A DNA stretch of 64,000 nucleotides from Lachnospiraceae bacterium (lineage in GTDB: Bacteria > Bacillota > Clostridia > Lachnospirales > Lachnospiraceae): positions 1 through 64,000 of the forward strand of contig JAFUYB010000066.1 in assembly GCA_017470735.1 (NCBI GenBank), in the 5' to 3' direction. The translations under genes were made by a program, and so were the position numbers. Within the stretch, counting starts at the first letter, position 1. Every line of letters starts with the position of its first letter. This document shows, piece by piece, positions 1-64,000 of this stretch. The notes under the pieces are model-generated. The model searched no databases, was not told the DNA's origin, and saw only the letters and a list, made by a program, of their open reading frames with translations.

Positions 1-261
1 CGTGACATCGCCCTTATAATCCATCAGCATGTTGTAGATCTGAGCCGCTGCCACGCAGTCACCGCCTGGACTGTTGATCCAGACCGTAATGTTTCCTGTT
101 CCGGCATTTAGCTCATCTCTAAAAAGAGCCGGTGTGACATCATCGTCAAACCAGCTCTCTTCTGCTATGGTTCCATTCAGGAAAAGCACTCTTTCATTGA
201 CCTCTTCGCCTGAAGCCTGGTCTCTGATCTTCCTGCTTTTCCAGTTCCAAAACTTCTTCAT
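1..261 (-). CDS. ClpP-like prohead protease (partial, 3' end outside window)
   Basis: Reading the minus strand from an ATG at 261 gives an 87-residue N-terminal fragment that runs off the left edge. It contains a ClpP-family segment with INSPGGD, followed by an alanine-rich helix and IYNML. In HK97-type phages the ClpP-like serine protease removes scaffold and delta-domain sequences from the capsid protein during head maturation, and its gene normally sits between portal and capsid. Here it directly follows the portal stop codon (8-bp gap) and has an AAGGAGG site 10 bases before the ATG. The catalytic Ser and His lie beyond the visible part, so activity cannot be judged. Confidence 0.85.
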   Translation of the reverse strand, partial: MKKFWNWKSRKIRDQASGEEVNERVLFLNGTIAEESWFDDDVTPALFRDELNAGTGNITVWINSPGGDCVAAAQIYNMLMDYKGDVT

Positions 262-268
262 AAGACGT

Positions 269-1612
269 TTATCCTCCTTCCCGTCTTCGCCTTCTTACCG
301 GCTGCTCCGACCCCTCTTCCTGTCCAGGTTCACCGCCTGCGCTCTCTGATTCACCGGAACCACCGTCTGCCGCAAATATTCCGGCATCTTCCAGCTTCGT
401 CATATTTCCGTTGATCAAGTACAGATCGCCGCCCTGTTCCGCAGGGATCCTGTCAAGGTTCTCCAGTTCACGTATATCGTTTGCTGACATCCAGCCGTTC
501 TGTCTGGCTGTCGCATAGCCGTTCATCCTGCTCTGATAATCTCCACGGAGCAAACCATCCACATTGAACTTGAAGAAATACTTCTTCTTTTCATCAGGAG
601 TCAGCAAGGCTCTCACCATTGCCTGCTCCCAACGGCTCACCCAGGGATCCAGCGTGTACTTCACGAACTCCAAGCTCTGCTGCTCAATGTTGTTGAAGCT
701 GGATTTCTCCAAATCTCCGATCATATGAGGCGGCACACGGAAGATCCTTGCGATCTCATCGATCTGGAACTTCCTTGTCTCCAGGAACTGAGCCTGTTCA
801 GGTGAGATGGAAATCGGCGTGTACTTCATACCTTCTTCCAGAACAGCAATCTTATTCGCGTTGCCGCTTCCTCCGAAGGTCGCCTGCCAGCTTTCCCTCA
901 CCTTGCTCGGATCCTTAATGGTTCCCGGATGCTCCAGCACGCCGGAAGGAGCCGCACCGTTTGCAAAGAATTTGCTGCCGTATTCCTCTGTAGCGATTGC
1001 CAGCCCGATCGCATTCTTCGCCATCGCAATAGGCGAATAACCTACAAGTCCATCGAAGCCTAATCCCGGAATGTGCAGTACATCGTGAGGCTGAAGCCTT
1101 ACTGTCCTTCCGACCTTATCCGTCCCTTTTCTTCCGTCCACATCGTCGGTATCGTAAACGGTGTATTCGTAGTAGAGCCTTCCATGCTCATCACGGTCCA
1201 CCTTCATCCGATCCGGCATCAGCGGATAGAGAGCCACGACTTCACCCTTACCATTCCTGATAATCTGGCTGTAGGCATTGCCCCACAGGAGCAAATGCGT
1301 CATAAGCGTTTCTCGGAATATGAATGAAGTCATCTCCGGATTCGGCTCATCATGGAGCAAAAAATAAAGCGGATGTTCCACCGCTTTCTCCTTACCGCCA
1401 TCATCGGTATATCTATAGAATTGTAATGGCAGGCTTGCCACCGCTTCTGACAGGATCCTCACACAGCAGTACACCGCCGTCATCTGCATCGCAGACCGTT
1501 CCGTTACATACTTTCCGGAAGCTGTACCTCCAAGAAAGAAGCTGTAGGCACTTCCTGCTGTTCTGTCCGTGGGCTTATCCCTGCTCCGAAATAAACCGCT
1601 TAGTATTCCCAT
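269..1612 (-). CDS. HK97-type phage portal protein
   Basis: This 447-residue protein matches phage portal proteins in length and layout. The N-terminal region includes AVYCCVRILSEAVASLP, and the core contains FRVPPHMIGDLEKSSFNN, a typical HK97 portal signature. The dodecameric portal forms the DNA entry vertex of the capsid and docks the terminase. An upstream ATG at 1630 would begin with MKEGLG, but those codons form the AAGGAGG ribosome site for the ATG at 1612, so 1612 is the better start. The C-terminus is Gly/Glu-rich and ends in an arginine cluster, plausibly disordered. Its 5' end overlaps the small gene before it, and the protease gene follows. Confidence 0.93.
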   Translation of the reverse strand: MGILSGLFRSRDKPTDRTAGSAYSFFLGGTASGKYVTERSAMQMTAVYCCVRILSEAVASLPLQFYRYTDDGGKEKAVEHPLYFLLHDEPNPEMTSFIFRETLMTHLLLWGNAYSQIIRNGKGEVVALYPLMPDRMKVDRDEHGRLYYEYTVYDTDDVDGRKGTDKVGRTVRLQPHDVLHIPGLGFDGLVGYSPIAMAKNAIGLAIATEEYGSKFFANGAAPSGVLEHPGTIKDPSKVRESWQATFGGSGNANKIAVLEEGMKYTPISISPEQAQFLETRKFQIDEIARIFRVPPHMIGDLEKSSFNNIEQQSLEFVKYTLDPWVSRWEQAMVRALLTPDEKKKYFFKFNVDGLLRGDYQSRMNGYATARQNGWMSANDIRELENLDRIPAEQGGDLYLINGNMTKLEDAGIFAADGGSGESESAGGEPGQEEGSEQPVRRRRREGG

Positions 1613-1727
1613 ACCCAGTCCCTCCTTCATATGCCTGATTCAAAGCCTCCCTGATAACAAGGAAGCCGATCACAGATAAAATCAACATCACTTTATCCTC
1701 AGAAAACCAATAAGCCGCGTTCATCAT
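1575..1727 (-). CDS. small phage membrane protein between terminase and portal
   Basis: A 50-residue reading frame begins at an ATG at 1727 behind GGGAAG. It overlaps the last codons of the terminase gene (ending 1699) and the first codons of the portal gene. The peptide has one hydrophobic stretch (VMLILSVIGFLVI), so it may be a single-span membrane protein, with a hydrophilic Gly-rich tail. Small proteins at this position occur in related siphophage head modules but their role is unknown. The double overlap and usable ribosome site support it being translated; nothing in it identifies a function. Confidence 0.5.
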   Translation of the reverse strand: MMNAAYWFSEDKVMLILSVIGFLVIREALNQAYEGGTGYGNTKRFISEQG

Positions 1728-3324
1728 AAACACTTCCCTGCTGTTCACCCTGATTTCGGATGCACCGATCAAGCGCCATGATTGCAGCTACAATACCGTC
1801 AATCTTTTCTTTAGATCTTGCTTTCGTCACCTTAATGTTTCCGGCTGGATCTGTATCAACCACCACATTACCGGCCATCCATCTAAGTACCGGATGCCCT
1901 CCGTGAATGATCTGCCCTTCCATAAGCAGCCTGTAGAAATCCTTAGTCGGTCCCGACATTGAAGCAAAGCCCTGTCCGAACGGAACCATCGTGAAGCCGT
2001 CACCTTCAAGGTTCTGAATCATCTGCGTTGCGTTCCATCTGTCCACAGCAATCTCCAAAATGTGATACTTTTCTGCCAGTTCATTGATGAAATGCTCAAT
2101 GAAATCGTAGTGGATCACGTTGCCTTCGGTCGATAACAGATACCCCTGCCGCTCCCAAACGTCATAAGGAACAGAAGCAGCTTTCACTCTCTGTGGTATT
2201 GTTTCCTCCGGAACCCAGAAAAACGGAAGCAGAATGTACTTTTCATCCGTATCCCTCGGTGGAAACATCAATACCAGAGCCGTGATGTCACCTGTACTGG
2301 AAAGATCCAGTCCGGCGTAACAGTCACGCCCTTCCAGTGCAGCCATGTCGATCTCTTCAGCACCTTTCATGAATATCGCATCCGGTATCCAAGCCACAGT
2401 ACTTGAAACCCACATATTCAGCCTAAGCCACTTGAATGTTACTTCATCCGCCGGATTCTGCTTTGCCTCCCGGTAAGCATCCCTGAGTCTTTCGATATCC
2501 ACCGTGTAACCCAGAGAAGGATTGACCTTGTACCAGTTGGCTTCATCTTCCCAGTCCTCATCATCCTTCAGTCCATAGACCACAGGATAAAAAGTCGGAT
2601 CCACACGCCTGCCTTCCAGAATGTCCAATGCCTTCGTATGAAGCTCGAAAGCTATGGAATGTCTGTCCGTTCCGGCTGTTGTAATGATGAAGTGCAAAGG
2701 ATTCTGTCTTGCGTCAGATGATCCTTTCGTGAGCACATCGTATAACTGCCTGTTCGGCTGCGTATGAATTTCATCAAACACCAGCCCTGATACTGAAAAT
2801 CCATGCTTACCCCCGACCTCTGCACTGAGCACCTGGTAATATCCCGAATTTCCATAGTTCACTATTCTTTTTGTTGCGGTCATCAGCTTTGACCGTTTCA
2901 AGAGAGCTGGTGACATCTCTACCATCTGTCTTGCTACGTCGAAAACGATGGAAGCCTGCTGCCGGTCAGCCGCCGCACCATACACCTCAGCAGACGGTTC
3001 GTTGTCCGCATATAAAAGATAAAGAGCGACGGCTGCTGCCAATTCGCTCTTACCTACTTTTTTGCATATTTCCACAAATGCTGTCCGAAACTGCCGGTTC
3101 CCGTCAGGTTTGACGATCCCGAAGATGTCCCGGATCAGCTGTTCCTGCCACGGCAATAACCAGAAACGCTTTCCTGCCCATTTGCCTTTGGTGTGACAGA
3201 GATTTTCAATAAACTTCACCGCCCTGTCAGCCTTCGCCTTATCATAATGAGATGTCGGAAGCATAAACCTTGACGGCTTATAATTCTTCAGCTTTGGATA
3301 ACCCGCAGGTCTTCTCTCAGCCAT
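1699..3324 (-). CDS. terminase large subunit (TerL)
   Basis: The 541-residue protein has the two-part build of a packaging motor. The N-terminal ATPase has a Walker-A-like KKVGKSELAA and a Walker B ending VFDEIH, with an adenine/arginine region near PWQEQLIRDIFG. The C-terminal RNase-H-fold nuclease begins at CYAGLDLSSTGDITALVL, whose first Asp is the expected metal ligand, with a second acidic segment at EIAVDRWNATQ. TerL cuts concatemeric phage DNA and pumps it into the prohead through the portal. The start ATG at 3324 overlaps the TerS stop by one base, so the subunits are translationally coupled. Length and motifs are those of an intact gene. Confidence 0.95.
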   Translation of the reverse strand: MAERRPAGYPKLKNYKPSRFMLPTSHYDKAKADRAVKFIENLCHTKGKWAGKRFWLLPWQEQLIRDIFGIVKPDGNRQFRTAFVEICKKVGKSELAAAVALYLLYADNEPSAEVYGAAADRQQASIVFDVARQMVEMSPALLKRSKLMTATKRIVNYGNSGYYQVLSAEVGGKHGFSVSGLVFDEIHTQPNRQLYDVLTKGSSDARQNPLHFIITTAGTDRHSIAFELHTKALDILEGRRVDPTFYPVVYGLKDDEDWEDEANWYKVNPSLGYTVDIERLRDAYREAKQNPADEVTFKWLRLNMWVSSTVAWIPDAIFMKGAEEIDMAALEGRDCYAGLDLSSTGDITALVLMFPPRDTDEKYILLPFFWVPEETIPQRVKAASVPYDVWERQGYLLSTEGNVIHYDFIEHFINELAEKYHILEIAVDRWNATQMIQNLEGDGFTMVPFGQGFASMSGPTKDFYRLLMEGQIIHGGHPVLRWMAGNVVVDTDPAGNIKVTKARSKEKIDGIVAAIMALDRCIRNQGEQQGSVYDERGLLVF

Positions 3325-3794
3325 TAAGCCTCACCTCCAAGGATTGCCTCCATCTCATCTTCATCATCCTTGCCAACGCCAGATGCTGCCATAATCCTTG
3401 ATCTGGCAGAAGGCGTAAGTCCGAACTCGGATGCCGCCTGCATCATGAGTCGCTGTTCCGTATTACAGATCGCAACCCACGGATTCGGTCTTTGCATTCC
3501 GTTCTCAGTCTCATAAGTAGCGCCTTCAGAATCAATATGTTCCTGAGCCTCTTTCCATCTGGCGTAGGACTGGCAGTAGGAAGCGAACGCTGCCCTGTCA
3601 ATCTCCGTAAGCACGCCCATCTGATTGAGCTTGTCACAGAGCCTTTTCCACTCTTCCTTCGCCTCAGGAAGCAGCCACTTCGGACAGTCGGGCATTCCCT
3701 TACCCGGCATCGGCTCTTTTGTATTCAATTTTCTCTTTCCCGGATTGCCTTCCAGCTTTTTTACCGCTGTAGGCTTCGGCTTTCTGCCTGCCAT
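3324..3794 (-). CDS. terminase small subunit, P27 family
   Basis: This 156-residue protein starts with a basic segment (MAGRKPKPTAVKKLEGNPGK), then CPKWLLPEAKEEWKRL and a helical region around FASYCQSYARWKEA. That arrangement is characteristic of P27-type small terminases. The protein recognises the packaging site on phage DNA and hands it to TerL. It is preceded by GGAGGG and lies just downstream of a conserved-looking noncoding block (3838-3910) that is a candidate packaging site. It overlaps terL by one base and appears complete. Confidence 0.92.
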   Translation of the reverse strand: MAGRKPKPTAVKKLEGNPGKRKLNTKEPMPGKGMPDCPKWLLPEAKEEWKRLCDKLNQMGVLTEIDRAAFASYCQSYARWKEAQEHIDSEGATYETENGMQRPNPWVAICNTEQRLMMQAASEFGLTPSARSRIMAASGVGKDDEDEMEAILGGEA

Positions 3795-3837
3795 AGGGCA
3801 TCACCCTCCTTCCTGTCAGATTTTCACTTTCCATTTC

Positions 3838-3910
3838 GCGATTTTGCACGAGTGACCCCCGCGCCGTTCCCTGGGAGCCATACCTGTAGAGATTTCACCA
3901 CCCCCTAGGG
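3838..3910 (-). other. candidate cos/packaging region between HNH and terS
   Basis: This 73-bp noncoding stretch separates the HNH and TerS genes. Read on the minus strand it contains GTGGTGAAATCTCTACAG, then a GC-only cluster (GGCGCGGGGG) and CAAAATCGCGAAATG. In HNH-plus-P27-terminase phages of Firmicutes, cohesive-end sites lie at this position, and the HNH protein helps TerL make the staggered cut. Position and composition suggest a cos site; the exact nick positions cannot be read from sequence alone. Confidence 0.4.
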
Positions 3911-3919
3911 TATGCGCGA

Positions 3920-4282
3920 TCAGTGCCGCCCTCCCCAGTAATCGCCACGCTTTGCATGTATCTGTGAGTGACACGACTTGCACAGCGCGATCAGATTACT
4001 ACGATCATGCGTGCCACCTTCACTCAACGGTTTCTTGTGGTGTATCTCTTCAGTAGGCACGATGATTCCACGTTCAAAGCACAGCTCACAGAACGGATGC
4101 TCCGCAGCATACTTGTCACGGATCCTCTTCCATGCTCTGCCGTACCTTTTCTTCGTTGCTTTATCCCTGCCGAACTTCTCATAATTACTGTTGACCTTCT
4201 GCTGATGCTCCGGACAGTAACGACCATCTGTAAGGTTCGGACAGCCCGGATAAGCACAAGGCTTCTTAGGTTTGCTTGGCAT
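3920..4282 (-). CDS. phage HNH endonuclease
   Basis: The 120-residue protein carries two cysteine pairs at its N-terminus (CAYPGC and the YCPEH segment) and a classic HNH/zinc core: CELC, EIHHKKP as the first catalytic strand, DRSNLIALC, and CHSQIHAKR. HNH enzymes next to terminase genes cooperate with TerL in cleaving DNA at cos in HK97-like phages. The gene lies just before the candidate cos block and terS in the transcription direction, which fits that role. No nuclease residue appears missing. Confidence 0.92.
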   Translation of the reverse strand: MPSKPKKPCAYPGCPNLTDGRYCPEHQQKVNSNYEKFGRDKATKKRYGRAWKRIRDKYAAEHPFCELCFERGIIVPTEEIHHKKPLSEGGTHDRSNLIALCKSCHSQIHAKRGDYWGGRH

Positions 4283-4303
4283 CTGTCCACCTTCTTTCCC
4301 ATA

Positions 4304-4339
4304 GAAAAAGCCGCCACGGATTCTGCGTCCGTAACGGCT
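4304..4339 (-). terminator. intrinsic terminator between early and late phage genes
   Basis: On the minus strand AGCCGTTACGGA and TCCGTGGCGGCT pair as a 12-bp stem (two G-U wobbles) around a 7-base loop, followed by TTTTTC. It lies between the DUF1492-like regulator (stop at 4403) and the HNH gene, so it probably separates replication genes from the packaging and head operon. Confidence 0.75.
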
Positions 4340-4402
4340 CCTTCATCTTAGCCTTTTGCCATTTTAACAATATCACATAGGCTTACTGTATCGAACTTGA
4401 TT

Positions 4403-4834
4403 TTACTGTATTGTTTTCGGAACCTTGATTTCATCCAGGGCATTCCTGTGAAGGCGGAACACATTGTCGATACCGTATCCAAGCTCAATGGCGATCTCTT
4501 CCCATCTCATGTAGGACAGATACCTAAGCTCCAATACCGTCTGAAGCTCTGTACTCTCCACAGCTTTTATCCTGCGGATGATATCCTTCTTCAGTTCAAC
4601 CAGCTCCACCATATCCTTATTGATCTCGGTTTCAAGTTCGATGATCTTTATCACCGCATCCTCCAAACGGGAATGTCCCTTGTTCGGATTTCTCGGCATA
4701 TCCGAATATGTCACGGTCGCTTTGGTTGCCAGATCATGAAGTTCCTCGATCTGACCCAGTTTGCTCTCGATACGCTGATTCAGTCCAAAGGCCTGCGACA
4801 AATATTTCTTTGCTGCTATCTGATGCTTGTTCAT
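4403..4834 (-). CDS. DUF1492/ArpU-like phage transcriptional regulator
   Basis: This 143-residue protein is largely alpha-helical. Its N-terminal part has a coiled-coil character (residues about 10-90, rich in Glu, Lys and Ile). The C-terminal part, ELRYLSYMRWEEIAIELGYG followed by a second helix at VFRLHRNALDEI, resembles sigma-70 region 4, a DNA-binding helix-turn-helix. Proteins of this DUF1492/ArpU-like build sit before the packaging genes in Firmicutes phages and are thought to control late transcription. The terminator just downstream at 4304-4339 fits an early/late boundary here. No binding site was identified. Confidence 0.7.
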   Translation of the reverse strand: MNKHQIAAKKYLSQAFGLNQRIESKLGQIEELHDLATKATVTYSDMPRNPNKGHSRLEDAVIKIIELETEINKDMVELVELKKDIIRRIKAVESTELQTVLELRYLSYMRWEEIAIELGYGIDNVFRLHRNALDEIKVPKTIQ

Positions 4835-4837
4835 AAG

Positions 4838-5122
4838 CTACCTCCGATTGGATTTATTTTTCTTCCCTCGGATTGACTCTGATTGTCTAATTTCGTCCTG
4901 AAGCCTCCGGATCAGATATTCCCCGTCCACATCTGTCAGCTGACTGTACCAACCGGATCGGAAGAACTTCTCGATCTCCAAGGCTTCGCTGATTGCCTCT
5001 CTGTTTTTCGGATGAGCCTTGATCTTCTTAAGCGCCACCCTGTAATCGGATACCGCCTGCAGAATGATGGCGTTTGCCAATCGCTCATATGGATCTTCAG
5101 CCAGATTCTTACTTCCTGCCAT
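4838..5122 (-). CDS. conserved phage protein of unknown function
   Basis: The frame gives a 94-residue protein from an ATG at 5122 with AGGTGA seven bases upstream; a GTG two codons earlier is possible but badly placed. The sequence is helical and charged (YERLANAIILQAVSDYRVAL, then a basic tail KKNKSNRR). It overlaps the end of the SNF2 helicase gene and abuts the next regulator by 3 bp, so it belongs to the same operon. I do not recognise a functional domain; the basic tail would suit nucleic-acid or protein contacts. Confidence 0.7.
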   Translation of the reverse strand: MAGSKNLAEDPYERLANAIILQAVSDYRVALKKIKAHPKNREAISEALEIEKFFRSGWYSQLTDVDGEYLIRRLQDEIRQSESIRGKKNKSNRR

Positions 5123-6485
5123 AGGCACTCACCTCAGCTTTTACGGCATCGATCAGTCTGGACTGTGTATCACCTTTATGCGACAGCGCCTTCAATATCC
5201 TTTCATCAATCGTATCCGCCGTAATAATATGCTGCACCACAACCGTTCCGGACTCCTGCCCCTGTCTCCAAAGTCTTGCGACAGTCTGCTGGTAAAGCTC
5301 CAGGCTCCAGATCATGCCGAACCACACAAGGGTATTTCCGCCGCTCTGAAGATTCAGTCCATGTCCTGCAGAAGCCGGATGAATGAGCCCTACTTCCAGT
5401 CGTCCTGCATTCCAATCCTCAATGCTCTGATCCGAATCCAGCTTTTTATAATGAACGCCCAGTGCATCAAGTCTTTCTGTGATTCTTGTCAGATCATGTT
5501 TGAACCAGTACGCCACAAGAATGCTCTTTCCGTTTGCAGCCTCGATAATATCCTCCAAAGCATCCAGCTTCTTATCATGGATATGCTCGATACCACCGGC
5601 ATCTGAATACACAGCACCATTTGCCATCTGTGTAAGCTTCCCGGAGAGAGTCGCAGCATTTGCAGCTGTAACCTCACCACCCGGAAGATTGATCACAAGG
5701 TCGCTGGCCATCGCTTCATATTTTTCACGCTCATCCTCATCCAGATAGACCGGATATTCTGAACTTATAAGTTCCGGCATCTTCAGATGGTCAGTTCCCT
5801 TCATGGAAATCGTTATATCGGAGATTCTGTCATAAATCCTCTTGTCTGCTCCCTTCCTGAGCCTGTAGCTGTAAACAATCGGACCGTTCACTTGATCCGG
5901 CACAAAGTATTCTGCCCTGTACTGGCTGATGAACCTTCCCAGCCTTTCTCCCTTATCTAGAACCTTGTATTCCGCAAAAAGATCCATCAACCCGTTACTG
6001 GAAGGCGTTCCGGTCAAACCGACAATTCTTTTCACACCTGGTCTTACCTGCATAAGCGCCTTGAACCTCTTCGCCTGCCAGTTCTTAAAGGATGACAACT
6101 CATCAATCACCACCATATCGTAGTCAAAGGGAAGTCCGCTCTTCTCGATCAGCCAGGGCACATTTTCCCTGTTGATGATGTAAATATCTGCATCTGCCTG
6201 AAGAGCCTTCACCCTTTCTGCTGCCGTACCGACTGCTATGGAGTAACGAAGCCCACGCAGCTGGTCCCATTTCTGTATTTCCGCAGACCATGTATGCTTT
6301 GCCACTCGAAGAGGCGCTATGATTAGAACCCTCGTCACCTCAAAGCTGTCAAACATCAGCTCATTCAGTGCTGCCAGCACGATGCTGGTCTTGCCCATGC
6401 CCATATCCAAAAGGATCGCTGCAATGGGATGTTCCTTTATGAAATTGATCGCATATATCTGATAATCATGTGGATTGTATCTCAT
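5109..6485 (-). CDS. phage SNF2-family DNA helicase/translocase
   Basis: The 458-residue protein is a compact SF2 ATPase. Motif I is LLDMGMGKTS (Lys32), motif II VVIDELSSFK is a DEL-type Walker B, motif III GLTGTPSSNG, and the C-terminal lobe ends with VARLWRQGQ as motif VI. SNF2-like helicases in the replication modules of Clostridia phages are assumed to remodel or translocate on DNA during replication or recombination; the exact task is unknown. ATG 6485 is chosen over an upstream frame start because GGAGG sits 9 bases before it. Its start lies within the end of the VRR-NUC gene, indicating coupling. Confidence 0.88.
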   Translation of the reverse strand: MRYNPHDYQIYAINFIKEHPIAAILLDMGMGKTSIVLAALNELMFDSFEVTRVLIIAPLRVAKHTWSAEIQKWDQLRGLRYSIAVGTAAERVKALQADADIYIINRENVPWLIEKSGLPFDYDMVVIDELSSFKNWQAKRFKALMQVRPGVKRIVGLTGTPSSNGLMDLFAEYKVLDKGERLGRFISQYRAEYFVPDQVNGPIVYSYRLRKGADKRIYDRISDITISMKGTDHLKMPELISSEYPVYLDEDEREKYEAMASDLVINLPGGEVTAANAATLSGKLTQMANGAVYSDAGGIEHIHDKKLDALEDIIEAANGKSILVAYWFKHDLTRITERLDALGVHYKKLDSDQSIEDWNAGRLEVGLIHPASAGHGLNLQSGGNTLVWFGMIWSLELYQQTVARLWRQGQESGTVVVQHIITADTIDERILKALSHKGDTQSRLIDAVKAEVSAYGRK

Positions 6486-6747
6486 CCAGTATTCCTCCAA
6501 TCTGCTCCGGATCATCCAGCACATAGACCCGGAAGCCTAATTTCATCAAAAGCCGGTGCCGCGATGCCTGCAGCGGTCTCGGTCGTTCTCCGGGACGCTT
6601 AACTTCAACCATCCCGAAGTGCCTACCCGGCAGTAAGACAATCCGGTCGGGCATCCCATCAAATCCGGGTGACACCCATTTCGGACATATCCCGCCACGG
6701 CGTTTAACCTCGGAGACCAGCTTCTGCTCTATTACTTTTTCACGCAT
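6466..6747 (-). CDS. VRR-NUC domain nuclease
   Basis: This 93-residue protein is essentially a single VRR-NUC module of the PD-(D/E)XK superfamily. It has KWVSPGFDGMPDRIVLLPG with the catalytic Asp, then MVEVKRPGE with the E-x-K pair, and a C-terminal GFRVYVLDDPEQI. Eukaryotic FAN1 uses the same fold; the stand-alone phage versions are thought to act on branched DNA in replication or recombination. It is coupled by a 20-bp overlap to the SNF2 helicase, a common pairing in these phages, so the two may work together. Confidence 0.9.
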   Translation of the reverse strand: MREKVIEQKLVSEVKRRGGICPKWVSPGFDGMPDRIVLLPGRHFGMVEVKRPGERPRPLQASRHRLLMKLGFRVYVLDDPEQIGGILDEIQST

Positions 6748-6770
6748 CGCAACCTCCGTATTCTGCCAAA

Positions 6771-6945
6771 GGTGACGGTCGGTGATGGTCTACCCAAAAA
6801 CTCCCTTTAGGACAGTTTTGAAAAACACACTATAAGGACTTTTCTGGTATGAGTGTCACCGACTGTCACCACGGCTTAAAACAAGGCTTTCTGAAAAACA
6901 GCAAATCTGAAACAGTTTACTGTCAGACTGTCATCGACCGTCACT
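6771..6945. repeat. three copies of a GTGAC-type repeat flanking the primase 3' end
   Basis: Three related elements of about 20 bp occur here: 6771-6790 on the plus strand (GGTGACGGTCGGTGATGGTC), 6851-6870 on the minus strand (GGTGACAGTCGGTGACACTC) and about 6926-6945 on the minus strand (AGTGACGGTCGATGACAGTC). Consensus RGTGACRGTCGRTGAYRSTC. The third touches the primase stop codon. They sit in the only sizeable noncoding gap of the replication operon, so they may be initiator sites of an origin or operators. Confidence 0.6.
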
Positions 6946-9229
6946 CTAGAAAATCCTGCCCTTCCTTTAACTTCAGACCGTATACAAACGATCCTATTTT
7001 GACCTTCTTTTTAGGGAAGCCCGCTTTTTCGATTGAACTGTAAAAATCTGTCGTGCTTCTGGTAAACTCACCATTCTGCAAACAGTACGCCCTGTATGCC
7101 TGATAAAGTTCCCCGGATTTCTCCGATGCAGCCTTATCGATGTCACAGCAGTCAGCCAGGAAATGTCCCAGCCAATCGTTATCCTCGCGGTATGCCTCAA
7201 TCGCATCTTCCACGATCTTCGGCAACGGCACCTTAAAATCCATGTCATAAGCCTTCTTTGCACCTTCGATGATCCAGCTCATGATGAAGGAACCGGCGTG
7301 ATCATAGAGATAATCTGCATAATTCTTAATATCACTGTCGCCAGTGATCTTTGCATTGAAGGGAATCACGATCAGTCTTCTCCAGATGCCGTCATCATTC
7401 GCGCCGACCTTCGGCAAATGGTTCGTGTATAACACCAGCGTATGCGAAGGGACAAAATGAAACGGAGCTTTGTACTTCTTCTCAGCTTGGATCTCATCCG
7501 TAGAGCAAAGCTGCTTCACAGTCGCAGTATTCAAGCGCATTCCCTCTTCCATTTCAGATGAGATAATGAGCCTGCGGCCTTTAAGTTCCGCCATCTCCGG
7601 TTTGATGTTCCTCTTGCAGTTCATGGTCAGTGCTTCTGCAGACAGCTTCCCTGCATAATCACCCAGGACCCGGAAGATCGTGTTCCAGAAAGTTGATTTA
7701 CCGTTTGCACCACCGCCGTAAGCAATGATCATATGCTCCTGATAGACCTTACCGATTGCTGCCAGTCCAACCACCAGCTGCACGTACTCGATCAGTTCCT
7801 TGTCACCACAGAAGAAAAGTTCCAAAGCATCAAGCCACAGCTTCCCTTCATCAGAACCCGGAGCGCAGGTCGTCATTTTCGTGATCAGGTCTCTCGGATC
7901 ATGCGGCTGCTCTCCGGAAAGTCCCTGTCTCAGGTCGTATGTCGCATACGGCGTATTGATGAGAAACTCGTTCTTATCCAGGTCATTTACATCAATACCG
8001 ATCATCGGCTTTGAAGCATTCCCCGTGGAAATGATGTACTTGTAATCCCTGCGTTTCAGCACGAACTTCAGATAGGTCTCCGCAGATATAAGCGCATACA
8101 ATAGCGGCATCTGATCATCCGATATTTCCTTCGCCACAGCCTTGGATCCACCCTTAACAACCGGTTCCGGTATCCCCGCATCGATCAACGCCTTCTCGGC
8201 AACTTCCTTATCCTGCTGGGCATCCACCAGCTGCAGATCAAGGAACTCTTCTATCGCGCCAATGGCAAGCTGCACATCCTCCACCCAGCGGTCGCCGTCA
8301 TATCGGAGATAATCCGTCGCTGCAGAGAACCTCAGCTCACTTCCGTACTCCTGCACTAGCACTTTCGCTTCACCAATATCCGAATAGTCCTCAGGCTTTA
8401 AGGAAGCATCACTAAAGTCTGAATTGTACTGATCCGGCGGCACATACCCGTCTGATGAAGAGATCTTCTTTTCAAAAAACTTCACCGCACTGTTCCAGAT
8501 TGTATTCAGTTCCGAATCCGGAAGCGGCGGATCACATTTCTGAGCATGCTCCATAAAAGCCACATGAGCTTTCTCCGTGTTGCCGTATCTCTTCAAGATC
8601 CTCGATGCAAAACGACTCATGGTGTTATTGCGGCTCCCCTGCAGGATCGGACCCGAACCGGAACTGGTCTGCCCATCTGAAGCATCCGAATCTTCATCTG
8701 AATAATCCGGGCTGATTTCTTCGTCAATCGTCATCCAGCCTTCATGCCAGATCACTTCACCACTATCCGAACCATATAAGAACCTGGCAGCATCCAGCGC
8801 ATTCCCGTCAAAGAACGGATACTTCTTATAAAGCGCTCTCTTCAGTCCCGCATAGACCTTAGCATCCGTGACTTCACCGATCTGGAAGTAGACGTGATAT
8901 TTCGGTCTGGCCGTCTTTCCGTCCTTTTCCTTCATATGATTGCGGCTCGGTACCAGCGCATATGAGAAATCAGGAAACATTTCATCCAGCTTCTCCGGAG
9001 TAATCCAATCATCGGGATTCTCGGAGTGGTCATTATCGATATCCATCACGATCACATCTGACCTTATGAAGTTCCCGATGCTTCGATAATTGCCCTTGTA
9101 CTCAGCGCAAACATGATCAGACCTGGCTGCACTCTGCAGCTGCTCCGCCGTGGACACCGATGCCCGGTTTGGATAGCTGCAGTTACCGGCTTGTCCGACG
9201 CAATTTGCTGTAAACATGGTAATCTGCAT
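6941..9229 (-). CDS. phage primase/helicase (prim-pol plus D5/SF3 helicase)
   Basis: This 762-residue protein joins a primase and a helicase. The N-terminal part has VIVMDIDNDH (Asp63/Asp65/Asp67), an archaeo-eukaryotic primase-type metal site, and PKYHVYFQI. After a D5_N-type middle region the SF3 helicase core shows Walker A AYGGGANGKSTFWNT, Walker B region GRRLIISSEMEEG, and sensor segment HTLVLYTNHLPKV. P4/D5-like proteins unwind DNA and prime synthesis at phage origins. A good ribosome site (AGAGG) precedes ATG 9229. It heads the minus-strand operon, starting next to the symmetric control region at 9276-9443. Confidence 0.92.
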   Translation of the reverse strand: MQITMFTANCVGQAGNCSYPNRASVSTAEQLQSAARSDHVCAEYKGNYRSIGNFIRSDVIVMDIDNDHSENPDDWITPEKLDEMFPDFSYALVPSRNHMKEKDGKTARPKYHVYFQIGEVTDAKVYAGLKRALYKKYPFFDGNALDAARFLYGSDSGEVIWHEGWMTIDEEISPDYSDEDSDASDGQTSSGSGPILQGSRNNTMSRFASRILKRYGNTEKAHVAFMEHAQKCDPPLPDSELNTIWNSAVKFFEKKISSSDGYVPPDQYNSDFSDASLKPEDYSDIGEAKVLVQEYGSELRFSAATDYLRYDGDRWVEDVQLAIGAIEEFLDLQLVDAQQDKEVAEKALIDAGIPEPVVKGGSKAVAKEISDDQMPLLYALISAETYLKFVLKRRDYKYIISTGNASKPMIGIDVNDLDKNEFLINTPYATYDLRQGLSGEQPHDPRDLITKMTTCAPGSDEGKLWLDALELFFCGDKELIEYVQLVVGLAAIGKVYQEHMIIAYGGGANGKSTFWNTIFRVLGDYAGKLSAEALTMNCKRNIKPEMAELKGRRLIISSEMEEGMRLNTATVKQLCSTDEIQAEKKYKAPFHFVPSHTLVLYTNHLPKVGANDDGIWRRLIVIPFNAKITGDSDIKNYADYLYDHAGSFIMSWIIEGAKKAYDMDFKVPLPKIVEDAIEAYREDNDWLGHFLADCCDIDKAASEKSGELYQAYRAYCLQNGEFTRSTTDFYSSIEKAGFPKKKVKIGSFVYGLKLKEGQDFLE

Positions 9230-9275
9230 AGCTTTAACCTCTTTTCTTAAAAAGTAAGGAACAATTTCCTCCTAA

Positions 9276-9443
9276 CTTCCTAAGCGGGTTTCACCGAACT
9301 TTTTCCGGTCAGCCATCAAATTTCTCACACAAAAATAAAGCCGATCTGAATCGCTTCCTTTTATAAGCGAAATCGTAACCGGCACTTTTTTCAAAAATAT
9401 TTCCCTGCGACCGGAAAAATCATTTCCAAACCCGCTTAGGAAG
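9276..9443. repeat. symmetric inverted-repeat control region between divergent phage operons
   Basis: Outer arms at 9276-9291 and 9428-9443 are perfect 16-bp inverted copies of CTTCCTAAGCGGGTTT. Inner arms at 9300-9310 and 9409-9419 are perfect 11-bp inverted copies of TTTTTCCGGTC. Both pairs share the same centre (9359.5) with 8-bp gaps on each side. A weaker hairpin (TCGCTT/AAGCGA) lies one base off that centre. Each divergent operon therefore starts behind the same AAACCCGCTTAGGAAG element. It could be a duplicated promoter/operator read both ways or an invertible switch. Confidence 0.85.
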
Positions 9444-9485
9444 ATAGAAAGGCTACAAAGCCATTCGGAAAGGAAGGTGCTGCAG

Positions 9486-9647
9486 ATGCAGAAAGAATCC
9501 ACTGATAACAGCCAGCAGGATACCGCAATCGACGAAGAGCTTATCGATACTCTCATCGCCATAAGCGTTGTAGCCAAGAGACTGGCAGCCAACCTGAGAA
9601 AACAGAATACAGAAAACGGAGGTAAAGACAATGAGCAAAATGAGTGA
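9486..9647 (+). CDS. small phage protein, first gene of plus-strand operon
   Basis: A 53-residue frame starts at ATG 9486 behind GGAAGG and ends at TGA 9645-9647, overlapping the next gene by 17 bases. The peptide is acidic at the N-terminus (MQKESTDNSQQDTAIDEELI) and then helical (IAISVVAKRLAANLRK). Nothing identifies its role. Position, ribosome site and coupling overlap support translation; it is the first gene after the divergent control region, a usual place for an early regulator or accessory replication factor. Confidence 0.65.
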   Translation: MQKESTDNSQQDTAIDEELIDTLIAISVVAKRLAANLRKQNTENGGKDNEQNE

Positions 9648-9996
9648 ACTCTCTGCCATGATCGACAACCTGATCAGTTGCGGAGAAACATTGGCAGAGA
9701 CCGGCAGAGCTCTGAAGGAATTCTATTCCGGAACCGAAGAAGCAGCCCCGGCAAAGCCTGAGAAGAAGACAAAGAAACAGGATGCCGCTCCTGCGGAAGC
9801 ACCTGCCGAAAAGCAGTATTCCAAGGAAGAAGTCAGAGGCATCCTGGCAAAGAAGGCCAACGAAGCAGACGGCAGATTCAAAGCTGATGTCAAAGCAATC
9901 GTTCAGAAGTACGGCAACGGAGGCAGCCTTACTGATGTGGATGCAAAAGACTATGCCGCTCTTGTAGCAGAGGTGGAAGGTCTGACAGATGCCTAA
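9631..9996 (+). CDS. Ala/Lys-rich phage protein of the DUF2800 module
   Basis: This 121-residue protein has a short N-terminal helix (MSELSAMIDNLISCGETLAE), a low-complexity Ala/Pro/Lys linker (residues about 35-70) and a C-terminal helical domain with YSKEEVRGILAKKANEADG and VKAIVQKYGNGGSL. The C-terminal part resembles a small domain often found just ahead of DUF2800 genes in Clostridia phages, sometimes annotated as an rRNA-biogenesis-like protein without functional proof. It overlaps DUF2800 by 8 bases. It may be an accessory to the nuclease and ssDNA-binding protein encoded next. Confidence 0.75.
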   Translation: MSKMSELSAMIDNLISCGETLAETGRALKEFYSGTEEAAPAKPEKKTKKQDAAPAEAPAEKQYSKEEVRGILAKKANEADGRFKADVKAIVQKYGNGGSLTDVDAKDYAALVAEVEGLTDA

Positions 9997-11110
9997 GCAC
10001 GCATACCTCTCCGCCTCCGCAAGCCACAGATGGCTCGCCTGCCCACCCAGCGCAAAATTATGTGCCGGTATCAATGACAGCGGCAGTCCATACGCCCAGC
10101 AGGGAACCGATGCACATGCCCTCTGTGAATACAAGGTCGAGAAGCTGCTTGGTAGGGATCCCAACGATCCTACAGAGAACCTGACCTATTTTGATACGGA
10201 AATGGCTGACTGCACCGATGAATATGCTTCCTATGTTATGGAACAAGTAAACGACGCAAAGCAGCATTGCTCCGATCCGCTGATCCTCATAGAGGAAAAG
10301 CTGGACTTCTCAAAATGGGTACCGGAAGGCTTCGGAACCGGCGACTGCGTGATCGTGGCAGATGATGTACTTCATATCATCGATTTCAAATACGGTCTCG
10401 GTGTCCTGGTGGGTGCCACAGAGAACCCCCAGATGATGTGCTACGCCTTGGGAGCATTGGATACCTTTGACGGAATCTACGACATACAGACCATCCGTCT
10501 TACGATCTTCCAGCCCCGCAGAGACAGCATCAGTACCTACGAGATCAGCAAGACTGACCTTATGAAATGGGCAGAAGAAATCCTGAAGCCTACCGCAGAG
10601 CTCGCTTACAACGGCGAAGGCGAATACAACGCCGGTGACCACTGCCAGTTCTGCAAAGCAAAAGCAACCTGCCGCAAACGTGCCGAACATAATCTGGAAC
10701 TCGCACAGTATGACTTTGATATGCCACCCAACTTGGATGATGCAGAAATAGCTGCCATCCTCCCCCGGATCGATGATCTGGTGGCCTGGGCGAATGACAT
10801 TAAGGAATACGCACTCCAGCAGGCACTCAGCGGTACAGAATACCCCGGCTTCAAAGTCGTGGAAGGCAAATCGAACCGCAAATTCACAGATGAGGATGCA
10901 GTTGCAGCCGTCGTGACTGAAGCAGGCTTCGATCCCTACGAAAAGAAGCTTCTGGGAATCACGGCAATGACTTCTCTTCTCGGTAAGAAGAAGTTCAACG
11001 AACTCCTGACCGGCTATATCACAAAGCCGCAGGGCAAACCAGCACTTGTGCCGGAGTCAGATAAACGACCGGCAATGAACACAGCCAAAGATGATTTTAG
11101 TGAAGAATAA
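9989..11110 (+). CDS. DUF2800 RecB-like nuclease
   Basis: The 373-residue protein shows a PD-(D/E)XK nuclease core of the Cas4/RecB type. It has an N-terminal SASASHRWLACPPSAKLC with a first Cys, a DAHALCE helix, VLHIIDFKYGLG carrying the D-x-K catalytic strand, and a C-terminal CQFCKAKATCRKRAEHN giving the other three cysteines for an Fe-S cluster. Such enzymes process DNA ends, and the DUF2800-DUF2815-PolA order suggests a phage recombination/replication unit. All expected catalytic features are visible. It starts inside the previous gene. Confidence 0.9.
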   Translation: MPKHAYLSASASHRWLACPPSAKLCAGINDSGSPYAQQGTDAHALCEYKVEKLLGRDPNDPTENLTYFDTEMADCTDEYASYVMEQVNDAKQHCSDPLILIEEKLDFSKWVPEGFGTGDCVIVADDVLHIIDFKYGLGVLVGATENPQMMCYALGALDTFDGIYDIQTIRLTIFQPRRDSISTYEISKTDLMKWAEEILKPTAELAYNGEGEYNAGDHCQFCKAKATCRKRAEHNLELAQYDFDMPPNLDDAEIAAILPRIDDLVAWANDIKEYALQQALSGTEYPGFKVVEGKSNRKFTDEDAVAAVVTEAGFDPYEKKLLGITAMTSLLGKKKFNELLTGYITKPQGKPALVPESDKRPAMNTAKDDFSEE

Positions 11111-11123
11111 GGAGGAAAAAATC

Positions 11124-11693
11124 ATGGCAAACAAAGTAACAATTCCGACAAAGGTAATCACAGGCGTAAACACCAGATGGTCCTACGCAAACGTATGGGA
11201 TCCCAAGTCAATCAACGGTGGAGCACCGAAGTACAGCGTCTCCCTCATTATCCCGAAGTCCGATACTGCTACAGTCGCCAAGATCAAGGCAGCAATCCAG
11301 GCAGCCTATGAGGAAGGCCAGAGCAAGCTGAAGGGCAACGGCAAGTCCGTTCCTGCCCTCTCCGCTATCAAGACACCGCTCCGTGACGGTGATCTGGAGA
11401 GACCCGACGATGAGGCTTACAAGAACGCCTACTTCATCAACGCCAACAGCGCAACAGCTCCTGGCATCGTGGATGCAGACAGACAGCCGATCATGGAACG
11501 TTCTGAAGTCTACTCCGGTGTGTACGGCAGAGCCAGCATCAACCTGTACGCCTTCAACAGCAACGGCAATAAGGGTATCGCCTGCGGTCTGAATAACCTT
11601 CAGAAAATCCGCGATGGTGAACCTCTCGGAGGCAAGTCCAGAGCTGAGGACGACTTCGCAACGGCAGACGATGAGGATGATTTCCTCGACTAA
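11124..11693 (+). CDS. DUF2815 ssDNA-binding-like protein
   Basis: The ATG at 11124 follows AAGGAGG; an in-frame start at 11091 lies inside the previous gene and is less likely. The 189-residue protein has beta-rich segments (RWSYANVWDP, PKYSVSLIIPKSD, YSGVYGRASINLYAFN) and ends in a strongly acidic tail DDEDDFLD. Acidic tails of this kind recruit partners in single-stranded DNA-binding proteins such as SSB and T7 gp2.5. The family is DUF2815, generally read as an OB-fold ssDNA-binding protein of phage replication. Its place between a RecB-like nuclease and a DNA polymerase agrees. Confidence 0.88.
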   Translation: MANKVTIPTKVITGVNTRWSYANVWDPKSINGGAPKYSVSLIIPKSDTATVAKIKAAIQAAYEEGQSKLKGNGKSVPALSAIKTPLRDGDLERPDDEAYKNAYFINANSATAPGIVDADRQPIMERSEVYSGVYGRASINLYAFNSNGNKGIACGLNNLQKIRDGEPLGGKSRAEDDFATADDEDDFLD

Positions 11694-11705
11694 CAGACAA
11701 CCAAA

Positions 11706-11735
11706 GCAGGTGGCGGCATTACCGCCGCTGCCTGC
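11706..11735 (+). other. intergenic hairpin after DUF2815
   Basis: GCAGG/CCTGC and GGCGG/CCGCC pair as a two-part stem with an uneven internal bulge. It lies right after the DUF2815 stop codon. No T-run follows, so it is more likely an mRNA-stabilising or processing hairpin than a terminator. Confidence 0.45.
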
Positions 11736-11766
11736 GACAATCTAATGAAAGAATGAGGTAAATATC

Positions 11767-11982
11767 ATGGAATTAGCAAACAGTGTAGTAACTCTTATCG
11801 GTAACATCTTCGGATGCGCTCTTATCCTGACCTTCCTGATCGGACTGATCTTCGCGATCCGCTTCATGCTTCAGATCAAGCAGCAGGACAAGGAAGAATA
11901 CGAACGTAAGAAAGCAAAGGATGAGCTTGATTACAAGGAGACAGAGCTCCGTTACAAGAAGCTCCTTGAAGATAAGCGATAA
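11767..11982 (+). CDS. small single-span membrane protein with coiled coil
   Basis: The 71-residue protein has one transmembrane helix (GNIFGCALILTFLIGLIFAI, residues about 12-31) followed by a charged heptad-like helix ending ELRYKKLLEDKR. It lies between the ssDNA-binding protein and DNA polymerase genes and has its own ribosome site (AATGAGGTAAAT). I do not recognise a family. Membrane-anchored small proteins in phage replication operons may tether replication complexes, but this is only a possibility. Confidence 0.6.
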   Translation: MELANSVVTLIGNIFGCALILTFLIGLIFAIRFMLQIKQQDKEEYERKKAKDELDYKETELRYKKLLEDKR

Positions 11983-11993
11983 ACACCAGGGAG

Positions 11994-12014
11994 GCGGCAG
12001 GCATGTTCTGCCGC
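11994..12014 (+). other. hairpin upstream of phage DNA polymerase
   Basis: GCGGCAG and CTGCCGC form a perfect 7-bp stem around GCATGTT, followed by TTCTCGTTTC. It ends 27 bases before the polymerase ATG at 12042, leaving the ribosome site AAAGGA free. A weak terminator or mRNA-processing structure is possible. Confidence 0.45.
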
Positions 12015-12041
12015 TTCTCGTTTCATAGAAAGGACAATGAG

Positions 12042-14024
12042 ATGAAAGAAATGTCAATCGATTTAGAGACTTACAGCGACGTAAACATCACCAAATGCGG
12101 TGCATACAAGTACACAGAGTCTGATGAATTCGAGATACTGCTCTTCGGCGTCTCAGTGGATGGCGGACCCGTCGTGGTGTATGACCTTGCCTGCGGCGAC
12201 TCCATTCCCGATGAGATCCTTGAAGCACTATCTGATGAGAATGTAACCAAGTGGGCTTTCAACGCTTCCTTTGAACGCGTCTGTTTCTCCAACTGGCTGA
12301 AAAAGCATCGCCCGGAATACTTCACCGGTTACAGCATCCCGGAGGATCCAGCCGGTCAGTATCTCGATCCTGCTTCATGGAAATGTTCAATGATCTGGTC
12401 AGCGTATATGGGACTACCGCTCTCTTTGGAAGGTGTCGGAGCAGTATTAAAACTTCAGGATCAGAAGCTGAAAGAGGGCAAAGATCTGATCCGCTACTTC
12501 TGTACTCCCTGTAAACCCACCAAAGCAAACGGCGGTCGCACCCGGAACCTTCCGGAGCATGATTCTGAGAAATGGGAACTCTTTAAGAAATATAATCAGC
12601 GTGATGTGGAAGTCGAGATGGCGATACAGAAACGTCTGTCAAAATATCCTGTTCCGGAATTTATCTGGGATGAATATCATCTCGATCAGGAGATTAACGA
12701 CAGAGGTATCGCCCTGGATATGGATGTAGTGGAGAACGCCATCAATTTTGATGAACGTTCCAAAGCTGCCCTCTCCGAAACCATGCAGGATATCACCGGC
12801 GTAGAGAATCCGAACAGTGTGATGCAGATGAAGGCATGGCTCTCCGAGAACGGCGTAGAGGCAGAATCCCTCGGAAAGAAGGATGTGGCAAAGCTGATCG
12901 ACGATACCGCCGGTCAAGTGGAAGAAGCACTTCGGCTCCGCCTTCAGCTGGCAAAATCATCCGTGAAGAAATACCAGGCCATGCAGAATGCTGTCTGCAA
13001 GGACGGCAGAGCTCACGGCATGTTCCAGTTCTACGGAGCCAACCGCTCCGGCAGATGGGCAGGCAGACTGATCCAGTTGCAGAACCTTCCGCAAAACCAC
13101 ATGCCGGATCTCGCAGAGGCAAGAACCATTGTGAAAGCTGGCGATTATGATACCCTGCAGCTGCTCTATGATGATATCCCGGATACACTTTCACAGTTGA
13201 TTCGGACAGCCTTCGTGCCCCGTCCCGGATACAAGTTCATTGTCAGCGACTTCTCCGCTATCGAAGCCAGAGTGCTGGCCTTCCTTGCCGGTGAGACTTG
13301 GCGTTCCAAAGTATTTGCGGAAGGCAAAGATATCTACTGTGCCTCTGCCAGCCAGATGTTCGGCGTGCCGGTCGAAAAGCACGGGATCAACGGTCACCTG
13401 AGACAGAAGGGAAAAATCGCAGAATTGGCTCTCGGCTATGGCGGCAGCGTTGGTGCCCTGAAATCGATGGGTGCTCTTGAAATGGGATTATCCGAAGAAG
13501 AACTGCAGCCGCTGGTCAGCTCCTGGCGGAGCTCCAATCCGATGATTACCGCCTTCTGGTTGGACATCGACCGTGCCGTCAAGACTACCATCACACAACG
13601 GATCCAGACAGAGGTTCGCGGCATCAAGTTTTTTTACAAGAGCGGAATGCTCTTCATCAAGCTTCCCTCAGGTCGCCTTCTCTCCTACGTGAAGCCGCGT
13701 ATCGGTGAGAATCAATTCGGCGGTGAATCCGTCACCTACGAAGGTGTTGGATCCACAAAGAAATGGGAACGCATCGAATCCTACGGTCCGAAGTTCGTGG
13801 AGAACATCGTGCAGGCCGTAAGCAGAGACATCCTCTGCTATGCCATAAAAACTCTCCGTCACTGCTTCATCGTCGGTCACGTTCATGATGAGCTGATCAT
13901 CGAATGCAGCCCTAATGTTGACCTGAATGTAATCTGCAAGCAGATGGGCAGATCTCCAGACTGGATGCCGGACATCCTGCTTCGCGCCGACGGATATGAA
14001 ACCATGTTTTACAAGAAAGACTAA
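12042..14024 (+). CDS. phage family A DNA polymerase
   Basis: This 660-residue protein is a PolA-type polymerase with proofreading. The 3'-5' exonuclease motifs are SIDLETYSD (Exo I, D-x-E), NASFERVCF (Exo II) and YNQRDVEVE (Exo III). Polymerase motifs are FIVSDFSAIEARVLAFLAGE (A), RQKGKIAELALGYGG (B) and VGHVHDELIIE (C), so all catalytic acids are present. No 5'-nuclease domain is fused. The start at 12042 (AAAGGA, 7-base spacing) is preferred over the frame opening at 12003. It is the last plus-strand phage gene, ending 5 bp before the stop of the convergent Na/Pi cotransporter. Confidence 0.95.
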   Translation: MKEMSIDLETYSDVNITKCGAYKYTESDEFEILLFGVSVDGGPVVVYDLACGDSIPDEILEALSDENVTKWAFNASFERVCFSNWLKKHRPEYFTGYSIPEDPAGQYLDPASWKCSMIWSAYMGLPLSLEGVGAVLKLQDQKLKEGKDLIRYFCTPCKPTKANGGRTRNLPEHDSEKWELFKKYNQRDVEVEMAIQKRLSKYPVPEFIWDEYHLDQEINDRGIALDMDVVENAINFDERSKAALSETMQDITGVENPNSVMQMKAWLSENGVEAESLGKKDVAKLIDDTAGQVEEALRLRLQLAKSSVKKYQAMQNAVCKDGRAHGMFQFYGANRSGRWAGRLIQLQNLPQNHMPDLAEARTIVKAGDYDTLQLLYDDIPDTLSQLIRTAFVPRPGYKFIVSDFSAIEARVLAFLAGETWRSKVFAEGKDIYCASASQMFGVPVEKHGINGHLRQKGKIAELALGYGGSVGALKSMGALEMGLSEEELQPLVSSWRSSNPMITAFWLDIDRAVKTTITQRIQTEVRGIKFFYKSGMLFIKLPSGRLLSYVKPRIGENQFGGESVTYEGVGSTKKWERIESYGPKFVENIVQAVSRDILCYAIKTLRHCFIVGHVHDELIIECSPNVDLNVICKQMGRSPDWMPDILLRADGYETMFYKKD

Positions 14025-14029
14025 GGCTT

Positions 14030-15772
14030 CTATATCTTGTATTTTACCCTTAACTCTTGTAGTTCCTGACCAAAATCTTCTCCGCTATTACGGAGCAATC
14101 TCTGATTTTGATGAATATTCATGGTGTGGCCGGCTGTATCGAGTACACATCCGGAAATATTGGAACAATGATCGGCAACCCGCTCCAGGTTAGTCAGCAA
14201 ATCAGACCATACAAACCCGGCATCTACTGAGCATTCTCCTTTTTGCAGACGCAGTATGTGCCGGGTGCGTAACGTCTCTTTCAGCTCATCAACAATCTGC
14301 TCTAAAGGCTCCGTTTTACGCGCCGCTTTAAGATCCGTATCCTTAAATGCTGTATGTGACAGATCCAATATATCCTCAACCGCATCCGATATCAGATTGT
14401 ATTCTTTTTGCGCCTGATCTGAAAACACAATTCCTTTTTGTACCAATTCCTCTGCGGACTCCAGAATATTTACTGCATGATCTGCAATTCTTTCATAGTC
14501 ACCGATCACCTTCATATATTCCGTCGCTTTTGCACTTTCGTTTTCTCCAAGCTGTGTAGAAGTCAGCTTTACCAAATAAGTCCCCAGGATATCTTCCAGA
14601 TGATCTGTTTTCTCTTCAGCTTCCCTGATCCGTAATGCAATCTCTTCATCATATCTGGTGATCGAACCAATACTATCCTTCAAAGCAGCCACAGCTATTC
14701 CTGCCATTGAATCAAGAACCTGACCGCATCTTTCAAGTGCAAGAGAAGGGCTTCCCAGCAGACGAGAATCCAATTCCTCTGTCTGTTCAATTACTTCATT
14801 ATCAGGGATCATCTTTTTTACCATTTTTTCAAGCATACCTGCAAGCGGAAGCATCAACAGTGTGCACAGAATATTAAAAGCCGAATGACATACAGCTATG
14901 CCCATCAAACTTGCTGATTCTCCAAGAATAGCCGGAACTGCCACAGCCTTCACTATGCAGAATATCGACAACCAGACAACTGTTCCTATCACATTGAAAC
15001 TCAGATGTACCAATGCTGCACGCTTTGCATTTTTGTTGGCTCCTACAGCAGAAATGATGGCGGTTATGCAGGTTCCTATATTCTGTCCCATGATAATCGG
15101 AATTGCTGCGCCATATGTCACTGCTCCGGTTGATGCCAGTGCCTGTAGTATGCCGACAGAAGCAGAGCTGGACTGAATAATTGCTGTCAGAATCGCTCCT
15201 GCCAATACTCCAAGCACGGGATTTGTAAACGCAACAAACATATTCTGGAACGCCGGAAGATCACGCAGTCCTGATACGGCTCCTGACATGGCTTCCATTC
15301 CAAACATCAATGTGGCAAAGCCCAAGAGAATCATTCCCGTATCCCTCTTCTTAGACTCTTTTGTAAACATATACAGAATGATTCCAATCAGAGCAAGGAT
15401 CGGGGTAAAAGACGAAGGCTTCAAAAGCTTTACAAAAACGTTATCGCTACTTATTCCTGAAAGGCTCAGGATCCAGGCAGTTACCGTGGTTCCGACATTA
15501 GCCCCCATAATAACATTGATAGCCTGGCGCAATGTCATAAGTCCGGAATTGACAAAACCAACGACCATGACTGTGGTTGCTGATGAACTCTGTATCACAG
15601 CAGTAACACCAAGTCCCGTCGTAAGTCCTGTGATCCTGTTCGTCGTCAATTTTCCCAGCAATACCTTCAGCCTATTTCCGGCTCGCCGTTCCAGCGCCTG
15701 TCCCATCAGTGACATTCCAAACAGGAACAGGCTTAAACCTCCTATCAGATTGAGGATACTAAAAATGTCCAT
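14030..15772 (-). CDS. Na+/phosphate cotransporter with PhoU-like C-terminal domain
   Basis: The 580-residue protein has an N-terminal membrane part (about residues 1-330, eight or more helices). It contains the two duplicated QSSSA signatures of the NptA/PNaS family, AVIQSSSATTVMVVGF and AIIQSSSASVGILQAL. The C-terminal 230 residues are cytosolic and helical, resembling PhoU repeats (KVIGDYERIADHAVNILESA and VWSDLLTNLERVADHCSNIS). Family members import inorganic phosphate with sodium and may be controlled through the PhoU-like tail. A Pho-box-like repeat lies about 75 bp upstream, so PhoB control at low phosphate is likely. It has no terminator of its own before the convergent phage gene. 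Confidence 0.92.
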   Translation of the reverse strand: MDIFSILNLIGGLSLFLFGMSLMGQALERRAGNRLKVLLGKLTTNRITGLTTGLGVTAVIQSSSATTVMVVGFVNSGLMTLRQAINVIMGANVGTTVTAWILSLSGISSDNVFVKLLKPSSFTPILALIGIILYMFTKESKKRDTGMILLGFATLMFGMEAMSGAVSGLRDLPAFQNMFVAFTNPVLGVLAGAILTAIIQSSSASVGILQALASTGAVTYGAAIPIIMGQNIGTCITAIISAVGANKNAKRAALVHLSFNVIGTVVWLSIFCIVKAVAVPAILGESASLMGIAVCHSAFNILCTLLMLPLAGMLEKMVKKMIPDNEVIEQTEELDSRLLGSPSLALERCGQVLDSMAGIAVAALKDSIGSITRYDEEIALRIREAEEKTDHLEDILGTYLVKLTSTQLGENESAKATEYMKVIGDYERIADHAVNILESAEELVQKGIVFSDQAQKEYNLISDAVEDILDLSHTAFKDTDLKAARKTEPLEQIVDELKETLRTRHILRLQKGECSVDAGFVWSDLLTNLERVADHCSNISGCVLDTAGHTMNIHQNQRLLRNSGEDFGQELQELRVKYKI

Positions 15773-15846
15773 ACATACTCTCCATTCTTCTGTTTTTTAT
15801 CGTTCAAAAGAATGGTAGCAATTGAACATCAAATCCATTATCGATC

Positions 15847-15865
15847 TCTTGTAAAATTCATGTAA
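15847..15865 (-). promoter_or_regulatory. Pho-box-like direct repeat upstream of the Na/Pi cotransporter
   Basis: On the minus strand TTACATGAATTTTACAAGA holds two TTACA hexamer-like units spaced 11 bp apart, the geometry of PhoP/PhoB sites in Firmicutes. The copy before phoB (TTACGTAGAATTTACAAGA) matches at 15 of 19 positions. Confidence 0.65.
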
Positions 15866-15876
15866 TGTCCGCAACG

Positions 15877-15901
15877 AAAAAGCAGGAGCCGCAGCCCCTG
15901 C
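15877..15901 (-). terminator. terminator of the phoB-phoR-HD operon
   Basis: On the minus strand GCAGGGGC and GCTCCTGC pair (one G-U) around TGCG and are followed by TTTTTCG. It lies 12 bp beyond the HD gene stop codon and upstream of the Pho box of the next gene. Confidence 0.8.
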
Positions 15902-15913
15902 GAAGAAAATATA

Positions 15914-16570
15914 TCAGATCAATTGCTGTTCGTTTATCATCAGTTTAAACTGCAGACCAAGTTTTTCCGCTGCTTTTCGACATAAAACCATTCGTTTAAG
16001 GAATATTTCAAAGTAATCCATAACTGAACTGTAATGCGTATCAACGGAAAGCTTCAGTTTGATAAGCGTATGTGCTTCGTTGATCTTCAATTCAGATTTT
16101 GTCACAGAATAGTTCACTCTGTCATGTATATCAAATGCGGATACATCCTGGTTTCTTACCCGGTTGCGTCGTACATCACTCTTATCAGCCAGAATCAGCG
16201 CAGCAGCCAGTTCACTGACCGGTATTCCTGTCCCTTCGTCATGATTACCGATTGCTGTAATAATTTGTCCTATTTCGTCCGGTGGAAACCCTAAATGATC
16301 CAAAATACGAAAAGCTATAATTGCACCGGATTGGCTGTGTTCAACACGATTAACAATATTGCCGATATCATGGAGGTATCCGGCAATCTTCACAAGTTCT
16401 ACAGTCCGGTCCGGATACCCCAGCGTTGACAGAATATATCCTGCTTTCTCTGCCACAAGCGTAACATGGGCAAAACTATGCTCAGTATATCCAAGTGCTG
16501 AAAGAGACTGGTCTGCCTGGCGAATATAGGTATTTATTTCATCATTGTTCTTTATGTCTTGATAGGTCAT
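15914..16570 (-). CDS. HD-domain phosphohydrolase in the pho operon
   Basis: The 218-residue protein has the order expected of an HD metal-dependent phosphohydrolase: HSFAHVTLVAEKAG (first His), AGYLHDIGN (the HD pair), IGNHDEGTG, and ADKSDVRRNRV (distal Asp). Its ATG overlaps the PhoR stop by the ATGA arrangement, so it is translated with the kinase. HD proteins hydrolyse nucleotides or cyclic dinucleotides; the substrate cannot be told from sequence. The coupling to PhoR suggests a phosphate-starvation role, for example nucleotide salvage or signalling. The C-terminal third has no recognised domain. Confidence 0.8.
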   Translation of the reverse strand: MTYQDIKNNDEINTYIRQADQSLSALGYTEHSFAHVTLVAEKAGYILSTLGYPDRTVELVKIAGYLHDIGNIVNRVEHSQSGAIIAFRILDHLGFPPDEIGQIITAIGNHDEGTGIPVSELAAALILADKSDVRRNRVRNQDVSAFDIHDRVNYSVTKSELKINEAHTLIKLKLSVDTHYSSVMDYFEIFLKRMVLCRKAAEKLGLQFKLMINEQQLI

Positions 16571-17925
16571 AAGTTAATATCCTGTTTATTGGGTATGGTA
16601 ACAATCATTTCTGTCCCCTCTCCCAGTTCACTCTTTACCTCAATTTTCCCGTTGTGGATCATAACTGCATGTTTAACAATAGAGAGTCCCAGACCGGTAC
16701 CTCCCACTTCCTTACTCCGACTTTTATCAACACGGTAAAAACGTTCAAATATCCGCTCACTGCTTTCCTCCGAGATTCCTATTCCTGTATCTTTGACCCT
16801 GAGTACTGTATTAAATAACGTTTGATGGACATGGATATTAACACTTCCTCCACAGTGGTTATACTTAATAGCATTATCACAAAGGTTATATACGATACTG
16901 TAAATCAGTTGCGGAATCGCCCTGATAGGAGCATCCGTTCCATCCACTGTAACTTCCACACCCAGAGCGGTAGCTGCAACTTCTAGGCTATCCACCGCAT
17001 TTTCAGCTATACGATACAGGTCACAATCCTCCCATTTCATCTCCTCACCGCCATTATCAAGTCTGGTAAGATCAATGATATCCTCAACAAGTTTTGTCAT
17101 TCTGGTGGACTCTTCCCGTATTTTACCTGCAAACGGTTTAATATCCTCCTCTTTCACCATTTCGTTTTCAAGCAACTCAGCATAACCTGAAATCACATGA
17201 AGCGGCGTTTTTAATTCATGTGATACATTAGCCGTAAATTCCTGTCTGATCAATGCAGCCTTCTCTATTTCCTTCTGATCTCGTTTAAGTTGTTCGTTTT
17301 GAGACTGAATACGCCTGAGCAGAGGCGCAATTTCCTTATATTCTTCTTCATCGATATGCTGAAGCGGATCATCCGGATCAATACCGTTGATTGGTGTCAG
17401 TATTCGCTTTGTAAGCCTTGATGCAAGCACAAAGGACAAAACAAATGCAATCAGGATCACAAGGCAGATCGGCTGTGCAAATCCCAAAAGCAGTGCCCAG
17501 ACTGCCATTTGAACACTCGAAAGCCTAAGTACAGACCCATCTGACAGCCTGATGGCCGAATACAACTGCTTGTCGGATAATGTGTTTGAATATCTCACAC
17601 TCTCACCATATCCATCAGCAAGGGCTTCTATTATTTCTTCACGTTCCAGATGATTTTCCATCTCATTTGCATTTACTGCGTTGTCAAATAAAACCGTCCC
17701 ATCTGCATCGATCCATGTAATGCGGTAATCCTTAGCTTCCAGACCGTTAAGGTAATCCAGTCCGGACATGGAGACACCCTGTGATGCCAGCTCGGCTTCA
17801 GTCCTTAACTGCTTTAGCTGGACCCCGGAAAAGTAGTTATAGGAAACACCCATAATAAATGTAAGCGATGCCAGAAAAACGACTATGGCGACGATCCATA
17901 TGGCATTAAATATTTTTTTATTCAT
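16567..17925 (-). CDS. phoR: phosphate sensor histidine kinase PhoR
   Basis: The 452-residue kinase starts at ATG 17925, inside the end of phoB. It has a transmembrane helix at about residues 7-27, an extracytoplasmic domain up to about 140, a second helix at about 148-170, then a HAMP/linker region. The catalytic core has the H-box FTANVSHELKTPLHVISGY with phospho-acceptor His236, N-box YNLCDNAIKYN, G1 VKDTGIGIS and G2 GGTGLGLSIVKH. The build is that of PhoR, which phosphorylates PhoB in low phosphate. The gene order phoB-phoR and nearby phosphate transporter support the name. Confidence 0.88.
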   Translation of the reverse strand: MNKKIFNAIWIVAIVVFLASLTFIMGVSYNYFSGVQLKQLRTEAELASQGVSMSGLDYLNGLEAKDYRITWIDADGTVLFDNAVNANEMENHLEREEIIEALADGYGESVRYSNTLSDKQLYSAIRLSDGSVLRLSSVQMAVWALLLGFAQPICLVILIAFVLSFVLASRLTKRILTPINGIDPDDPLQHIDEEEYKEIAPLLRRIQSQNEQLKRDQKEIEKAALIRQEFTANVSHELKTPLHVISGYAELLENEMVKEEDIKPFAGKIREESTRMTKLVEDIIDLTRLDNGGEEMKWEDCDLYRIAENAVDSLEVAATALGVEVTVDGTDAPIRAIPQLIYSIVYNLCDNAIKYNHCGGSVNIHVHQTLFNTVLRVKDTGIGISEESSERIFERFYRVDKSRSKEVGGTGLGLSIVKHAVMIHNGKIEVKSELGEGTEMIVTIPNKQDINL

Positions 17926-18598
17926 TTTCCTGCCCTTCCATCTTATAGCCAACCCCGCGTACAGTCTTTATCATGTCTCCGCACTCATCGAGCTTTGTCC
18001 GCAGCGTTCCAATATGAACATCTACCGTCCTGGTCTCCCCAACGAAGTCAGCCCCCCAAACAGACGCCAGAAGAATATCCCGTGTAAAAACCTGTCCGGT
18101 ATTCTCAGCCAGAAGCTTCAGTAATTCGTATTCTTTCAGAGTGAGCGAAATAAGCCTGTCATTAACTGTGACCGTATGTTTCCCTTCATCAATTACAATA
18201 CTTCCACACTGTATCTGTTTCTGCTTTTTCTTTGGTATGCTGCGTCTTAACACCGCTTTTATTCGGGATACCATCTCCATCATCCCAAAAGGCTTTGACA
18301 GATAGTCATCGGCTCCACTGTCCAGTCCAATTACTGTGTCATACTCACTATCCTTTGCAGTTGCCATGATAACCGGTATTTCTTCCGTAACCGGAGAGCT
18401 CCTCAGCTTCTTTAAGATGCTAATACCGTCTTCTCCCGGCAGCATGATATCAAGAATCACCAGCTCAGGTTTCTTTTCCTTCATCATATCCCAAAAGGCA
18501 GCCGCATCCTGAAAGCCGCAAGCTTCAAACCCGGAAGCCTGAAGTGTATAAACCATAAGCTCCCTGATACTGCTGTCGTCCTCCACACAATAAATCAT
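17918..18598 (-). CDS. phoB: phosphate response regulator PhoB/PhoP
   Basis: The ATG at 18598 has GGAGG six bases upstream and gives 226 residues of an OmpR/PhoB-family regulator. The receiver domain shows acidic residues CVEDDSS, phospho-acceptor LVILDIMLPGEDG (Asp50), and YLSKPFG with the conserved Lys. The C-terminal winged helix has LTLKEYELLKLLAEN and TVDVHIGTLRTKLDE. When phosphorylated by PhoR it should bind Pho boxes such as those at 18665-18683 (its own promoter) and 15847-15865. The overlap with phoR indicates a single operon phoB-phoR-HD. Confidence 0.9.
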   Translation of the reverse strand: MIYCVEDDSSIRELMVYTLQASGFEACGFQDAAAFWDMMKEKKPELVILDIMLPGEDGISILKKLRSSPVTEEIPVIMATAKDSEYDTVIGLDSGADDYLSKPFGMMEMVSRIKAVLRRSIPKKKQKQIQCGSIVIDEGKHTVTVNDRLISLTLKEYELLKLLAENTGQVFTRDILLASVWGADFVGETRTVDVHIGTLRTKLDECGDMIKTVRGVGYKMEGQENE

Positions 18599-18642
18599 AT
18601 GAAGCCTCCTTCCGCACCTTTGTACAAACATACTATCGCTTG

Positions 18643-18683
18643 ATTGTAAATCCTGTGATCTTTTTCTTGTAAATTCTACGTAA
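18643..18683 (-). promoter_or_regulatory. Pho-box-like repeats upstream of phoB
   Basis: On the minus strand 18665-18683 reads TTACGTAGAATTTACAAGA, two TTTAC units 11 bp apart, followed by a third GGATTTACAAT at 18643-18652. The close match to the element before the phosphate cotransporter indicates autoregulation by PhoB. Confidence 0.65.
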
Positions 18684-18693
18684 AGTTCCTACC

Positions 18694-18729
18694 TAAAAAA
18701 GCGGCTTCCGGTTTTTACCAGAGGCCGCT
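18694..18729 (-). terminator. terminator at the end of the defence operon
   Basis: On the minus strand AGCGGCCTCTGG pairs with CCGGAAGCCGCT (wobble and one mismatch) around TAAAAA, followed by TTTTTTA. It lies just beyond the AlbA-type gene and is the first clear terminator for the genes transcribed from 32.3 kb. Confidence 0.8.
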
Positions 18730-18735
18730 ACATCT

Positions 18736-20085
18736 TTAATCATTTATTTTCCAGTGGCCATATCGTTTGCCACCAACCCGTTCTATTCGCCCTGATTCTT
18801 TAAGAACATTGATATACTTCTGTACAACTCGGCGTGTCACTCCTATGCTTTCGCCTAACGCCTCCTGTGAAATATCAGGCTGCTCCTTTAATTTTTCAAT
18901 GATCCTAAGCACCATTGCATCGTCCAAAGCACCGTGCTTATCCGTATTTTGGTGCTTTGGTGCTTTGGGCTGATCTATAAGGGCACTCTTAAGTGCCGGG
19001 AAATATACTCTGAGCCCTGTTCCAACTATTTCATATTTCGGAAGATCTGCTCCCAACGCTATGCATTCATCACAAATCTTTTGAATCCCTTGTCCCCAGG
19101 TTTCTATATATCCCGCTCTGTAGAATACATTGGCAATGTCAGGATTGTATGGAATGGAATCATGTGGCTGCATCAACGTCTCCGCAGTCCATCCCTCAGG
19201 AAGGATACAGCGGTTACTTATAATAATCTGCTCTTCTTCGATCCGTATCTGTATCGGAGTACCGTACATGTAACAGTTATGCGCAATGGCGTTGTAAATC
19301 GCCTCGCGGATGGCGTTCCGCGCAAAAGGATATGTCTCTACACGCCGGTCGTGTTCATATGTGATTTTTGCCTTCAAATATTTAAGATAAATCAGGTCCA
19401 CAATCTTATCTGCTGTAGATATAAGTGAACCTTCAAGATCATCATGATACTCCACGGTTCCATTCGCAAATTTGCCGACCTTAACGAAACTACCGACCTG
19501 CACAATACTCGGATCACCGTAGAACAACAACACGGCGGAACGCTTCAACTTACCGTTTGATAATAGTTTCAACTTGGACAGAAGTTCCTCATTTGAAATA
19601 TTAAGCTCAGCCTCGGTCATCCGTTTACTGCGAAGCGCCTCTCTCCTGAAAATCTTAAAGCTTTCCGCATCCAGGTCGTCAACGGTAATTCCATCGACCG
19701 TTACATCTTCCCACCTGACACCGGTCTTTTTCGTGATAAATTCTGTCAATGCAATCCCGGTAAGCTGCTGCTTGGTGGCACCGCTCCGATAATGGAATTC
19801 TCCATGATAACTGATGGGAAATGAACTCGGACCAACCTTTATTTCAAGATAGTCTTTCCCATCTTTCGTATGCTTATTCACATCCGCAACAATACCCAGT
19901 CCGGACTGAATCTTATTCGGAATATCTTCCATTAGCTTTTTTACATCCTTCACGCCGACAACATTCCCGGCATCATCAATACCGATATAAATGGTGCCAC
20001 CCTGAGCATTGGCAAAGCCGCAAAGCCACTTCAGGTATTCATCCCGCCAGGATTCCTTATATTCGATGTTTTGACTTTCTGCCAT
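18736..20085 (-). CDS. AlbA/Schlafen-domain ATP-binding protein with winged helix
   Basis: The 449-residue protein starts at ATG 20085, nine bases after GGAGG. The N-terminal AlbA_2/Schlafen (divergent AAA-4) domain includes NIEYKESW and CGFANAQGGTIYIGID. The middle contains RNAIREAIYNAIAHNCYM and ADLPKYEIVGTG, typical of the linked HATPase-like domain. The C-terminal 60 residues form a winged helix (DISQEALGESIGVTRRVVQK). Such proteins are commonly annotated as transcriptional regulators or RecG-like helicases; several occur beside restriction systems. Schlafen relatives cleave RNA, but activity here is not shown. It is the last gene before the terminator of the defence cluster. Confidence 0.85.
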   Translation of the reverse strand: MAESQNIEYKESWRDEYLKWLCGFANAQGGTIYIGIDDAGNVVGVKDVKKLMEDIPNKIQSGLGIVADVNKHTKDGKDYLEIKVGPSSFPISYHGEFHYRSGATKQQLTGIALTEFITKKTGVRWEDVTVDGITVDDLDAESFKIFRREALRSKRMTEAELNISNEELLSKLKLLSNGKLKRSAVLLFYGDPSIVQVGSFVKVGKFANGTVEYHDDLEGSLISTADKIVDLIYLKYLKAKITYEHDRRVETYPFARNAIREAIYNAIAHNCYMYGTPIQIRIEEEQIIISNRCILPEGWTAETLMQPHDSIPYNPDIANVFYRAGYIETWGQGIQKICDECIALGADLPKYEIVGTGLRVYFPALKSALIDQPKAPKHQNTDKHGALDDAMVLRIIEKLKEQPDISQEALGESIGVTRRVVQKYINVLKESGRIERVGGKRYGHWKIND

Positions 20086-20154
20086 AAACATTAACCTCCG
20101 GTTTCTCAGGCTACACCGGTTCATGTCTTGTAACCTGTTTATAAATATCCTATC

Positions 20155-21009
20155 TTAAAACAAAGGATTCTCATTTTCATGCTTGACTTTATAAAACGCT
20201 ATAATAGTGCTTGTATAATATTGCATCATCCAATCGTACCAAATATCTTTACTGTAATCTGTTTTCTGATTCTGATTATTATGACGAATGTTATAGCCAT
20301 TAACTATTTCAAAAATCAACTTATCATGCTCATTCTTGGGTATATTGAATTCCGAATTAAATAATTCCTTCGCTTCGCTCCTCACGTTTTCTAAAACATC
20401 CGCCAATGAAGCAATAGCTTTCTTTTTTGTCTCCTCATCTGCATCAAATCTGTAATAATTCTGTGATGCTGACTTTAACCGTTCAAAAACATCCTCTGGT
20501 AACTCTTCTCCATTATAAGCAAGTTGCTCCTTCAGTGCCTGATTCGGTTGTTCCATGATGAATCCAGTCGATGGAACTAAATAATATCCATTTCTATATG
20601 CTTTCAATAGCTTATTTATGTGACTGACGAACTCTTCTTTTACTTCATCTTTATTAAGCTTTTCATTCTGATAATCATATAGCGCAATATGATCATACAG
20701 CATCTCAATCACTGAGAATAATGTATTTTCTTCGTAACTATCAAAATACTCATATATTGGCCATACCTTGTTACTTTGCAGGTGAACTTCAAAAAACACT
20801 TGCGGAGAAGGAGCCATAGTGGGTGCAATTATAAGCTCAGGATCACTAAACCTGCTTCTTTGAATAGTCACACCCTTATATGCAGCTTCAAAGCATCCTT
20901 TTCTCTCAAAATAGTCATATGTTTGCTTGAACAATTCTAAGAGCTCATCCAAATCTATGGACAACTGTCCTTGAATAAGGCCATTTCGCTCTGCATAATA
21001 CTGTTTCAT
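20155..21009 (-). CDS. unknown protein of defence cluster
   Basis: The 284-residue protein starts at ATG 21009 after AAGAGG; longer in-frame starts lack a ribosome site. I see no catalytic signature. Segments include TIQRSRFSDPELIIAPTMA, a helical middle rich in charged residues, and a C-terminal part IFEIVNGYNIRHNNQ followed by an aromatic helix (YDWMMQYYTSTIIAFYKVK). The Arg-His pair in a two-helix C-terminus recalls HEPN or Abi_C-like ends of abortive-infection proteins, though no clear R-x4-6-H motif is visible. Low GC and location between HEPN and AlbA genes suggest a defence role. Confidence 0.65.
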   Translation of the reverse strand: MKQYYAERNGLIQGQLSIDLDELLELFKQTYDYFERKGCFEAAYKGVTIQRSRFSDPELIIAPTMAPSPQVFFEVHLQSNKVWPIYEYFDSYEENTLFSVIEMLYDHIALYDYQNEKLNKDEVKEEFVSHINKLLKAYRNGYYLVPSTGFIMEQPNQALKEQLAYNGEELPEDVFERLKSASQNYYRFDADEETKKKAIASLADVLENVRSEAKELFNSEFNIPKNEHDKLIFEIVNGYNIRHNNQNQKTDYSKDIWYDWMMQYYTSTIIAFYKVKHENENPLF

Positions 21010-21116
21010 TTCAGTTCCTCTTTTCATTCCGGTTATGAAAAGAATCAGACTCCTCAAAATCCTCTCCCTAACCATTTTTTCCGTCCGAAAGCTATTTTTC
21101 GTAATACTATTTTCAG

Positions 21117-22379
21117 TCACGGTTTTAGCGGCACGCATCCATTTATCATAAGTTCAAGTTGCCGTAAACGATATACATACTCTGCGGTTACCAGCAAACC
21201 TTGAAACAATCGCAACGCTTCATTCTCAAACTCCAGAAGATATTCTTCCTCTTTTCTTGACCTATCTCTCGGATTTGGAATATATGTAATCTTCTGTGAC
21301 GCAGGATCATATTCCACATCATTATGTCCAATAGCATTTCTCAGCTTTGAATTGATAATAACCTTCAGCTTATCTGTATATATTTCCGCATCAATGCAGT
21401 ATTTATATCGATTAGCCTTTGTGAGGCTAATAAAATCCGAGAGTGTATTATTTCTGGCTTCTATAGGATTCAGTTTATTATAATCGCCCCTATACTTTAT
21501 GTTGTTAAGAGCAACAGGAACAATTAATAGATTTCCCAAAGCTTCATAAACATCCAAATAATACTGTTTCACCGTATCAAAATTGCTTGTCGTAGTACCT
21601 TCACTTTCATAATCTACACTGCCGTCTTTGTAATATTGCACCGCCAATACAGGAATAAGAGCTTGGAAAACTTCCAGAAACTCAGCCAGCATCTTGTAAA
21701 TTAAGGCTTGCAACTCCCTAAGGCTATATCCAGGATTGCTGTTCAAGAAGCTTATAAGCTGTCTGGTCTGATCCATATTCAACTTTAAAATATCGCTACT
21801 AAAGGTTAAATTCTTAAGAAAATCAGGTCTTAACGGTCCTATGAACCCCTGAATCTCAACCATATGAACCGCTCTCAGAATCTCCAGTTCATTTCTACAA
21901 GGCATTACCTTTTCATCAAACATCTTCCTGATTTCCTGAAGAAGATATTTATTATTCAAATCACCACTTAGGTCCAGAATTCTTTTATAAAAACCCCACT
22001 GCTGTTTTGTTTTCATCACAGCAGCAACAGATTTACAGAACTCTTCATATGCATCATTTGAATCCATGCGGTTCATAATTCTGATAAACGGCGTAATTGG
22101 ATTTTCAAGTGGGTCTTTTGCAGCTCCCTGCTTCATTACTGGAAATTCTCCGGAACACTCAACCATATAATCTGCATTTTCATCTATCACTATGTCAGCA
22201 TTATCAAATGCAAATCCTAACCCTGGCTGTTCCTGTCCTATAGTAACCTTTCCAGAAAGAGACGTCCCGCATTCGCCACAAGTAACCACAATTGGGTGTT
22301 CCGGAAGCCATCCGACCTGAAGTCGAATGCGTGTTATCTTTCCACAAACCTGGCATTTTATAAAGCAATTATGTACCAT
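21117..22379 (-). CDS. zinc-ribbon protein with HEPN-like RNase motif
   Basis: The 420-residue protein begins with a zinc ribbon: Cys9/Cys12 (CQVCGK) and Cys34/Cys37 (CGECG). The central region is helical. Near the C-terminus NSKLRNAIGHNDVEY gives Arg347-Asn-x3-His352, the R-x4-6-H motif of HEPN ribonucleases, followed by a long helix (NEALRLFQGLLVTAEYVYRL). HEPN proteins are frequent effectors in toxin-antitoxin, abortive infection and CRISPR accessory systems. It follows hsdR by 20 bp, so it is probably cotranscribed with the restriction system. The whole protein matches no named defence family that I recognise. Confidence 0.7.
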   Translation of the reverse strand: MVHNCFIKCQVCGKITRIRLQVGWLPEHPIVVTCGECGTSLSGKVTIGQEQPGLGFAFDNADIVIDENADYMVECSGEFPVMKQGAAKDPLENPITPFIRIMNRMDSNDAYEEFCKSVAAVMKTKQQWGFYKRILDLSGDLNNKYLLQEIRKMFDEKVMPCRNELEILRAVHMVEIQGFIGPLRPDFLKNLTFSSDILKLNMDQTRQLISFLNSNPGYSLRELQALIYKMLAEFLEVFQALIPVLAVQYYKDGSVDYESEGTTTSNFDTVKQYYLDVYEALGNLLIVPVALNNIKYRGDYNKLNPIEARNNTLSDFISLTKANRYKYCIDAEIYTDKLKVIINSKLRNAIGHNDVEYDPASQKITYIPNPRDRSRKEEEYLLEFENEALRLFQGLLVTAEYVYRLRQLELMINGCVPLKP

Positions 22380-22399
22380 CTTTTACTTCATTCCTTTTC

Positions 22400-25300
22400 T
22401 TACGCCGCCTGCTTATAGTGCGTATAAATATGTTCGTATATAGCCTTCCGGTATGCTTCCAGCCGATCAAACATGCTATCCGGAATCTCTTCATAAAGCA
22501 CATTTCTGATCAGAACGTCAACTGCTGCCCTGGTCTCCTGCTTATCTGTCCAGTGATCCATACCGGCGATTCTTTCCTTTATTTTCTGAAGCAGGTCTTT
22601 GGACATCTTCTTGATCTTATCTATATCGCTCTTCGACAGATTCTCAGAGAAAAGCAGATCATAAATCGACAGCTCTTCATCACTGGAGAATCCTTCACGG
22701 GCATATCGCTGTTCTTCCTCTGACATACTCTTTGCCAGATCCATGAGCTCCATAAAGGTCTTCTCTATGGTCGTCCGATCCTGCTCCGCGTTATAGGTCT
22801 CGATGATCCCCATATAGCGGACATAATAATCAACGCGTGAAGGATTCACCGCCATCATCTTTGATAAGCGCTCCTGTACCAAATCATTCAAGTCTTTGAT
22901 CATCAGGTTCTTTCTCTTTACCTTTGAGAACTCTGCAGCCAGCAAATCAAAGTCAATCTGACTGATATCAAAGCGCCGGGACTCCACCAGACCTTCGCCT
23001 TCCTGATGCTCAATCTCCACATTTTCATTGATGATGTGGTTGATCTCCACCATCAGATCCGTCGTATCAATATGCTTGCGCTTTTTCTGCATCTCCCGGA
23101 AGATAGCGCAGATAGCATCCATCTGATCACGGACATCCTGCGTAACATCATTACGATCAAGATACTTAACAAGTCTGCTGATCTCATTCGCGTATGTATC
23201 AAAAGATTTCTTAGTCTCCGGATCAGAGCACATTGCTTCCGCTCCGTCCTTAAGCAGAGCCATCTTCTTAAAATTCTCAGCCTTGATCAGTGCATCCAAG
23301 TCAAAATCATGCTCTGCCAACAGCTGTTTTGCATCTGAGGCAGCTCTTATAATCTGCCCAATCAGTTCCTCTTTATTAACGGTCGGATCGATTGCATTCC
23401 GTCCGTTTTTATTTGCTGTATAATCATTCAGCGCCTTCTTCAAGGCTCCAACAATACCTATATAATCGATGATGAGACCGTTGCTCTTGCCGGCAGCAAC
23501 ACGGTTTGCCCTGGCAATTGTCTGCATCAACGTATGCGCCTTCAGCGGCTTATCCAAATACAGGCAAGACAGCGACTTAACATCGAAACCGGTCAGCCAC
23601 ATCGCACAGACGAACACAACACGGAAATTGCTGTCGGAATCCTTGAATTCCTTATCCAGTTCCCGCTTCTCCATCTTTGTCCTGTGCGGCAGAATATCCA
23701 AATTCCACTTCTTAAAGGTCTGGATCTCATTCTGTTCCTGGCTTATGACCACGCACATCTCGGTGTCCTTCATCCATTTCAGCTTCCTGGACAGCTCCAT
23801 TTGCTCCTGATCAGAAACGGTACTTGCTATCTTCTGTTCAAGTGCTTTGATTTCCTCCTGCCAGTATTCCTGTACGAAGTTATACATACGGACACAAGTG
23901 ACCTTATTCAGGCAGACGAACATGGCCTTGCCTGTAGTCCATAGATCACTGTAATGCCCGACAAAGTCTTTTGCGATAGCACGCAGACGTGGCTCCGATG
24001 TCAGAAGGTGTACTTCCTTCTCAAACTCATGCATCACCTTCTCAGCCTGATCCGGATTCAGATCGGCTTCTTCAATGGCATCCAGAATCTTATCAGTGAT
24101 ATCCGGATTCTTGATTTCTTTTATCTTATCGCCACGGTTTTCATAGTAAAGCGGAACCGTAGCCTTATCTTCTACAGCACGCTTGAAATCATATACGGAG
24201 ATATATCCACCAAATGTTCTTGCTGTGATCTCATTGGAGGACAGCAGCGGCGTTCCTGTAAATCCGATACGAGATGCTGTAGGAAGCAGCTTTTCAATGT
24301 TATCTGCGAACACTCCGTACTGGCTCCGATGGGCTTCGTCCGAGATGATCAGAATATCGTGATCCGGATAAATCGGAGGTTCATCCGGCTTATTAAACTT
24401 CTGTATCAGCGTGAAGATAAAGCTCGGATTACCCTTCAACTTGTTGATCAGGTCTGTACCGCTGGTAGCCATGAACTTCTTTCCTTCTGTTTTGCCCAGC
24501 AAACCACAGGCTTCAAAAGTACCGCATATCTGCTTATTCAATTCGTCACGATCTGTCAGCACAACGATAGTCGGAGATCCCGGAAACTTCCTGCGGATCT
24601 TCTGTGACAGGAACAGCATCGAATAACTCTTACCAGATCCCTGGGTATGCCAGAAAACACCAAGCTTTCCTTCGCGGAGCTGACGTTCTCCATACGCCTT
24701 CACTGCTTCATTTACACCAAGGTACTGATGGTTCCTTGCCAGAATCTTTACAGTCTTTCCATCGGAATGATCATAAAGGATAAAATTCTCATATAGGTCA
24801 AGAAAGTTCTCTTTCTTGCAGATACCACGCAGCATGGTTTCCAAGGCAACACTTCCCGCATCATCCTCAGACAATCTCTTCCACTCATGGAAAAATTCAT
24901 ACTTGCTGCCAAGCGTTCCAACCTTTGCTTCCATACCATTTGAAAGCATCAGGAATGCGTTGTAATAGAATAGGAACGGTATAGTGTCCTGATAATCGGT
25001 GTAGTTATCCGTATAGGCATTCTCCACATCCACATCGTTACGCTTAAGTTCAATGAATAACAGCGGAAGACCATTTACAAAGCCCACTATATCCGTGCGC
25101 CTGCGATACAGATCTCCGTGGATCTTTAATTCCTTCACGGCAAGGAAATGATTATTATCAGGATCATTAAAATCAATTACAACAGCCTTCTTCTCTTCAG
25201 TCTTTCCGTTCGGTTTCTTAACCGTCACCGGAATGCCGTCACGGATCATAAAATACTTTTCCTCATTGATCTGAAGCAATGACGCTGAAGACAGGTATGA

Positions 25301-25540
25301 TGAAAGTGTCTGGTGAGCCTCGCTGATCTGAGTATCCGTGATCCACGGATTCAGTTTTTTCAAAGCCTGGTTGAAATATCTCCAGAGAACTATTTCGTGA
25401 TAATCCTTCCTTCCTAAAGTACCATTTTCCCCCAGCACTTCCTGATTATAGGCAAAGACGACATCCCACCCCAGCTCATCATGCATAAGAGCAGCCGCGC
25501 TGTCCTGAACTAAAACATTTTCAGAGTATTCATATTTCAT
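22400..25540 (-). CDS. hsdR: type I restriction endonuclease subunit R
   Basis: The 1046-residue protein has the HsdR layout. The N-terminal PD-(D/E)XK nuclease includes RRTDIVGFVNGLPLLFIELK with catalytic D and E-x-K. The SF2 translocase has Walker A HTQGSGKSYSML, motif II ISDEAHRSQYG, motif III GFTGTPLL, and motif VI TIARANRV. The helical C-terminal quarter binds the methylase core. HsdR translocates DNA and cuts non-methylated DNA at random distance. GGAGGG lies before ATG 25540. No disruption is visible. Confidence 0.95.
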   Translation of the reverse strand: MKYEYSENVLVQDSAAALMHDELGWDVVFAYNQEVLGENGTLGRKDYHEIVLWRYFNQALKKLNPWITDTQISEAHQTLSSYLSSASLLQINEEKYFMIRDGIPVTVKKPNGKTEEKKAVVIDFNDPDNNHFLAVKELKIHGDLYRRRTDIVGFVNGLPLLFIELKRNDVDVENAYTDNYTDYQDTIPFLFYYNAFLMLSNGMEAKVGTLGSKYEFFHEWKRLSEDDAGSVALETMLRGICKKENFLDLYENFILYDHSDGKTVKILARNHQYLGVNEAVKAYGERQLREGKLGVFWHTQGSGKSYSMLFLSQKIRRKFPGSPTIVVLTDRDELNKQICGTFEACGLLGKTEGKKFMATSGTDLINKLKGNPSFIFTLIQKFNKPDEPPIYPDHDILIISDEAHRSQYGVFADNIEKLLPTASRIGFTGTPLLSSNEITARTFGGYISVYDFKRAVEDKATVPLYYENRGDKIKEIKNPDITDKILDAIEEADLNPDQAEKVMHEFEKEVHLLTSEPRLRAIAKDFVGHYSDLWTTGKAMFVCLNKVTCVRMYNFVQEYWQEEIKALEQKIASTVSDQEQMELSRKLKWMKDTEMCVVISQEQNEIQTFKKWNLDILPHRTKMEKRELDKEFKDSDSNFRVVFVCAMWLTGFDVKSLSCLYLDKPLKAHTLMQTIARANRVAAGKSNGLIIDYIGIVGALKKALNDYTANKNGRNAIDPTVNKEELIGQIIRAASDAKQLLAEHDFDLDALIKAENFKKMALLKDGAEAMCSDPETKKSFDTYANEISRLVKYLDRNDVTQDVRDQMDAICAIFREMQKKRKHIDTTDLMVEINHIINENVEIEHQEGEGLVESRRFDISQIDFDLLAAEFSKVKRKNLMIKDLNDLVQERLSKMMAVNPSRVDYYVRYMGIIETYNAEQDRTTIEKTFMELMDLAKSMSEEEQRYAREGFSSDEELSIYDLLFSENLSKSDIDKIKKMSKDLLQKIKERIAGMDHWTDKQETRAAVDVLIRNVLYEEIPDSMFDRLEAYRKAIYEHIYTHYKQAA

Positions 25541-25583
25541 AAAGGATGCCCTCCTTGTAATCGTTCTAAGGTTTATACTGACC

Positions 25584-26744
25584 TCACAGTTCTATTTCAC
25601 CTGACATTAACTTTGGCAGTAAACGGTCACGTGCTTCTGACGCCGAAGTAATTTGCTTTTGCAACACACCGATTTTCTTAAAATAAACATCCGCTTTTTC
25701 GCAATAATGTGTTATCAACTCTGACTGCGGAATCAGCATTTCCATTGCATTTATATCTTTCGCATATACATGAGGCTGAGCAGAACCTTTCTGCAACGCA
25801 TCTAACTGATATTTATTTGCCTTAAGAAAACAGTAAACAAATGAGATCCAATTCGTCCCTGCAATATCAGCAAAAGAACAATCCGATGCAAACACATCTT
25901 CGTGATACATTCTACTGAAACCAGCATTTGCTCCTGATCCGCTTACGGTAATTACGGGGGCTTTGGTATTGGCTACATTGTGATAATATGCAGGTTCAAG
26001 ACCTCCAGCCACTACAGGTACATTTCCTTCTTTGACTTGCGCTTTGGTTATTGTTTTACCTCTACGAAATTCAACAATTTCACCTAACGTTCCCATATGC
26101 CAATCAGCTGGTACGCCATTAACTATTTCTGTATTATCATTTCCCGGAAAACAGAAGTTTATAAACCATTCCTTATACAGTCTCTGTGCTGCTTCCTCCA
26201 GCAATTCGATCTGATGTTGATTGTTCTCGATCAAAGCATCATATGCCGAAAGAACTCCCACGGTCTTATTTTGGATTTCTAAATCAGGAAGCATTACTGG
26301 CACATCAGATAATATTGATGTGTTCAGATTGAGCATCGTAGCACCGACAGCATGATTTATTACCCAGCCAACAGTCTCTGCTTTCTGAAGTTGATAAAAA
26401 ACATATTTGGGATTAGCCATTTGAGCATTTATCGAAACACGCAGACATCCAGTTCCACATAGCCAACCCACTTCTTTCTGTCCAGCATAAGCACACCTAC
26501 CAACATCGCCTCTTCGAGAATATAAAATGTCACCTTCTTCTATTTTGTGTCGGCTCAATCGTTCAACATGATCTTCGCTCACTCTGGCAATCGAATCCTC
26601 AGAAATATGACCCGCTATAAGATCTTTAGGCATTACAACTGGCGTACCGCATTCTGAGTAATCTGACTGATGTAGTTGTGAACCAAAAGGTCCAGTTTGT
26701 ATATTGGTCGAGATTTCTGCTAACTTGTAGTTCGTCCAATTCAT
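25584..26744 (-). CDS. hsdS: type I restriction specificity subunit S
   Basis: The 386-residue protein is made of two target-recognition domains, each followed by a coiled coil. The first half runs MNWTNYKLAEISTNIQTGPF to about residue 170, with conserved helix SAYDALIENNQHQIELLEEA. The second starts WHMGTLGEIVEFRRGKTI and ends ITSASEARDRLLPKLMSGEI. The two domains set the two halves of the bipartite target; the site cannot be predicted from sequence. Its ATG overlaps the hsdM stop (ATGA), so S and M are coupled. No second partial hsdS or recombination repeat is present. Confidence 0.93.
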   Translation of the reverse strand: MNWTNYKLAEISTNIQTGPFGSQLHQSDYSECGTPVVMPKDLIAGHISEDSIARVSEDHVERLSRHKIEEGDILYSRRGDVGRCAYAGQKEVGWLCGTGCLRVSINAQMANPKYVFYQLQKAETVGWVINHAVGATMLNLNTSILSDVPVMLPDLEIQNKTVGVLSAYDALIENNQHQIELLEEAAQRLYKEWFINFCFPGNDNTEIVNGVPADWHMGTLGEIVEFRRGKTITKAQVKEGNVPVVAGGLEPAYYHNVANTKAPVITVSGSGANAGFSRMYHEDVFASDCSFADIAGTNWISFVYCFLKANKYQLDALQKGSAQPHVYAKDINAMEMLIPQSELITHYCEKADVYFKKIGVLQKQITSASEARDRLLPKLMSGEIEL

Positions 26745-28564
26745 AGTCCCATCTCCTTCATATTTTGGAAGATAGTGTCCATCAACTTATTACTCTCTCC
26801 TTGAAGCTTCAAAAGTTCTTTATGTATTTCTCCCATACGCTTGTGGAAATCGACACCATCATCTTCTATCGGAGCGACACCTACGTATGCTCCTGGAGTT
26901 AGAGACCAACTTTTTTCTTCAATCTCTTTTTGCTCGGCGATCTTGCAGAGACCAGCAATATCCTGATACTCTCCATCTCCAAATTTGTCATAAAGCCATA
27001 CAGCTTCTTTGGCTACTGTAATCTGTTCTTCCTGTTCGGCAATCTTCTCATCAAACTCAGCCTGAACCTTCTTCTTATCCTTCTTGGCAGCAGAGTCCGC
27101 AGCAGCCTTAGCCTCACTTCTCAGTTCTTCAATATGATCCTCCTGAGCATGAAGGATCTCCTCAAAATCACCTTCTCCCAGAACAGAATGGTATTCCTCA
27201 ATAAGCTGCTGGTACTTGTCAATTTCTCCACGATACAGCCACACAATGGCATTCATGTTTTTCAGCTGCCAGTCGCTCCATTCATTAAGGGTACGATCTA
27301 CGACAGTGAAATAATTCCTGGCATCGATAAACAGAACCTTGTCTTTAAGCTCTTCTGCCTTTCCCTTGTCGAAGAACCACAGACTGCAAGGCAAGCTCTT
27401 TGTATAGAAGAAATTATTACCAACGCTGATCATGACATCCACATGACCGGTTTTGACCAGCTGCTCTCTGATATCTTTGTCCTTTCCTTGGCTGTCTGTT
27501 GCTGAAGAAGCCATAACAAAACCGGCTCTTCCGGTCTCGTTAAGATATGCATAGAAATAAGATATCCACAGATAGTTTGCATTGCCGACCTCATTTGCTT
27601 TGTTCACACCCGGCAACCCGAACGGTAATCTTCCTGCATTCTGAGCTGCTTCTGCTTTTACCTTGTCAACATTGAATGGCGGATTAGCCATCACGTAATC
27701 ACAGCATCCTACCAGATTATGGGCATCATTATAGAAAGTGTTAGCTTCATTTCCGGACTTGATCACACCGGTCAGACCATGAACCGCCATATTCATAAGG
27801 CAGAGCTGAGCATTATACTCTACTTTCTCCTGTCCGTAGAAAGTCATTGCCTTATTGGCCGACATCCCTTTACTATTGACGAAATCACCGGACTGAACAA
27901 ACATACCGCCGCTGCCGCAAGCAATATCCGCCAGCACGCCGGAAGTTGGTTCCAGAATATTTACGATCATTTTTACCAGCGACTTCGGTGTAAAGAACAC
28001 ACCATCATCAGAAGCTACTGCCGGAGCAAATTTACTGAGGAAATATTCGTAAATGCGTCCGATCACATCGCCGCCAACATCATCAAGAGCATTATTGTTA
28101 AAGATACGCAGCAGCTCAGCTAGCAGATCATCAGCGAAATTGGTGTATTCCTTCGGAAGAACCCCCGCCAACTGCTCAGACTGTGCTTCTACCAGTTCCA
28201 TAGCATGATTGACGACTTCGCCCAGGCTGTTCATAGGCTGTCCACTTTCTGATACGATATTCGCAGCCTTGATATCCTCCGGCAGGTTCACCAAATAGGA
28301 ATATTGAGCTTCTTTCGGAAGATAAAGCGCACTCTTTTCGGCAAAGTCAGATGCCTCTACTGGCATAACACGACCATTTCTTACCGGTCTGTCCTTCAGG
28401 ATCTCTTCCTCCACCCTCTTATATCTGCTATATGCATATCTCAGAAACAGCAGACCCAGTACCGGCATACAATACTGCTGTGAAGTCAGCTTGGATCCCT
28501 GTCGTAACAGATCCGCGGCTTCCCAAAGGTCTGCCTCCAACTTTTTAATGCTCCTATTATCCAT
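26741..28564 (-). CDS. hsdM: type I restriction DNA methyltransferase subunit M
   Basis: The 607-residue protein starts at ATG 28564, eight bases after GGAGG. The N-terminal HsdM domain (IKKLEADLWEAADLLRQG) is followed by an N6-adenine methylase: motif I DIACGSGGMFVQS and motif IV YVMANPPFNV. The C-terminal part is charged and coiled-coil-like. With HsdS it methylates host target adenines and so protects host DNA. An XRE regulator gene ends 87 bp upstream. Confidence 0.95.
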   Translation of the reverse strand: MDNRSIKKLEADLWEAADLLRQGSKLTSQQYCMPVLGLLFLRYAYSRYKRVEEEILKDRPVRNGRVMPVEASDFAEKSALYLPKEAQYSYLVNLPEDIKAANIVSESGQPMNSLGEVVNHAMELVEAQSEQLAGVLPKEYTNFADDLLAELLRIFNNNALDDVGGDVIGRIYEYFLSKFAPAVASDDGVFFTPKSLVKMIVNILEPTSGVLADIACGSGGMFVQSGDFVNSKGMSANKAMTFYGQEKVEYNAQLCLMNMAVHGLTGVIKSGNEANTFYNDAHNLVGCCDYVMANPPFNVDKVKAEAAQNAGRLPFGLPGVNKANEVGNANYLWISYFYAYLNETGRAGFVMASSATDSQGKDKDIREQLVKTGHVDVMISVGNNFFYTKSLPCSLWFFDKGKAEELKDKVLFIDARNYFTVVDRTLNEWSDWQLKNMNAIVWLYRGEIDKYQQLIEEYHSVLGEGDFEEILHAQEDHIEELRSEAKAAADSAAKKDKKKVQAEFDEKIAEQEEQITVAKEAVWLYDKFGDGEYQDIAGLCKIAEQKEIEEKSWSLTPGAYVGVAPIEDDGVDFHKRMGEIHKELLKLQGESNKLMDTIFQNMKEMGL

Positions 28565-28651
28565 AACGATTTCCTCCACGATTAATATGCCGGCCAGGTA
28601 CACTCCGACATCATAATTTTATCTAATATGCTGTCCCAAAAAATGGACTCA

Positions 28652-28891
28652 TTATTCTGTTTTGCCCGAAGCATTGTTTGCTTCTATGTTAATAATCTCC
28701 ATGATATCTGACACATCGCAATCAAGAGCTTCGCAAATCTTCACCAACACATCCGTGGTGATATTTGCATTCTTTCCCAGCTTCGCAAGGGATGCTGTGC
28801 TGATTCCGCTTTCCTCCTTCAGTTTCGTTCGATTCCACTTTTTATCGATCAATTTTTTCCAAAGCTTATCGTAACTTACAGTTTTCTTCAT
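28652..28891 (-). CDS. XRE-family transcriptional regulator
   Basis: The 79-residue protein (ATG 28891, GAGG site) is a single Cro/CI-type helix-turn-helix: KKTVSYDKLWKKLIDKK, then TKLKEESGISTASLAKLGK as the HTH and TTDVLVKICEALDCDVSDI as the following helices. Small stand-alone HTH proteins of this type regulate restriction-modification and toxin operons. It lies between the ABC-3C-like triad and hsdM. The palindrome TATCTCTGGAGATA inside the cluster promoter at 32342-32355 is a candidate target, not proven. Confidence 0.88.
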   Translation of the reverse strand: MKKTVSYDKLWKKLIDKKWNRTKLKEESGISTASLAKLGKNANITTDVLVKICEALDCDVSDIMEIINIEANNASGKTE

Positions 28892-28922
28892 GGTCGTTAC
28901 CTCAAATGACTCCACACAATTA

Positions 28923-30767
28923 TTAGTTCCTAACACTTCTTAGGAAGCCGTACCGCTCCCCTTCTTCATCTCCCATCGTAAAATTCATCAAATGAACCCC
29001 TGAGTAATCCAAAGTCTCCGGAAGTTCGTTTTCCGCAATGATCACCTGATTATTGCCGCAATTATCCATGATATATTGAATAAGCGCTTCTCTCATTCCT
29101 ACTGTCGTAATATCTTTAGCTGTAAGCTTATGCTTCTTCTCCTTAAGAGAAAGAATTGGTGAATCAAGAATCAGCAGGTGAGATTTATACTTACCGTTCT
29201 CTTCCAGGTATTTCATCAAATTGAACAGCATTATGGTGTTTAAGAACGCCCGATATCCTTTTCCTTGATTCTTTTTATGCCTGCCACCGACAACTACGTC
29301 TGCCGTGTCGATGCTTAAATATGATTCCGGTTTACCTGTATAAGCGCATTCCTTTATCATGGCGTTTATATTATCACTTAACTTTTTCCAGATATCTTTA
29401 TCAAATTGTTTCTTAGCATCAAACTTTGTCGCCGTCTCGTCTTCTTCATTTTCTTTTGCAAAAACATCTGATCCAAGCTCCGACGACATGTAAGAGATAG
29501 ATTGCAATCTCTGCCTGAGCTGCTGTATTCTCCGATATTCTGCAACTGCTGCCTTTAACTCTGATGCATGTGGCCTCAGTTTCTGGTTCAGGAGCCTGGT
29601 TATGTTGTTGTTCCTAGCATTCAGATCTTTCAATCTGTTTTCCAGTTCCTTGATCTCATTCTTAGTGTCTGATTCGGTTATCTCCAAATCGCCAAGCTGG
29701 AGTCTTATACGTGCCAGCTCTGATTTTGCGGATTCGACATACGCAGTACGGTCTTCTTCCTCTTCCTCCATTTCATGCCCACAGAACGGACAGCTATCCT
29801 TATGTTTGACGGTTTTACCCTTTGCATCCCCGTCCACAACGAAACCCAATCTTTTAATATCTGACATATACTGAGTGCGAAGTGCTCTGTAGCGGTTCCC
29901 CAGAAATCTTGCTTCCTGAAGCCTTGCGTTCAGTTCGTATATCTGACCCAATAATGCACGGCTTTCTGCAGAGGCATCCATAATCTCTTTATCAACCGTC
30001 TCAATCTCAGCAAGGTAATCATCTATCTTTGCTTCAATATCAACGTCTTCATCTGCCGCCATTGATTCTTCAAGCTGCTCCTTCTGCTTAGACAGATCCA
30101 GTATCTTCTGATTCAGGTAATTGATGACACCTGTCTTCTGAGTTGCTCTTTTTTCAAGTTCGTCAACGCTGACTTCAGGCATAAAGCGTTTAAGATTATC
30201 ACCGGTAATCAGATACATCAATGAAGTTAAGCTGGCGGTAATCTTTGAATGCTTGGGAACGTCAAATGCCGTAGGCTTGGCAAAAATATTATCTTCATTG
30301 ATAAAGAAGAAATGGAACAATGTTCTCATTGTCAGATCTTCATCTTTGGGATCCTGTGTGCTTATAATGCGTGTACGCTCTTCAATACCGATTAAGCGTA
30401 AGAGCAGATCGCTGTATTCTTTTGTATTGATTTTGAATTCAGTACCTTTGATACCCGGAAGATCTGTAGATACCGTAACCGTATTGGAACCCTTGTCTCC
30501 GGTGCTTCCCTCTTCTATTTTGCGTGTCGCTGTAAACGTATATCCATCATCGGATTTCATCGTCATGCTGATCGTGTCGTAACCGGTGTCATCCCTGGAA
30601 AACGGAACCTCTTTAGCCCCGAACATAAAATCTATACATCCGATCACATAGGATTTCCCAGTATTCGAAGGGCCTACAATAAAGTTGACGCCATCTTCAA
30701 AAGGAATCGCCGAATATTCAACTTTATCACCGGAAGCTGCTATCTGTGTTATATGAAATCTGCTCAT
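28923..30767 (-). CDS. SMC-like ATPase with zinc hook (ABC-3C/Lamassu-type)
   Basis: The 614-residue protein is a Rad50/SMC-like ABC ATPase. Walker A is FIVGPSNTGKSYVI (Lys38). Long coiled coils at about 200-300 and 340-430 flank a zinc hook, CPFCGHE (Cys326/Cys329). Near the C-terminus HLLILDSPIL provides the Walker B strand and QVIIAENELP the switch region. In ABC-three-component systems this ATPase senses an invasion signal and acts through a middle component on a third component; Lamassu LmuB is a close relative. It overlaps the middle-component gene by 4 bases. Confidence 0.82.
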   Translation of the reverse strand: MSRFHITQIAASGDKVEYSAIPFEDGVNFIVGPSNTGKSYVIGCIDFMFGAKEVPFSRDDTGYDTISMTMKSDDGYTFTATRKIEEGSTGDKGSNTVTVSTDLPGIKGTEFKINTKEYSDLLLRLIGIEERTRIISTQDPKDEDLTMRTLFHFFFINEDNIFAKPTAFDVPKHSKITASLTSLMYLITGDNLKRFMPEVSVDELEKRATQKTGVINYLNQKILDLSKQKEQLEESMAADEDVDIEAKIDDYLAEIETVDKEIMDASAESRALLGQIYELNARLQEARFLGNRYRALRTQYMSDIKRLGFVVDGDAKGKTVKHKDSCPFCGHEMEEEEEDRTAYVESAKSELARIRLQLGDLEITESDTKNEIKELENRLKDLNARNNNITRLLNQKLRPHASELKAAVAEYRRIQQLRQRLQSISYMSSELGSDVFAKENEEDETATKFDAKKQFDKDIWKKLSDNINAMIKECAYTGKPESYLSIDTADVVVGGRHKKNQGKGYRAFLNTIMLFNLMKYLEENGKYKSHLLILDSPILSLKEKKHKLTAKDITTVGMREALIQYIMDNCGNNQVIIAENELPETLDYSGVHLMNFTMGDEEGERYGFLRSVRN

Positions 30768-31219
30768 TCTACTACCTCCTCACGGAATGATTGTTCTGAC
30801 ATTTTATAAATCGTCGCAATCAATGACCGTTCAGACTTGCCAGCTACTGCTGACACAACATTACGTGCATATGCCCGATACTCACGTGCATAATCACTAT
30901 CCAAGGATTTACAATAGTCTTCTCCCTCGGTGCTGATGACATAAGACAAGCCGTTCTTATAGCTTACTGCCTCCGCTGTACCGTTCAATACAAGTTCTCT
31001 AAGTGCCTCCTTTACCAGCTCGCGTTGAGAGGCGAACTCACTAAATTTGTATTCGTTATCGCCATTAAGATTCTGATCTGCCAAACCAAATGCTTTACTG
31101 TATAATGCCATAAAATCCACAGCATACAACATGTCCAATGTTTGCGGCATATCAAACTCATCCAGAAGAATGAGCAATCGAAGCGAATTTTCAAACGTAG
31201 AATTAAATATCCTGTCCAT
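30764..31219 (-). CDS. ABC-3C-type middle component
   Basis: The 151-residue protein starts at ATG 31219 behind GAGGGATG, inside the end of the preceding gene. It is helical with a winged-helix feel: NSLRLLILLDEF, MLYAVDFMALYS, a central LVKEALRELVLNGTAEAV, and YVISTEGEDYC. Size, order and sequence style match the middle component (type 2) of ABC-three-component systems, or LmuC of Lamassu, which bridges ATPase and effector. Direct overlap with both neighbours supports a three-subunit complex. Confidence 0.68.
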   Translation of the reverse strand: MDRIFNSTFENSLRLLILLDEFDMPQTLDMLYAVDFMALYSKAFGLADQNLNGDNEYKFSEFASQRELVKEALRELVLNGTAEAVSYKNGLSYVISTEGEDYCKSLDSDYAREYRAYARNVVSAVAGKSERSLIATIYKMSEQSFREEVVE

Positions 31220-32177
31220 CGTCATCCCTCACCCATCCGTCAATCGTTCCATCTTTTACAAGGAAATGGCACACGCCTTTCTTTTGCGGTACCCCTATCC
31301 AATCTGTATCGCGGAAGAGCCAACACTTGCTTGAAACAAGATCCCTGGCTCTCTTCTGTACGGTTTTTAAGCGCTCTAATCCGCTCTTTGCAGGCTCTTC
31401 GTATTCTTCCTTCACATACTCATATGTTTCCGTTTTAAGAACATCGAACTGTGATTCTTCATCGTAAATATCACGTGTGCCGCGCCGGACAGCTTCTGCT
31501 GCAAAGTAGTATTGACGCTGTTCCGACAGATGCTTTTCATACTTTGGATAGGTTGCAATATCCTCCATCGGAAATACTGCCAAACCCTCTGCCTGCGCAT
31601 AAGCTGCACCAAGAGCATTCGTATACTGTTTTTCCTCGTGGATGATACTTTCAGGTATCTCATCAACATCTAACGGATGCCGCTTATACTCTTCAAGTTC
31701 CTGGTTTATTCTTTCTTTTGCCTCCGGAGTAAGAACATTATCTCTTGTAAGCGAATACAGATATACCTGCCCCAGAAACTCGTTAAATGTTTCCTTCTTA
31801 CCCAGGCGAAGCAATTCATCTCTCTTGCTATCGGAGATTCTCGCCGCATCCTCCTTGATCACACTGCGTATATGGAAGATAATCTCATCTTCCATATTAG
31901 GCATAAAATGACGGGTAACATTCTTTTGGAAGAAATCGCCTATCGATGCTTTTACCTCGGGATCCTGAGAATGCACTCTTATCATTCTAAGAGGGTTTCC
32001 CTGAGGTGCTCTATTCACAATTTTACTGGCAGTGCCCTTTTGGACTTTACTAAGTTTTATGCCCAAAGGTTCAGTAACACCTCTGTACAAAAGCTCAATC
32101 AGTTCAGGATCGTTGATCTCATCGACGAAGGCATTCTTGATTTCCGCTATTATTGTTGAAAAAACCAACTCCCGCAA
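31203..32177 (-). CDS. ABC-3C-type third component
   Basis: From a TTG at 32177, seven bases after a strong GGGAGGTG site, the protein has 324 residues. A longer form from 32231 (MKWFLQSYRK) is possible but has poor ribosome-site spacing. Sequences include FFQKNVTRHFMPNMEDEIIF, a Glu-rich helical middle, AAEAVRRGTRDIYDEESQF and VCHFLVKDGTIDGWV. These resemble the C-terminal domain shared by third components of ABC-3C systems. I see no N-terminal effector module (nuclease, protease, TIR or membrane helix), so either the domain itself acts or an effector part has been lost. Confidence 0.55.
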   Translation of the reverse strand: MRELVFSTIIAEIKNAFVDEINDPELIELLYRGVTEPLGIKLSKVQKGTASKIVNRAPQGNPLRMIRVHSQDPEVKASIGDFFQKNVTRHFMPNMEDEIIFHIRSVIKEDAARISDSKRDELLRLGKKETFNEFLGQVYLYSLTRDNVLTPEAKERINQELEEYKRHPLDVDEIPESIIHEEKQYTNALGAAYAQAEGLAVFPMEDIATYPKYEKHLSEQRQYYFAAEAVRRGTRDIYDEESQFDVLKTETYEYVKEEYEEPAKSGLERLKTVQKRARDLVSSKCWLFRDTDWIGVPQKKGVCHFLVKDGTIDGWVRDDDGQDI

Positions 32178-32303
32178 CCGGCTCACCTCCCAAAAAGAAA
32201 CTTTACGGTAACTTTGTAGGAACCACTTCATACCCTTCAAAGCCTTATTTTTACTGACTTTTTTCGTGGTATCGGCTATAATATCGTTGTAGGCAGGAAA
32301 GCC

Positions 32304-32361
32304 TCTCTGGATATATAATTACCGTACCTTATAGTATAGCATATCTCCAGAGATAAGTAAA
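32304..32361 (-). promoter_or_regulatory. promoter and operator of the defence operon
   Basis: On the minus strand TTTACT (32356-32361), a 17-bp spacer and TATACT (32333-32338) make a good sigma-A promoter. The spacer contains the perfect palindrome TATCTCTGGAGATA (32342-32355). Downstream, 32304-32315 reads TCTCTGGATATA on the plus strand, one base different from 12 bases of that palindrome, giving a second candidate operator. A repressor bound here would block transcription of the ABC-3C-to-AlbA gene series. Confidence 0.75.
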
Positions 32362-32363
32362 CA

Positions 32364-32387
32364 AAATATTTGCATCCGCAGATATTT
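32364..32387. promoter_or_regulatory. inverted repeat upstream of the defence promoter
   Basis: AAATATTTGC and GCAGATATTT form 10-bp arms (nine matched) with a 4-bp centre, starting 2 bp beyond the -35 hexamer. It could be an activator or second-repressor site shared with the divergent sigma-like gene. The rest of the 446-bp gap (32178-32623) holds the promoter, leader hairpins and no gene. Confidence 0.5.
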
Positions 32388-32473
32388 GTTTCATCCGCTT
32401 CCCAACCTGCACCCCTGTTCCGGGTAGCAGGGATACAACTTTATAATACTTAATGCGTTATGCAGCCTGACCA

Positions 32474-32540
32474 TCGGTGGAAAGGATGCAAACCGAAACG
32501 GAAATTCCGTTCGATTTGTATGCTTTTCACCGATTTTTTA
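32474..32540 (+). terminator. large leader hairpin with T-run (attenuator or terminator)
   Basis: Arms 32474-32492 and 32515-32533 pair over 19 positions with one G-G mismatch and two G-U pairs. The enclosed 32497-32511 is a palindrome (AACGGAAATTCCGTT), and TTTTTTA follows directly. It sits 84 bp before the ATG of the sigma-like gene and downstream of a TATAAT box at 32442-32447. This is the shape of a transcription attenuator; no known riboswitch aptamer is recognisable. Confidence 0.7.
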
Positions 32541-32574
32541 TTTGCGTACAAACTCATAGCGTCTATACAGCCAT

Positions 32575-32623
32575 AGTTCGGACTTCTCCGTTTCGGCCAC
32601 AGGGTCGAAGGAGGGCCCGAACT
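32575..32623 (+). promoter_or_regulatory. hairpin enclosing the ribosome site of the sigma-like gene
   Basis: AGTTCGG (32575-32581) is complementary to CCGAACT (32617-32623), which abuts the ATG at 32624. The ribosome site GAAGGAGGG (32607-32615) lies inside the loop next to the stem, so folding could limit translation initiation. Confidence 0.5.
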
Positions 32624-33247
32624 ATGAAAAAGAATTGTAAAACTTACGACAACCAGAGTAACAACGGCAATCAGACCAAATACGGCAATAAAAAGCCGTA
32701 CAACAACATTCCGCCTGCTACAGGCGAAGAGCTTGCGCCGATTCTCATGACCAAGGAAATGTTTAAGGACAGATCCATCATCAAAGACAATATCGAGACC
32801 TGGAACATCCATGGTCACAGAATCCCTGTAGCGTTTGCACCTATCGCAGAAGGCACTTTAGATAGCTGGATGAAGTTCTTCAATGCTCAGGTTCGTACCT
32901 ATATCGGAACCGGCGGCACATCTGATTTTCCAAAGGAAAACGGTCATGAAGACGATCTCTCCTATGACAAGTTTCAGGAAGATGCGGCTGCTGACGAAGA
33001 CAGTGACGGATTTGAACTGGCGGATTTGACTTCGCTCGAAGATACCGTACTTCTCGGAATTATAATTAAGGATCTCATCGCGGAAGTAAAAAAGGCAAAT
33101 CCGAAATACGGAAGAATCCTCGAACTTCTCGGAATGAATTACTCCAAGGGACAGATTCTTAAAGAATTGAAGCTCGGTAAAAGTCAGGGTTACGAAGACA
33201 TTAAGGCCGCACAGAAAATGGCACGTGATCTTTATAACAAAGACTGA
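32624..33247 (+). CDS. sigma/HTH-like regulatory protein
   Basis: The 207-residue protein has an Asn/Lys-rich N-terminus (MKKNCKTYDNQSNNGNQTK), a central region with TWNIHGHRIPVAFAPIA and DSWMKFFNAQVRTYI, an acidic linker, and a C-terminal helical unit. The latter (KYGRILELLGMNYSKGQILK then ELKLGKSQGYEDIKAAQKMA) looks like sigma-70 region-4 or a related helix-turn-helix. Similar proteins occur in integrative elements of Clostridia. It stands alone between its structured leader and a strong terminator. Function is inferred only from the HTH-like end. Confidence 0.65.
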   Translation: MKKNCKTYDNQSNNGNQTKYGNKKPYNNIPPATGEELAPILMTKEMFKDRSIIKDNIETWNIHGHRIPVAFAPIAEGTLDSWMKFFNAQVRTYIGTGGTSDFPKENGHEDDLSYDKFQEDAAADEDSDGFELADLTSLEDTVLLGIIIKDLIAEVKKANPKYGRILELLGMNYSKGQILKELKLGKSQGYEDIKAAQKMARDLYNKD

Positions 33248-33271
33248 TCTCTCAGCTGAATAAAAGAGTTA

Positions 33272-33310
33272 GGGGAGCGGCATACCCGGATGCTGCTCCC
33301 CTTATTATTT
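33272..33310 (+). terminator. terminator of the sigma-like gene
   Basis: GGGGAGCGGCAT (33272-33283) pairs with ATGCTGCTCCCC (33290-33301), with one G-U, around ACCCGG. TTATTATTT follows. It lies 24 bp after the stop codon. Confidence 0.85.
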
Positions 33311-33334
33311 GCTGTGTGCCTCTATATTCGATTA

Positions 33335-33619
33335 TTATCTTCTGGCAGGTCTTCCCTTCATCTGCCATCTATCGTGGCTCTGAATGCTTCTCACCGCCTG
33401 TTTCAAACTATTCGCACGACCGTGCTGGTGATATGGATGTGATGCCTTATGCTTGTGAAAAATGATGCATGTTCCCAGTGTAGGATATTCCGGATTGTGA
33501 ATGAACCAGTAGTGCCCGGTATTGCGACTCATAACGGTCACATCAAAAGCATCTGTAAAGATAACGGTGAAGTATTTCGGATCCAGAACGGAAAGGTCAT
33601 TCGCATCAAACATAGGCAT
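33335..33619 (-). CDS. small conserved-looking partner of SymE-like gene
   Basis: The frame gives 94 residues from ATG 33619 (or 33613) behind GAGAGGGGGA. It overlaps the 3' end of the SymE-like gene by 14 bases. Sequence features are PKYFTVIFTDAFDVTVMSRN, TGHYWFIHNPEYPTLG, FHKHKASHPYHQHGRANSLK and an Arg-rich tail. The aromatic and His-rich core recalls small alpha/beta proteins but I cannot assign a family. The tight overlap suggests a two-gene unit with the SymE-like protein, possibly toxin and modulator. Confidence 0.6.
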   Translation of the reverse strand: MPMFDANDLSVLDPKYFTVIFTDAFDVTVMSRNTGHYWFIHNPEYPTLGTCIIFHKHKASHPYHQHGRANSLKQAVRSIQSHDRWQMKGRPARR

Positions 33620-33944
33620 TCCCCCTCTCCGGATCGTTAGCATAATCTGCCTGCCTCTCCGCCACAAACTGTGCGTGAAGTGCCTTTTTCTCCTTCAGGA
33701 AACGTTCATGCAGCTTTCTGGTCTCCATCTCCATAAACGCCTTCTCGGCTTCAATCAGCTCTGCTCTTGCAGTATCCGGAGTGATGATGAGCTGGCCGTT
33801 CTCACACTTGACCAGCACCGGATCCCCAATATGAAATCCCGCTGCCTCCAACCACTGCCCCATCAAGCGAATTGACGGAACATCTTTGTACCGATACCCG
33901 CTCTGAGCACAGACCTTCAATTCTCTTACGTTCTTCTTTGCCAT
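33606..33944 (-). CDS. SymE-like/AbrB-fold protein with coiled-coil tail
   Basis: ATG 33944 has GGAGG eight bases upstream and gives 112 residues. The N-terminal 60 residues (RELKVCAQSGYRYKDVPSIR, QWLEAAGFHIGDPVLVKCEN, GQLIITP) match the SymE family, an SpoVT/AbrB-fold group with some RNA-toxin members. The C-terminal half is a charged coiled coil (EAEKAFMEMETRKLHERFLK). E. coli SymE is SOS-induced and near a type I restriction locus. Here a type I system also lies a few kilobases away, but there is no evidence of SOS control. Confidence 0.72.
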   Translation of the reverse strand: MAKKNVRELKVCAQSGYRYKDVPSIRLMGQWLEAAGFHIGDPVLVKCENGQLIITPDTARAELIEAEKAFMEMETRKLHERFLKEKKALHAQFVAERQADYANDPERGNAYV

Positions 33945-33976
33945 GTGTTTGTCCTCCTTTTTCAATCGTTTGACTT

Positions 33977-34025
33977 AAACAAAATAAGCTGCAGACTTTG
34001 GATCATCTCCGCATCTGCAGCTTAT
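33977..34025 (-). terminator. terminator after the rlmD gene
   Basis: Perfect 12-bp arms ATAAGCTGCAGA (33984-33995) and TCTGCAGCTTAT (34014-34025) are followed on the minus strand by TTTGTTTAAG. It ends the operon pyk-rlmD and insulates it from the SymE-like gene. Confidence 0.88.
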
Positions 34026-34054
34026 CTATTCAAATTCCTATTCGATTGTGAGGC

Positions 34055-35740
34055 TTACTTGCCGGTGTTAGAATTCTTCCCTTCATTCTTGATGCGGTAG
34101 TAGTCTTCCATCTCCACATCAAGCGTAATATAGGATTCCTTCTTCGGTCTTTGGGTGTTGCTCAAGAGACACACCGTCTCCACATTCCCGGTCCCGGGAA
34201 AAAGATCCACGAGCGCAATCCGCCTGGCATGGTAGCCGGCCTCGAAAAATACGGGCAGGTCGCGGGCGAGGCTTGTCGCCTTGCAGGAGATGTATAGGAT
34301 ATGGCGGACGCCGTAGGATAATATCTTAGGCAGTGCTTTCGGGTGGATGCCGTCGCGCGGCGGATCCAAAACGATGAAATCCGGCTGGTCGATCATATCG
34401 TCCAACACCTTCAAGACATCCCCGGCAATAAAACGGCAGTTTGTGATGCCATTTAAAGCAGCATTTCTTTTTGCGGCTTCGACTGCCTCTTCGACGATCT
34501 CCACGCCAATGACCTCCTGTGCCACAGGCGAGAGGATCTGCGCGATCGTGCCCGTTCCGGAGTAGAGATCATAAATGCGGGTGAATTTTTTTGCGGTATC
34601 CTCACAAGCCAAATCTCCCGAAGCAGTGCCCACGGAACATACATGGTTCGATCTTTGTTTTGATACAAAGGCATTCGTTAAATGGTCACAGATTGGCATT
34701 TCCCCCATTGCTCCGCAGATCATTCCCCTTGCCTTCTGATACAGCACCTCCGCCCCAAGTGAATTTGTCTGGAAAAATGAAAACGGAGTGATCACAAAGG
34801 ACAAGCCGAGCAATTCTTCGGTAAAGAAATCCTGCCCGTACAGCACTTCGGTTCCCTGATCCTCGACAACATCCGCGGGACGGTCGTTTTTTGTGTGAAG
34901 AATGCCGACGATTTTCCCTTCGTATTCCTGCGCAAGCAGCAGATCCCGCCATTCTTCCAACAGAAGTGCTTCTTCCTCCGTACTCCTAAAATCTGACGAA
35001 GTCACCAGATCCACCAGCAGTTCGCCGGTCTTTTTAGCCTTACGCAGCAAAAGATGCCGCAGATAGCCTTCATGTGATGTTTTGTGGTAACAGGAAATCC
35101 CTTTCCCGCGGAAAAACTCCAGCGTCACCCGCTGCACCGTCCGCATATCGGCATCCTGGATCCGGCACTCTGTCGTCGGCAGGATATCATAAAAAGAACC
35201 TCCCTTGTGCATGCCAAGGGTCAGTTCACCGCCCTTTTCACAGTCACCGAAGGTCAGCTCCATTTTGTTGCGGTAGCCCTCTGAAAGCGGGCTGCCAAGG
35301 ATCCCCTCGTATATCCGGTCAAAACGGCCGGCCGGTTCTGCCGTATTATCTGCCGTTTTTCCTCCGGAATCTCTCTCCGTACCTTCATTACAGCCCGTAT
35401 CCAGCTCCAGAACAGGCGCAAGAAGAGTGCGGATCTGCTGTTCCTTGAGCTTCAGCTGCTCCCCGTAGGGCATTGTCTGATACAGACAGCCCCCGCACTC
35501 CGAAAAATGCGGACAGGGATCTGGCGCGCTTTCCAGAGGGGAAGCTTTGACCACTCCCAAAAGCCGTCCTTCATAATTCCCGTGACGCTTTTTTGTGATC
35601 CGCAAACGGATTTCCTGCCCCGAAATGACATTTTTCACCTGTACGAAAGCCGTTTCCTCTCCGTCTTCCACCCGCACCATTCCCTTATTCGGAAACAGCA
35701 CCTCTTCCACGACGCCAATGACTTCCTGCCCTTTTTTCAT
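34055..35740 (-). CDS. rlmD: 23S rRNA (uracil-5-)-methyltransferase, RumA/RlmD family
   Basis: The 561-residue protein has an N-terminal TRAM domain (about residues 1-65). An Fe-S cluster motif follows, CPHFSECGGC plus a later Cys (TTECRIQD). The SAM-dependent methylase domain shows FTRIYDLYSGTGTIAQIL, FIVLDPPRDGIHPK and the catalytic ILYISCKATSLARDL. Enzymes of this family place m5U in 23S rRNA (U1939 and/or U747). An insertion of about 35 residues rich in Gly, Asp and Thr follows the Fe-S region, and another (DHLTNAFVSKQRSNHVCS) lies before motif I; both look like low-conservation loops. It follows pyk by 12 bp. Confidence 0.88.
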   Translation of the reverse strand: MKKGQEVIGVVEEVLFPNKGMVRVEDGEETAFVQVKNVISGQEIRLRITKKRHGNYEGRLLGVVKASPLESAPDPCPHFSECGGCLYQTMPYGEQLKLKEQQIRTLLAPVLELDTGCNEGTERDSGGKTADNTAEPAGRFDRIYEGILGSPLSEGYRNKMELTFGDCEKGGELTLGMHKGGSFYDILPTTECRIQDADMRTVQRVTLEFFRGKGISCYHKTSHEGYLRHLLLRKAKKTGELLVDLVTSSDFRSTEEEALLLEEWRDLLLAQEYEGKIVGILHTKNDRPADVVEDQGTEVLYGQDFFTEELLGLSFVITPFSFFQTNSLGAEVLYQKARGMICGAMGEMPICDHLTNAFVSKQRSNHVCSVGTASGDLACEDTAKKFTRIYDLYSGTGTIAQILSPVAQEVIGVEIVEEAVEAAKRNAALNGITNCRFIAGDVLKVLDDMIDQPDFIVLDPPRDGIHPKALPKILSYGVRHILYISCKATSLARDLPVFFEAGYHARRIALVDLFPGTGNVETVCLLSNTQRPKKESYITLDVEMEDYYRIKNEGKNSNTGK

Positions 35741-35752
35741 CTTATCCCTGCT

Positions 35753-37165
35753 TCACATCGTCTCAATCTTGATCAGCGAAGTATTTCCTGTCGCGCCGTT
35801 GGTCACGCCGCCGGTGATCACGATCTTATCGCCCTTCTTTAAGTCAAATACGGATTCCGCCACCTTCTTGGCACCGAAAAACAGCACATCCGTGGACGGA
35901 TACATCTCCGCCAGCATCGGGATCACCCCCCATGAAAGAGCCAGCTTGCGGCGTGTCTCCTCGCTTGTCGTCAGTCCGATGATATCCATCGGCGGACGGA
36001 AACGCGATACCATCCGTGTCGTCATGCCCGACAGGGAGCTTGCGACGATGGTCTTTGCGCCGAGATCGATCGCCATCGAGCAGGTCGAATGCGAAATTGC
36101 GTCCACTTCATTCTGGATCAGGAACGCATACTCATGGAAGCGGCGCTTGTAGTTGATCTCCCTCTCGGTCGCCTCGCAGATGGACGACATCATGCGTACC
36201 GCCTCTTCGGGGTACTGTCCTGCCGCCGTCTCTCCGGAAAGCATGACCGCAGATGTGCCGTCATAGACTGCGTTTGCGACATCGGAGGCCTCCGCGCGCG
36301 TCGGACGGGAGTTGTGGATCATGGATTCGAGCATCTCGGTCGCCGTGATCACGCGTTTGCCCAGCAAACGGCATTTTGTGATCAGCTCTTTCTGGATGGC
36401 AGGCAGCCGTTCCAGTGAAATTTCCACGCCCATATCGCCGCGGGCTACCATCACGCCGTCGCAGATTTCACAGATCTCTTCGATATTGTCACAGCCGGAC
36501 TGATTCTCAATCTTGGCGATCAGGTCGATGTCGTCGCCGCCATTCTCGTGCAGAAAGTCGCGGATGTCCGCAATATCCTGCCGCACAGATACAAACGAGC
36601 ACGCCACGAAATCCACGCCCTGCTCAATGCCAAACAGCAGATCCGACTTGTCCTGCTCGGACAAATATACCTGCTTCAAAACCTTCCCCGGAAAGCTCAT
36701 GCTCTTTTTGTTGGACAATTCGCCGCCGACCTTGACTTCCGTGATGATTTCATTGCCGGAAATGTCCGTAACCTCAAAATTCATCAAACCGTTGTTCAGA
36801 AGAATCGTGTCGCCGACCGACAGCTCTTTCGGCAGATCCGAATAATTGACCGAAACCTTTGTCTCATCGCCCTCGATCTTCTCGGAAGTGAACGCAAACA
36901 CATCGCCTTCCTTCAGCGTCACCCTTCCCTCTTTGAAGCTGCCGATCCGGTATTCCGGTCCCTTGGTGTCCAGCATAATCGCAATCGGCAGATCCAGCTC
37001 TTCACGGACTTTCTTGATCCGCTCAATTTTGACTCTGTGCTGGTCGTATGTCCCGTGGGAAAAATTCAGCCGTGCCACATTCATCCCAGCCAAGGCAAGC
37101 TTGCGGATCATTTCCTCCGATTCCGATGCCGGTCCGATTGTTGCGATAATCTTTGTCTTTCTCAT
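35753..37165 (-). CDS. pyk: pyruvate kinase
   Basis: The 470-residue protein is a complete single-domain-set pyruvate kinase. It starts RKTKIIATIGPASES, has MNVARLNFSHGTYDQH, the catalytic DLIAKIENQSG, the metal site GVMVARGDMGVEI and ITATEMLESMIHNSRPTRAE. The C-terminal domain ends GGVTNGATGNTSLIKIE; the extra phosphohistidine domain of some Bacilli is absent. It converts PEP and ADP to pyruvate and ATP. Its ATG overlaps the DUF975 stop by ATGA, so glycolysis is coupled to expression of a membrane protein. Confidence 0.97.
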   Translation of the reverse strand: MRKTKIIATIGPASESEEMIRKLALAGMNVARLNFSHGTYDQHRVKIERIKKVREELDLPIAIMLDTKGPEYRIGSFKEGRVTLKEGDVFAFTSEKIEGDETKVSVNYSDLPKELSVGDTILLNNGLMNFEVTDISGNEIITEVKVGGELSNKKSMSFPGKVLKQVYLSEQDKSDLLFGIEQGVDFVACSFVSVRQDIADIRDFLHENGGDDIDLIAKIENQSGCDNIEEICEICDGVMVARGDMGVEISLERLPAIQKELITKCRLLGKRVITATEMLESMIHNSRPTRAEASDVANAVYDGTSAVMLSGETAAGQYPEEAVRMMSSICEATEREINYKRRFHEYAFLIQNEVDAISHSTCSMAIDLGAKTIVASSLSGMTTRMVSRFRPPMDIIGLTTSEETRRKLALSWGVIPMLAEMYPSTDVLFFGAKKVAESVFDLKKGDKIVITGGVTNGATGNTSLIKIETM

Positions 37166-38328
37166 AAACCTTCTCCTTGCCCGCTATCCTGCGTTGACTC
37201 GTTTACTGACTCCGCAGAAGACCTCATGACGAAATTGTCTCCTGCCACTTCACCGGCTGTGTCTTGATTGAATATGCCATCGTTTGATGCCGTATTTGCA
37301 CCGGCTGCTTCTCCTTGTTCCGCCGCTATATCGGATTCCGATGACTGTGGAGAAAAATATTCGCCCTGCGCCCCCGCATACACCGGCTCGCCGGTCTGGG
37401 GATCAAACTGCATCTGCTCCTGTCTGTATGCCGGAATGCCCTTGATCGCCTTCAGTGCCTCGTACAGTGCCGCACAGGTCGAAACATAATACGGATTCAC
37501 ATAGAACACGCCGACCAGTCCCACCGTAATGCCAGACAGAAGCCACCAGCCGATGAAGGACAGATCCAGCAAAAAAGCCCTGCCTTTGTTGCCCTGCATC
37601 AGAAACCGGCTCGTATAAAATGCCTGCTCCTTGTCCATCTGCGGATACTCCGCCAGAAGATACGGGATCATCCGGTACTCATAGGACTTGTAAATCCCCG
37701 GGATCAAAAACAGACACGACCATCCCAGCGTATACAGGTCGCGGAAGAACATGATCCGCACCTGGTTCTTGTAATTGCGGTCAAAGCCAAAGCCCATATC
37801 GCCGACCATGCCGTTTTCGGTCAGATTGTGGATAAAGAACCGCTGTGTACCGATAAAAAGCGGATTCTTCAGGAAAATGTCGATCAAAATCCCGACGATC
37901 ATCAGAACCAGCACGAGTAAAAAGGCCAGCATCGCGACTATTACGATCATGCCGACCATTGCCGTTGACATGCCGCTGGAAAAACCGGAGAACGGATTGG
38001 ACGAGGATGATCCCGGGTAATTGTACTGACCGTACGGGCTTATATAGTCATTGCCGAATTCTTCACCGAAATCGATGTCAAAATCGTTGTCATCGGAAAA
38101 CGGATTGTTTTCAAATCCCCTCTCAGGTGCCCTGAAATCATTGGCGTGGCCGCCTGTGTTGCCGATCTCGCTAATAATATTTATGCCCATCACAAAAACC
38201 GACTGGACAGCCTTACTGCCCTGCATCCCGCCGATCAGCGAAATAACCAGCGCTATCAGCACCGCTTTCCAGTAATTCCTCTGAAAGCAGGATTTGCCTC
38301 TCGCTTTCAGTTGTCCGATCGTCCACAT
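37162..38328 (-). CDS. DUF975 family membrane protein
   Basis: ATG 38328 (AAGGAGG upstream) gives 388 residues; an earlier in-frame start is not supported. It begins WTIGQLKARGKSCFQRNYWK, with WKAVLIALVISLIGG as the first membrane helix. A hydrophilic Asp/Ser/Pro-rich loop (about 60-115) precedes several further helices, and a Gln/Glu-rich cytoplasmic tail of about 85 residues ends it. DUF975 proteins are polytopic and of unknown function. The tail resembles low-complexity linkers. The 4-bp overlap with pyk is unusual for this family. Confidence 0.82.
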   Translation of the reverse strand: MWTIGQLKARGKSCFQRNYWKAVLIALVISLIGGMQGSKAVQSVFVMGINIISEIGNTGGHANDFRAPERGFENNPFSDDNDFDIDFGEEFGNDYISPYGQYNYPGSSSSNPFSGFSSGMSTAMVGMIVIVAMLAFLLVLVLMIVGILIDIFLKNPLFIGTQRFFIHNLTENGMVGDMGFGFDRNYKNQVRIMFFRDLYTLGWSCLFLIPGIYKSYEYRMIPYLLAEYPQMDKEQAFYTSRFLMQGNKGRAFLLDLSFIGWWLLSGITVGLVGVFYVNPYYVSTCAALYEALKAIKGIPAYRQEQMQFDPQTGEPVYAGAQGEYFSPQSSESDIAAEQGEAAGANTASNDGIFNQDTAGEVAGDNFVMRSSAESVNESTQDSGQGEGL

Positions 38329-38360
38329 GACTTGATCCTCCTTGTCTCCGGCCATTGGCA

Positions 38361-38387
38361 GGATATCCGCGCTGACCACGGATATCC
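38361..38387. other. 9-bp inverted repeat upstream of DUF975
   Basis: GGATATCCG (38361-38369) and CGGATATCC (38379-38387) are perfect inverted copies around a 9-base centre. They lie between the glucosidase stop and the DUF975 start. No T-run follows on either strand, so an operator or mRNA-processing hairpin is likelier than a terminator. Confidence 0.5.
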
Positions 38388-38405
38388 CGCCTTGCCCGGT
38401 CAATT

Positions 38406-39890
<1,485 letters not shown>

Positions 39891-39922
39891 TTATGAAATG
39901 CCCTCTTTTTACATCGTTTCTA

Positions 39923-39951
39923 ATTATAAAGGAATTGACGGGTAAAGTAAA
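39923..39951 (-). promoter_or_regulatory. sigma-A promoter of the GH1 gene
   Basis: TTTACT (39946-39951), 17-bp spacer and TATAAT (39923-39928) read on the minus strand, 48 bp before the start codon. Confidence 0.7.
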
Positions 39952-39987
39952 TCAGAAAGTGGAAAAACCGGATCAGCGCGCAAAAAA

Positions 39988-40034
39988 TAAAAAGGGAAGA
40001 GGCAGGACTCTTCATTCGCAGCCCTGCCTCTTCC
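39988..40034 (-). terminator. orphan strong terminator upstream of the GH1 promoter
   Basis: Perfect 12-bp arms GGAAGAGGCAGG (39995-40006) and CCTGCCTCTTCC (40023-40034) are followed on the minus strand by CTTTTTATTTTTTG. No minus-strand gene ends here: the sequence to the right up to holA is noncoding. It could also act weakly on the plus strand (TTTTTTGTTTTT 15 bases on). Confidence 0.85.
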
Positions 40035-40234
40035 ATGTCGCGTAAAACTTTTTTGTTTTTGGTAATTCGACTTACCGCATGTTACTTGTTGTTTGCTACA
40101 GTTATAAATACGAGAGGTGCCAAAAAAAAAAGGGGGTCTGCAAAAAATTTTTTCAAATTTTTTTCAAATTTTTGAATTTTTTCCTGCAAACGCCCATTTT
40201 ATCGGCTTTTTGGGCTCTAAAAAAAGTAGACGGA
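40035..40234. other. noncoding AT-tract region between GH1 and holA
   Basis: This stretch holds no plausible gene. It has a 10-A run followed by five G (40122-40136) and alternating T6/T7 tracts with CAAA between them (40142-40190). Such phased tracts bend DNA. With the orphan terminator on its left it might encode a short minus-strand RNA; no known RNA family is recognised. Confidence 0.5.
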
Positions 40235-40262
40235 TTTAACATTTCATGGTAGGATTTATAAA
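40235..40262 (+). promoter_or_regulatory. probable promoter of holA
   Basis: TTTAAC (40235-40240), 16-bp spacer and TATAAA (40257-40262) lie 29 bp before the holA ATG. Confidence 0.55.
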
Positions 40263-40291
40263 AATAGTTACTTTTTGGAGGAAATTTTCCG

Positions 40292-41269
40292 ATGCGAACG
40301 ATCGATTCCGACCTCAAATCCAAAAATTTCAAGCATATTTATCTGTTGTTCGGGGAAGAAGCCTATCTGATCCGGCAGTACAAGCACGCTTTGCTGTCCG
40401 CCCTCGTCCCCGAGGGGGACGAAATGAATTTCACCCGCTACCGCGAAAAAGATTTTGACGAGGCAGCCGTGATCGAAACGGCGGATACGCTGCCGTTTTT
40501 CGCGGATTACCGTGTGATTTTGGTTGAAAACAGCGGCTGCTTTGACAAAAAATGCGATGCGCTTTCCGATTACATCGACCATATGGCGGATACTGTGTAT
40601 CTGATTTTTGCCGAGGACAAGGTCGACAAGCGGAAAAGTCTCTTTAAAAAAGTGCAAAAGCTCGGCGACGCCGAAGAGATGAAGATGCCGGAGGAAGCCA
40701 CGCTCAAACGATGGATGGGCAAACGCATCCGCCAGGCGGGACTCAACATTACGATGTCAGCCTGGGCATCCTTTTTCGCGCGGACGGGCGATTCGATGGA
40801 CAATATGTCCAACGAGATGGACAAGCTCATCTCCTACTGCGAAGGCCGGGAAGCCATCCGCGAAGAGGATGTGGACGCCATCTGCGTGAGCTGGGTCGAG
40901 GACAAGATTTTCGACATGATCGAAGCGATCGCGGATAAAAACCCGAAGCGGGTCATGGATCTGTACCGGGATATGCTTTTAAAACGCGAAGCGCCGCTGC
41001 GTATACTCGTCCTGCTGCGCTCCCAGTTTGCCCGGCTTTTGACCTTGAAGGAAATGAGCAGACGGCGGGAAAAAGACACCGAAATCTCCAAAAGGACCCG
41101 TATTCCCCAGTTTTATTTAGGGAAAAACTTGAATTTGGCCAAAAATTTTTCGACCGAAGAGCTGTGCGGCTTACTGACCCGGGCAGGCGATCTGGAAGCA
41201 CAGATCAAGACCGGACGCATCCGCGAGCAGACCGGATTGGAGATGCTGATGGTTTCCTATTCCACATAA
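40292..41269 (+). CDS. holA: DNA polymerase III subunit delta
   Basis: The 325-residue protein matches HolA in length and layout. The N-terminal part is an AAA+-like fold without a working Walker A (FKHIYLLFGEEAYLIRQYK; then DTLPFFADYRVILVEN). The middle contains KMPEEATLKRWMGKRI and EMDKLISYCEG, and the C-terminal collar domain LREEAPLRIL-type helices ending TGLEMLMVSYS. The delta subunit opens the sliding clamp as part of the clamp loader. A GGAGG site precedes ATG 40292. The convergent rpsT is a common neighbour in Firmicutes. Confidence 0.92.
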   Translation: MRTIDSDLKSKNFKHIYLLFGEEAYLIRQYKHALLSALVPEGDEMNFTRYREKDFDEAAVIETADTLPFFADYRVILVENSGCFDKKCDALSDYIDHMADTVYLIFAEDKVDKRKSLFKKVQKLGDAEEMKMPEEATLKRWMGKRIRQAGLNITMSAWASFFARTGDSMDNMSNEMDKLISYCEGREAIREEDVDAICVSWVEDKIFDMIEAIADKNPKRVMDLYRDMLLKREAPLRILVLLRSQFARLLTLKEMSRRREKDTEISKRTRIPQFYLGKNLNLAKNFSTEELCGLLTRAGDLEAQIKTGRIREQTGLEMLMVSYST

Positions 41270-41308
41270 AACACCAAAAAGAGCCCTCCGAAGAAACCCA
41301 CGGAGAGC
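41270..41308 (-). terminator. terminator between convergent rpsT and holA
   Basis: On the minus strand GCTCTCCG and CGGAGGGC pair (one G-U) around TGGGTTTCTT and are followed by TCTTTTTGGTGTTTT. It serves rpsT; the plus-strand version has one C-A mismatch and a shorter T-run but may also stop holA. Confidence 0.8.
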
Positions 41309-41355
41309 TTTTATATCGGCATTTGCCTGAAATCAGAATCAACCGGAAACCGGAA

Positions 41356-41619
41356 TCAACCGATGCTGTTGACAGCCTTGGCTAAATGAGAAACCTTGTG
41401 CGCGGCGTTGTTCTTGTGATAGATGCCCTTAGATGCAGCCATGCTGATCTCCTTGGTCGCCATCGTAAGAGCGCTCTTTGCTGCCTCCTGATCCTTTGCA
41501 GCGACTGCTGCCTCGACCTTCTTGATCGCTGTCTTTACGCGGGAACGGATCGCCCGGTTGCGCTGCGTCTTGGTCGCGGTCACAAGGATACGCTTCTTTG
41601 CAGATTTGATATTTGCCAA
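41356..41619 (-). CDS. rpsT: 30S ribosomal protein S20
   Basis: The 87-residue basic protein begins ANIKSAKKRILVTATKTQRN and ends AAHKVSHLAKAVNSIG, typical of S20, which binds 16S rRNA early in 30S assembly. The family start and a perfect GGAGGTG eight bases upstream show that translation begins at TTG 41619. Longer in-frame starts would add residues foreign to S20. A TTG start in a highly expressed ribosomal gene may reflect the known autoregulation of S20. Promoter at 41647-41675. Confidence 0.96.
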   Translation of the reverse strand: MANIKSAKKRILVTATKTQRNRAIRSRVKTAIKKVEAAVAAKDQEAAKSALTMATKEISMAASKGIYHKNNAAHKVSHLAKAVNSIG

Positions 41620-41646
41620 TGTGTTCACCTCCTTTACGACCGACAC

Positions 41647-41675
41647 ATTTTAGCACATTCACCGCCAATGCGCAA
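41647..41675 (-). promoter_or_regulatory. promoter of rpsT
   Basis: TTGCGC (41670-41675), 17-bp spacer and TAAAAT (41647-41652) on the minus strand, 27 bp before the TTG start. Confidence 0.7.
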
Positions 41676-41678
41676 GAC

Positions 41679-41707
41679 TTTACGGAAGGTTTTTCAAATG
41701 ATATAAT
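41679..41707 (+). promoter_or_regulatory. promoter of the broken GGDEF gene
   Basis: TTTACG (41679-41684), 17-bp spacer and TATAAT (41702-41707) on the plus strand, next to and divergent from the rpsT promoter. Confidence 0.65.
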
Positions 41708-41745
41708 GCAAACATTATATCGTAGCGTATTTGAGGAGCACGCCA

Positions 41746-43894
41746 ATGAAACGATTTTTTCCGAAACCCTCCCGGCTGACCATCTGTTATGGCATAATGC
41801 TGTGCCTGTGTCTTGGCGGGATCTTCCTTTCCGTCGTGAATATGCCGGACCGTTCCGGCAGCTTTTCGGATACGATGGTTTCATTTGCAAAGGACTGGCA
41901 GACAGATGGTCGATCTGTCGGATCTGACTTCTCTCGACTCCGGGGAGACCGTTTTGACAAAGACGCTTCCCGATACTCTCCCTGACGGATGGTCGCTTAA
42001 TTTTGACAGCCACAATGTCTTTTTTTCGCTGTCCATCGACGGCCATAAGCCCTATCATTATTATTTAGAAGAAAATATCACCGGCAGAGGCTACGGCGAC
42101 GATTTTCACAGCCTTCCGCTCTCATCGCAGGATGCAGGCGCCGGGCTGACGCTTACCGTGACGCCGGTATATCCCCACAACACGGGCTCGGAATTCCGGA
42201 ACATGGTACTCGGTCCGTCCCAGGACTATTTTCACTGGCTGATCCACGAGCATCAGTTCTCTTTCGGGCTGTCCATCCTGATCGCCTTTTTCGGCTTCGC
42301 GATCCTGCTGCTGCAGCTCGGCTCGGACGCGGACCGGATCCGGGAAGGCCTTTCACTTCCCGCGCTCGGCGTCTGCGCGATCATCTTCGGACTATGGGCG
42401 TCCTTAGAGACCATCATTCCCCAGTTTCTTTTTGAGCATTCCGAGCTGCTGCGTCCGGCGGATTACCTGCTGCTGCCGTTTGCGGAGTATCCGTTGATCG
42501 TATTTGTCAACTCGATGACCGCCAAAAAACACAGATTTTATGAATGGAGCGCCTTTTTCATTTCTGCTGTCGCAGTTTTTCTGACCATTGCGTTCCGTTT
42601 CCTGGCCGGCACCGACATGCACAATCTGTCCTTTTTGCCCGCGTCCTATGGCCTTACGCTGATCATCGTCTGCTCGATCATCCTCGAAGAGCATCAGCTG
42701 TCACACGACCAGGAAATCAAAAAGGATCTGCGTCTGTCCCGTATCGGCATGCTTCTGTTTCTCGGCTGTCTGCTGATCGATCTGGCTAATTTCTTCCTTT
42801 CAGGCAGGCTTTCAAAAATAGACGATACCGTATTTTTCAGCCGGATCGGGCTGGTGCTTCTGATCGTCTCCTTATTCATCGACAGCATGCGCCGGATGGG
42901 CATCCGCCAGCGGAATGTCCAGCGTGACCGCTTTATCAACAAATTCCTGCAGTACTCCCTCTCGGCCAAATCGCCCGAACAGATCATCGGACAAATGCTG
43001 GATTTTCTCGGCAGGGAAATGGACGCGGACCGCGTCTACATTTTCGAGGAGGGCGCGCAGGGGTATTTTTCCAATTCGTATGAATGGTGCAAAGCGGGCA
43101 TCCGTCCGCAAAAGGATGTCCAGCAGCGCATCCCGTTTACCGGCCTGCTCGATACCTGGTTTGAGGATTTCGGGAAATATAACTATGTGATCGTCGATGA
43201 TGTGGAAGCCTACAAAGAAGTCAGTGAGCCGATGTACGAGCTGCTTTTGCAGCTGAATGTCGAAACTTTAGTGTCCGGTCCGTTGATCATCGACGGTGAT
43301 TACATCGGCTTTTTCGGCGTGGACAACCCTTCCAAAAAGAGCATCGCCAATGTGACCTACTCGATCCGCCTGATCGAATATTTCATGGCAGTCATGCTGC
43401 GGCAGCGCAACAACCAGCTTCTGCTGCGCCAGTACAGCTACCGTGACCAGATGACCGGCGCATTGAACCGTCGCGCCCTTGATGAATTTGTCCATGATGT
43501 CACCGCCGAACCGACTTCTCTCGGCGTTCTGATGTGCGATATCAACGGACTGAAACGGGCAAATGATTACTAGGGACATGAAGCGGGCGACCAGATGATC
43601 CGCGATGTCGCGGGCTGTCTTGCCGAGGTCTTCGGGACAGAACATGTCTTCCGTTTAGGCGGCGACGAATTCCTTTCCGTCGGCATCACCGGCAGGCAGT
43701 CTGTCTTTGAGACCAATGTACGGACACTGCGGCTGCTGCTCTCCGCCAAGGGACGCAGCGCTTCGCTTGGATTCGCGTTTGGAAATACCGGCAAAATGAC
43801 CTTTGAACAGATGCAAAAGACAGCGGATGCCCAGATGTACGCGGACAAACGGGCGTACTATGAAAGCCATCCGGACAGAAGAAGAAGGGAATAA
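41746..43894 (+). pseudogene. 7TM-GAF-GGDEF diguanylate cyclase, disrupted
   Basis: Three pieces add up to one membrane diguanylate cyclase. The first frame from ATG 41746 gives a signal-anchor (CYGIMLCLCLGGIFLSVVN) and breaks near 41900-41930; the reading continues one frame over from about 41906. That part has an extracytoplasmic domain, about seven membrane helices, a GAF domain and the start of GGDEF. An amber codon at 43571-43573 replaces the Tyr expected in the NDxYGH motif (AND-Y-stop-GHEAGD). The same frame then continues through FRLGGDEFLSVG to 43894. The two lesions suggest a decayed gene unless sequencing errors are involved. Confidence 0.85.
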
Positions 43895-43912
43895 TGCATT
43901 CCCTTCCGCCTG

Positions 43913-45715
43913 CTACTCTTTTGGATTGTGCCGCTCTTCGGCCACTACGATGCGGTTCCGTCCGGTCTCTTTTGCTTCATATAATGCCTTGTCTACTCTC
44001 GTGTAGACAGCTTTCTTGTCTTCGTAACCCTTGACCACGGCAACGCCGAGGCTGCAGGTCAGCTTGCGGATCTTCGGGAACGGATACAGCTCGACGGTCT
44101 GACGGATCTCCTCAGCACGCTCGACCGCCTGCTCTAAAGTGTTGTTCGGCAGGAGCATAAAGAATTCCTCACCGCCCCAGCGTCCGACTGCCTCACCGTC
44201 GTATTCACGGACTGTCGCATTCAATACGGCTGCGACGCCTTCCAGTATTTTATCCCCGGTTTCATGACCGCAGGTATCGTTGACCCTCTTGAAATGGTCG
44301 ATATCCATCATCACAAGCGCGACTTCGCTGTCATCCTGCGCCGCTTTATCCAAAGCCGCATTGATCCGCCGCTCGATCTCACGGCGGTTGTACAGCGCCG
44401 TCAGCTCATCGACGGTTGCCATATACAGCAATTTATCGTTGGCCTCAGTCAGATCCGCCAGCGACTGCCGCAGTTCACTGGATGTGACTTTTACCAGCGT
44501 CGTCAGCCGCTTGACCAGCGACGCCTGGCCGTGCATCTTGGATGTATCGACCTGTACCTGCGGGATCACGCGTCCGGTCTTTTCCCCCTCGCGCATCGCG
44601 ATCGTCAGCATCGTGATATTGTGCCACATGATGTGCCCGGTCTCCGGATCGCGGTTCAGCTCACCTCCCGTGCAGAAGCCGCAGGAAGTCGCCAGCTTCT
44701 GGAACGGTGCCATCTCGTTGTTGATGAAATAATTCCAGAATATCTTGCGCATCGTGCAGGTGTAGATCAGGATCGCCTCCGGCTCAAACTGCCGTACCTC
44801 TTCGGCACGGACATCCACCTCGGATACGATCGAAATCGGATCGCCGTAGGACATCGTCACCTTCATGCCGTTATGGATGTATCCCGCCAGATCCAGCGCG
44901 CCCTCTTCTCTGCTGGCCGCAACATGGCGGAGCATTGTCATCCCCTCATCCTCAACGGCCAGAGGGAACTCCATCGTATTATTGATAAAATTCTCGTCCT
45001 TGACGGACATATCCAGATAACGGCTGTACAGCTCGGCAGCTGGAAAATCGTCAACCGTATAGAGCGTGTTCTTGTGCGCTTTGGTCACGGTAAATGTCCG
45101 TCCCAGCGACTCCCAGCCTGCCGTAAACCCGACATTGATATGGAAATCCCTGCCCGCATAGGTCACAAGCGCCAGCGCATTATCAAAAACACCGCCCTCG
45201 GTCACGATAAACCTTCTGCCATGATCCAAATCATGTCCGATCGGGTAACCGCCGAAAATGCGGACCTTTGGATCGCACTGATCCAGGGAATGCAGAAATG
45301 TCAGATTGTCCACCGGAGCGCCCTGGATCAAAAGCTCTGCCGCCTTGATATCCGGCGTGTCATCAATGATCTGGCGTGCCTGTCTGCCGAATTCCTCCTC
45401 CTGGTCTAATATATCCGGGAAGAAATAGACCCGCGCCTCTGTCTTTTCAAAAAACATGGCGGACAGCAGAATGACCGGATCGGTCAGCGATCCGTTGATG
45501 ATCTCTGCATGGGATGAAATGCCGCACAGCTCGGCAAGCGGAAACGCCTCCATCAGACTGTCCCGCACCTGAAGGATCCAGGCCTCATCCTCCACACCGC
45601 AGTACATATGGAAGATCAGGGACTTGACCGTATGGCCGCCGTTATATTCCTGAATCTGCCGAACCGCCTCCCCCAAGGCTTCCTGACTGTAAATCTCAAA
45701 TAATAACTGCTTCAT
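43913..45715 (-). CDS. FIST-domain sensor diguanylate cyclase
   Basis: The 600-residue protein starts at ATG 45715 (GTGGAG upstream). The N-terminal 370 residues match FIST_N and FIST_C (SLIFHMYCGVEDEAW, IFGGYPIGHDL, NVGFTAGWESLGRTF, SCGFCTGGELNR). FIST domains are thought to bind small ligands such as amino acids. The C-terminal GGDEF domain has MDIDHFKRVNDTCGHETGDK and GRWGGEEFFMLLP, an intact active site for c-di-GMP synthesis. No transmembrane segment is visible, so it is a soluble sensor. It converges on the broken GGDEF gene 18 bp away. Confidence 0.92.
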   Translation of the reverse strand: MKQLLFEIYSQEALGEAVRQIQEYNGGHTVKSLIFHMYCGVEDEAWILQVRDSLMEAFPLAELCGISSHAEIINGSLTDPVILLSAMFFEKTEARVYFFPDILDQEEEFGRQARQIIDDTPDIKAAELLIQGAPVDNLTFLHSLDQCDPKVRIFGGYPIGHDLDHGRRFIVTEGGVFDNALALVTYAGRDFHINVGFTAGWESLGRTFTVTKAHKNTLYTVDDFPAAELYSRYLDMSVKDENFINNTMEFPLAVEDEGMTMLRHVAASREEGALDLAGYIHNGMKVTMSYGDPISIVSEVDVRAEEVRQFEPEAILIYTCTMRKIFWNYFINNEMAPFQKLATSCGFCTGGELNRDPETGHIMWHNITMLTIAMREGEKTGRVIPQVQVDTSKMHGQASLVKRLTTLVKVTSSELRQSLADLTEANDKLLYMATVDELTALYNRREIERRINAALDKAAQDDSEVALVMMDIDHFKRVNDTCGHETGDKILEGVAAVLNATVREYDGEAVGRWGGEEFFMLLPNNTLEQAVERAEEIRQTVELYPFPKIRKLTCSLGVAVVKGYEDKKAVYTRVDKALYEAKETGRNRIVVAEERHNPKE

Positions 45716-45746
45716 AAACTCTCCACCCTTTTCAAACTTATCCCTA

Positions 45747-45775
45747 ATTATAGGATTTATCGGTATGGTTTGCAA
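45747..45775 (-). promoter_or_regulatory. promoter of the FIST-GGDEF gene
   Basis: TTGCAA (45770-45775), 17-bp spacer and TATAAT (45747-45752) on the minus strand, a near-consensus sigma-A promoter. Confidence 0.75.
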
Positions 45776-45789
45776 GCGGAAGTTTAGGT

Positions 45790-45818
45790 TTGCTTCCTGC
45801 AAAGAATTGGATTATACT
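45790..45818 (+). promoter_or_regulatory. promoter of the small hydrolase gene
   Basis: TTGCTT (45790-45795), 17-bp spacer and TATACT (45813-45818), starting 14 bp from the divergent FIST-GGDEF promoter. Confidence 0.6.
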
Positions 45819-45855
45819 ATAGCCATATATTTTTGAAAAAAGAAAGGCAATCACC

Positions 45856-46422
45856 ATGACCAGCAAGATCGCAGTCATTTTTCCGGGAATCGGATATCAT
45901 AAGAATAAGCCTCTGCTCTATCATTCTGCCAAGCTTGCGGCGCAGCACGGCTTTAAGGTAAAAGCACTCGAATTTTCCGGCTTCCCGCAGAAGCTGAAAG
46001 GTGACCGCGAAGCGATGATGAAATCCTTTCAGATTGCGATCGCGCGGTCGGAAGACCAGCTCAAATTCATCGATTTTCCTGCCTATGACGATGTCGTTTT
46101 TATTTCCAAAAGCATCGGTACTGTCGCTGCCGCCATCTATGCGACCAAGCATGAAGTGCCCGCGCGGCAGCTTTATTTCACGCCGCTCGAACAGACCTTT
46201 TCACTGATCCAGGACGGCAACGGTCTTGTCTTCCACGGCACGGCGGACTCCTGGGTGGACACGGAAGCGGTAACGGCGGGCTGTCTGGAAAAGCATCTGA
46301 CATTAAAAACCGTTTTAGGCTCCAACCACTCTCTTGAAAGTGACGATGTCTTTGCCAATCTGCAGGATCTGCTCGTCATCATGGAAGATGTCAACCGCTT
46401 CTTATTAAATCAGGAAGTCTGA
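45856..46422 (+). CDS. small alpha/beta hydrolase
   Basis: The 188-residue protein has the core of an alpha/beta hydrolase. It starts KIAVIFPGIGYHKNKPLLYH. The nucleophile elbow is VFISKSIGTVAA (Ser86 in S-K-S-I-G), followed by VFHGTADSWVD (Asp131) and GSNHSLE (His158). The elbow lacks the first Gly of GxSxG. The substrate cannot be told; a carboxylesterase or thioesterase role is plausible. It begins behind AAAGGCAATCACC and is followed 45 bp later by a MATE transporter gene. Confidence 0.72.
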   Translation: MTSKIAVIFPGIGYHKNKPLLYHSAKLAAQHGFKVKALEFSGFPQKLKGDREAMMKSFQIAIARSEDQLKFIDFPAYDDVVFISKSIGTVAAAIYATKHEVPARQLYFTPLEQTFSLIQDGNGLVFHGTADSWVDTEAVTAGCLEKHLTLKTVLGSNHSLESDDVFANLQDLLVIMEDVNRFLLNQEV

Positions 46423-46467
46423 AAAAGACTTTTCCGCATCCGTAAATTCAAAAAAAGGACTTTTGTT

Positions 46468-47808
46468 ATGGAAATGAATATGACAAAGGGGAATCCGTTC
46501 CATCTGATTCTCCATTTTACAATACCGCTGTTTTTGGGAAACGCATTCCAACAGCTCTACAATATGGCGGATTCCGTGATCGTCGGAAAATTTGTCAGCG
46601 CCAACGCGCTCGCCGCCGTCGGTTCTACCGGCACGATCATGTTTCTCGTGCTCGGCATTGCCATCGGACTGACGACGGGCTTTTCGGTTATGACAAGCCA
46701 GTATTTCGGCGCCGACGACCAGCAGGGCGTGCGCTATTCCGTGACAGGCGGCATCCTGATGTCGGTCGCGTTTGGCATGCTGATCACGATCCTCGCTCTT
46801 TTGGCGATGCCGATGCTGCTGCGCCTGATGAATACGCCGGACGAGATCTATTCCGAAGCGCTCACATATATCAATATTATCTGCATCGGCACGACCGCCA
46901 TTTTGTTTTACAATTTGTTCGCGGCATTCCTGCGCGCGATCGGCAACAGCCGCGTCCCGCTCTTTTTCCTGATCTTTTCTGCCGTGCTCAATGTTTTTCT
47001 GGACCTGCTTTTGATCATCGGCTTTCACCTCGGCGTTGCCGGAGCGGCAATTGCAACGGTCTCGGCACAGGGTTTTTCCGCGATACTCTGCGCCGGATAT
47101 ATCTATATGAAAGTAGATGTGCTACGCCCCCGCCGCAGCGACTGGAAGCTTTATCTGCCATGCTGCGCCAAACAGCTTGCGATCGGCATTCCGATGGCTT
47201 TAGAAACCGGGATTACGGCAAGCGGAACTGTGATCATGCAGGCAGCGCTCAATATTTACGGCACGGTTTCGATCGCCGGGAGTACTGCCGCCTACAAGGT
47301 CGTCAACCTGCTCAGCCAGGGGCTGTATTCCGTCGGACAGACGATGGCAAGCTACTCCGGCCAGAATTTCGGTGCCGGTGACATCGGGCGCATCCATCAG
47401 GGAACGCGGGCGGCTATGAAGCTGTGCGTCATCTATTCCCTGGTGACGGCAGCGCTTGGTGTCATCTTTTTACCCTATCTGATTCAGTTATTTTTCTCCG
47501 GGGATGTATCCCTGGCGGAAATTATGCCTTGGGCCAAAATCGCCCACAACGAATGTGCCGCGCTCTACATCGCGCTCGGCGCGATCTTTGTCTACCGCAA
47601 CACCCTGCAGGGCTGCGGCTACAGCGTACAGGCAATGACCATGGGCATCATCGAGCTTTCTGCCCGCGTCGTAATGGCAGTGATCTCCATCCGCGTCCAC
47701 AGCTATCCGCTCGCGATCGGCGCCGATCCTGCCGCGTGGCTGACCGCCGGCGTATTCGGCTGGATTCTGTACCGCTGGCTGCTGTCCGAGCGGCGGTTTG
47801 CAATATAG
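46468..47808 (+). CDS. MATE family efflux transporter
   Basis: The 446-residue protein has 12 predicted membrane helices in two similar halves. MATE signatures include HFTIPLFLGNAFQQLYNMAD, SVIVGKFVSANALAAVGSTG and the second-half PMALETGITASGTVIMQAAL and SGQNFGAGDIGRIHQG. These transporters export cationic drugs or metabolites with Na+ or H+; the substrate is not predictable. The promoter of the next gene overlaps its last codons. Gene and motifs look intact. Confidence 0.93.
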   Translation: MEMNMTKGNPFHLILHFTIPLFLGNAFQQLYNMADSVIVGKFVSANALAAVGSTGTIMFLVLGIAIGLTTGFSVMTSQYFGADDQQGVRYSVTGGILMSVAFGMLITILALLAMPMLLRLMNTPDEIYSEALTYINIICIGTTAILFYNLFAAFLRAIGNSRVPLFFLIFSAVLNVFLDLLLIIGFHLGVAGAAIATVSAQGFSAILCAGYIYMKVDVLRPRRSDWKLYLPCCAKQLAIGIPMALETGITASGTVIMQAALNIYGTVSIAGSTAAYKVVNLLSQGLYSVGQTMASYSGQNFGAGDIGRIHQGTRAAMKLCVIYSLVTAALGVIFLPYLIQLFFSGDVSLAEIMPWAKIAHNECAALYIALGAIFVYRNTLQGCGYSVQAMTMGIIELSARVVMAVISIRVHSYPLAIGADPAAWLTAGVFGWILYRWLLSERRFAI

Positions 47809-47826
47809 CCGGTTATAGCGTATAAT
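47798..47826 (+). promoter_or_regulatory. promoter of the cyclophilin gene
   Basis: TTGCAA (47798-47803), 17-bp spacer and TATAAT (47821-47826); the -35 lies inside the last codons of the MATE gene. Confidence 0.75.
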
Positions 47827-47905
47827 CAAAAACTGTCTGAAATAAGGAAATTTTAGAAAAAGAACGCTTCCAATTGGAAACTGTACAAAAAGAGAGGACA
47901 CGAAA

Positions 47906-48427
47906 ATGGCACAGAACCCAATCGTAACGATCACTATGGAAAACGGCGATGTGATGAAGGCGGAGCTTTATCCTGACATCGCGCCCAACACGGTCAACAA
48001 TTTCATCAGCCTGATCCGGAAAAAATTCTATGACGGCACGATCTTCCACCGCGTCATCAACGGCTTTATGCTGCAGGGCGGCGATCCGGACGGCAACGGC
48101 ACGGGTGGACCCGATTACAGTATCCGCGGTGAATTTTTAAGCAACGGCTTTGAAAACAATTTAAAGCATACGCCGGGCGTCCTGTCGATGGCGCGCACGA
48201 GGATGCCGGATTCCGCGGGAAGCCAGTTTTTCATCATGCACAAGGATGCGCCGCATCTTGATGGGGAATATGCCGCTTTCGGCAAGATCACTGAGGGAAT
48301 GGACATCGTCAACCGGATTGCGGAAACGGATACAGATTTTTCCGACCGCCCGCTGACTGACCAGAAAATGGTGACGGTCACGGTAGAAACCTTCGGAGAA
48401 GAATATCCGGAGCCGGAGAAGGTCTGA
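47906..48427 (+). CDS. peptidyl-prolyl cis-trans isomerase, cyclophilin type
   Basis: The 173-residue protein is a stand-alone cytosolic cyclophilin. It has the active-site KFYDGTIFHRVINGFMLQGG (catalytic Arg in FHRV), GTGGPDYSIRGEF, GVLSMARTRMPDSAGSQFFI and LDGEYAAFGKITEGMD. There is no signal peptide. It accelerates proline isomerisation during protein folding. It has its own promoter and is convergent with metY. Confidence 0.94.
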   Translation: MAQNPIVTITMENGDVMKAELYPDIAPNTVNNFISLIRKKFYDGTIFHRVINGFMLQGGDPDGNGTGGPDYSIRGEFLSNGFENNLKHTPGVLSMARTRMPDSAGSQFFIMHKDAPHLDGEYAAFGKITEGMDIVNRIAETDTDFSDRPLTDQKMVTVTVETFGEEYPEPEKV

Positions 48428-48458
48428 TCCCCTCTCCGACTCCGGTTCATCTAAAATA

Positions 48459-49736
48459 TCATCCAAGCGCCTGCTCGATATCCGCGAGCAGGTCTTTTTT
48501 ATCTTCCAGCCCGCAGGACATCCGGACCAGCCCCGCGGGAATGCCCGCCGCCGCAAGCTGCTCGTCGGTCATCTGACGATGGGTCGATGTCGCGGGATTC
48601 AGACAGCAGGTCCGCGCGTCCGCTACATGCGTTTCGATCGCTGCCAGCTTGAGCCGTTTCATGAAGGCTCCTGCGGCTTCCCGTCCGCCCTCCAATTCAA
48701 AGGATACCACGCCGCATCCACCGTTTGGCATATATTTCTGCGACAGCTTATGATACGGATCACTTGCCAATCCCGGATAGCTGACGCTCTTTACCTTCGG
48801 ATGTTTCTCTAAAAATTCCGCGACTGCCATTCCATTTTCCACATGCCGCGGCATCCGCACATGCAAAGATTCCAGTCCCAGGTTCAAAAGGAACGCATTC
48901 TGCGGTGACTGGATGCAGCCGAAGTCACGCATCAGCTGCGATGTGCATTTGGTGATAAACGCTTTTTCTTTCCCGAATTTCTGGGCATAGATGATTCCAT
49001 GATAAGATTCATCCGGTGTGGTCAGCCCCGGAAACTTGTCCGCATGCGCCATCCAGTCAAAGCATCCGCGATCCACGACCGCGCCGCCGACTGCCGCGCC
49101 GTGTCCGTCCATGTACTTTGTCGTGGAATGCGTCACGATATCCGCGCCCCACTCAAACGGACGGCAGTTCACCGGCGTCGGAAAAGTATTGTCCACGATC
49201 AGCGGCACGCCGTGCGCATGCGCGGCTTCCGCAAATTTTTCAATATCGAGCACTGTCAGTGCCGGATTCGCGATCGTCTCACCGAATACCGCTTTTGTAT
49301 TCTCCTGAAACGCGGCTTCCAACTCCTCCCTGGTACAATCCGGCGATACAAAGGTCGATGTGATCCCCATCTTTGCCATCGTCACCGAAATCAGGTTGAA
49401 GGTTCCGCCATAAATCGACGCAGATGAAACAATATGGTCGCCGGCTTCACAGATATTAAACAGCGCAAAGAAATTCGCCGCCTGCCCCGATGAAGTCAGC
49501 ATCCCTGCCGTTCCGCCCTCCATCTCGGCAATCTTTGCAGCGACATGATCGTTGGTCGGATTCTGCAGGCGGGTGTAGAAATAGCCCTCTGCCTCCAGAT
49601 CAAACAGCTTGCCCATATCCTCGCTCGTATCGTATTTGAATGTCGTGGACTGCACGATCGGTATCTGCCGCGGCTCACCGTTCCCCGGCCGATAACCTCC
49701 CTGCACACATACAGTTCCCTGCCCGTAGCTTTCCAT
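48459..49736 (-). CDS. metY: O-acetylhomoserine sulfhydrylase (MetY type)
   Basis: The 425-residue PLP enzyme of the Cys/Met metabolism family starts at ATG 49736, nine bases after GGAGG. It has PIVQSTTFKYDTSEDMGKLF, EGYFYTRLQNPTNDHVAAKI, MLTSSGQAANFFAL and the PLP lysine in VTHSTTKYMDGHG. The length and the YFYTRLQNPT form are those of O-acetylhomoserine aminocarboxypropyltransferases, which make homocysteine from O-acetylhomoserine and sulfide. The metA gene just upstream makes the substrate. Confidence 0.92.
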   Translation of the reverse strand: MESYGQGTVCVQGGYRPGNGEPRQIPIVQSTTFKYDTSEDMGKLFDLEAEGYFYTRLQNPTNDHVAAKIAEMEGGTAGMLTSSGQAANFFALFNICEAGDHIVSSASIYGGTFNLISVTMAKMGITSTFVSPDCTREELEAAFQENTKAVFGETIANPALTVLDIEKFAEAAHAHGVPLIVDNTFPTPVNCRPFEWGADIVTHSTTKYMDGHGAAVGGAVVDRGCFDWMAHADKFPGLTTPDESYHGIIYAQKFGKEKAFITKCTSQLMRDFGCIQSPQNAFLLNLGLESLHVRMPRHVENGMAVAEFLEKHPKVKSVSYPGLASDPYHKLSQKYMPNGGCGVVSFELEGGREAAGAFMKRLKLAAIETHVADARTCCLNPATSTHRQMTDEQLAAAGIPAGLVRMSCGLEDKKDLLADIEQALG

Positions 49737-49762
49737 TTTCGTCATCCTCCTTTATCATCTGG

Positions 49763-50716
49763 TCAAATCCCGTAAAACAGGTCGTGTTTAAAATCTCCCC
49801 ACGCATTATCAGCGAAATCATACGGGGTGAGCTGGTAAACATAGTAATTGAGCCAATTCGTATACAGCGTATTGGCATGGGCGCGCCACTGCAAAAGTGG
49901 ACGCTGCGTCGGATCGTTGTCGGGATAATAGTTGACCGGCAGATCGGTGTCCAACCCCTTCTTCTGATCTCGTTTGTATTCCACATCCAGTGTCAGACGG
50001 TCGTATTCGGGATGCCCCATCACAAAAATCTGGCTGCCGTCCTTGGACATGCAAAGGAATACGCCGACCTCGTCCGAATCCGCCAGGGTCAGCAAATTGG
50101 GATTCTGCCGGATATCCTCTGAATCCACATCGGTATACCGGGAATGCGGCGCGTAAAAAATATCATTGAACCCCCGCACCAATGGAATCTTGCGGTGCTG
50201 CACCTTGTGCGGATAGACACCGAATACTTTTTTGGGCAAAATCCGTTTGTGGATGCCGTAGTGGTAATACAAACCCGCCTGCGCGCCCCAGCACAGATGC
50301 AGCGTAGATGTCACATGGCGCTTGGTCCATTCCATGATCCGGCAGATCTCATCCCAGTAATCCACCTCTTCAAAATCGTACAGCTCTACCGGCGCACCCG
50401 TGATGATCAGACCGTCAAGATTTTTATCCTTTACCGCATCAAAGGTCTCATAAAATTTCATCAGATGGCTCTGCGCCGTGTGCGTCGCGCTGTGGCTGGC
50501 CGTCTTTAAAAAGGTAATGTCCACCTGCAGCGGCGTGTTGGAAAGCATCCTGAGTATCTGAAGCTCGGTATCCTCTTTTAATGGCATGAGGTTCAGGATG
50601 CCGATTTCCAGAGGACGGATGTCCTGGTGCATGGCGCGGTCTTCGTCCATGACGAAAATGTTTTCTTTTTCCAGGATGCTTCGGACCGGGAGGTCTGATT
50701 GGGTTCTGATTGGCAT
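49763..50716 (-). CDS. metA: homoserine O-acetyltransferase (MetA family)
   Basis: The 317-residue protein matches MetA over its length. The catalytic Cys142 is in TLHLCWGAQAGLYYHYG; His235 and Glu237 are in FVMGHPEYDRL. Substrate choice in this family depends on residue 111: E. coli, which uses succinyl-CoA, has Gly, while Bacillus acetyltransferases have Glu. Here TGAPVELYDF places Glu at 111, so acetyl-CoA use is likely despite the common succinyltransferase annotation. This fits the neighbouring metY. No SAM riboswitch or T-box is visible upstream. Confidence 0.93.
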   Translation of the reverse strand: MPIRTQSDLPVRSILEKENIFVMDEDRAMHQDIRPLEIGILNLMPLKEDTELQILRMLSNTPLQVDITFLKTASHSATHTAQSHLMKFYETFDAVKDKNLDGLIITGAPVELYDFEEVDYWDEICRIMEWTKRHVTSTLHLCWGAQAGLYYHYGIHKRILPKKVFGVYPHKVQHRKIPLVRGFNDIFYAPHSRYTDVDSEDIRQNPNLLTLADSDEVGVFLCMSKDGSQIFVMGHPEYDRLTLDVEYKRDQKKGLDTDLPVNYYPDNDPTQRPLLQWRAHANTLYTNWLNYYVYQLTPYDFADNAWGDFKHDLFYGI

Positions 50717-50739
50717 AGCTTGGGTTCCTCATATACTCC

Positions 50740-50769
50740 GGGAAAACAAAATATATATTTCATTTTCCC
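50740..50769. other. hairpin between ligA and metA
   Basis: GGGAAAA (50740-50746) and TTTTCCC (50763-50769) flank an AT palindrome (AAATATATATTT). It directly follows the ligA stop codon on the minus strand without a T-run. It may protect or process the polycistronic message. Confidence 0.45.
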
Positions 50770-53567
<2,798 letters not shown>

Positions 53568-53702
53568 TTCCATAAGCATCTGTAATCCAAAATACACAAC
53601 ACGATTGATAGAAAACACGACAAGGGGTATTGTAGCTCCTTCACCCCATGCCGTGTCTCATCGCTTGTGTAATAATGCGCTGTATAAAACAACCGCAACT
53701 AA

Positions 53703-55346
53703 TTATTTGATAAACTCCGTCTTCATATAGCCTTCTTTGCCATTGTATTCGACCTTTGACCAGCCGTTCTGATAGACCGCCTCAATCGTAACACGATCTC
53801 CCTGATACGCCAATGCCACCCGGCTTGCAGACTCATTCATGCTCTTTCGGATATTGACCGACGAACTCAGCCGGACCGTCTGTCCCACAGAAAGATTAGA
53901 CGAAGTATCCTGCTCCGGCTCGTCCTCCTGTCCCTTTGGCTTTTTCGTCGTCAAATATTCAGACTTGATCCACGCCTTGCCGCCGTTGTATTCGACCTGG
54001 CTCCAGCCATCCTTTTCGCCATACCGCACAAGCTGCGTACCGCCATTGACCTGTCCAAGCGACTTCGCGCTTGTCGAAGCCTTTGTGCGGACATTGACCT
54101 TTTCCTTGGCATAAACAGTCTCTTTTTCAGTTGACTCTTTCTTGGTATCAGATTTTTCTGTTGTATCCTCTTTTTCTTTTGCGTCAGACTTTTTGTCTTC
54201 CGTCGTTTTTTTCTTGGTGTCTTCAGCCTTGGCAGTTGTCTCTTTCTTGGTATCGTCCTTTGCAGAATCCTTGTCTTCGTCCTTATCCGTATCCTTGACC
54301 GTTAAAAATTCCGACTTGATCCAGGCTGCTTTGCCATTGTAATCGATCTTGCTCCAACCGCGCTTTTCCTTGTAACGCTTCAGCTCCGTACCGCCGCGGA
54401 CCTGCCCCAAAGCCCTGGAATCCGTCGTTGCTTTGGCGCGGACATTGACTTTTTCTTTTGTGACAACGGTATCGGTCTTCTTTTCTGCCGAATCCGTCTC
54501 ATCCTCTGCCGTATCTGACTTTGCAGTCTCCTTATCTGTATCGTCCTTCGCTTCTTCCTTTGCCTCTTTGGCTTTCTCTTTTTCTTTCTCTTTTGCCTTT
54601 TTCTTTGCCGCCTCTTGTTTTTTCTTTTCCTTTTCGGCTTTCTTTTCTTCCTGCTTCTTGTAGGTCGCCGCCCAGTCTGTCACGGCTTCCGGCATGATCT
54701 TGGCAAAGAAGACATTAAAATCCTTATCCTCCAGAGTCAGCGTATTGAATTCCTGCGTCACCTCGCTCTGCAGGGCGATCACGTCATCCTGCTGCTCAAA
54801 GGTCGCGATCAGCGTCGTGATCGTCGGATCCACATCCAGCTCGCCGTTTTGCGCGTTGAAGGTGCTGTAGCGGTTGTTGATCACATAGTTGCCCTTGCCA
54901 TCCTTTTCCACATAAAAGAAATCCAATCCGGGCGCAGCCGCGTCAATCTTTTTATAATGAATGTCCACGCCGACCGAAACCAAAAGCGCGTCCTTGTCCA
55001 CGCCCGGCTTCGTATCGATCTCCTTGATATCATAAGACTTAATGTACTTCGAGATCAGCTTAATGTAGCTCTTTTCCTTATCCGAAATCGGCGTCGCCAC
55101 CTTTTCCAACGCATCAATATCGCCTGCGGCATACGCCTCATAATAATCGGTCAGAAGCTGCTTTAATTCTTCGTTCTGCGTCTGATCCTCATAGCTCATA
55201 TACGCCCCGGCAATCGGATCTCCCGCCCCGGTCGTGCCGACCGCAAGCATCAAAGCCATTCCGGCACAGACAATTCCTGCCCCGAAATAACGCCGGTTCT
55301 TCTCCACAAACGCCGCTGCCGTATTATAAAGTCCCTTTATGTCCAT
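53703..55346 (-). CDS. membrane-anchored protein with three SH3b domains
   Basis: ATG 55346 (AAGGAG upstream) gives 547 residues. A short cytoplasmic segment precedes one membrane helix (RYFGAGIVCAGMALMLAVG), so the rest should be outside. The next 180 residues form a folded domain (DYYEAYAAGDIDALEKVATP) of NTF2-like flavour. Three bacterial SH3 domains follow: EKVNVRAKATTDSRALGQV, EKVNVRTKASTSAKSLGQV, and SSVNIRKSMNESASRVALA. Lys/Glu/Asp/Thr-rich linkers of about 70 residues separate them. SH3b domains often bind peptidoglycan, so a wall-associated role is likely. Confidence 0.85.
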   Translation of the reverse strand: MDIKGLYNTAAAFVEKNRRYFGAGIVCAGMALMLAVGTTGAGDPIAGAYMSYEDQTQNEELKQLLTDYYEAYAAGDIDALEKVATPISDKEKSYIKLISKYIKSYDIKEIDTKPGVDKDALLVSVGVDIHYKKIDAAAPGLDFFYVEKDGKGNYVINNRYSTFNAQNGELDVDPTITTLIATFEQQDDVIALQSEVTQEFNTLTLEDKDFNVFFAKIMPEAVTDWAATYKKQEEKKAEKEKKKQEAAKKKAKEKEKEKAKEAKEEAKDDTDKETAKSDTAEDETDSAEKKTDTVVTKEKVNVRAKATTDSRALGQVRGGTELKRYKEKRGWSKIDYNGKAAWIKSEFLTVKDTDKDEDKDSAKDDTKKETTAKAEDTKKKTTEDKKSDAKEKEDTTEKSDTKKESTEKETVYAKEKVNVRTKASTSAKSLGQVNGGTQLVRYGEKDGWSQVEYNGGKAWIKSEYLTTKKPKGQEDEPEQDTSSNLSVGQTVRLSSSVNIRKSMNESASRVALAYQGDRVTIEAVYQNGWSKVEYNGKEGYMKTEFIK

Positions 55347-55423
55347 AAAATAATGCTCCTTCATTTATAGCCAAAAATCAAACACAAAAGAGCGGCAATA
55401 TGCCTGCCCCTAATCGTGATGTT

Positions 55424-55452
55424 ATTTTAGCACAATAGGAATAGAATGGCAA
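55424..55452 (-). promoter_or_regulatory. promoter of the SH3b protein
   Basis: TTGCCA (55447-55452), 17-bp spacer and TAAAAT (55424-55429) on the minus strand. Confidence 0.7.
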
Positions 55453-55479
55453 ACGCATATAAAAGAAAACAGCAGCGGC

Positions 55480-56160
55480 TTATTCCGACGATTCCACCAC
55501 CACCAGCTCTCCGGCCGAAAAATCGATATGCCCCACATCCGCCACGAGCTCATTGCTGGTGCCAAGCGAGCTTCCAATGAAAAGCTCTGCCCTCTCAAGC
55601 GGATACTTAAAGCCCTCAAGGGTCAGACCGGACACCTTTCCGCCAAACGGAAACAGCGAGACATATTTCCCGTACTGCTCTGCCCGCTTTAATGAACATG
55701 GCTGACCGATCAGGCGGATACGGTTGTATGCGTCCATCAAAAACGCCTGCCTGCCGCGCTGCAGGGCAATCCGCAGAATATGGATATTGGCCAGAAGATG
55801 GTCGATCCTTCTGCCATTTCCGCCAAAAACAGCGACATCGCCTTCCGTCCTCTCTAACGCAAGCCGCAATGCCGCCTCGGTGTCCGTATCATCCTTGACC
55901 GGATTTAACCGTATGACTTCAACCTCTCCCGACTGCTCCCAGCTTTTGACAACAGCAGCCGTCTGATCCGAGACAGAATCAAAATCCCCGATGCAAATAT
56001 CCGGCATCTGTTTGTATTTTAGCAGATGCTCCAGCCCGCGGTCTGCGGCGATCAGCAGCGGTCTTTCTCTTGTTGTTTCAACATTCAACAACTTGCCAAG
56101 AGCTTTTGCGTCCCATTCCGAGAACTCGCCCCCCGCAACGATAATACCCCCCGCCGCCAT
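55480..56160 (-). CDS. thiN: thiamine pyrophosphokinase
   Basis: The 226-residue protein begins with AAGGIIVAGGEFSEWDAKAL and has the TPK signatures AADRGLEHLLKYKQMPDICI, GDFDSVSD, PVKDDTDTEAALRLAL and GGNGRRIDHLLANIHIL. The C-terminal beta domain ends STSNELV-like (GTSNELVADVGHIDF). It makes thiamine pyrophosphate from thiamine and ATP. The ATG overlaps the rpe stop (TGATG), so it is translated with rpe. The last gene of the operon. Confidence 0.94.
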   Translation of the reverse strand: MAAGGIIVAGGEFSEWDAKALGKLLNVETTRERPLLIAADRGLEHLLKYKQMPDICIGDFDSVSDQTAAVVKSWEQSGEVEVIRLNPVKDDTDTEAALRLALERTEGDVAVFGGNGRRIDHLLANIHILRIALQRGRQAFLMDAYNRIRLIGQPCSLKRAEQYGKYVSLFPFGGKVSGLTLEGFKYPLERAELFIGSSLGTSNELVADVGHIDFSAGELVVVESSE

Positions 56161-56810
56161 CACTGCATCCGCTCCAGAAATGCCCCGACATTTGCCTCTA
56201 CATCACCGCCGAACACAGCGCTTCCCGCTACGATGATATTGGCTCCGGCTTCTAACACCTCAGATACATTTTCCAGTGTGACTCCGCCGTCCACCTCCAC
56301 ATCCGGCGAACAGCCCTTGTGCTGCAGCAGCTCTGACAGCTCGTACAGCTTGTCGATTGTATAGGGAATAAAGCTCTGCCCGCCAAAGCCGGGATTGACT
56401 GACATCAGCAGCACCATATCCACTTTCGGCAGGACATATTCGATCAAAGACAGAGGCGAAGACGGGTTTAATGCTACGCCCGCAAGAACCTTTTTCGACT
56501 GGATCAGGGAAATCGTGCGGTCCAGATGGATGCACGCCTCGGCGTGAACCGTAATGATATCCGCTCCGGCATCCGCGAAGTCCGCAATGTACCGGTCAGG
56601 CTCCTCGATCATCAGATGCACATCAAAAATCCGGTCGCTGACCGCGCGCAGCGACTTCACCACCGGCGCGCCGATCGTAATATTCGGCACAAAATGCCCG
56701 TCCATCACATCAATATGGACATACTGCGCTCCGACGTTGTCAATGGTTTCAAGGGCGCTCTGCAGATTTCCGAAATCCGCAGACAAAATTGACGGTGACA
56801 GGCAATTCAT
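56160..56810 (-). CDS. rpe: ribulose-phosphate 3-epimerase
   Basis: The 216-residue TIM-barrel protein shows all family landmarks: LSPSILSADFGNL, YVHIDVMDGHFVPNITIGAP with a metal His/Asp, FDVHLMIEEPDRYI, VLLMSVNPGFGGQSFI, and DVEVDGGVTLENV. It interconverts ribulose-5-phosphate and xylulose-5-phosphate. It is downstream of rsgA by 75 bp and coupled to thiN, as in many Firmicutes. Confidence 0.97.
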   Translation of the reverse strand: MNCLSPSILSADFGNLQSALETIDNVGAQYVHIDVMDGHFVPNITIGAPVVKSLRAVSDRIFDVHLMIEEPDRYIADFADAGADIITVHAEACIHLDRTISLIQSKKVLAGVALNPSSPLSLIEYVLPKVDMVLLMSVNPGFGGQSFIPYTIDKLYELSELLQHKGCSPDVEVDGGVTLENVSEVLEAGANIIVAGSAVFGGDVEANVGAFLERMQ

Positions 56811-56885
56811 ATCACATCATCCCTTTCCGGCCTGCCCCGGGTACGGATCTGCCACTGCAAAACGCAGCCACATCCTCCGGCAGCC

Positions 56886-57806
56886 TCAATATCTCTTCTG
56901 CTGTTCTAATTCCTCATAGAACAGCTTATAGCTTTCGTAACGCTCCGCCGAAATCTCTCCATGCTCCACGGCCTTAAGCACCACGCAAGTCTCCTCCGGC
57001 TCATGAATGTGGGAACAGGACGCATACTTACAAGCCCCGATGCGCTTCCGGATCTCCGGGAAATACAGACCCAAGTCCTCCTTTTCCATGCCGGAAAATT
57101 CCAGACTTGAAAAACCGGGCGTATCCACAATGAATGCCTGCCCCTGCTGCCCCGCACCGCCTTCCTTTGGCACCGCGATCTCCACAAGCTCCACATGCCG
57201 CGTCGTCTGCTTTCCGCGGCGGATCTTGTCCGAGACTGCGCCGACCTCCATCGCCGTCTCACCGCGCAGCATATTGATCAGCGACGACTTCCCCGCGCCG
57301 GACGGTCCGACCACGGTCGCCAGATGCCCCGCCATATGGGATAAAAGCGCGTCCTTTCCGATCCCCTGCTTCGCGCAGGTCACCAGCACCGGATAGCCGA
57401 GCGGTTCGTAGATATCCCGCAGCCTCCGCCAATCGTCTTCTTCAACGAGATCTGTTTTATTAAAACACAGCACAACCGCAAGCTTGGCCTGCTCCAATAC
57501 CACCAGCATCCGGTCCAGCAGATGCAAGGTCGGCTTTGGATCCTTTAGCGCGAATACGACGAGTGCCAGATCGACATTGGCCACCGTCGGGCGGGACAGC
57601 ACGCTCTTCCGCTCATGCAGCCGCTCGATATTGCCCTCTTTGTCTCCCTCATGCGTGACCACAAAATCCGCTATGTCACCGACCAGCGGCGAATGGTTCC
57701 GCTTGCGGAAAATCCCTTTGGCACGGCAGGCGTAAACCACGCCGTCCGCATGCCGTTTTACATAGTAAAATCCCGCCAGCGCCTTGACGATCCGTCCCGT
57801 ATACAT
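56886..57806 (-). CDS. rsgA: ribosome small subunit GTPase RsgA
   Basis: Starting at ATG 57806 the protein has 306 residues and begins YTGRIVKALAGFYYV, the usual N-terminal OB fold; a GTG at 57827 overlapping the prkC stop is possible. The GTPase is circularly permuted: CFNKTDL (G4, residues 116-119) precedes GPSGAGKSSLINML (G1, GKS 172-174) and VDTPGFSSL (G3). A C-terminal zinc site is CKYASCSHIHEPEETC. RsgA checks late maturation of the 30S subunit. It follows prkC as is usual. Confidence 0.95.
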   Translation of the reverse strand: MYTGRIVKALAGFYYVKRHADGVVYACRAKGIFRKRNHSPLVGDIADFVVTHEGDKEGNIERLHERKSVLSRPTVANVDLALVVFALKDPKPTLHLLDRMLVVLEQAKLAVVLCFNKTDLVEEDDWRRLRDIYEPLGYPVLVTCAKQGIGKDALLSHMAGHLATVVGPSGAGKSSLINMLRGETAMEVGAVSDKIRRGKQTTRHVELVEIAVPKEGGAGQQGQAFIVDTPGFSSLEFSGMEKEDLGLYFPEIRKRIGACKYASCSHIHEPEETCVVLKAVEHGEISAERYESYKLFYEELEQQKRY

Positions 57807-57823
57807 CTCCACCGCCGTCTCCG

Positions 57824-59812
57824 TCACTGCTTCGTAAAGGTGACTGCCATCGAGCCCTCATCGTAGCCGTTGTCGTAGTACAGCGTACCGGTCGCCGTCG
57901 TGATCTTGCTCTTTGACACCGTCTTAGTCGAGGTGATCGTCCACGATTCGACATAATCGCCGTTGGCATCCTCTAATGTATAATCGGTCTCCTCATCATC
58001 CCGGGGATCCAGCGTCATCGTAAAGGTGTAATACACCGTCTCCGGTCCTTCGCTGACGGTCAGATTTACCGTCGCTCCCTTGGTCGCGTACTCTCCTGCC
58101 CCCGGACTCTGGGAAATGACACTGCCTGCCGCAACCGAATCCGAATGCTCCTGCTGCGTGTTGACCGTAAAGCCCTCCGCCTGCAACGCGGCGATGGCTT
58201 CTTCCTGCGCCATGCCCGTCACTGCCGGTATCTTGGCATTCTCCACGCCCTGGCTGACAACGATCGTGATCGTATCGTCAAGCTTGCCCTGCTCACCGCC
58301 GGCCGGGCTCTGGGAAATGACCTTGCCCTGCTCGATCGTCTCGGAAAATTCATATTCCTTGACCGGCGCGGAAAAGCCCTTGTCGCGGATCATCTGCTCC
58401 GCTACCGTCTCGGTCTGACCCACCACATTCGGCACTTCGATCTCGCCGGCTCCGGATGAAATCTTAACCGTGATCGTCGTATTCAATGCGACCGTGCTGC
58501 CCGCCGATTCGCTCTGCGAACAGATCATCCCTTCATCGTATTCCTCTGAGCTTTCGGTTCCGCCGTTGCTGTAGCCCAGATTCCGCTCAGAAAGAAGCTT
58601 CTTGGCATCCTCTTCACTTAAGCCTAACACAGACGGCACTTCCACCTCGGCTGCCTCTTCCGTCGTTTCCTCCTCGGCCACTTCGCCATCATTGCCGCTG
58701 CTGCTGCCAAAGCGGAACAGTCCCAGCACCGATCCGCCGATGAAAATGAAGATCGCCAGGATCACGATCGCCGCCGCGATCCCCATAATATTGATTGCCT
58801 TGTCTATCCTCGAATTGACCGGACCGTCATCGTCCTCATCCTCGTCGTATTCCTCTTCCTTCGGCGCGACCCTGACCGGCTCCGGCTTCTGCTTCGGCGC
58901 CGGCTTCTCGCGTATCTCAGAAAGCTCATTTTCCGAGATCACCCGTGTCTTGTCACTCTCCGAGGTATCCGTAATATTGACAAAATCCTCATCGGGATTG
59001 ATCAATGCCTTTTTCAGATCCACCAGCAGATCATCGATCGACTCATACCGTCGGTCCGGGCTTTTCATCGTACATTTCTGGATGATCTTTTCCAGGCTGA
59101 CCGGCAGATTCGGCGCATACACGCTCGGCGGCTGCATCTCGCTCTGCAGATGCTGGATCGCAATCGCCACCGTCGTATCCCCGTCAAACGGCACCCGTCC
59201 GGTACTCATCTCATACATCACGATGCCGAGCGAATAAATATCACTCGAATAGGTCACAAACCCGTTGCGCGCCTGCTCCGGCGATGAATAATGCACGGAA
59301 CCCATCAGATCCGCGCTGACCGTATTGCTCGTCACCGCGCGGGCGATGCCGAAATCCGTCACCTTGACCTTGCCCTCTTTGGAGATCATGATATTCTGCG
59401 GCTTGATGTCACGGTGGATGATTCCCTTTTTATGCGCCGCCTCGATGCCGCGTCCGACCTGGATCGCGATCGAAATGACTTCGTTGTAGGAAAGCTGCCC
59501 TTTTTTGGAAATGTAGGTCTTGAGCGTGATGCCCTCGACATGCTCCATCACAATGTAGTAGAGCCCGTTTTCGTTGCCGACATCATACACATTGACGATA
59601 TTCGGATGTTCAAGTCCCGCCGCGGCCTGCGCCTCTGCCCGAAACTTCGTCACAAACGCCGTGTCATTGGCGTATTCTTCTTTTAATACCTTGATCGCCA
59701 CTTCGCGGTTTAAGGTCGTATCCTTCGCGCGGTAGACATCGCTCATCCCGCCCGTTCCGATCTTCTCGATAATCTCATACCGGTTGCCCAGCCGTGTACC
59801 AGAATTCAACAT
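57824..59812 (-). CDS. prkC: PASTA-domain serine/threonine kinase
   Basis: The 662-residue protein has an N-terminal Hanks kinase: GTGGMSDVY loop, Lys41, HRDIKPQN (133-140), DFG (153-155). A Pro/Glu/Asp-rich juxtamembrane segment (about 300-335) precedes one membrane helix (about 342-366). Outside are three PASTA repeats (each beginning near EVPSVLGLSEEDAKKLL, EVPNVVGQTETVAEQMI and KIPAVTGMAQEEAIAAL) and a 90-residue C-terminal domain of its own. PrkC senses peptidoglycan fragments and controls cell-wall growth and dormancy exit. The partner phosphatase is upstream. Confidence 0.97.
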   Translation of the reverse strand: MLNSGTRLGNRYEIIEKIGTGGMSDVYRAKDTTLNREVAIKVLKEEYANDTAFVTKFRAEAQAAAGLEHPNIVNVYDVGNENGLYYIVMEHVEGITLKTYISKKGQLSYNEVISIAIQVGRGIEAAHKKGIIHRDIKPQNIMISKEGKVKVTDFGIARAVTSNTVSADLMGSVHYSSPEQARNGFVTYSSDIYSLGIVMYEMSTGRVPFDGDTTVAIAIQHLQSEMQPPSVYAPNLPVSLEKIIQKCTMKSPDRRYESIDDLLVDLKKALINPDEDFVNITDTSESDKTRVISENELSEIREKPAPKQKPEPVRVAPKEEEYDEDEDDDGPVNSRIDKAINIMGIAAAIVILAIFIFIGGSVLGLFRFGSSSGNDGEVAEEETTEEAAEVEVPSVLGLSEEDAKKLLSERNLGYSNGGTESSEEYDEGMICSQSESAGSTVALNTTITVKISSGAGEIEVPNVVGQTETVAEQMIRDKGFSAPVKEYEFSETIEQGKVISQSPAGGEQGKLDDTITIVVSQGVENAKIPAVTGMAQEEAIAALQAEGFTVNTQQEHSDSVAAGSVISQSPGAGEYATKGATVNLTVSEGPETVYYTFTMTLDPRDDEETDYTLEDANGDYVESWTITSTKTVSKSKITTATGTLYYDNGYDEGSMAVTFTKQ

Positions 59813-59825
59813 CCCAAAAACTCCT

Positions 59826-60551
59826 TTAATCTATCTCCACCAAAACCACGGTAATATTGTCCCTGCCGCCATTTTCATTGGCCATGCGGATCAGCGTCTC
59901 GCCCCGGCTCTTCACATCCACGCCGGTCGACAGGATCCGTTCGATCTGCTCGTCCAACAGCATCCCGCTCAGTCCGTCCGAACAGAGCAGTATCTGCGTG
60001 CCGTACGACACTTCGATGTCAAAAAAATCGATCCGCACTTCGTCGAGCACGCCGACCGCACGGGTGATCTTGTTGCGGTCGCGGTGGAACCGCGCTTCCT
60101 CCGGGGAAAGCAGCCCTTTCCGCACCATTTCTTCCACATACGAATGATCCTTTGTCACCTGCAAAAGCCCCCGGCGGTCGTGGACATACAAGCGGCTGTC
60201 CCCGACATTTGCCACATAAAGCGTCTTGCCGCGGACCGTCGCCGCCACTAAGGTCGTCCCCATCCCTGCCTTTTCCGGATCATCTACCGAACGCTCATGG
60301 ATCTCGCGGTTGGCCGCCTCGATACTGTCCGAGAGGATGTCATAGGGATCGATGCGCCTTGAGGTGCGGATCGTATTGATCATCCGGCGCACGGCACCCT
60401 CCGATGCGAACTCACCGGCATTGTGCCCGCCCATCCCGTCGCAGACCACAAAAAGATTGTCCAGCCTCCCGATCGGCCGATCCGTCGCAAAGCTGAAATC
60501 CTCGTTCTGTTCCCGGACACGCCCCGTGTCCGATGCCGCAAAATAAACCAT
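59826..60551 (-). CDS. prpC: PP2C-type serine/threonine phosphatase
   Basis: ATG 60551 (AGGAG upstream) gives 241 residues. PP2C metal-binding motifs are present: SDTGRVREQNEDF, VVCDGMGGHNAGE, LLCSDGLSG and GGRDNITVVLVEI. It should reverse phosphorylation by PrkC, encoded 13 bp downstream. The gene length is typical for the family; no extra domain is present. Confidence 0.95.
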   Translation of the reverse strand: MVYFAASDTGRVREQNEDFSFATDRPIGRLDNLFVVCDGMGGHNAGEFASEGAVRRMINTIRTSRRIDPYDILSDSIEAANREIHERSVDDPEKAGMGTTLVAATVRGKTLYVANVGDSRLYVHDRRGLLQVTKDHSYVEEMVRKGLLSPEEARFHRDRNKITRAVGVLDEVRIDFFDIEVSYGTQILLCSDGLSGMLLDEQIERILSTGVDVKSRGETLIRMANENGGRDNITVVLVEID

Positions 60552-60596
60552 ACATACTCCTGTGTCTGCCGCTCTTCTTTCCACGGCAGTTTAAAC

Positions 60597-60639
60597 AAAA
60601 AAAGAACCTCAATGCGCTAATGATAACACACTGAGGCTC
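60597..60639 (-). terminator. terminator/attenuator between rlmN and prpC
   Basis: On the minus strand GAGCCTCA and TGAGGTTC pair (one G-U) around a 20-base loop that can pair further, followed by TTTTTTTG. It lies just after the rlmN stop, inside an operon otherwise continuous, so it may reduce expression of prpC-prkC relative to the upstream genes. Confidence 0.78.
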
Positions 60640-60644
60640 CTTTT

Positions 60645-61703
60645 TCAATTCTCATATCGATTCCTCAGCTGCCCGCAGGCACCGTCAATATCCGCTCCCA
60701 GCGAACGGCGCACCGTCACATTGATCCCTGCTTTTTCAAGCAGTTCGGAAAAATGGCTGATCCGATCACGCGAAGAAGCCGCCAGGCCGTACTCCGCGAC
60801 CGCATTCAGCGGAATCAGGTTGATATGCGCCTGCATTCCCGCAAGCAGCCGCGCCAGTGCCTTTGCATCCTCATCCCGGTCGTTGACCTCATGGATCATC
60901 GCGTATTCAAAGGTCACACGGCGTCCCGTTTTTTCAAAATAATGCCGGCATGCCGCCAATACTTCGGACAGCTCATATCTTTTCGCGACCGGCATGATCT
61001 GCTCCCGCTGCCGCTGTGTCGGCGCGTGAAGCGACAACGCCAGGGTGATCGGCAAGCCCTCGTTTACAAGCCTCTCTATCCCGGGTACGATGCCGCAGGT
61101 CGAAACCGTAATATTCCGCCTTGATAAATGCTGCCCGTTTTCATCGGAAAGCAGCCGGATAAAGGCCAGCAGATTGTCCGGATTCAGCAGCGGTTCTCCG
61201 GTCCCCATCACGACCACATGGGATACCCGCTCACCTTCAAGCTCCCGCCGGATGCCATAGACCTGGCCGAGCATTTCTCCTGCCGTTAAGTTGCGGATCT
61301 GCCCGCCGACCGTGCTCGCGCAGAACGCGCACCCCATGGCGCAGCCGACCTGGGAAGAGATACACACCGAATTGCCGTATTCATACCGCATCAGCACCGA
61401 CTCGACCCGATGCCCGTCGTAAAGCGAAAACAGATATTTCCTGGTTCCGTCAATCCGCGATTCCTGTACGACTTCCGCTTTCGGCAGCCGAAGAGGAAGC
61501 TCCGCTGCAAGCTTTTCCCTCAGCGCTTTGGGCAGATTCGTCATTTCATTATAGTCTACTGCCAGCTTTTCATGCAGCCAGCCGAAGATCTGCTTTGCGC
61601 GGAAGCGCGGCTCCCCCAACGCTCCCAGATAATCCTCCAGCGCTTTTACATCCATGCCTAGGATGTCCGTATTCTTTTGCATATCCGCTGCATCTTCTGC
61701 CAT
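60645..61703 (-). CDS. rlmN: 23S rRNA/tRNA adenine-C2 methyltransferase RlmN
   Basis: The 352-residue radical-SAM enzyme has an N-terminal helical domain (YLGALGEPRFRAKQIFGWLH) and the cluster motif CAMGCAFC (Cys121, Cys125, Cys128). Other family segments are VVMGTGEPLLNPDN, ITVSTCGIVPGI and ALSLHAPTQRQREQIMP; the C-terminal methyl-carrying Cys lies near DIDGACGQLRNRY. It methylates A2503 of 23S rRNA and A37 of some tRNAs. Complete, in its standard place between rsmB and prpC. Confidence 0.97.
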   Translation of the reverse strand: MAEDAADMQKNTDILGMDVKALEDYLGALGEPRFRAKQIFGWLHEKLAVDYNEMTNLPKALREKLAAELPLRLPKAEVVQESRIDGTRKYLFSLYDGHRVESVLMRYEYGNSVCISSQVGCAMGCAFCASTVGGQIRNLTAGEMLGQVYGIRRELEGERVSHVVVMGTGEPLLNPDNLLAFIRLLSDENGQHLSRRNITVSTCGIVPGIERLVNEGLPITLALSLHAPTQRQREQIMPVAKRYELSEVLAACRHYFEKTGRRVTFEYAMIHEVNDRDEDAKALARLLAGMQAHINLIPLNAVAEYGLAASSRDRISHFSELLEKAGINVTVRRSLGADIDGACGQLRNRYEN

Positions 61704-61782
61704 TTATCCTGATATTCCGTTGCGATCCATTTCAACCGCCTTGCCATGTGAAAGCTTTTTGCAGCCGGATGTCCGTGTCCGG

Positions 61783-63129
61783 TCAGCCGTTCCGTTTCAT
61801 CACGCAGATATAAAATCCGTCGCCTATTGCATCCGTCCGCGGCAAAAGCTGTTTTTCCGCGATCTTTTCATATTCTTTGTGGCGTTTTAAAAAGCCCGCC
61901 GTCTGCTTCTCATTTTCCGCTTCGCTGATCGTGCAGGTCGAATACACCAGCCTGCCACCGGACTTCACATAGGAATGGACGCACTCCAGTATGTTCCTTT
62001 GTATCTGCGCCAAATCGATAATATCCTGCTCCGTCAGGCGGTATTTGATCTCCGGCTTCCGTCCCAACACCCCAAGCCCCGAGCAAGGCACATCCGCCAG
62101 CACCACATCGTATTTTCCGGCACTGTCTTCATCAAAAACGGCCGCATCCCAGACCCTCGCTGAGATATTGGTAAACCGGCATCGCCGGATATTCTCCCTG
62201 ATCCTGCGGATTTTCCGCTCCGAGACATCCCGTGCCTCAACCCTGCCGTTTTCACCAACCAGATCCGCCGCGTGCAATGCTTTTCCGCCCGGTGCCGCGC
62301 AGACATCCAGCACGCTTTCGCCCGGCCGGATATCAGCCAGCGTGCATACCTGCATTGAGCTTACATCCTGGATGTAAAAAAGCCCCTCCGCAAAACCGGG
62401 CCAATGCAGCATCTCGTCGCCACGACAGCATGCCAGCGCCGCCGGAGCTTCCTTCACTCGTTCCGCCCGGATCCCCGCATTTGCAAGCCTTTCCTGCAGT
62501 TCTGCTACGGAAACCCGTGACCTGTTAACGCGGACTGTCAATGGTTTCTCCTGCAAAAACGCCCGCAGCATCTCTTCGGTCCGTGCAATCCCAAAGCGGT
62601 CAACCCATGCTTTCACAATCCACTCGGGCATGGAGTATCTGACCGAGAAATCCGAAACCGCATCTTTATCAAATTCCTGCGCCGGTGCGGACAGCCTCCG
62701 CAGCACCGCATTGACCATGCCGCCTGCCCGTGCCTGCCCCCGGCGCTTTGCGAGCTTCACACATTCATTGACACTGGCAGAAGCCGGGATCGAATCCATG
62801 TACAGCAGTTCATACGCTCCGAGCCGCAGGATGTTCCGCACCACCGGATGCATCCGCCTGACTTTTTTTGCGGCGATCCGGTTTAACCGGAAATCCAGTT
62901 CGATCGCCCGCTCGATGACGCCCTTGGTGACCCGTTTTATGTACCGGCGATGCTGCCTCTGTTTCTCTTCCCCGGCTCCGTTTTCTGCTCCGGTCTTTGG
63001 TTCTTTTAATGGCTGCCGTTTCCCGGAACCTTCTGTCTTTCCTGACAAATGCTCCACGGCATCCGACAAATACTCTCCGCGCTCTAAGACGGCGATCAGC
63101 ACATCCAGAGCCTCTTCCCGCTCAGTCAC
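61783..63129 (-). CDS. rsmB: 16S rRNA (cytosine-967-C5)-methyltransferase
   Basis: The best start is GTG 63129, overlapping the end of the peptidase gene, giving 448 residues from VTEREEALDVLI. The N-terminal NusB-like domain includes KRVTKGVIERAIELDFRLNR and ELLYMDSIPASASVNECVKL. The methylase shows SVLDVCAAPGGKALHAADL (motif I), LADVPCSGLGVLGRKPEIKY (first Cys) and LVYSTCTISEAENE (second Cys). An extra basic stretch of about 35 residues (TEGSGKRQPLKEPKTG region) lengthens the N-terminal domain. It methylates C967 of 16S rRNA. Confidence 0.95.
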   Translation of the reverse strand: MTEREEALDVLIAVLERGEYLSDAVEHLSGKTEGSGKRQPLKEPKTGAENGAGEEKQRQHRRYIKRVTKGVIERAIELDFRLNRIAAKKVRRMHPVVRNILRLGAYELLYMDSIPASASVNECVKLAKRRGQARAGGMVNAVLRRLSAPAQEFDKDAVSDFSVRYSMPEWIVKAWVDRFGIARTEEMLRAFLQEKPLTVRVNRSRVSVAELQERLANAGIRAERVKEAPAALACCRGDEMLHWPGFAEGLFYIQDVSSMQVCTLADIRPGESVLDVCAAPGGKALHAADLVGENGRVEARDVSERKIRRIRENIRRCRFTNISARVWDAAVFDEDSAGKYDVVLADVPCSGLGVLGRKPEIKYRLTEQDIIDLAQIQRNILECVHSYVKSGGRLVYSTCTISEAENEKQTAGFLKRHKEYEKIAEKQLLPRTDAIGDGFYICVMKRNG

Positions 63130-63850
63130 GCCTGCGCCCGCCAAACAGGATCAGCAGCCGCAGCAGCTGCAGGATCGAAGCTGCCGCGCTCGCCACATAA
63201 GTGAGTGCCGCCGCACCAAGCACCTTCCGTGAATACGGCATTTCATCCGGCGGTACAAGCCGGTTTTCTTCGAGCATCACAAGCGCCCTATGGCTCGCAT
63301 TAAACTCGACCGGCAATGTCACAAGCTGAAACAGCACGGACAGCGAAAACGCCCATATGCCGATCTGGATCAGAAACGATCCTGTCGAGGATGTGAAAAG
63401 CAGCCCGATGATGATCAATGGCCATGCCATCGTCGAGCCGATATTCGCGGCCGGCACCAATGTACTGCGGAATGTCAGCGGAAAATATGCCTGCGCATGC
63501 TGGATCGCATGACCGCACTCGTGCGCCGCCACGGATACCGCCGCGATGCTGTTGGAATTGTAAACGGAATCGGACAGATTGACCGTCTTGGTCCGCGGGT
63601 CGTAGTGGTCGGTCAGGTTGCCTGCCACATGCTGTACCTGCACATCCGTGATCCCTGCCAGCGCCAGCACCCGCTGCGCCGTCTGCGCGCCGTTCATGCC
63701 GCTTAGCGAACGGTAGGCCGCGTACTTGCGGAATGTGGAATTGACAAGGCCGGATGCTGCCAGGCAGAGTATTGCGCCGATCAGTACTAATATGTAGGTC
63801 GGGTCGAAATACATTCCCAGTCCCGGACCGTAACCTGTGTAGTAGTTCAT
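63122..63850 (-). CDS. YugP-type zinc metallopeptidase
   Basis: The 242-residue membrane protein starts NYYTGYGPGLGMYFDPTYIL, followed by a membrane helix. The zinc site is VAAHECGHAIQHA (His110, Glu111, His114). Two more helices (TMAWPLIIIGLLFTSS, FLIQIGIWAFSLSVLF) and a C-terminal helix follow. This is the YugP/DUF-type neutral zinc metallopeptidase common next to fmt and rsmB in Firmicutes. The physiological substrate is unknown. Confidence 0.9.
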   Translation of the reverse strand: MNYYTGYGPGLGMYFDPTYILVLIGAILCLAASGLVNSTFRKYAAYRSLSGMNGAQTAQRVLALAGITDVQVQHVAGNLTDHYDPRTKTVNLSDSVYNSNSIAAVSVAAHECGHAIQHAQAYFPLTFRSTLVPAANIGSTMAWPLIIIGLLFTSSTGSFLIQIGIWAFSLSVLFQLVTLPVEFNASHRALVMLEENRLVPPDEMPYSRKVLGAAALTYVASAAASILQLLRLLILFGGRRRD

Positions 63851-63861
63851 GTTGTGCCTCC

Positions 63862-64000
63862 TTATCTCAAAAATTCACCAACCTCCACCCGATTCCCCCG
63901 CAGAAAATCAGCAGCCGGCATTGCTTTTCTTCCGGCAGGCTGGACGCGGAGGAGGGACAGATAGCCTTCGCCCGTGCTGACGATCCATACACGGTCTGTT
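63862..64000 (-). CDS. fmt: methionyl-tRNA formyltransferase (C-terminal part)
   Basis: The last 45 codons of a gene that enters from the right edge end at TAA 63862-63864. The peptide contains WIVSTGEGYLSLLRVQPAGR and KAMPAADFLRGN, typical of the Fmt C-terminal OB domain (which ends with a SAADFLRG-like motif). Fmt formylates initiator Met-tRNA. Its place before the YugP-type peptidase and rsmB matches the usual order. Confidence 0.88.
   Translation of the reverse strand, partial: TDRVWIVSTGEGYLSLLRVQPAGRKAMPAADFLRGNRVEVGEFLR

Follow-up and report, generated by a model that had tools for sequence, protein, structure and literature searches.

We found that the nested inverted repeats at positions 9230-9485 of the window (the whole stretch of DNA analysed, 64,000 nucleotides from a Lachnospiraceae bacterium) consist of a directional two-block unit placed once in each direction between two divergent phage operons. 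The two arms are very probably copies of one phage promoter/operator unit that answers to a common factor, and the overall explanation that fits best, which we regard as probable, is a regulon of bipartite units with the phrog_2513 protein (hereafter p200) as the candidate reader. Specifically, block A of the unit (GACCGGAAAAA) would act as a -35-like element and block B (CTTAGGAAG) as a -10-like or operator-like element. The left copy would drive the primase/helicase operon leftward and the right copy the operon for recombination and PolA in the opposite direction; the serine-recombinase (integrase) operon would be driven by a third copy, located where the prophage ends on its other side. All copies would be read by one phage-specific factor, so that replication, recombination, and integration/excision would switch jointly; this reader would be p200, for which a sigma-region-4 domain and a hairpin-locked translation start are predicted. 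The mirror symmetry would arise because the two operons start back to back. The units, their spacing and direction, the third copy, their match within a phage and diversity between phages, and the geometry can be read from the DNA sequence itself; we infer that the units are the promoters and that they would be activated rather than repressed.

Two-block units between the divergent operons

The intergenic region and its flanking operons contain the following features, with the right operon running in the order 53-aa ORF, phrog_408, DUF2800, ssDNA-binding protein, and PolA:

6941-9229, minus strand: P4-family primase/helicase (D5_N, TIGR01613), gene 1 of the left operon
9266-9310, minus strand: left unit, toward the primase operon; block A (GACCGGAAAAA) at 9300-9310, block B (CTTAGGAAG) at 9276-9284, TTAGGAGG downstream; conserved in relatives
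9340-9383, no strand: central imperfect hairpin, its CGCTTCCTTTTATA loop conserved, with T-rich sequence to either side; may serve as a bidirectional terminator or insulator
9409-9452, plus strand: right unit, toward the small ORF/DUF2800/SSB/PolA operon; block A (GACCGGAAAAA) at 9409-9419, block B (CTTAGGAAG) at 9435-9443, ATAGAAAGG downstream
9486-9647, plus strand: 53-aa conserved small protein (phrog_3280), gene 1 of the right operon
9631-9996, plus strand: phrog_408 protein
9989-11110, plus strand: DUF2800 exonuclease-like protein
11091-11693, plus strand: Enc34-type ssDNA-binding protein
12003-14024, plus strand: phage DNA polymerase A (PolA)

The first-pass annotation had described two perfect inverted-repeat pairs on one exact centre within a 168-bp block, and the coordinates bear this out: the 16-bp arms (9276-9291 and 9428-9443) and the 11-bp arms (9300-9310 and 9409-9419) share the centre 9359.5, and the block spans 9276-9443. 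At 95%, the outer arms extend to 20 nt (9272-9291/9428-9447). When the 256-bp intergenic region was randomised 2000 times with a first-order Markov model, a perfect inverted repeat of at least 16 bp never appeared, and two arms of at least 8 bp with a common centre appeared in 4. Across the whole 3.04-Mb genome, the exact 16-mer occurs at two sites only, namely the two arms. Both inverted-repeat pairs belong to a single 35-nt unit, GACCGGAAAAA-N8-AAACCCGCTTAGGAAG, which occurs once in each direction; the first-pass annotation had overlooked this common unit, its third copy on another contig, and the conserved hairpin at the centre. Each arm is a directional two-block unit (GACCGGAAAAA, 15 nt, CTTAGGAAG-(A/T)TAG), which reads outward from either arm as GACCGGAAAAA-N8-AAACCCGCTTAGGAAG-(A/T)TAG.

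The blocks are separated by the distance of a -35 and a -10 element. From CGGAAA to CTTAGG this is 23 nt, and both arms hold CGGAAA-N17-CTTAGG, that is, two hexamers with a spacer within the 16-18 bp of sigma-type bipartite promoters. Start-to-start spacing stays at 22-24 nt across unit types. A search of 9100-9700 for a sigma70 consensus promoter (TTGACA/TATAAT-like hexamers) returned no site, and no Rfam family matched in the window.

Unit types in related phages and a third copy at the integrase operon

The divergent order of the primase and DUF2800/PolA operons is kept in most related IMG/VR loci and in Javan49, phi1207.3, and PV036455 ('Ca. Heliusvirales'). Paired units lie between these operons in most of about 80 related phages from Lachnospiraceae and Streptococcus, including phi1207.3. 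Using a block-wise search (10 nt plus 18 nt at fixed spacing), we observed a matched outward pair in nearly every testable intergenic region, with 22-28 of 28 block positions matching; in the nine loci checked against shuffles, the pairs reached z-scores of 6.3-10.7. The first-pass annotation had called such an arrangement unusual for this phage type, which was mistaken, as matched units are the rule in this phage family. The units match within a phage and fall into at least 14 sequence types between phages, for example (block A/block B) CGGAAAA/ACTTAGTAAGG, ATCGGAAAA/ACCTAGACC, GACTAAA/CCCTAGTAGG, and TTCCGGTCA/CTTACATAGCTGG. Many phages carry two tandem units on the right side. Types are also swapped among close relatives: the primases of the window, L019, L023, and L025 are 77-84% alike and their units are different. 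In another relative (L031), a longer and strongly folding insert takes the place of the central hairpin, with both units intact.

The arms of relatives differ before a common GCTTAGGAAG, with AAACCC in one arm and CAGGGC or AGATGC in the other; because this stretch varies, conservation belongs to blocks A and B together and not to the 16-mer. The exact 16-mer was rejected as the conserved element: it gave 15 exact matches in IMG/VR, and each contig among those traced into relatives had a single exact copy, so that conservation does not extend to the inner AAACCC. Of the 16-bp element, whose conservation in related phages the first-pass annotation had made a point to check, GCTTAGGAAG is kept and AAACCC is not. 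A single copy elsewhere, which the same annotation had raised as something to look for in related prophages, was found: at a distance, before the recombinase operon, stands one more unit, of the type proper to that phage.

In the window's own genome, this third exact unit (CGGAAAAATCATCTCAAAAGGCGCTTAGGAAG) lies on contig C75 at 765-796, where an endolysin gene precedes it and a small ORF with two serine-recombinase genes directly follows. We scanned nine Streptococcus phage records (33-50 kb each) with a weight matrix built from 19 Streptococcus units. High-scoring units were confined to the divergent intergenic region and one site about 30 kb away, which fronts the serine-recombinase operon and is present in all seven records that extend that far. 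Pattern scans of Lachnospiraceae phages and of GACTAAA-type phages gave a similar distribution, each phage with its own unit type, and the extra unit precedes recombinase genes wherever its context was read (G100, G107, G108, and the window's own genome). Within one phage, the directional site thus precedes several operons and is confined to these positions, as in a regulon. Contig C75 also carries a RumA-like C-terminus, which reads as displaced, where the second recombinase ORF ends; in the window, a rumA/rlmD gene (34055-35740) adjoins p200. Since the 3' end of rum is the known attachment site of phi-m46.1 (PMC4288039), contigs C71 and C75 probably carry opposite ends of a single prophage, judging from gene content.

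Candidate readers of the units

Four features bear on which protein reads the units:

4403-4834, minus strand: DUF1492/ArpU-like protein (phrog_36), encoded in the primase operon; rejected as unit specificity determinant
32572-32626, plus strand: predicted RNA hairpin that covers the p200 start codon and Shine-Dalgarno sequence (91-nt fold of -33.2 kcal/mol)
32624-33247, plus strand: p200, phrog_2513 protein of 207 aa, with a predicted sigma-region-4 fold at C-terminal residues 132-207; best candidate reader
34055-35740, minus strand: rumA/rlmD, with the attachment site for this side of the prophage probably at its 3' end

In related phages p200 adjoins polA, and in the window it lies beyond 18 kb of cargo. 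This stretch includes genes for an Na/Pi symporter-like protein, an HD-domain-like protein, a sensor kinase, and a response regulator (14030-18631), within the presumed prophage span, which are either unusual cargo or a sign of a more complex prophage boundary. The cargo that separates polA from the end of the prophage also comprises type I restriction-modification genes (R, S, M; 22400-28603). Genes of the Lamassu defence type (LmuB 28923-30767, LmuC 30764-31225, and LmuA 31203-32240) directly adjoin p200, as do similar-looking neighbours in L296 and L297, and a SymE-like toxin gene (33606-33965) lies between p200 and rumA. The p200 gene was present in 27 of the 33 records checked, the absentees being five trimmed Javan records and G101.

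When we compared Streptococcus phages of the GACTAAA/CCTAGTAGG type with those of the CGGAAAA type, core genes, including the integrases and primase, were mostly 83-98% identical, whereas p200, at 95-100% identity within the GACTAAA type, was only 32-33% identical to its CGGAAAA-type counterpart. Among 24 phages, unit similarity correlated with p200 similarity (r = 0.73), also when primase similarity was taken into account (partial Mantel 0.60, p = 0.0005). L019-L025, which have swapped units and are closest to the window, lay outside this comparison. With this partial correlation of 0.60 and the swap at 32-33% identity, site and candidate regulator covary, with the exception of one discordant phage (L077), which has units as in another group and a p200 of a different class. 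The predicted recognition helix follows the same lines: the motif KSQGYxDIKAAQ is common to the p200 of the window and that of the L026 phage, which have equal unit types, and the helix reads mostly K(S/T)(Q/A)(G/A/S)Y in CGGAA-type phages and RSTGF in GACTAAA phages. Because p200 does not separate the closely similar block B types CTTAGTAAG and CCTAATAAG, these comparisons point to block A as the part that p200 would read, with block B perhaps the target of a second factor. A helix-turn-helix-zinc family (phrog_2308-like) also differs between types (63-65% between types versus 78-96%), and six of the 19 phages compared lack it, among them the window's phage as far as it is sequenced.

As a blind test, we searched bacterial genomes for close homologues of p200 and obtained eight genomes. 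Window-type units were carried by all four of those with a phage primase and by none of the four without one. Three of these primases are 70-72% identical to that of the window, like the L026 clade with this unit type, so that only G131 (61%) is a clearly independent test; in G136, p200 and the phage lie on separate contigs. In the four genomes without the phage, the p200 homologues lie beside rumA-like or Par genes. Despite its correlation with unit type, p200 is thus also found without a phage, and several elements may share it as an attachment-site gene. That p200 is a mere mobile-element neighbour, as its ParB-like surroundings in G098 and G105 might indicate, was dropped given its adjacency to polA elsewhere and its correlation with type. 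In the G105 locus (L258), a unit of its own type lies upstream of p200 at about 6517-6547 (record 26417-26447), beside the ParB-like genes.

The AlphaFold2 model of p200 (mean pLDDT 71) combines an alpha/beta N-terminal domain of low-to-medium confidence with a confident four-helix C-terminus. When residues 132-207 were aligned structurally with VIA-align, sigma factors (region 4) dominated the 50 matches listed, the best with Z 9.3 and an rmsd of 2.0 over 72 residues, and the ECF factor SigL with Z 8.8. For a helical domain this small, a Z of 8-9 supports a sigma-region-4 fold but does not prove it. A weak FliA/WhiG profile match was obtained for L215, and a PDB sequence search with p200 returned nothing significant. 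RNA folding would also control p200 translation. Among the p200 leaders analysed, the Shine-Dalgarno sequence, and often the start codon too, falls inside a predicted hairpin that would lock initiation; that of the window has a z-score of -4.2, with none of 200 shuffles as stable, and the leaders of homologues, different in sequence, score from -2.5 to -5.6, with phi1207.3 weak at -1.1. On these comparisons, we place p200 as the reader of the units slightly above an even chance.

The DUF1492/ArpU-like protein has family and position in its favour as a reader, as it belongs to a transcription-regulator family and adjoins the helicase gene in 90 of 91 loci examined, but natural swaps in two clades contradict it as the specificity determinant: it is 96-97% identical, with an identical helix-turn-helix, in L019 and L024 despite their different units, and just 34% identical in L026, whose units equal those of the window. 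Among the 24 phages, its similarity did not significantly follow that of the units given the primase (partial r = 0.08, p = 0.16), and we consider this reading highly improbable.

Rival readings, known systems, and significance

The units could instead be operators of a dimeric prophage repressor that binds block B and silences the three operons, type swaps then being swaps of immunity group. Block B is palindromic in several phages (CCTTACTtAGTAAGG, ACCTATATAGGT) and covers the -10 position, the regulon comprises early lytic and integrase operons, and the swaps between close relatives resemble those of lambdoid immunity. However, the palindrome of the window is imperfect, and block A varies with type as well as block B. 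A non-systematic look at helix-turn-helix genes identified no CI-like gene as a family core gene, and the gene that best follows the types has a predicted sigma-region-4 fold, which is usual in activators and sigma factors. We therefore hold this reading to be unlikely.

A further possibility is that the units and hairpin are the iterons and the strand-opening or priming site of a replication origin for the P4-family primase/helicase. The site adjoins the primase/helicase gene, has AT-rich flanks and a conserved central hairpin with a type-independent loop, and the P4 alpha protein is an origin-repeat binder. The units themselves are directional, stand immediately before ribosome-binding sites, and recur ahead of the integrase operon, and the primase varies little between types except in its first 40-80 residues, which makes this origin improbable. 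The central hairpin itself could be an origin. Its CGCTTCCTTTTATA loop is conserved and its stem varies among phages while staying largely complementary; the loop CTTCCTTTTATA (9340-9383 and relatives) is conserved across unit types. In the window's group, stem mismatches on the plus strand are more often A-C than G-T, so leftward RNA would pair better, in sequences that are related to each other. The hairpin may be a terminator, an RNA element, or an origin.

Equally improbable is that the blocks are transcribed leader elements, for antitermination or translational control, with promoters nearer the centre. Small hairpins follow block B in some leaders (for example, GGCTACAAAGCC), and in Streptococcus phages the ribosome-binding site coincides in part with block B. 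Yet no conserved sigma70-type -10 element lies upstream of the units, the palindromic part (for example, ACCTATATAGGT) has no loop for an RNA hairpin, and the blocks hold a promoter-like spacing.

The first-pass annotation had offered either one regulator acting on the same element in both directions or an invertible promoter. The former is supported by the matched units in most relatives and the matched copy before the integrase operon. The latter, a 168-bp block flipping between its 16-bp arms by site-specific recombination, has perfect arms and serine recombinases at the other end of the prophage to recommend it, but we reject it as extremely unlikely, given that the central loop keeps one orientation (22 of 22 loci with a strict motif, 56 versus 1 with a loose one), that the arms are not kept identical in relatives, which share only block A and GCTTAGGAAG, that a unit in both directions means that a flip would switch nothing on or off, and that the unit is also present singly, far away, before the integrase operon. 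No recombinase is encoded among the ORFs adjoining the site, the serine recombinases being on contig C75 at the integrase end.

The regulon of bipartite units resembles several known systems. As with the operators of lambda, 434, and P22, divergent operons lie behind matched sites, and site specificity swaps between close relatives along with a cognate regulator, here a candidate; in contrast to lambdoid phages, the candidate regulator is a predicted sigma-region-4 protein instead of CI/Cro, its gene is far from the sites, and the sites are long, bipartite, and promoter-like, with a third one that would control the integrase operon. As with phage sigma factors and appropriators (SPO1 gp28, T4 MotA/AsiA) and ECF sigma factors, the promoters would lack the host -10 consensus, with a -35-like GGAA element 17 bp from a -10-like element and a regulator of sigma-4 fold. 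Unlike these factors, p200 appears to have a separate alpha/beta N-terminal domain in place of a recognisable sigma region 2, and it belongs to temperate phages in which specificity types are swapped. The late-gene regulators of the ArpU/DUF1492 family have a counterpart here beside the helicase gene, which does not determine unit specificity. Invertons and phase-variable promoters share the inverted repeats around a promoter region, whereas here we observe a single orientation, non-identical arms, promoter-like units both ways, and a singleton copy elsewhere. The phages phi1207.3, phi-m46.1, phi-SsUD.1, Javan-type prophages, and PV036455 have the same gene order around the intergenic region, and phi1207.3, phi-SsUD.1, the Javan phages, and PV036455, all of which were scanned, also have the same unit architecture; the unit sequence types differ from those of the Streptococcus and 'Ca. 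Heliusvirales' phages.

The literature that we searched on these phages contained no report of the units or of a regulator, and no description of lysogeny control in this family. We tentatively propose, at somewhat less than even odds, that phrog_2513 is a master switch that reads a type-specific -35-like element in the promoters for replication, recombination, and integrase, with its specificity swapped like an immunity type and its own synthesis held off by the start-codon hairpin. If true, this would be a form of lysis-lysogeny control without a CI-type repressor, in a widespread family of temperate phages from Lachnospiraceae and Streptococcus that includes the macrolide-resistance phage phi1207.3 and relatives of phi-m46.1. 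The units offer a testable regulon with at least 14 specificity groups, for which one candidate regulator is indicated.
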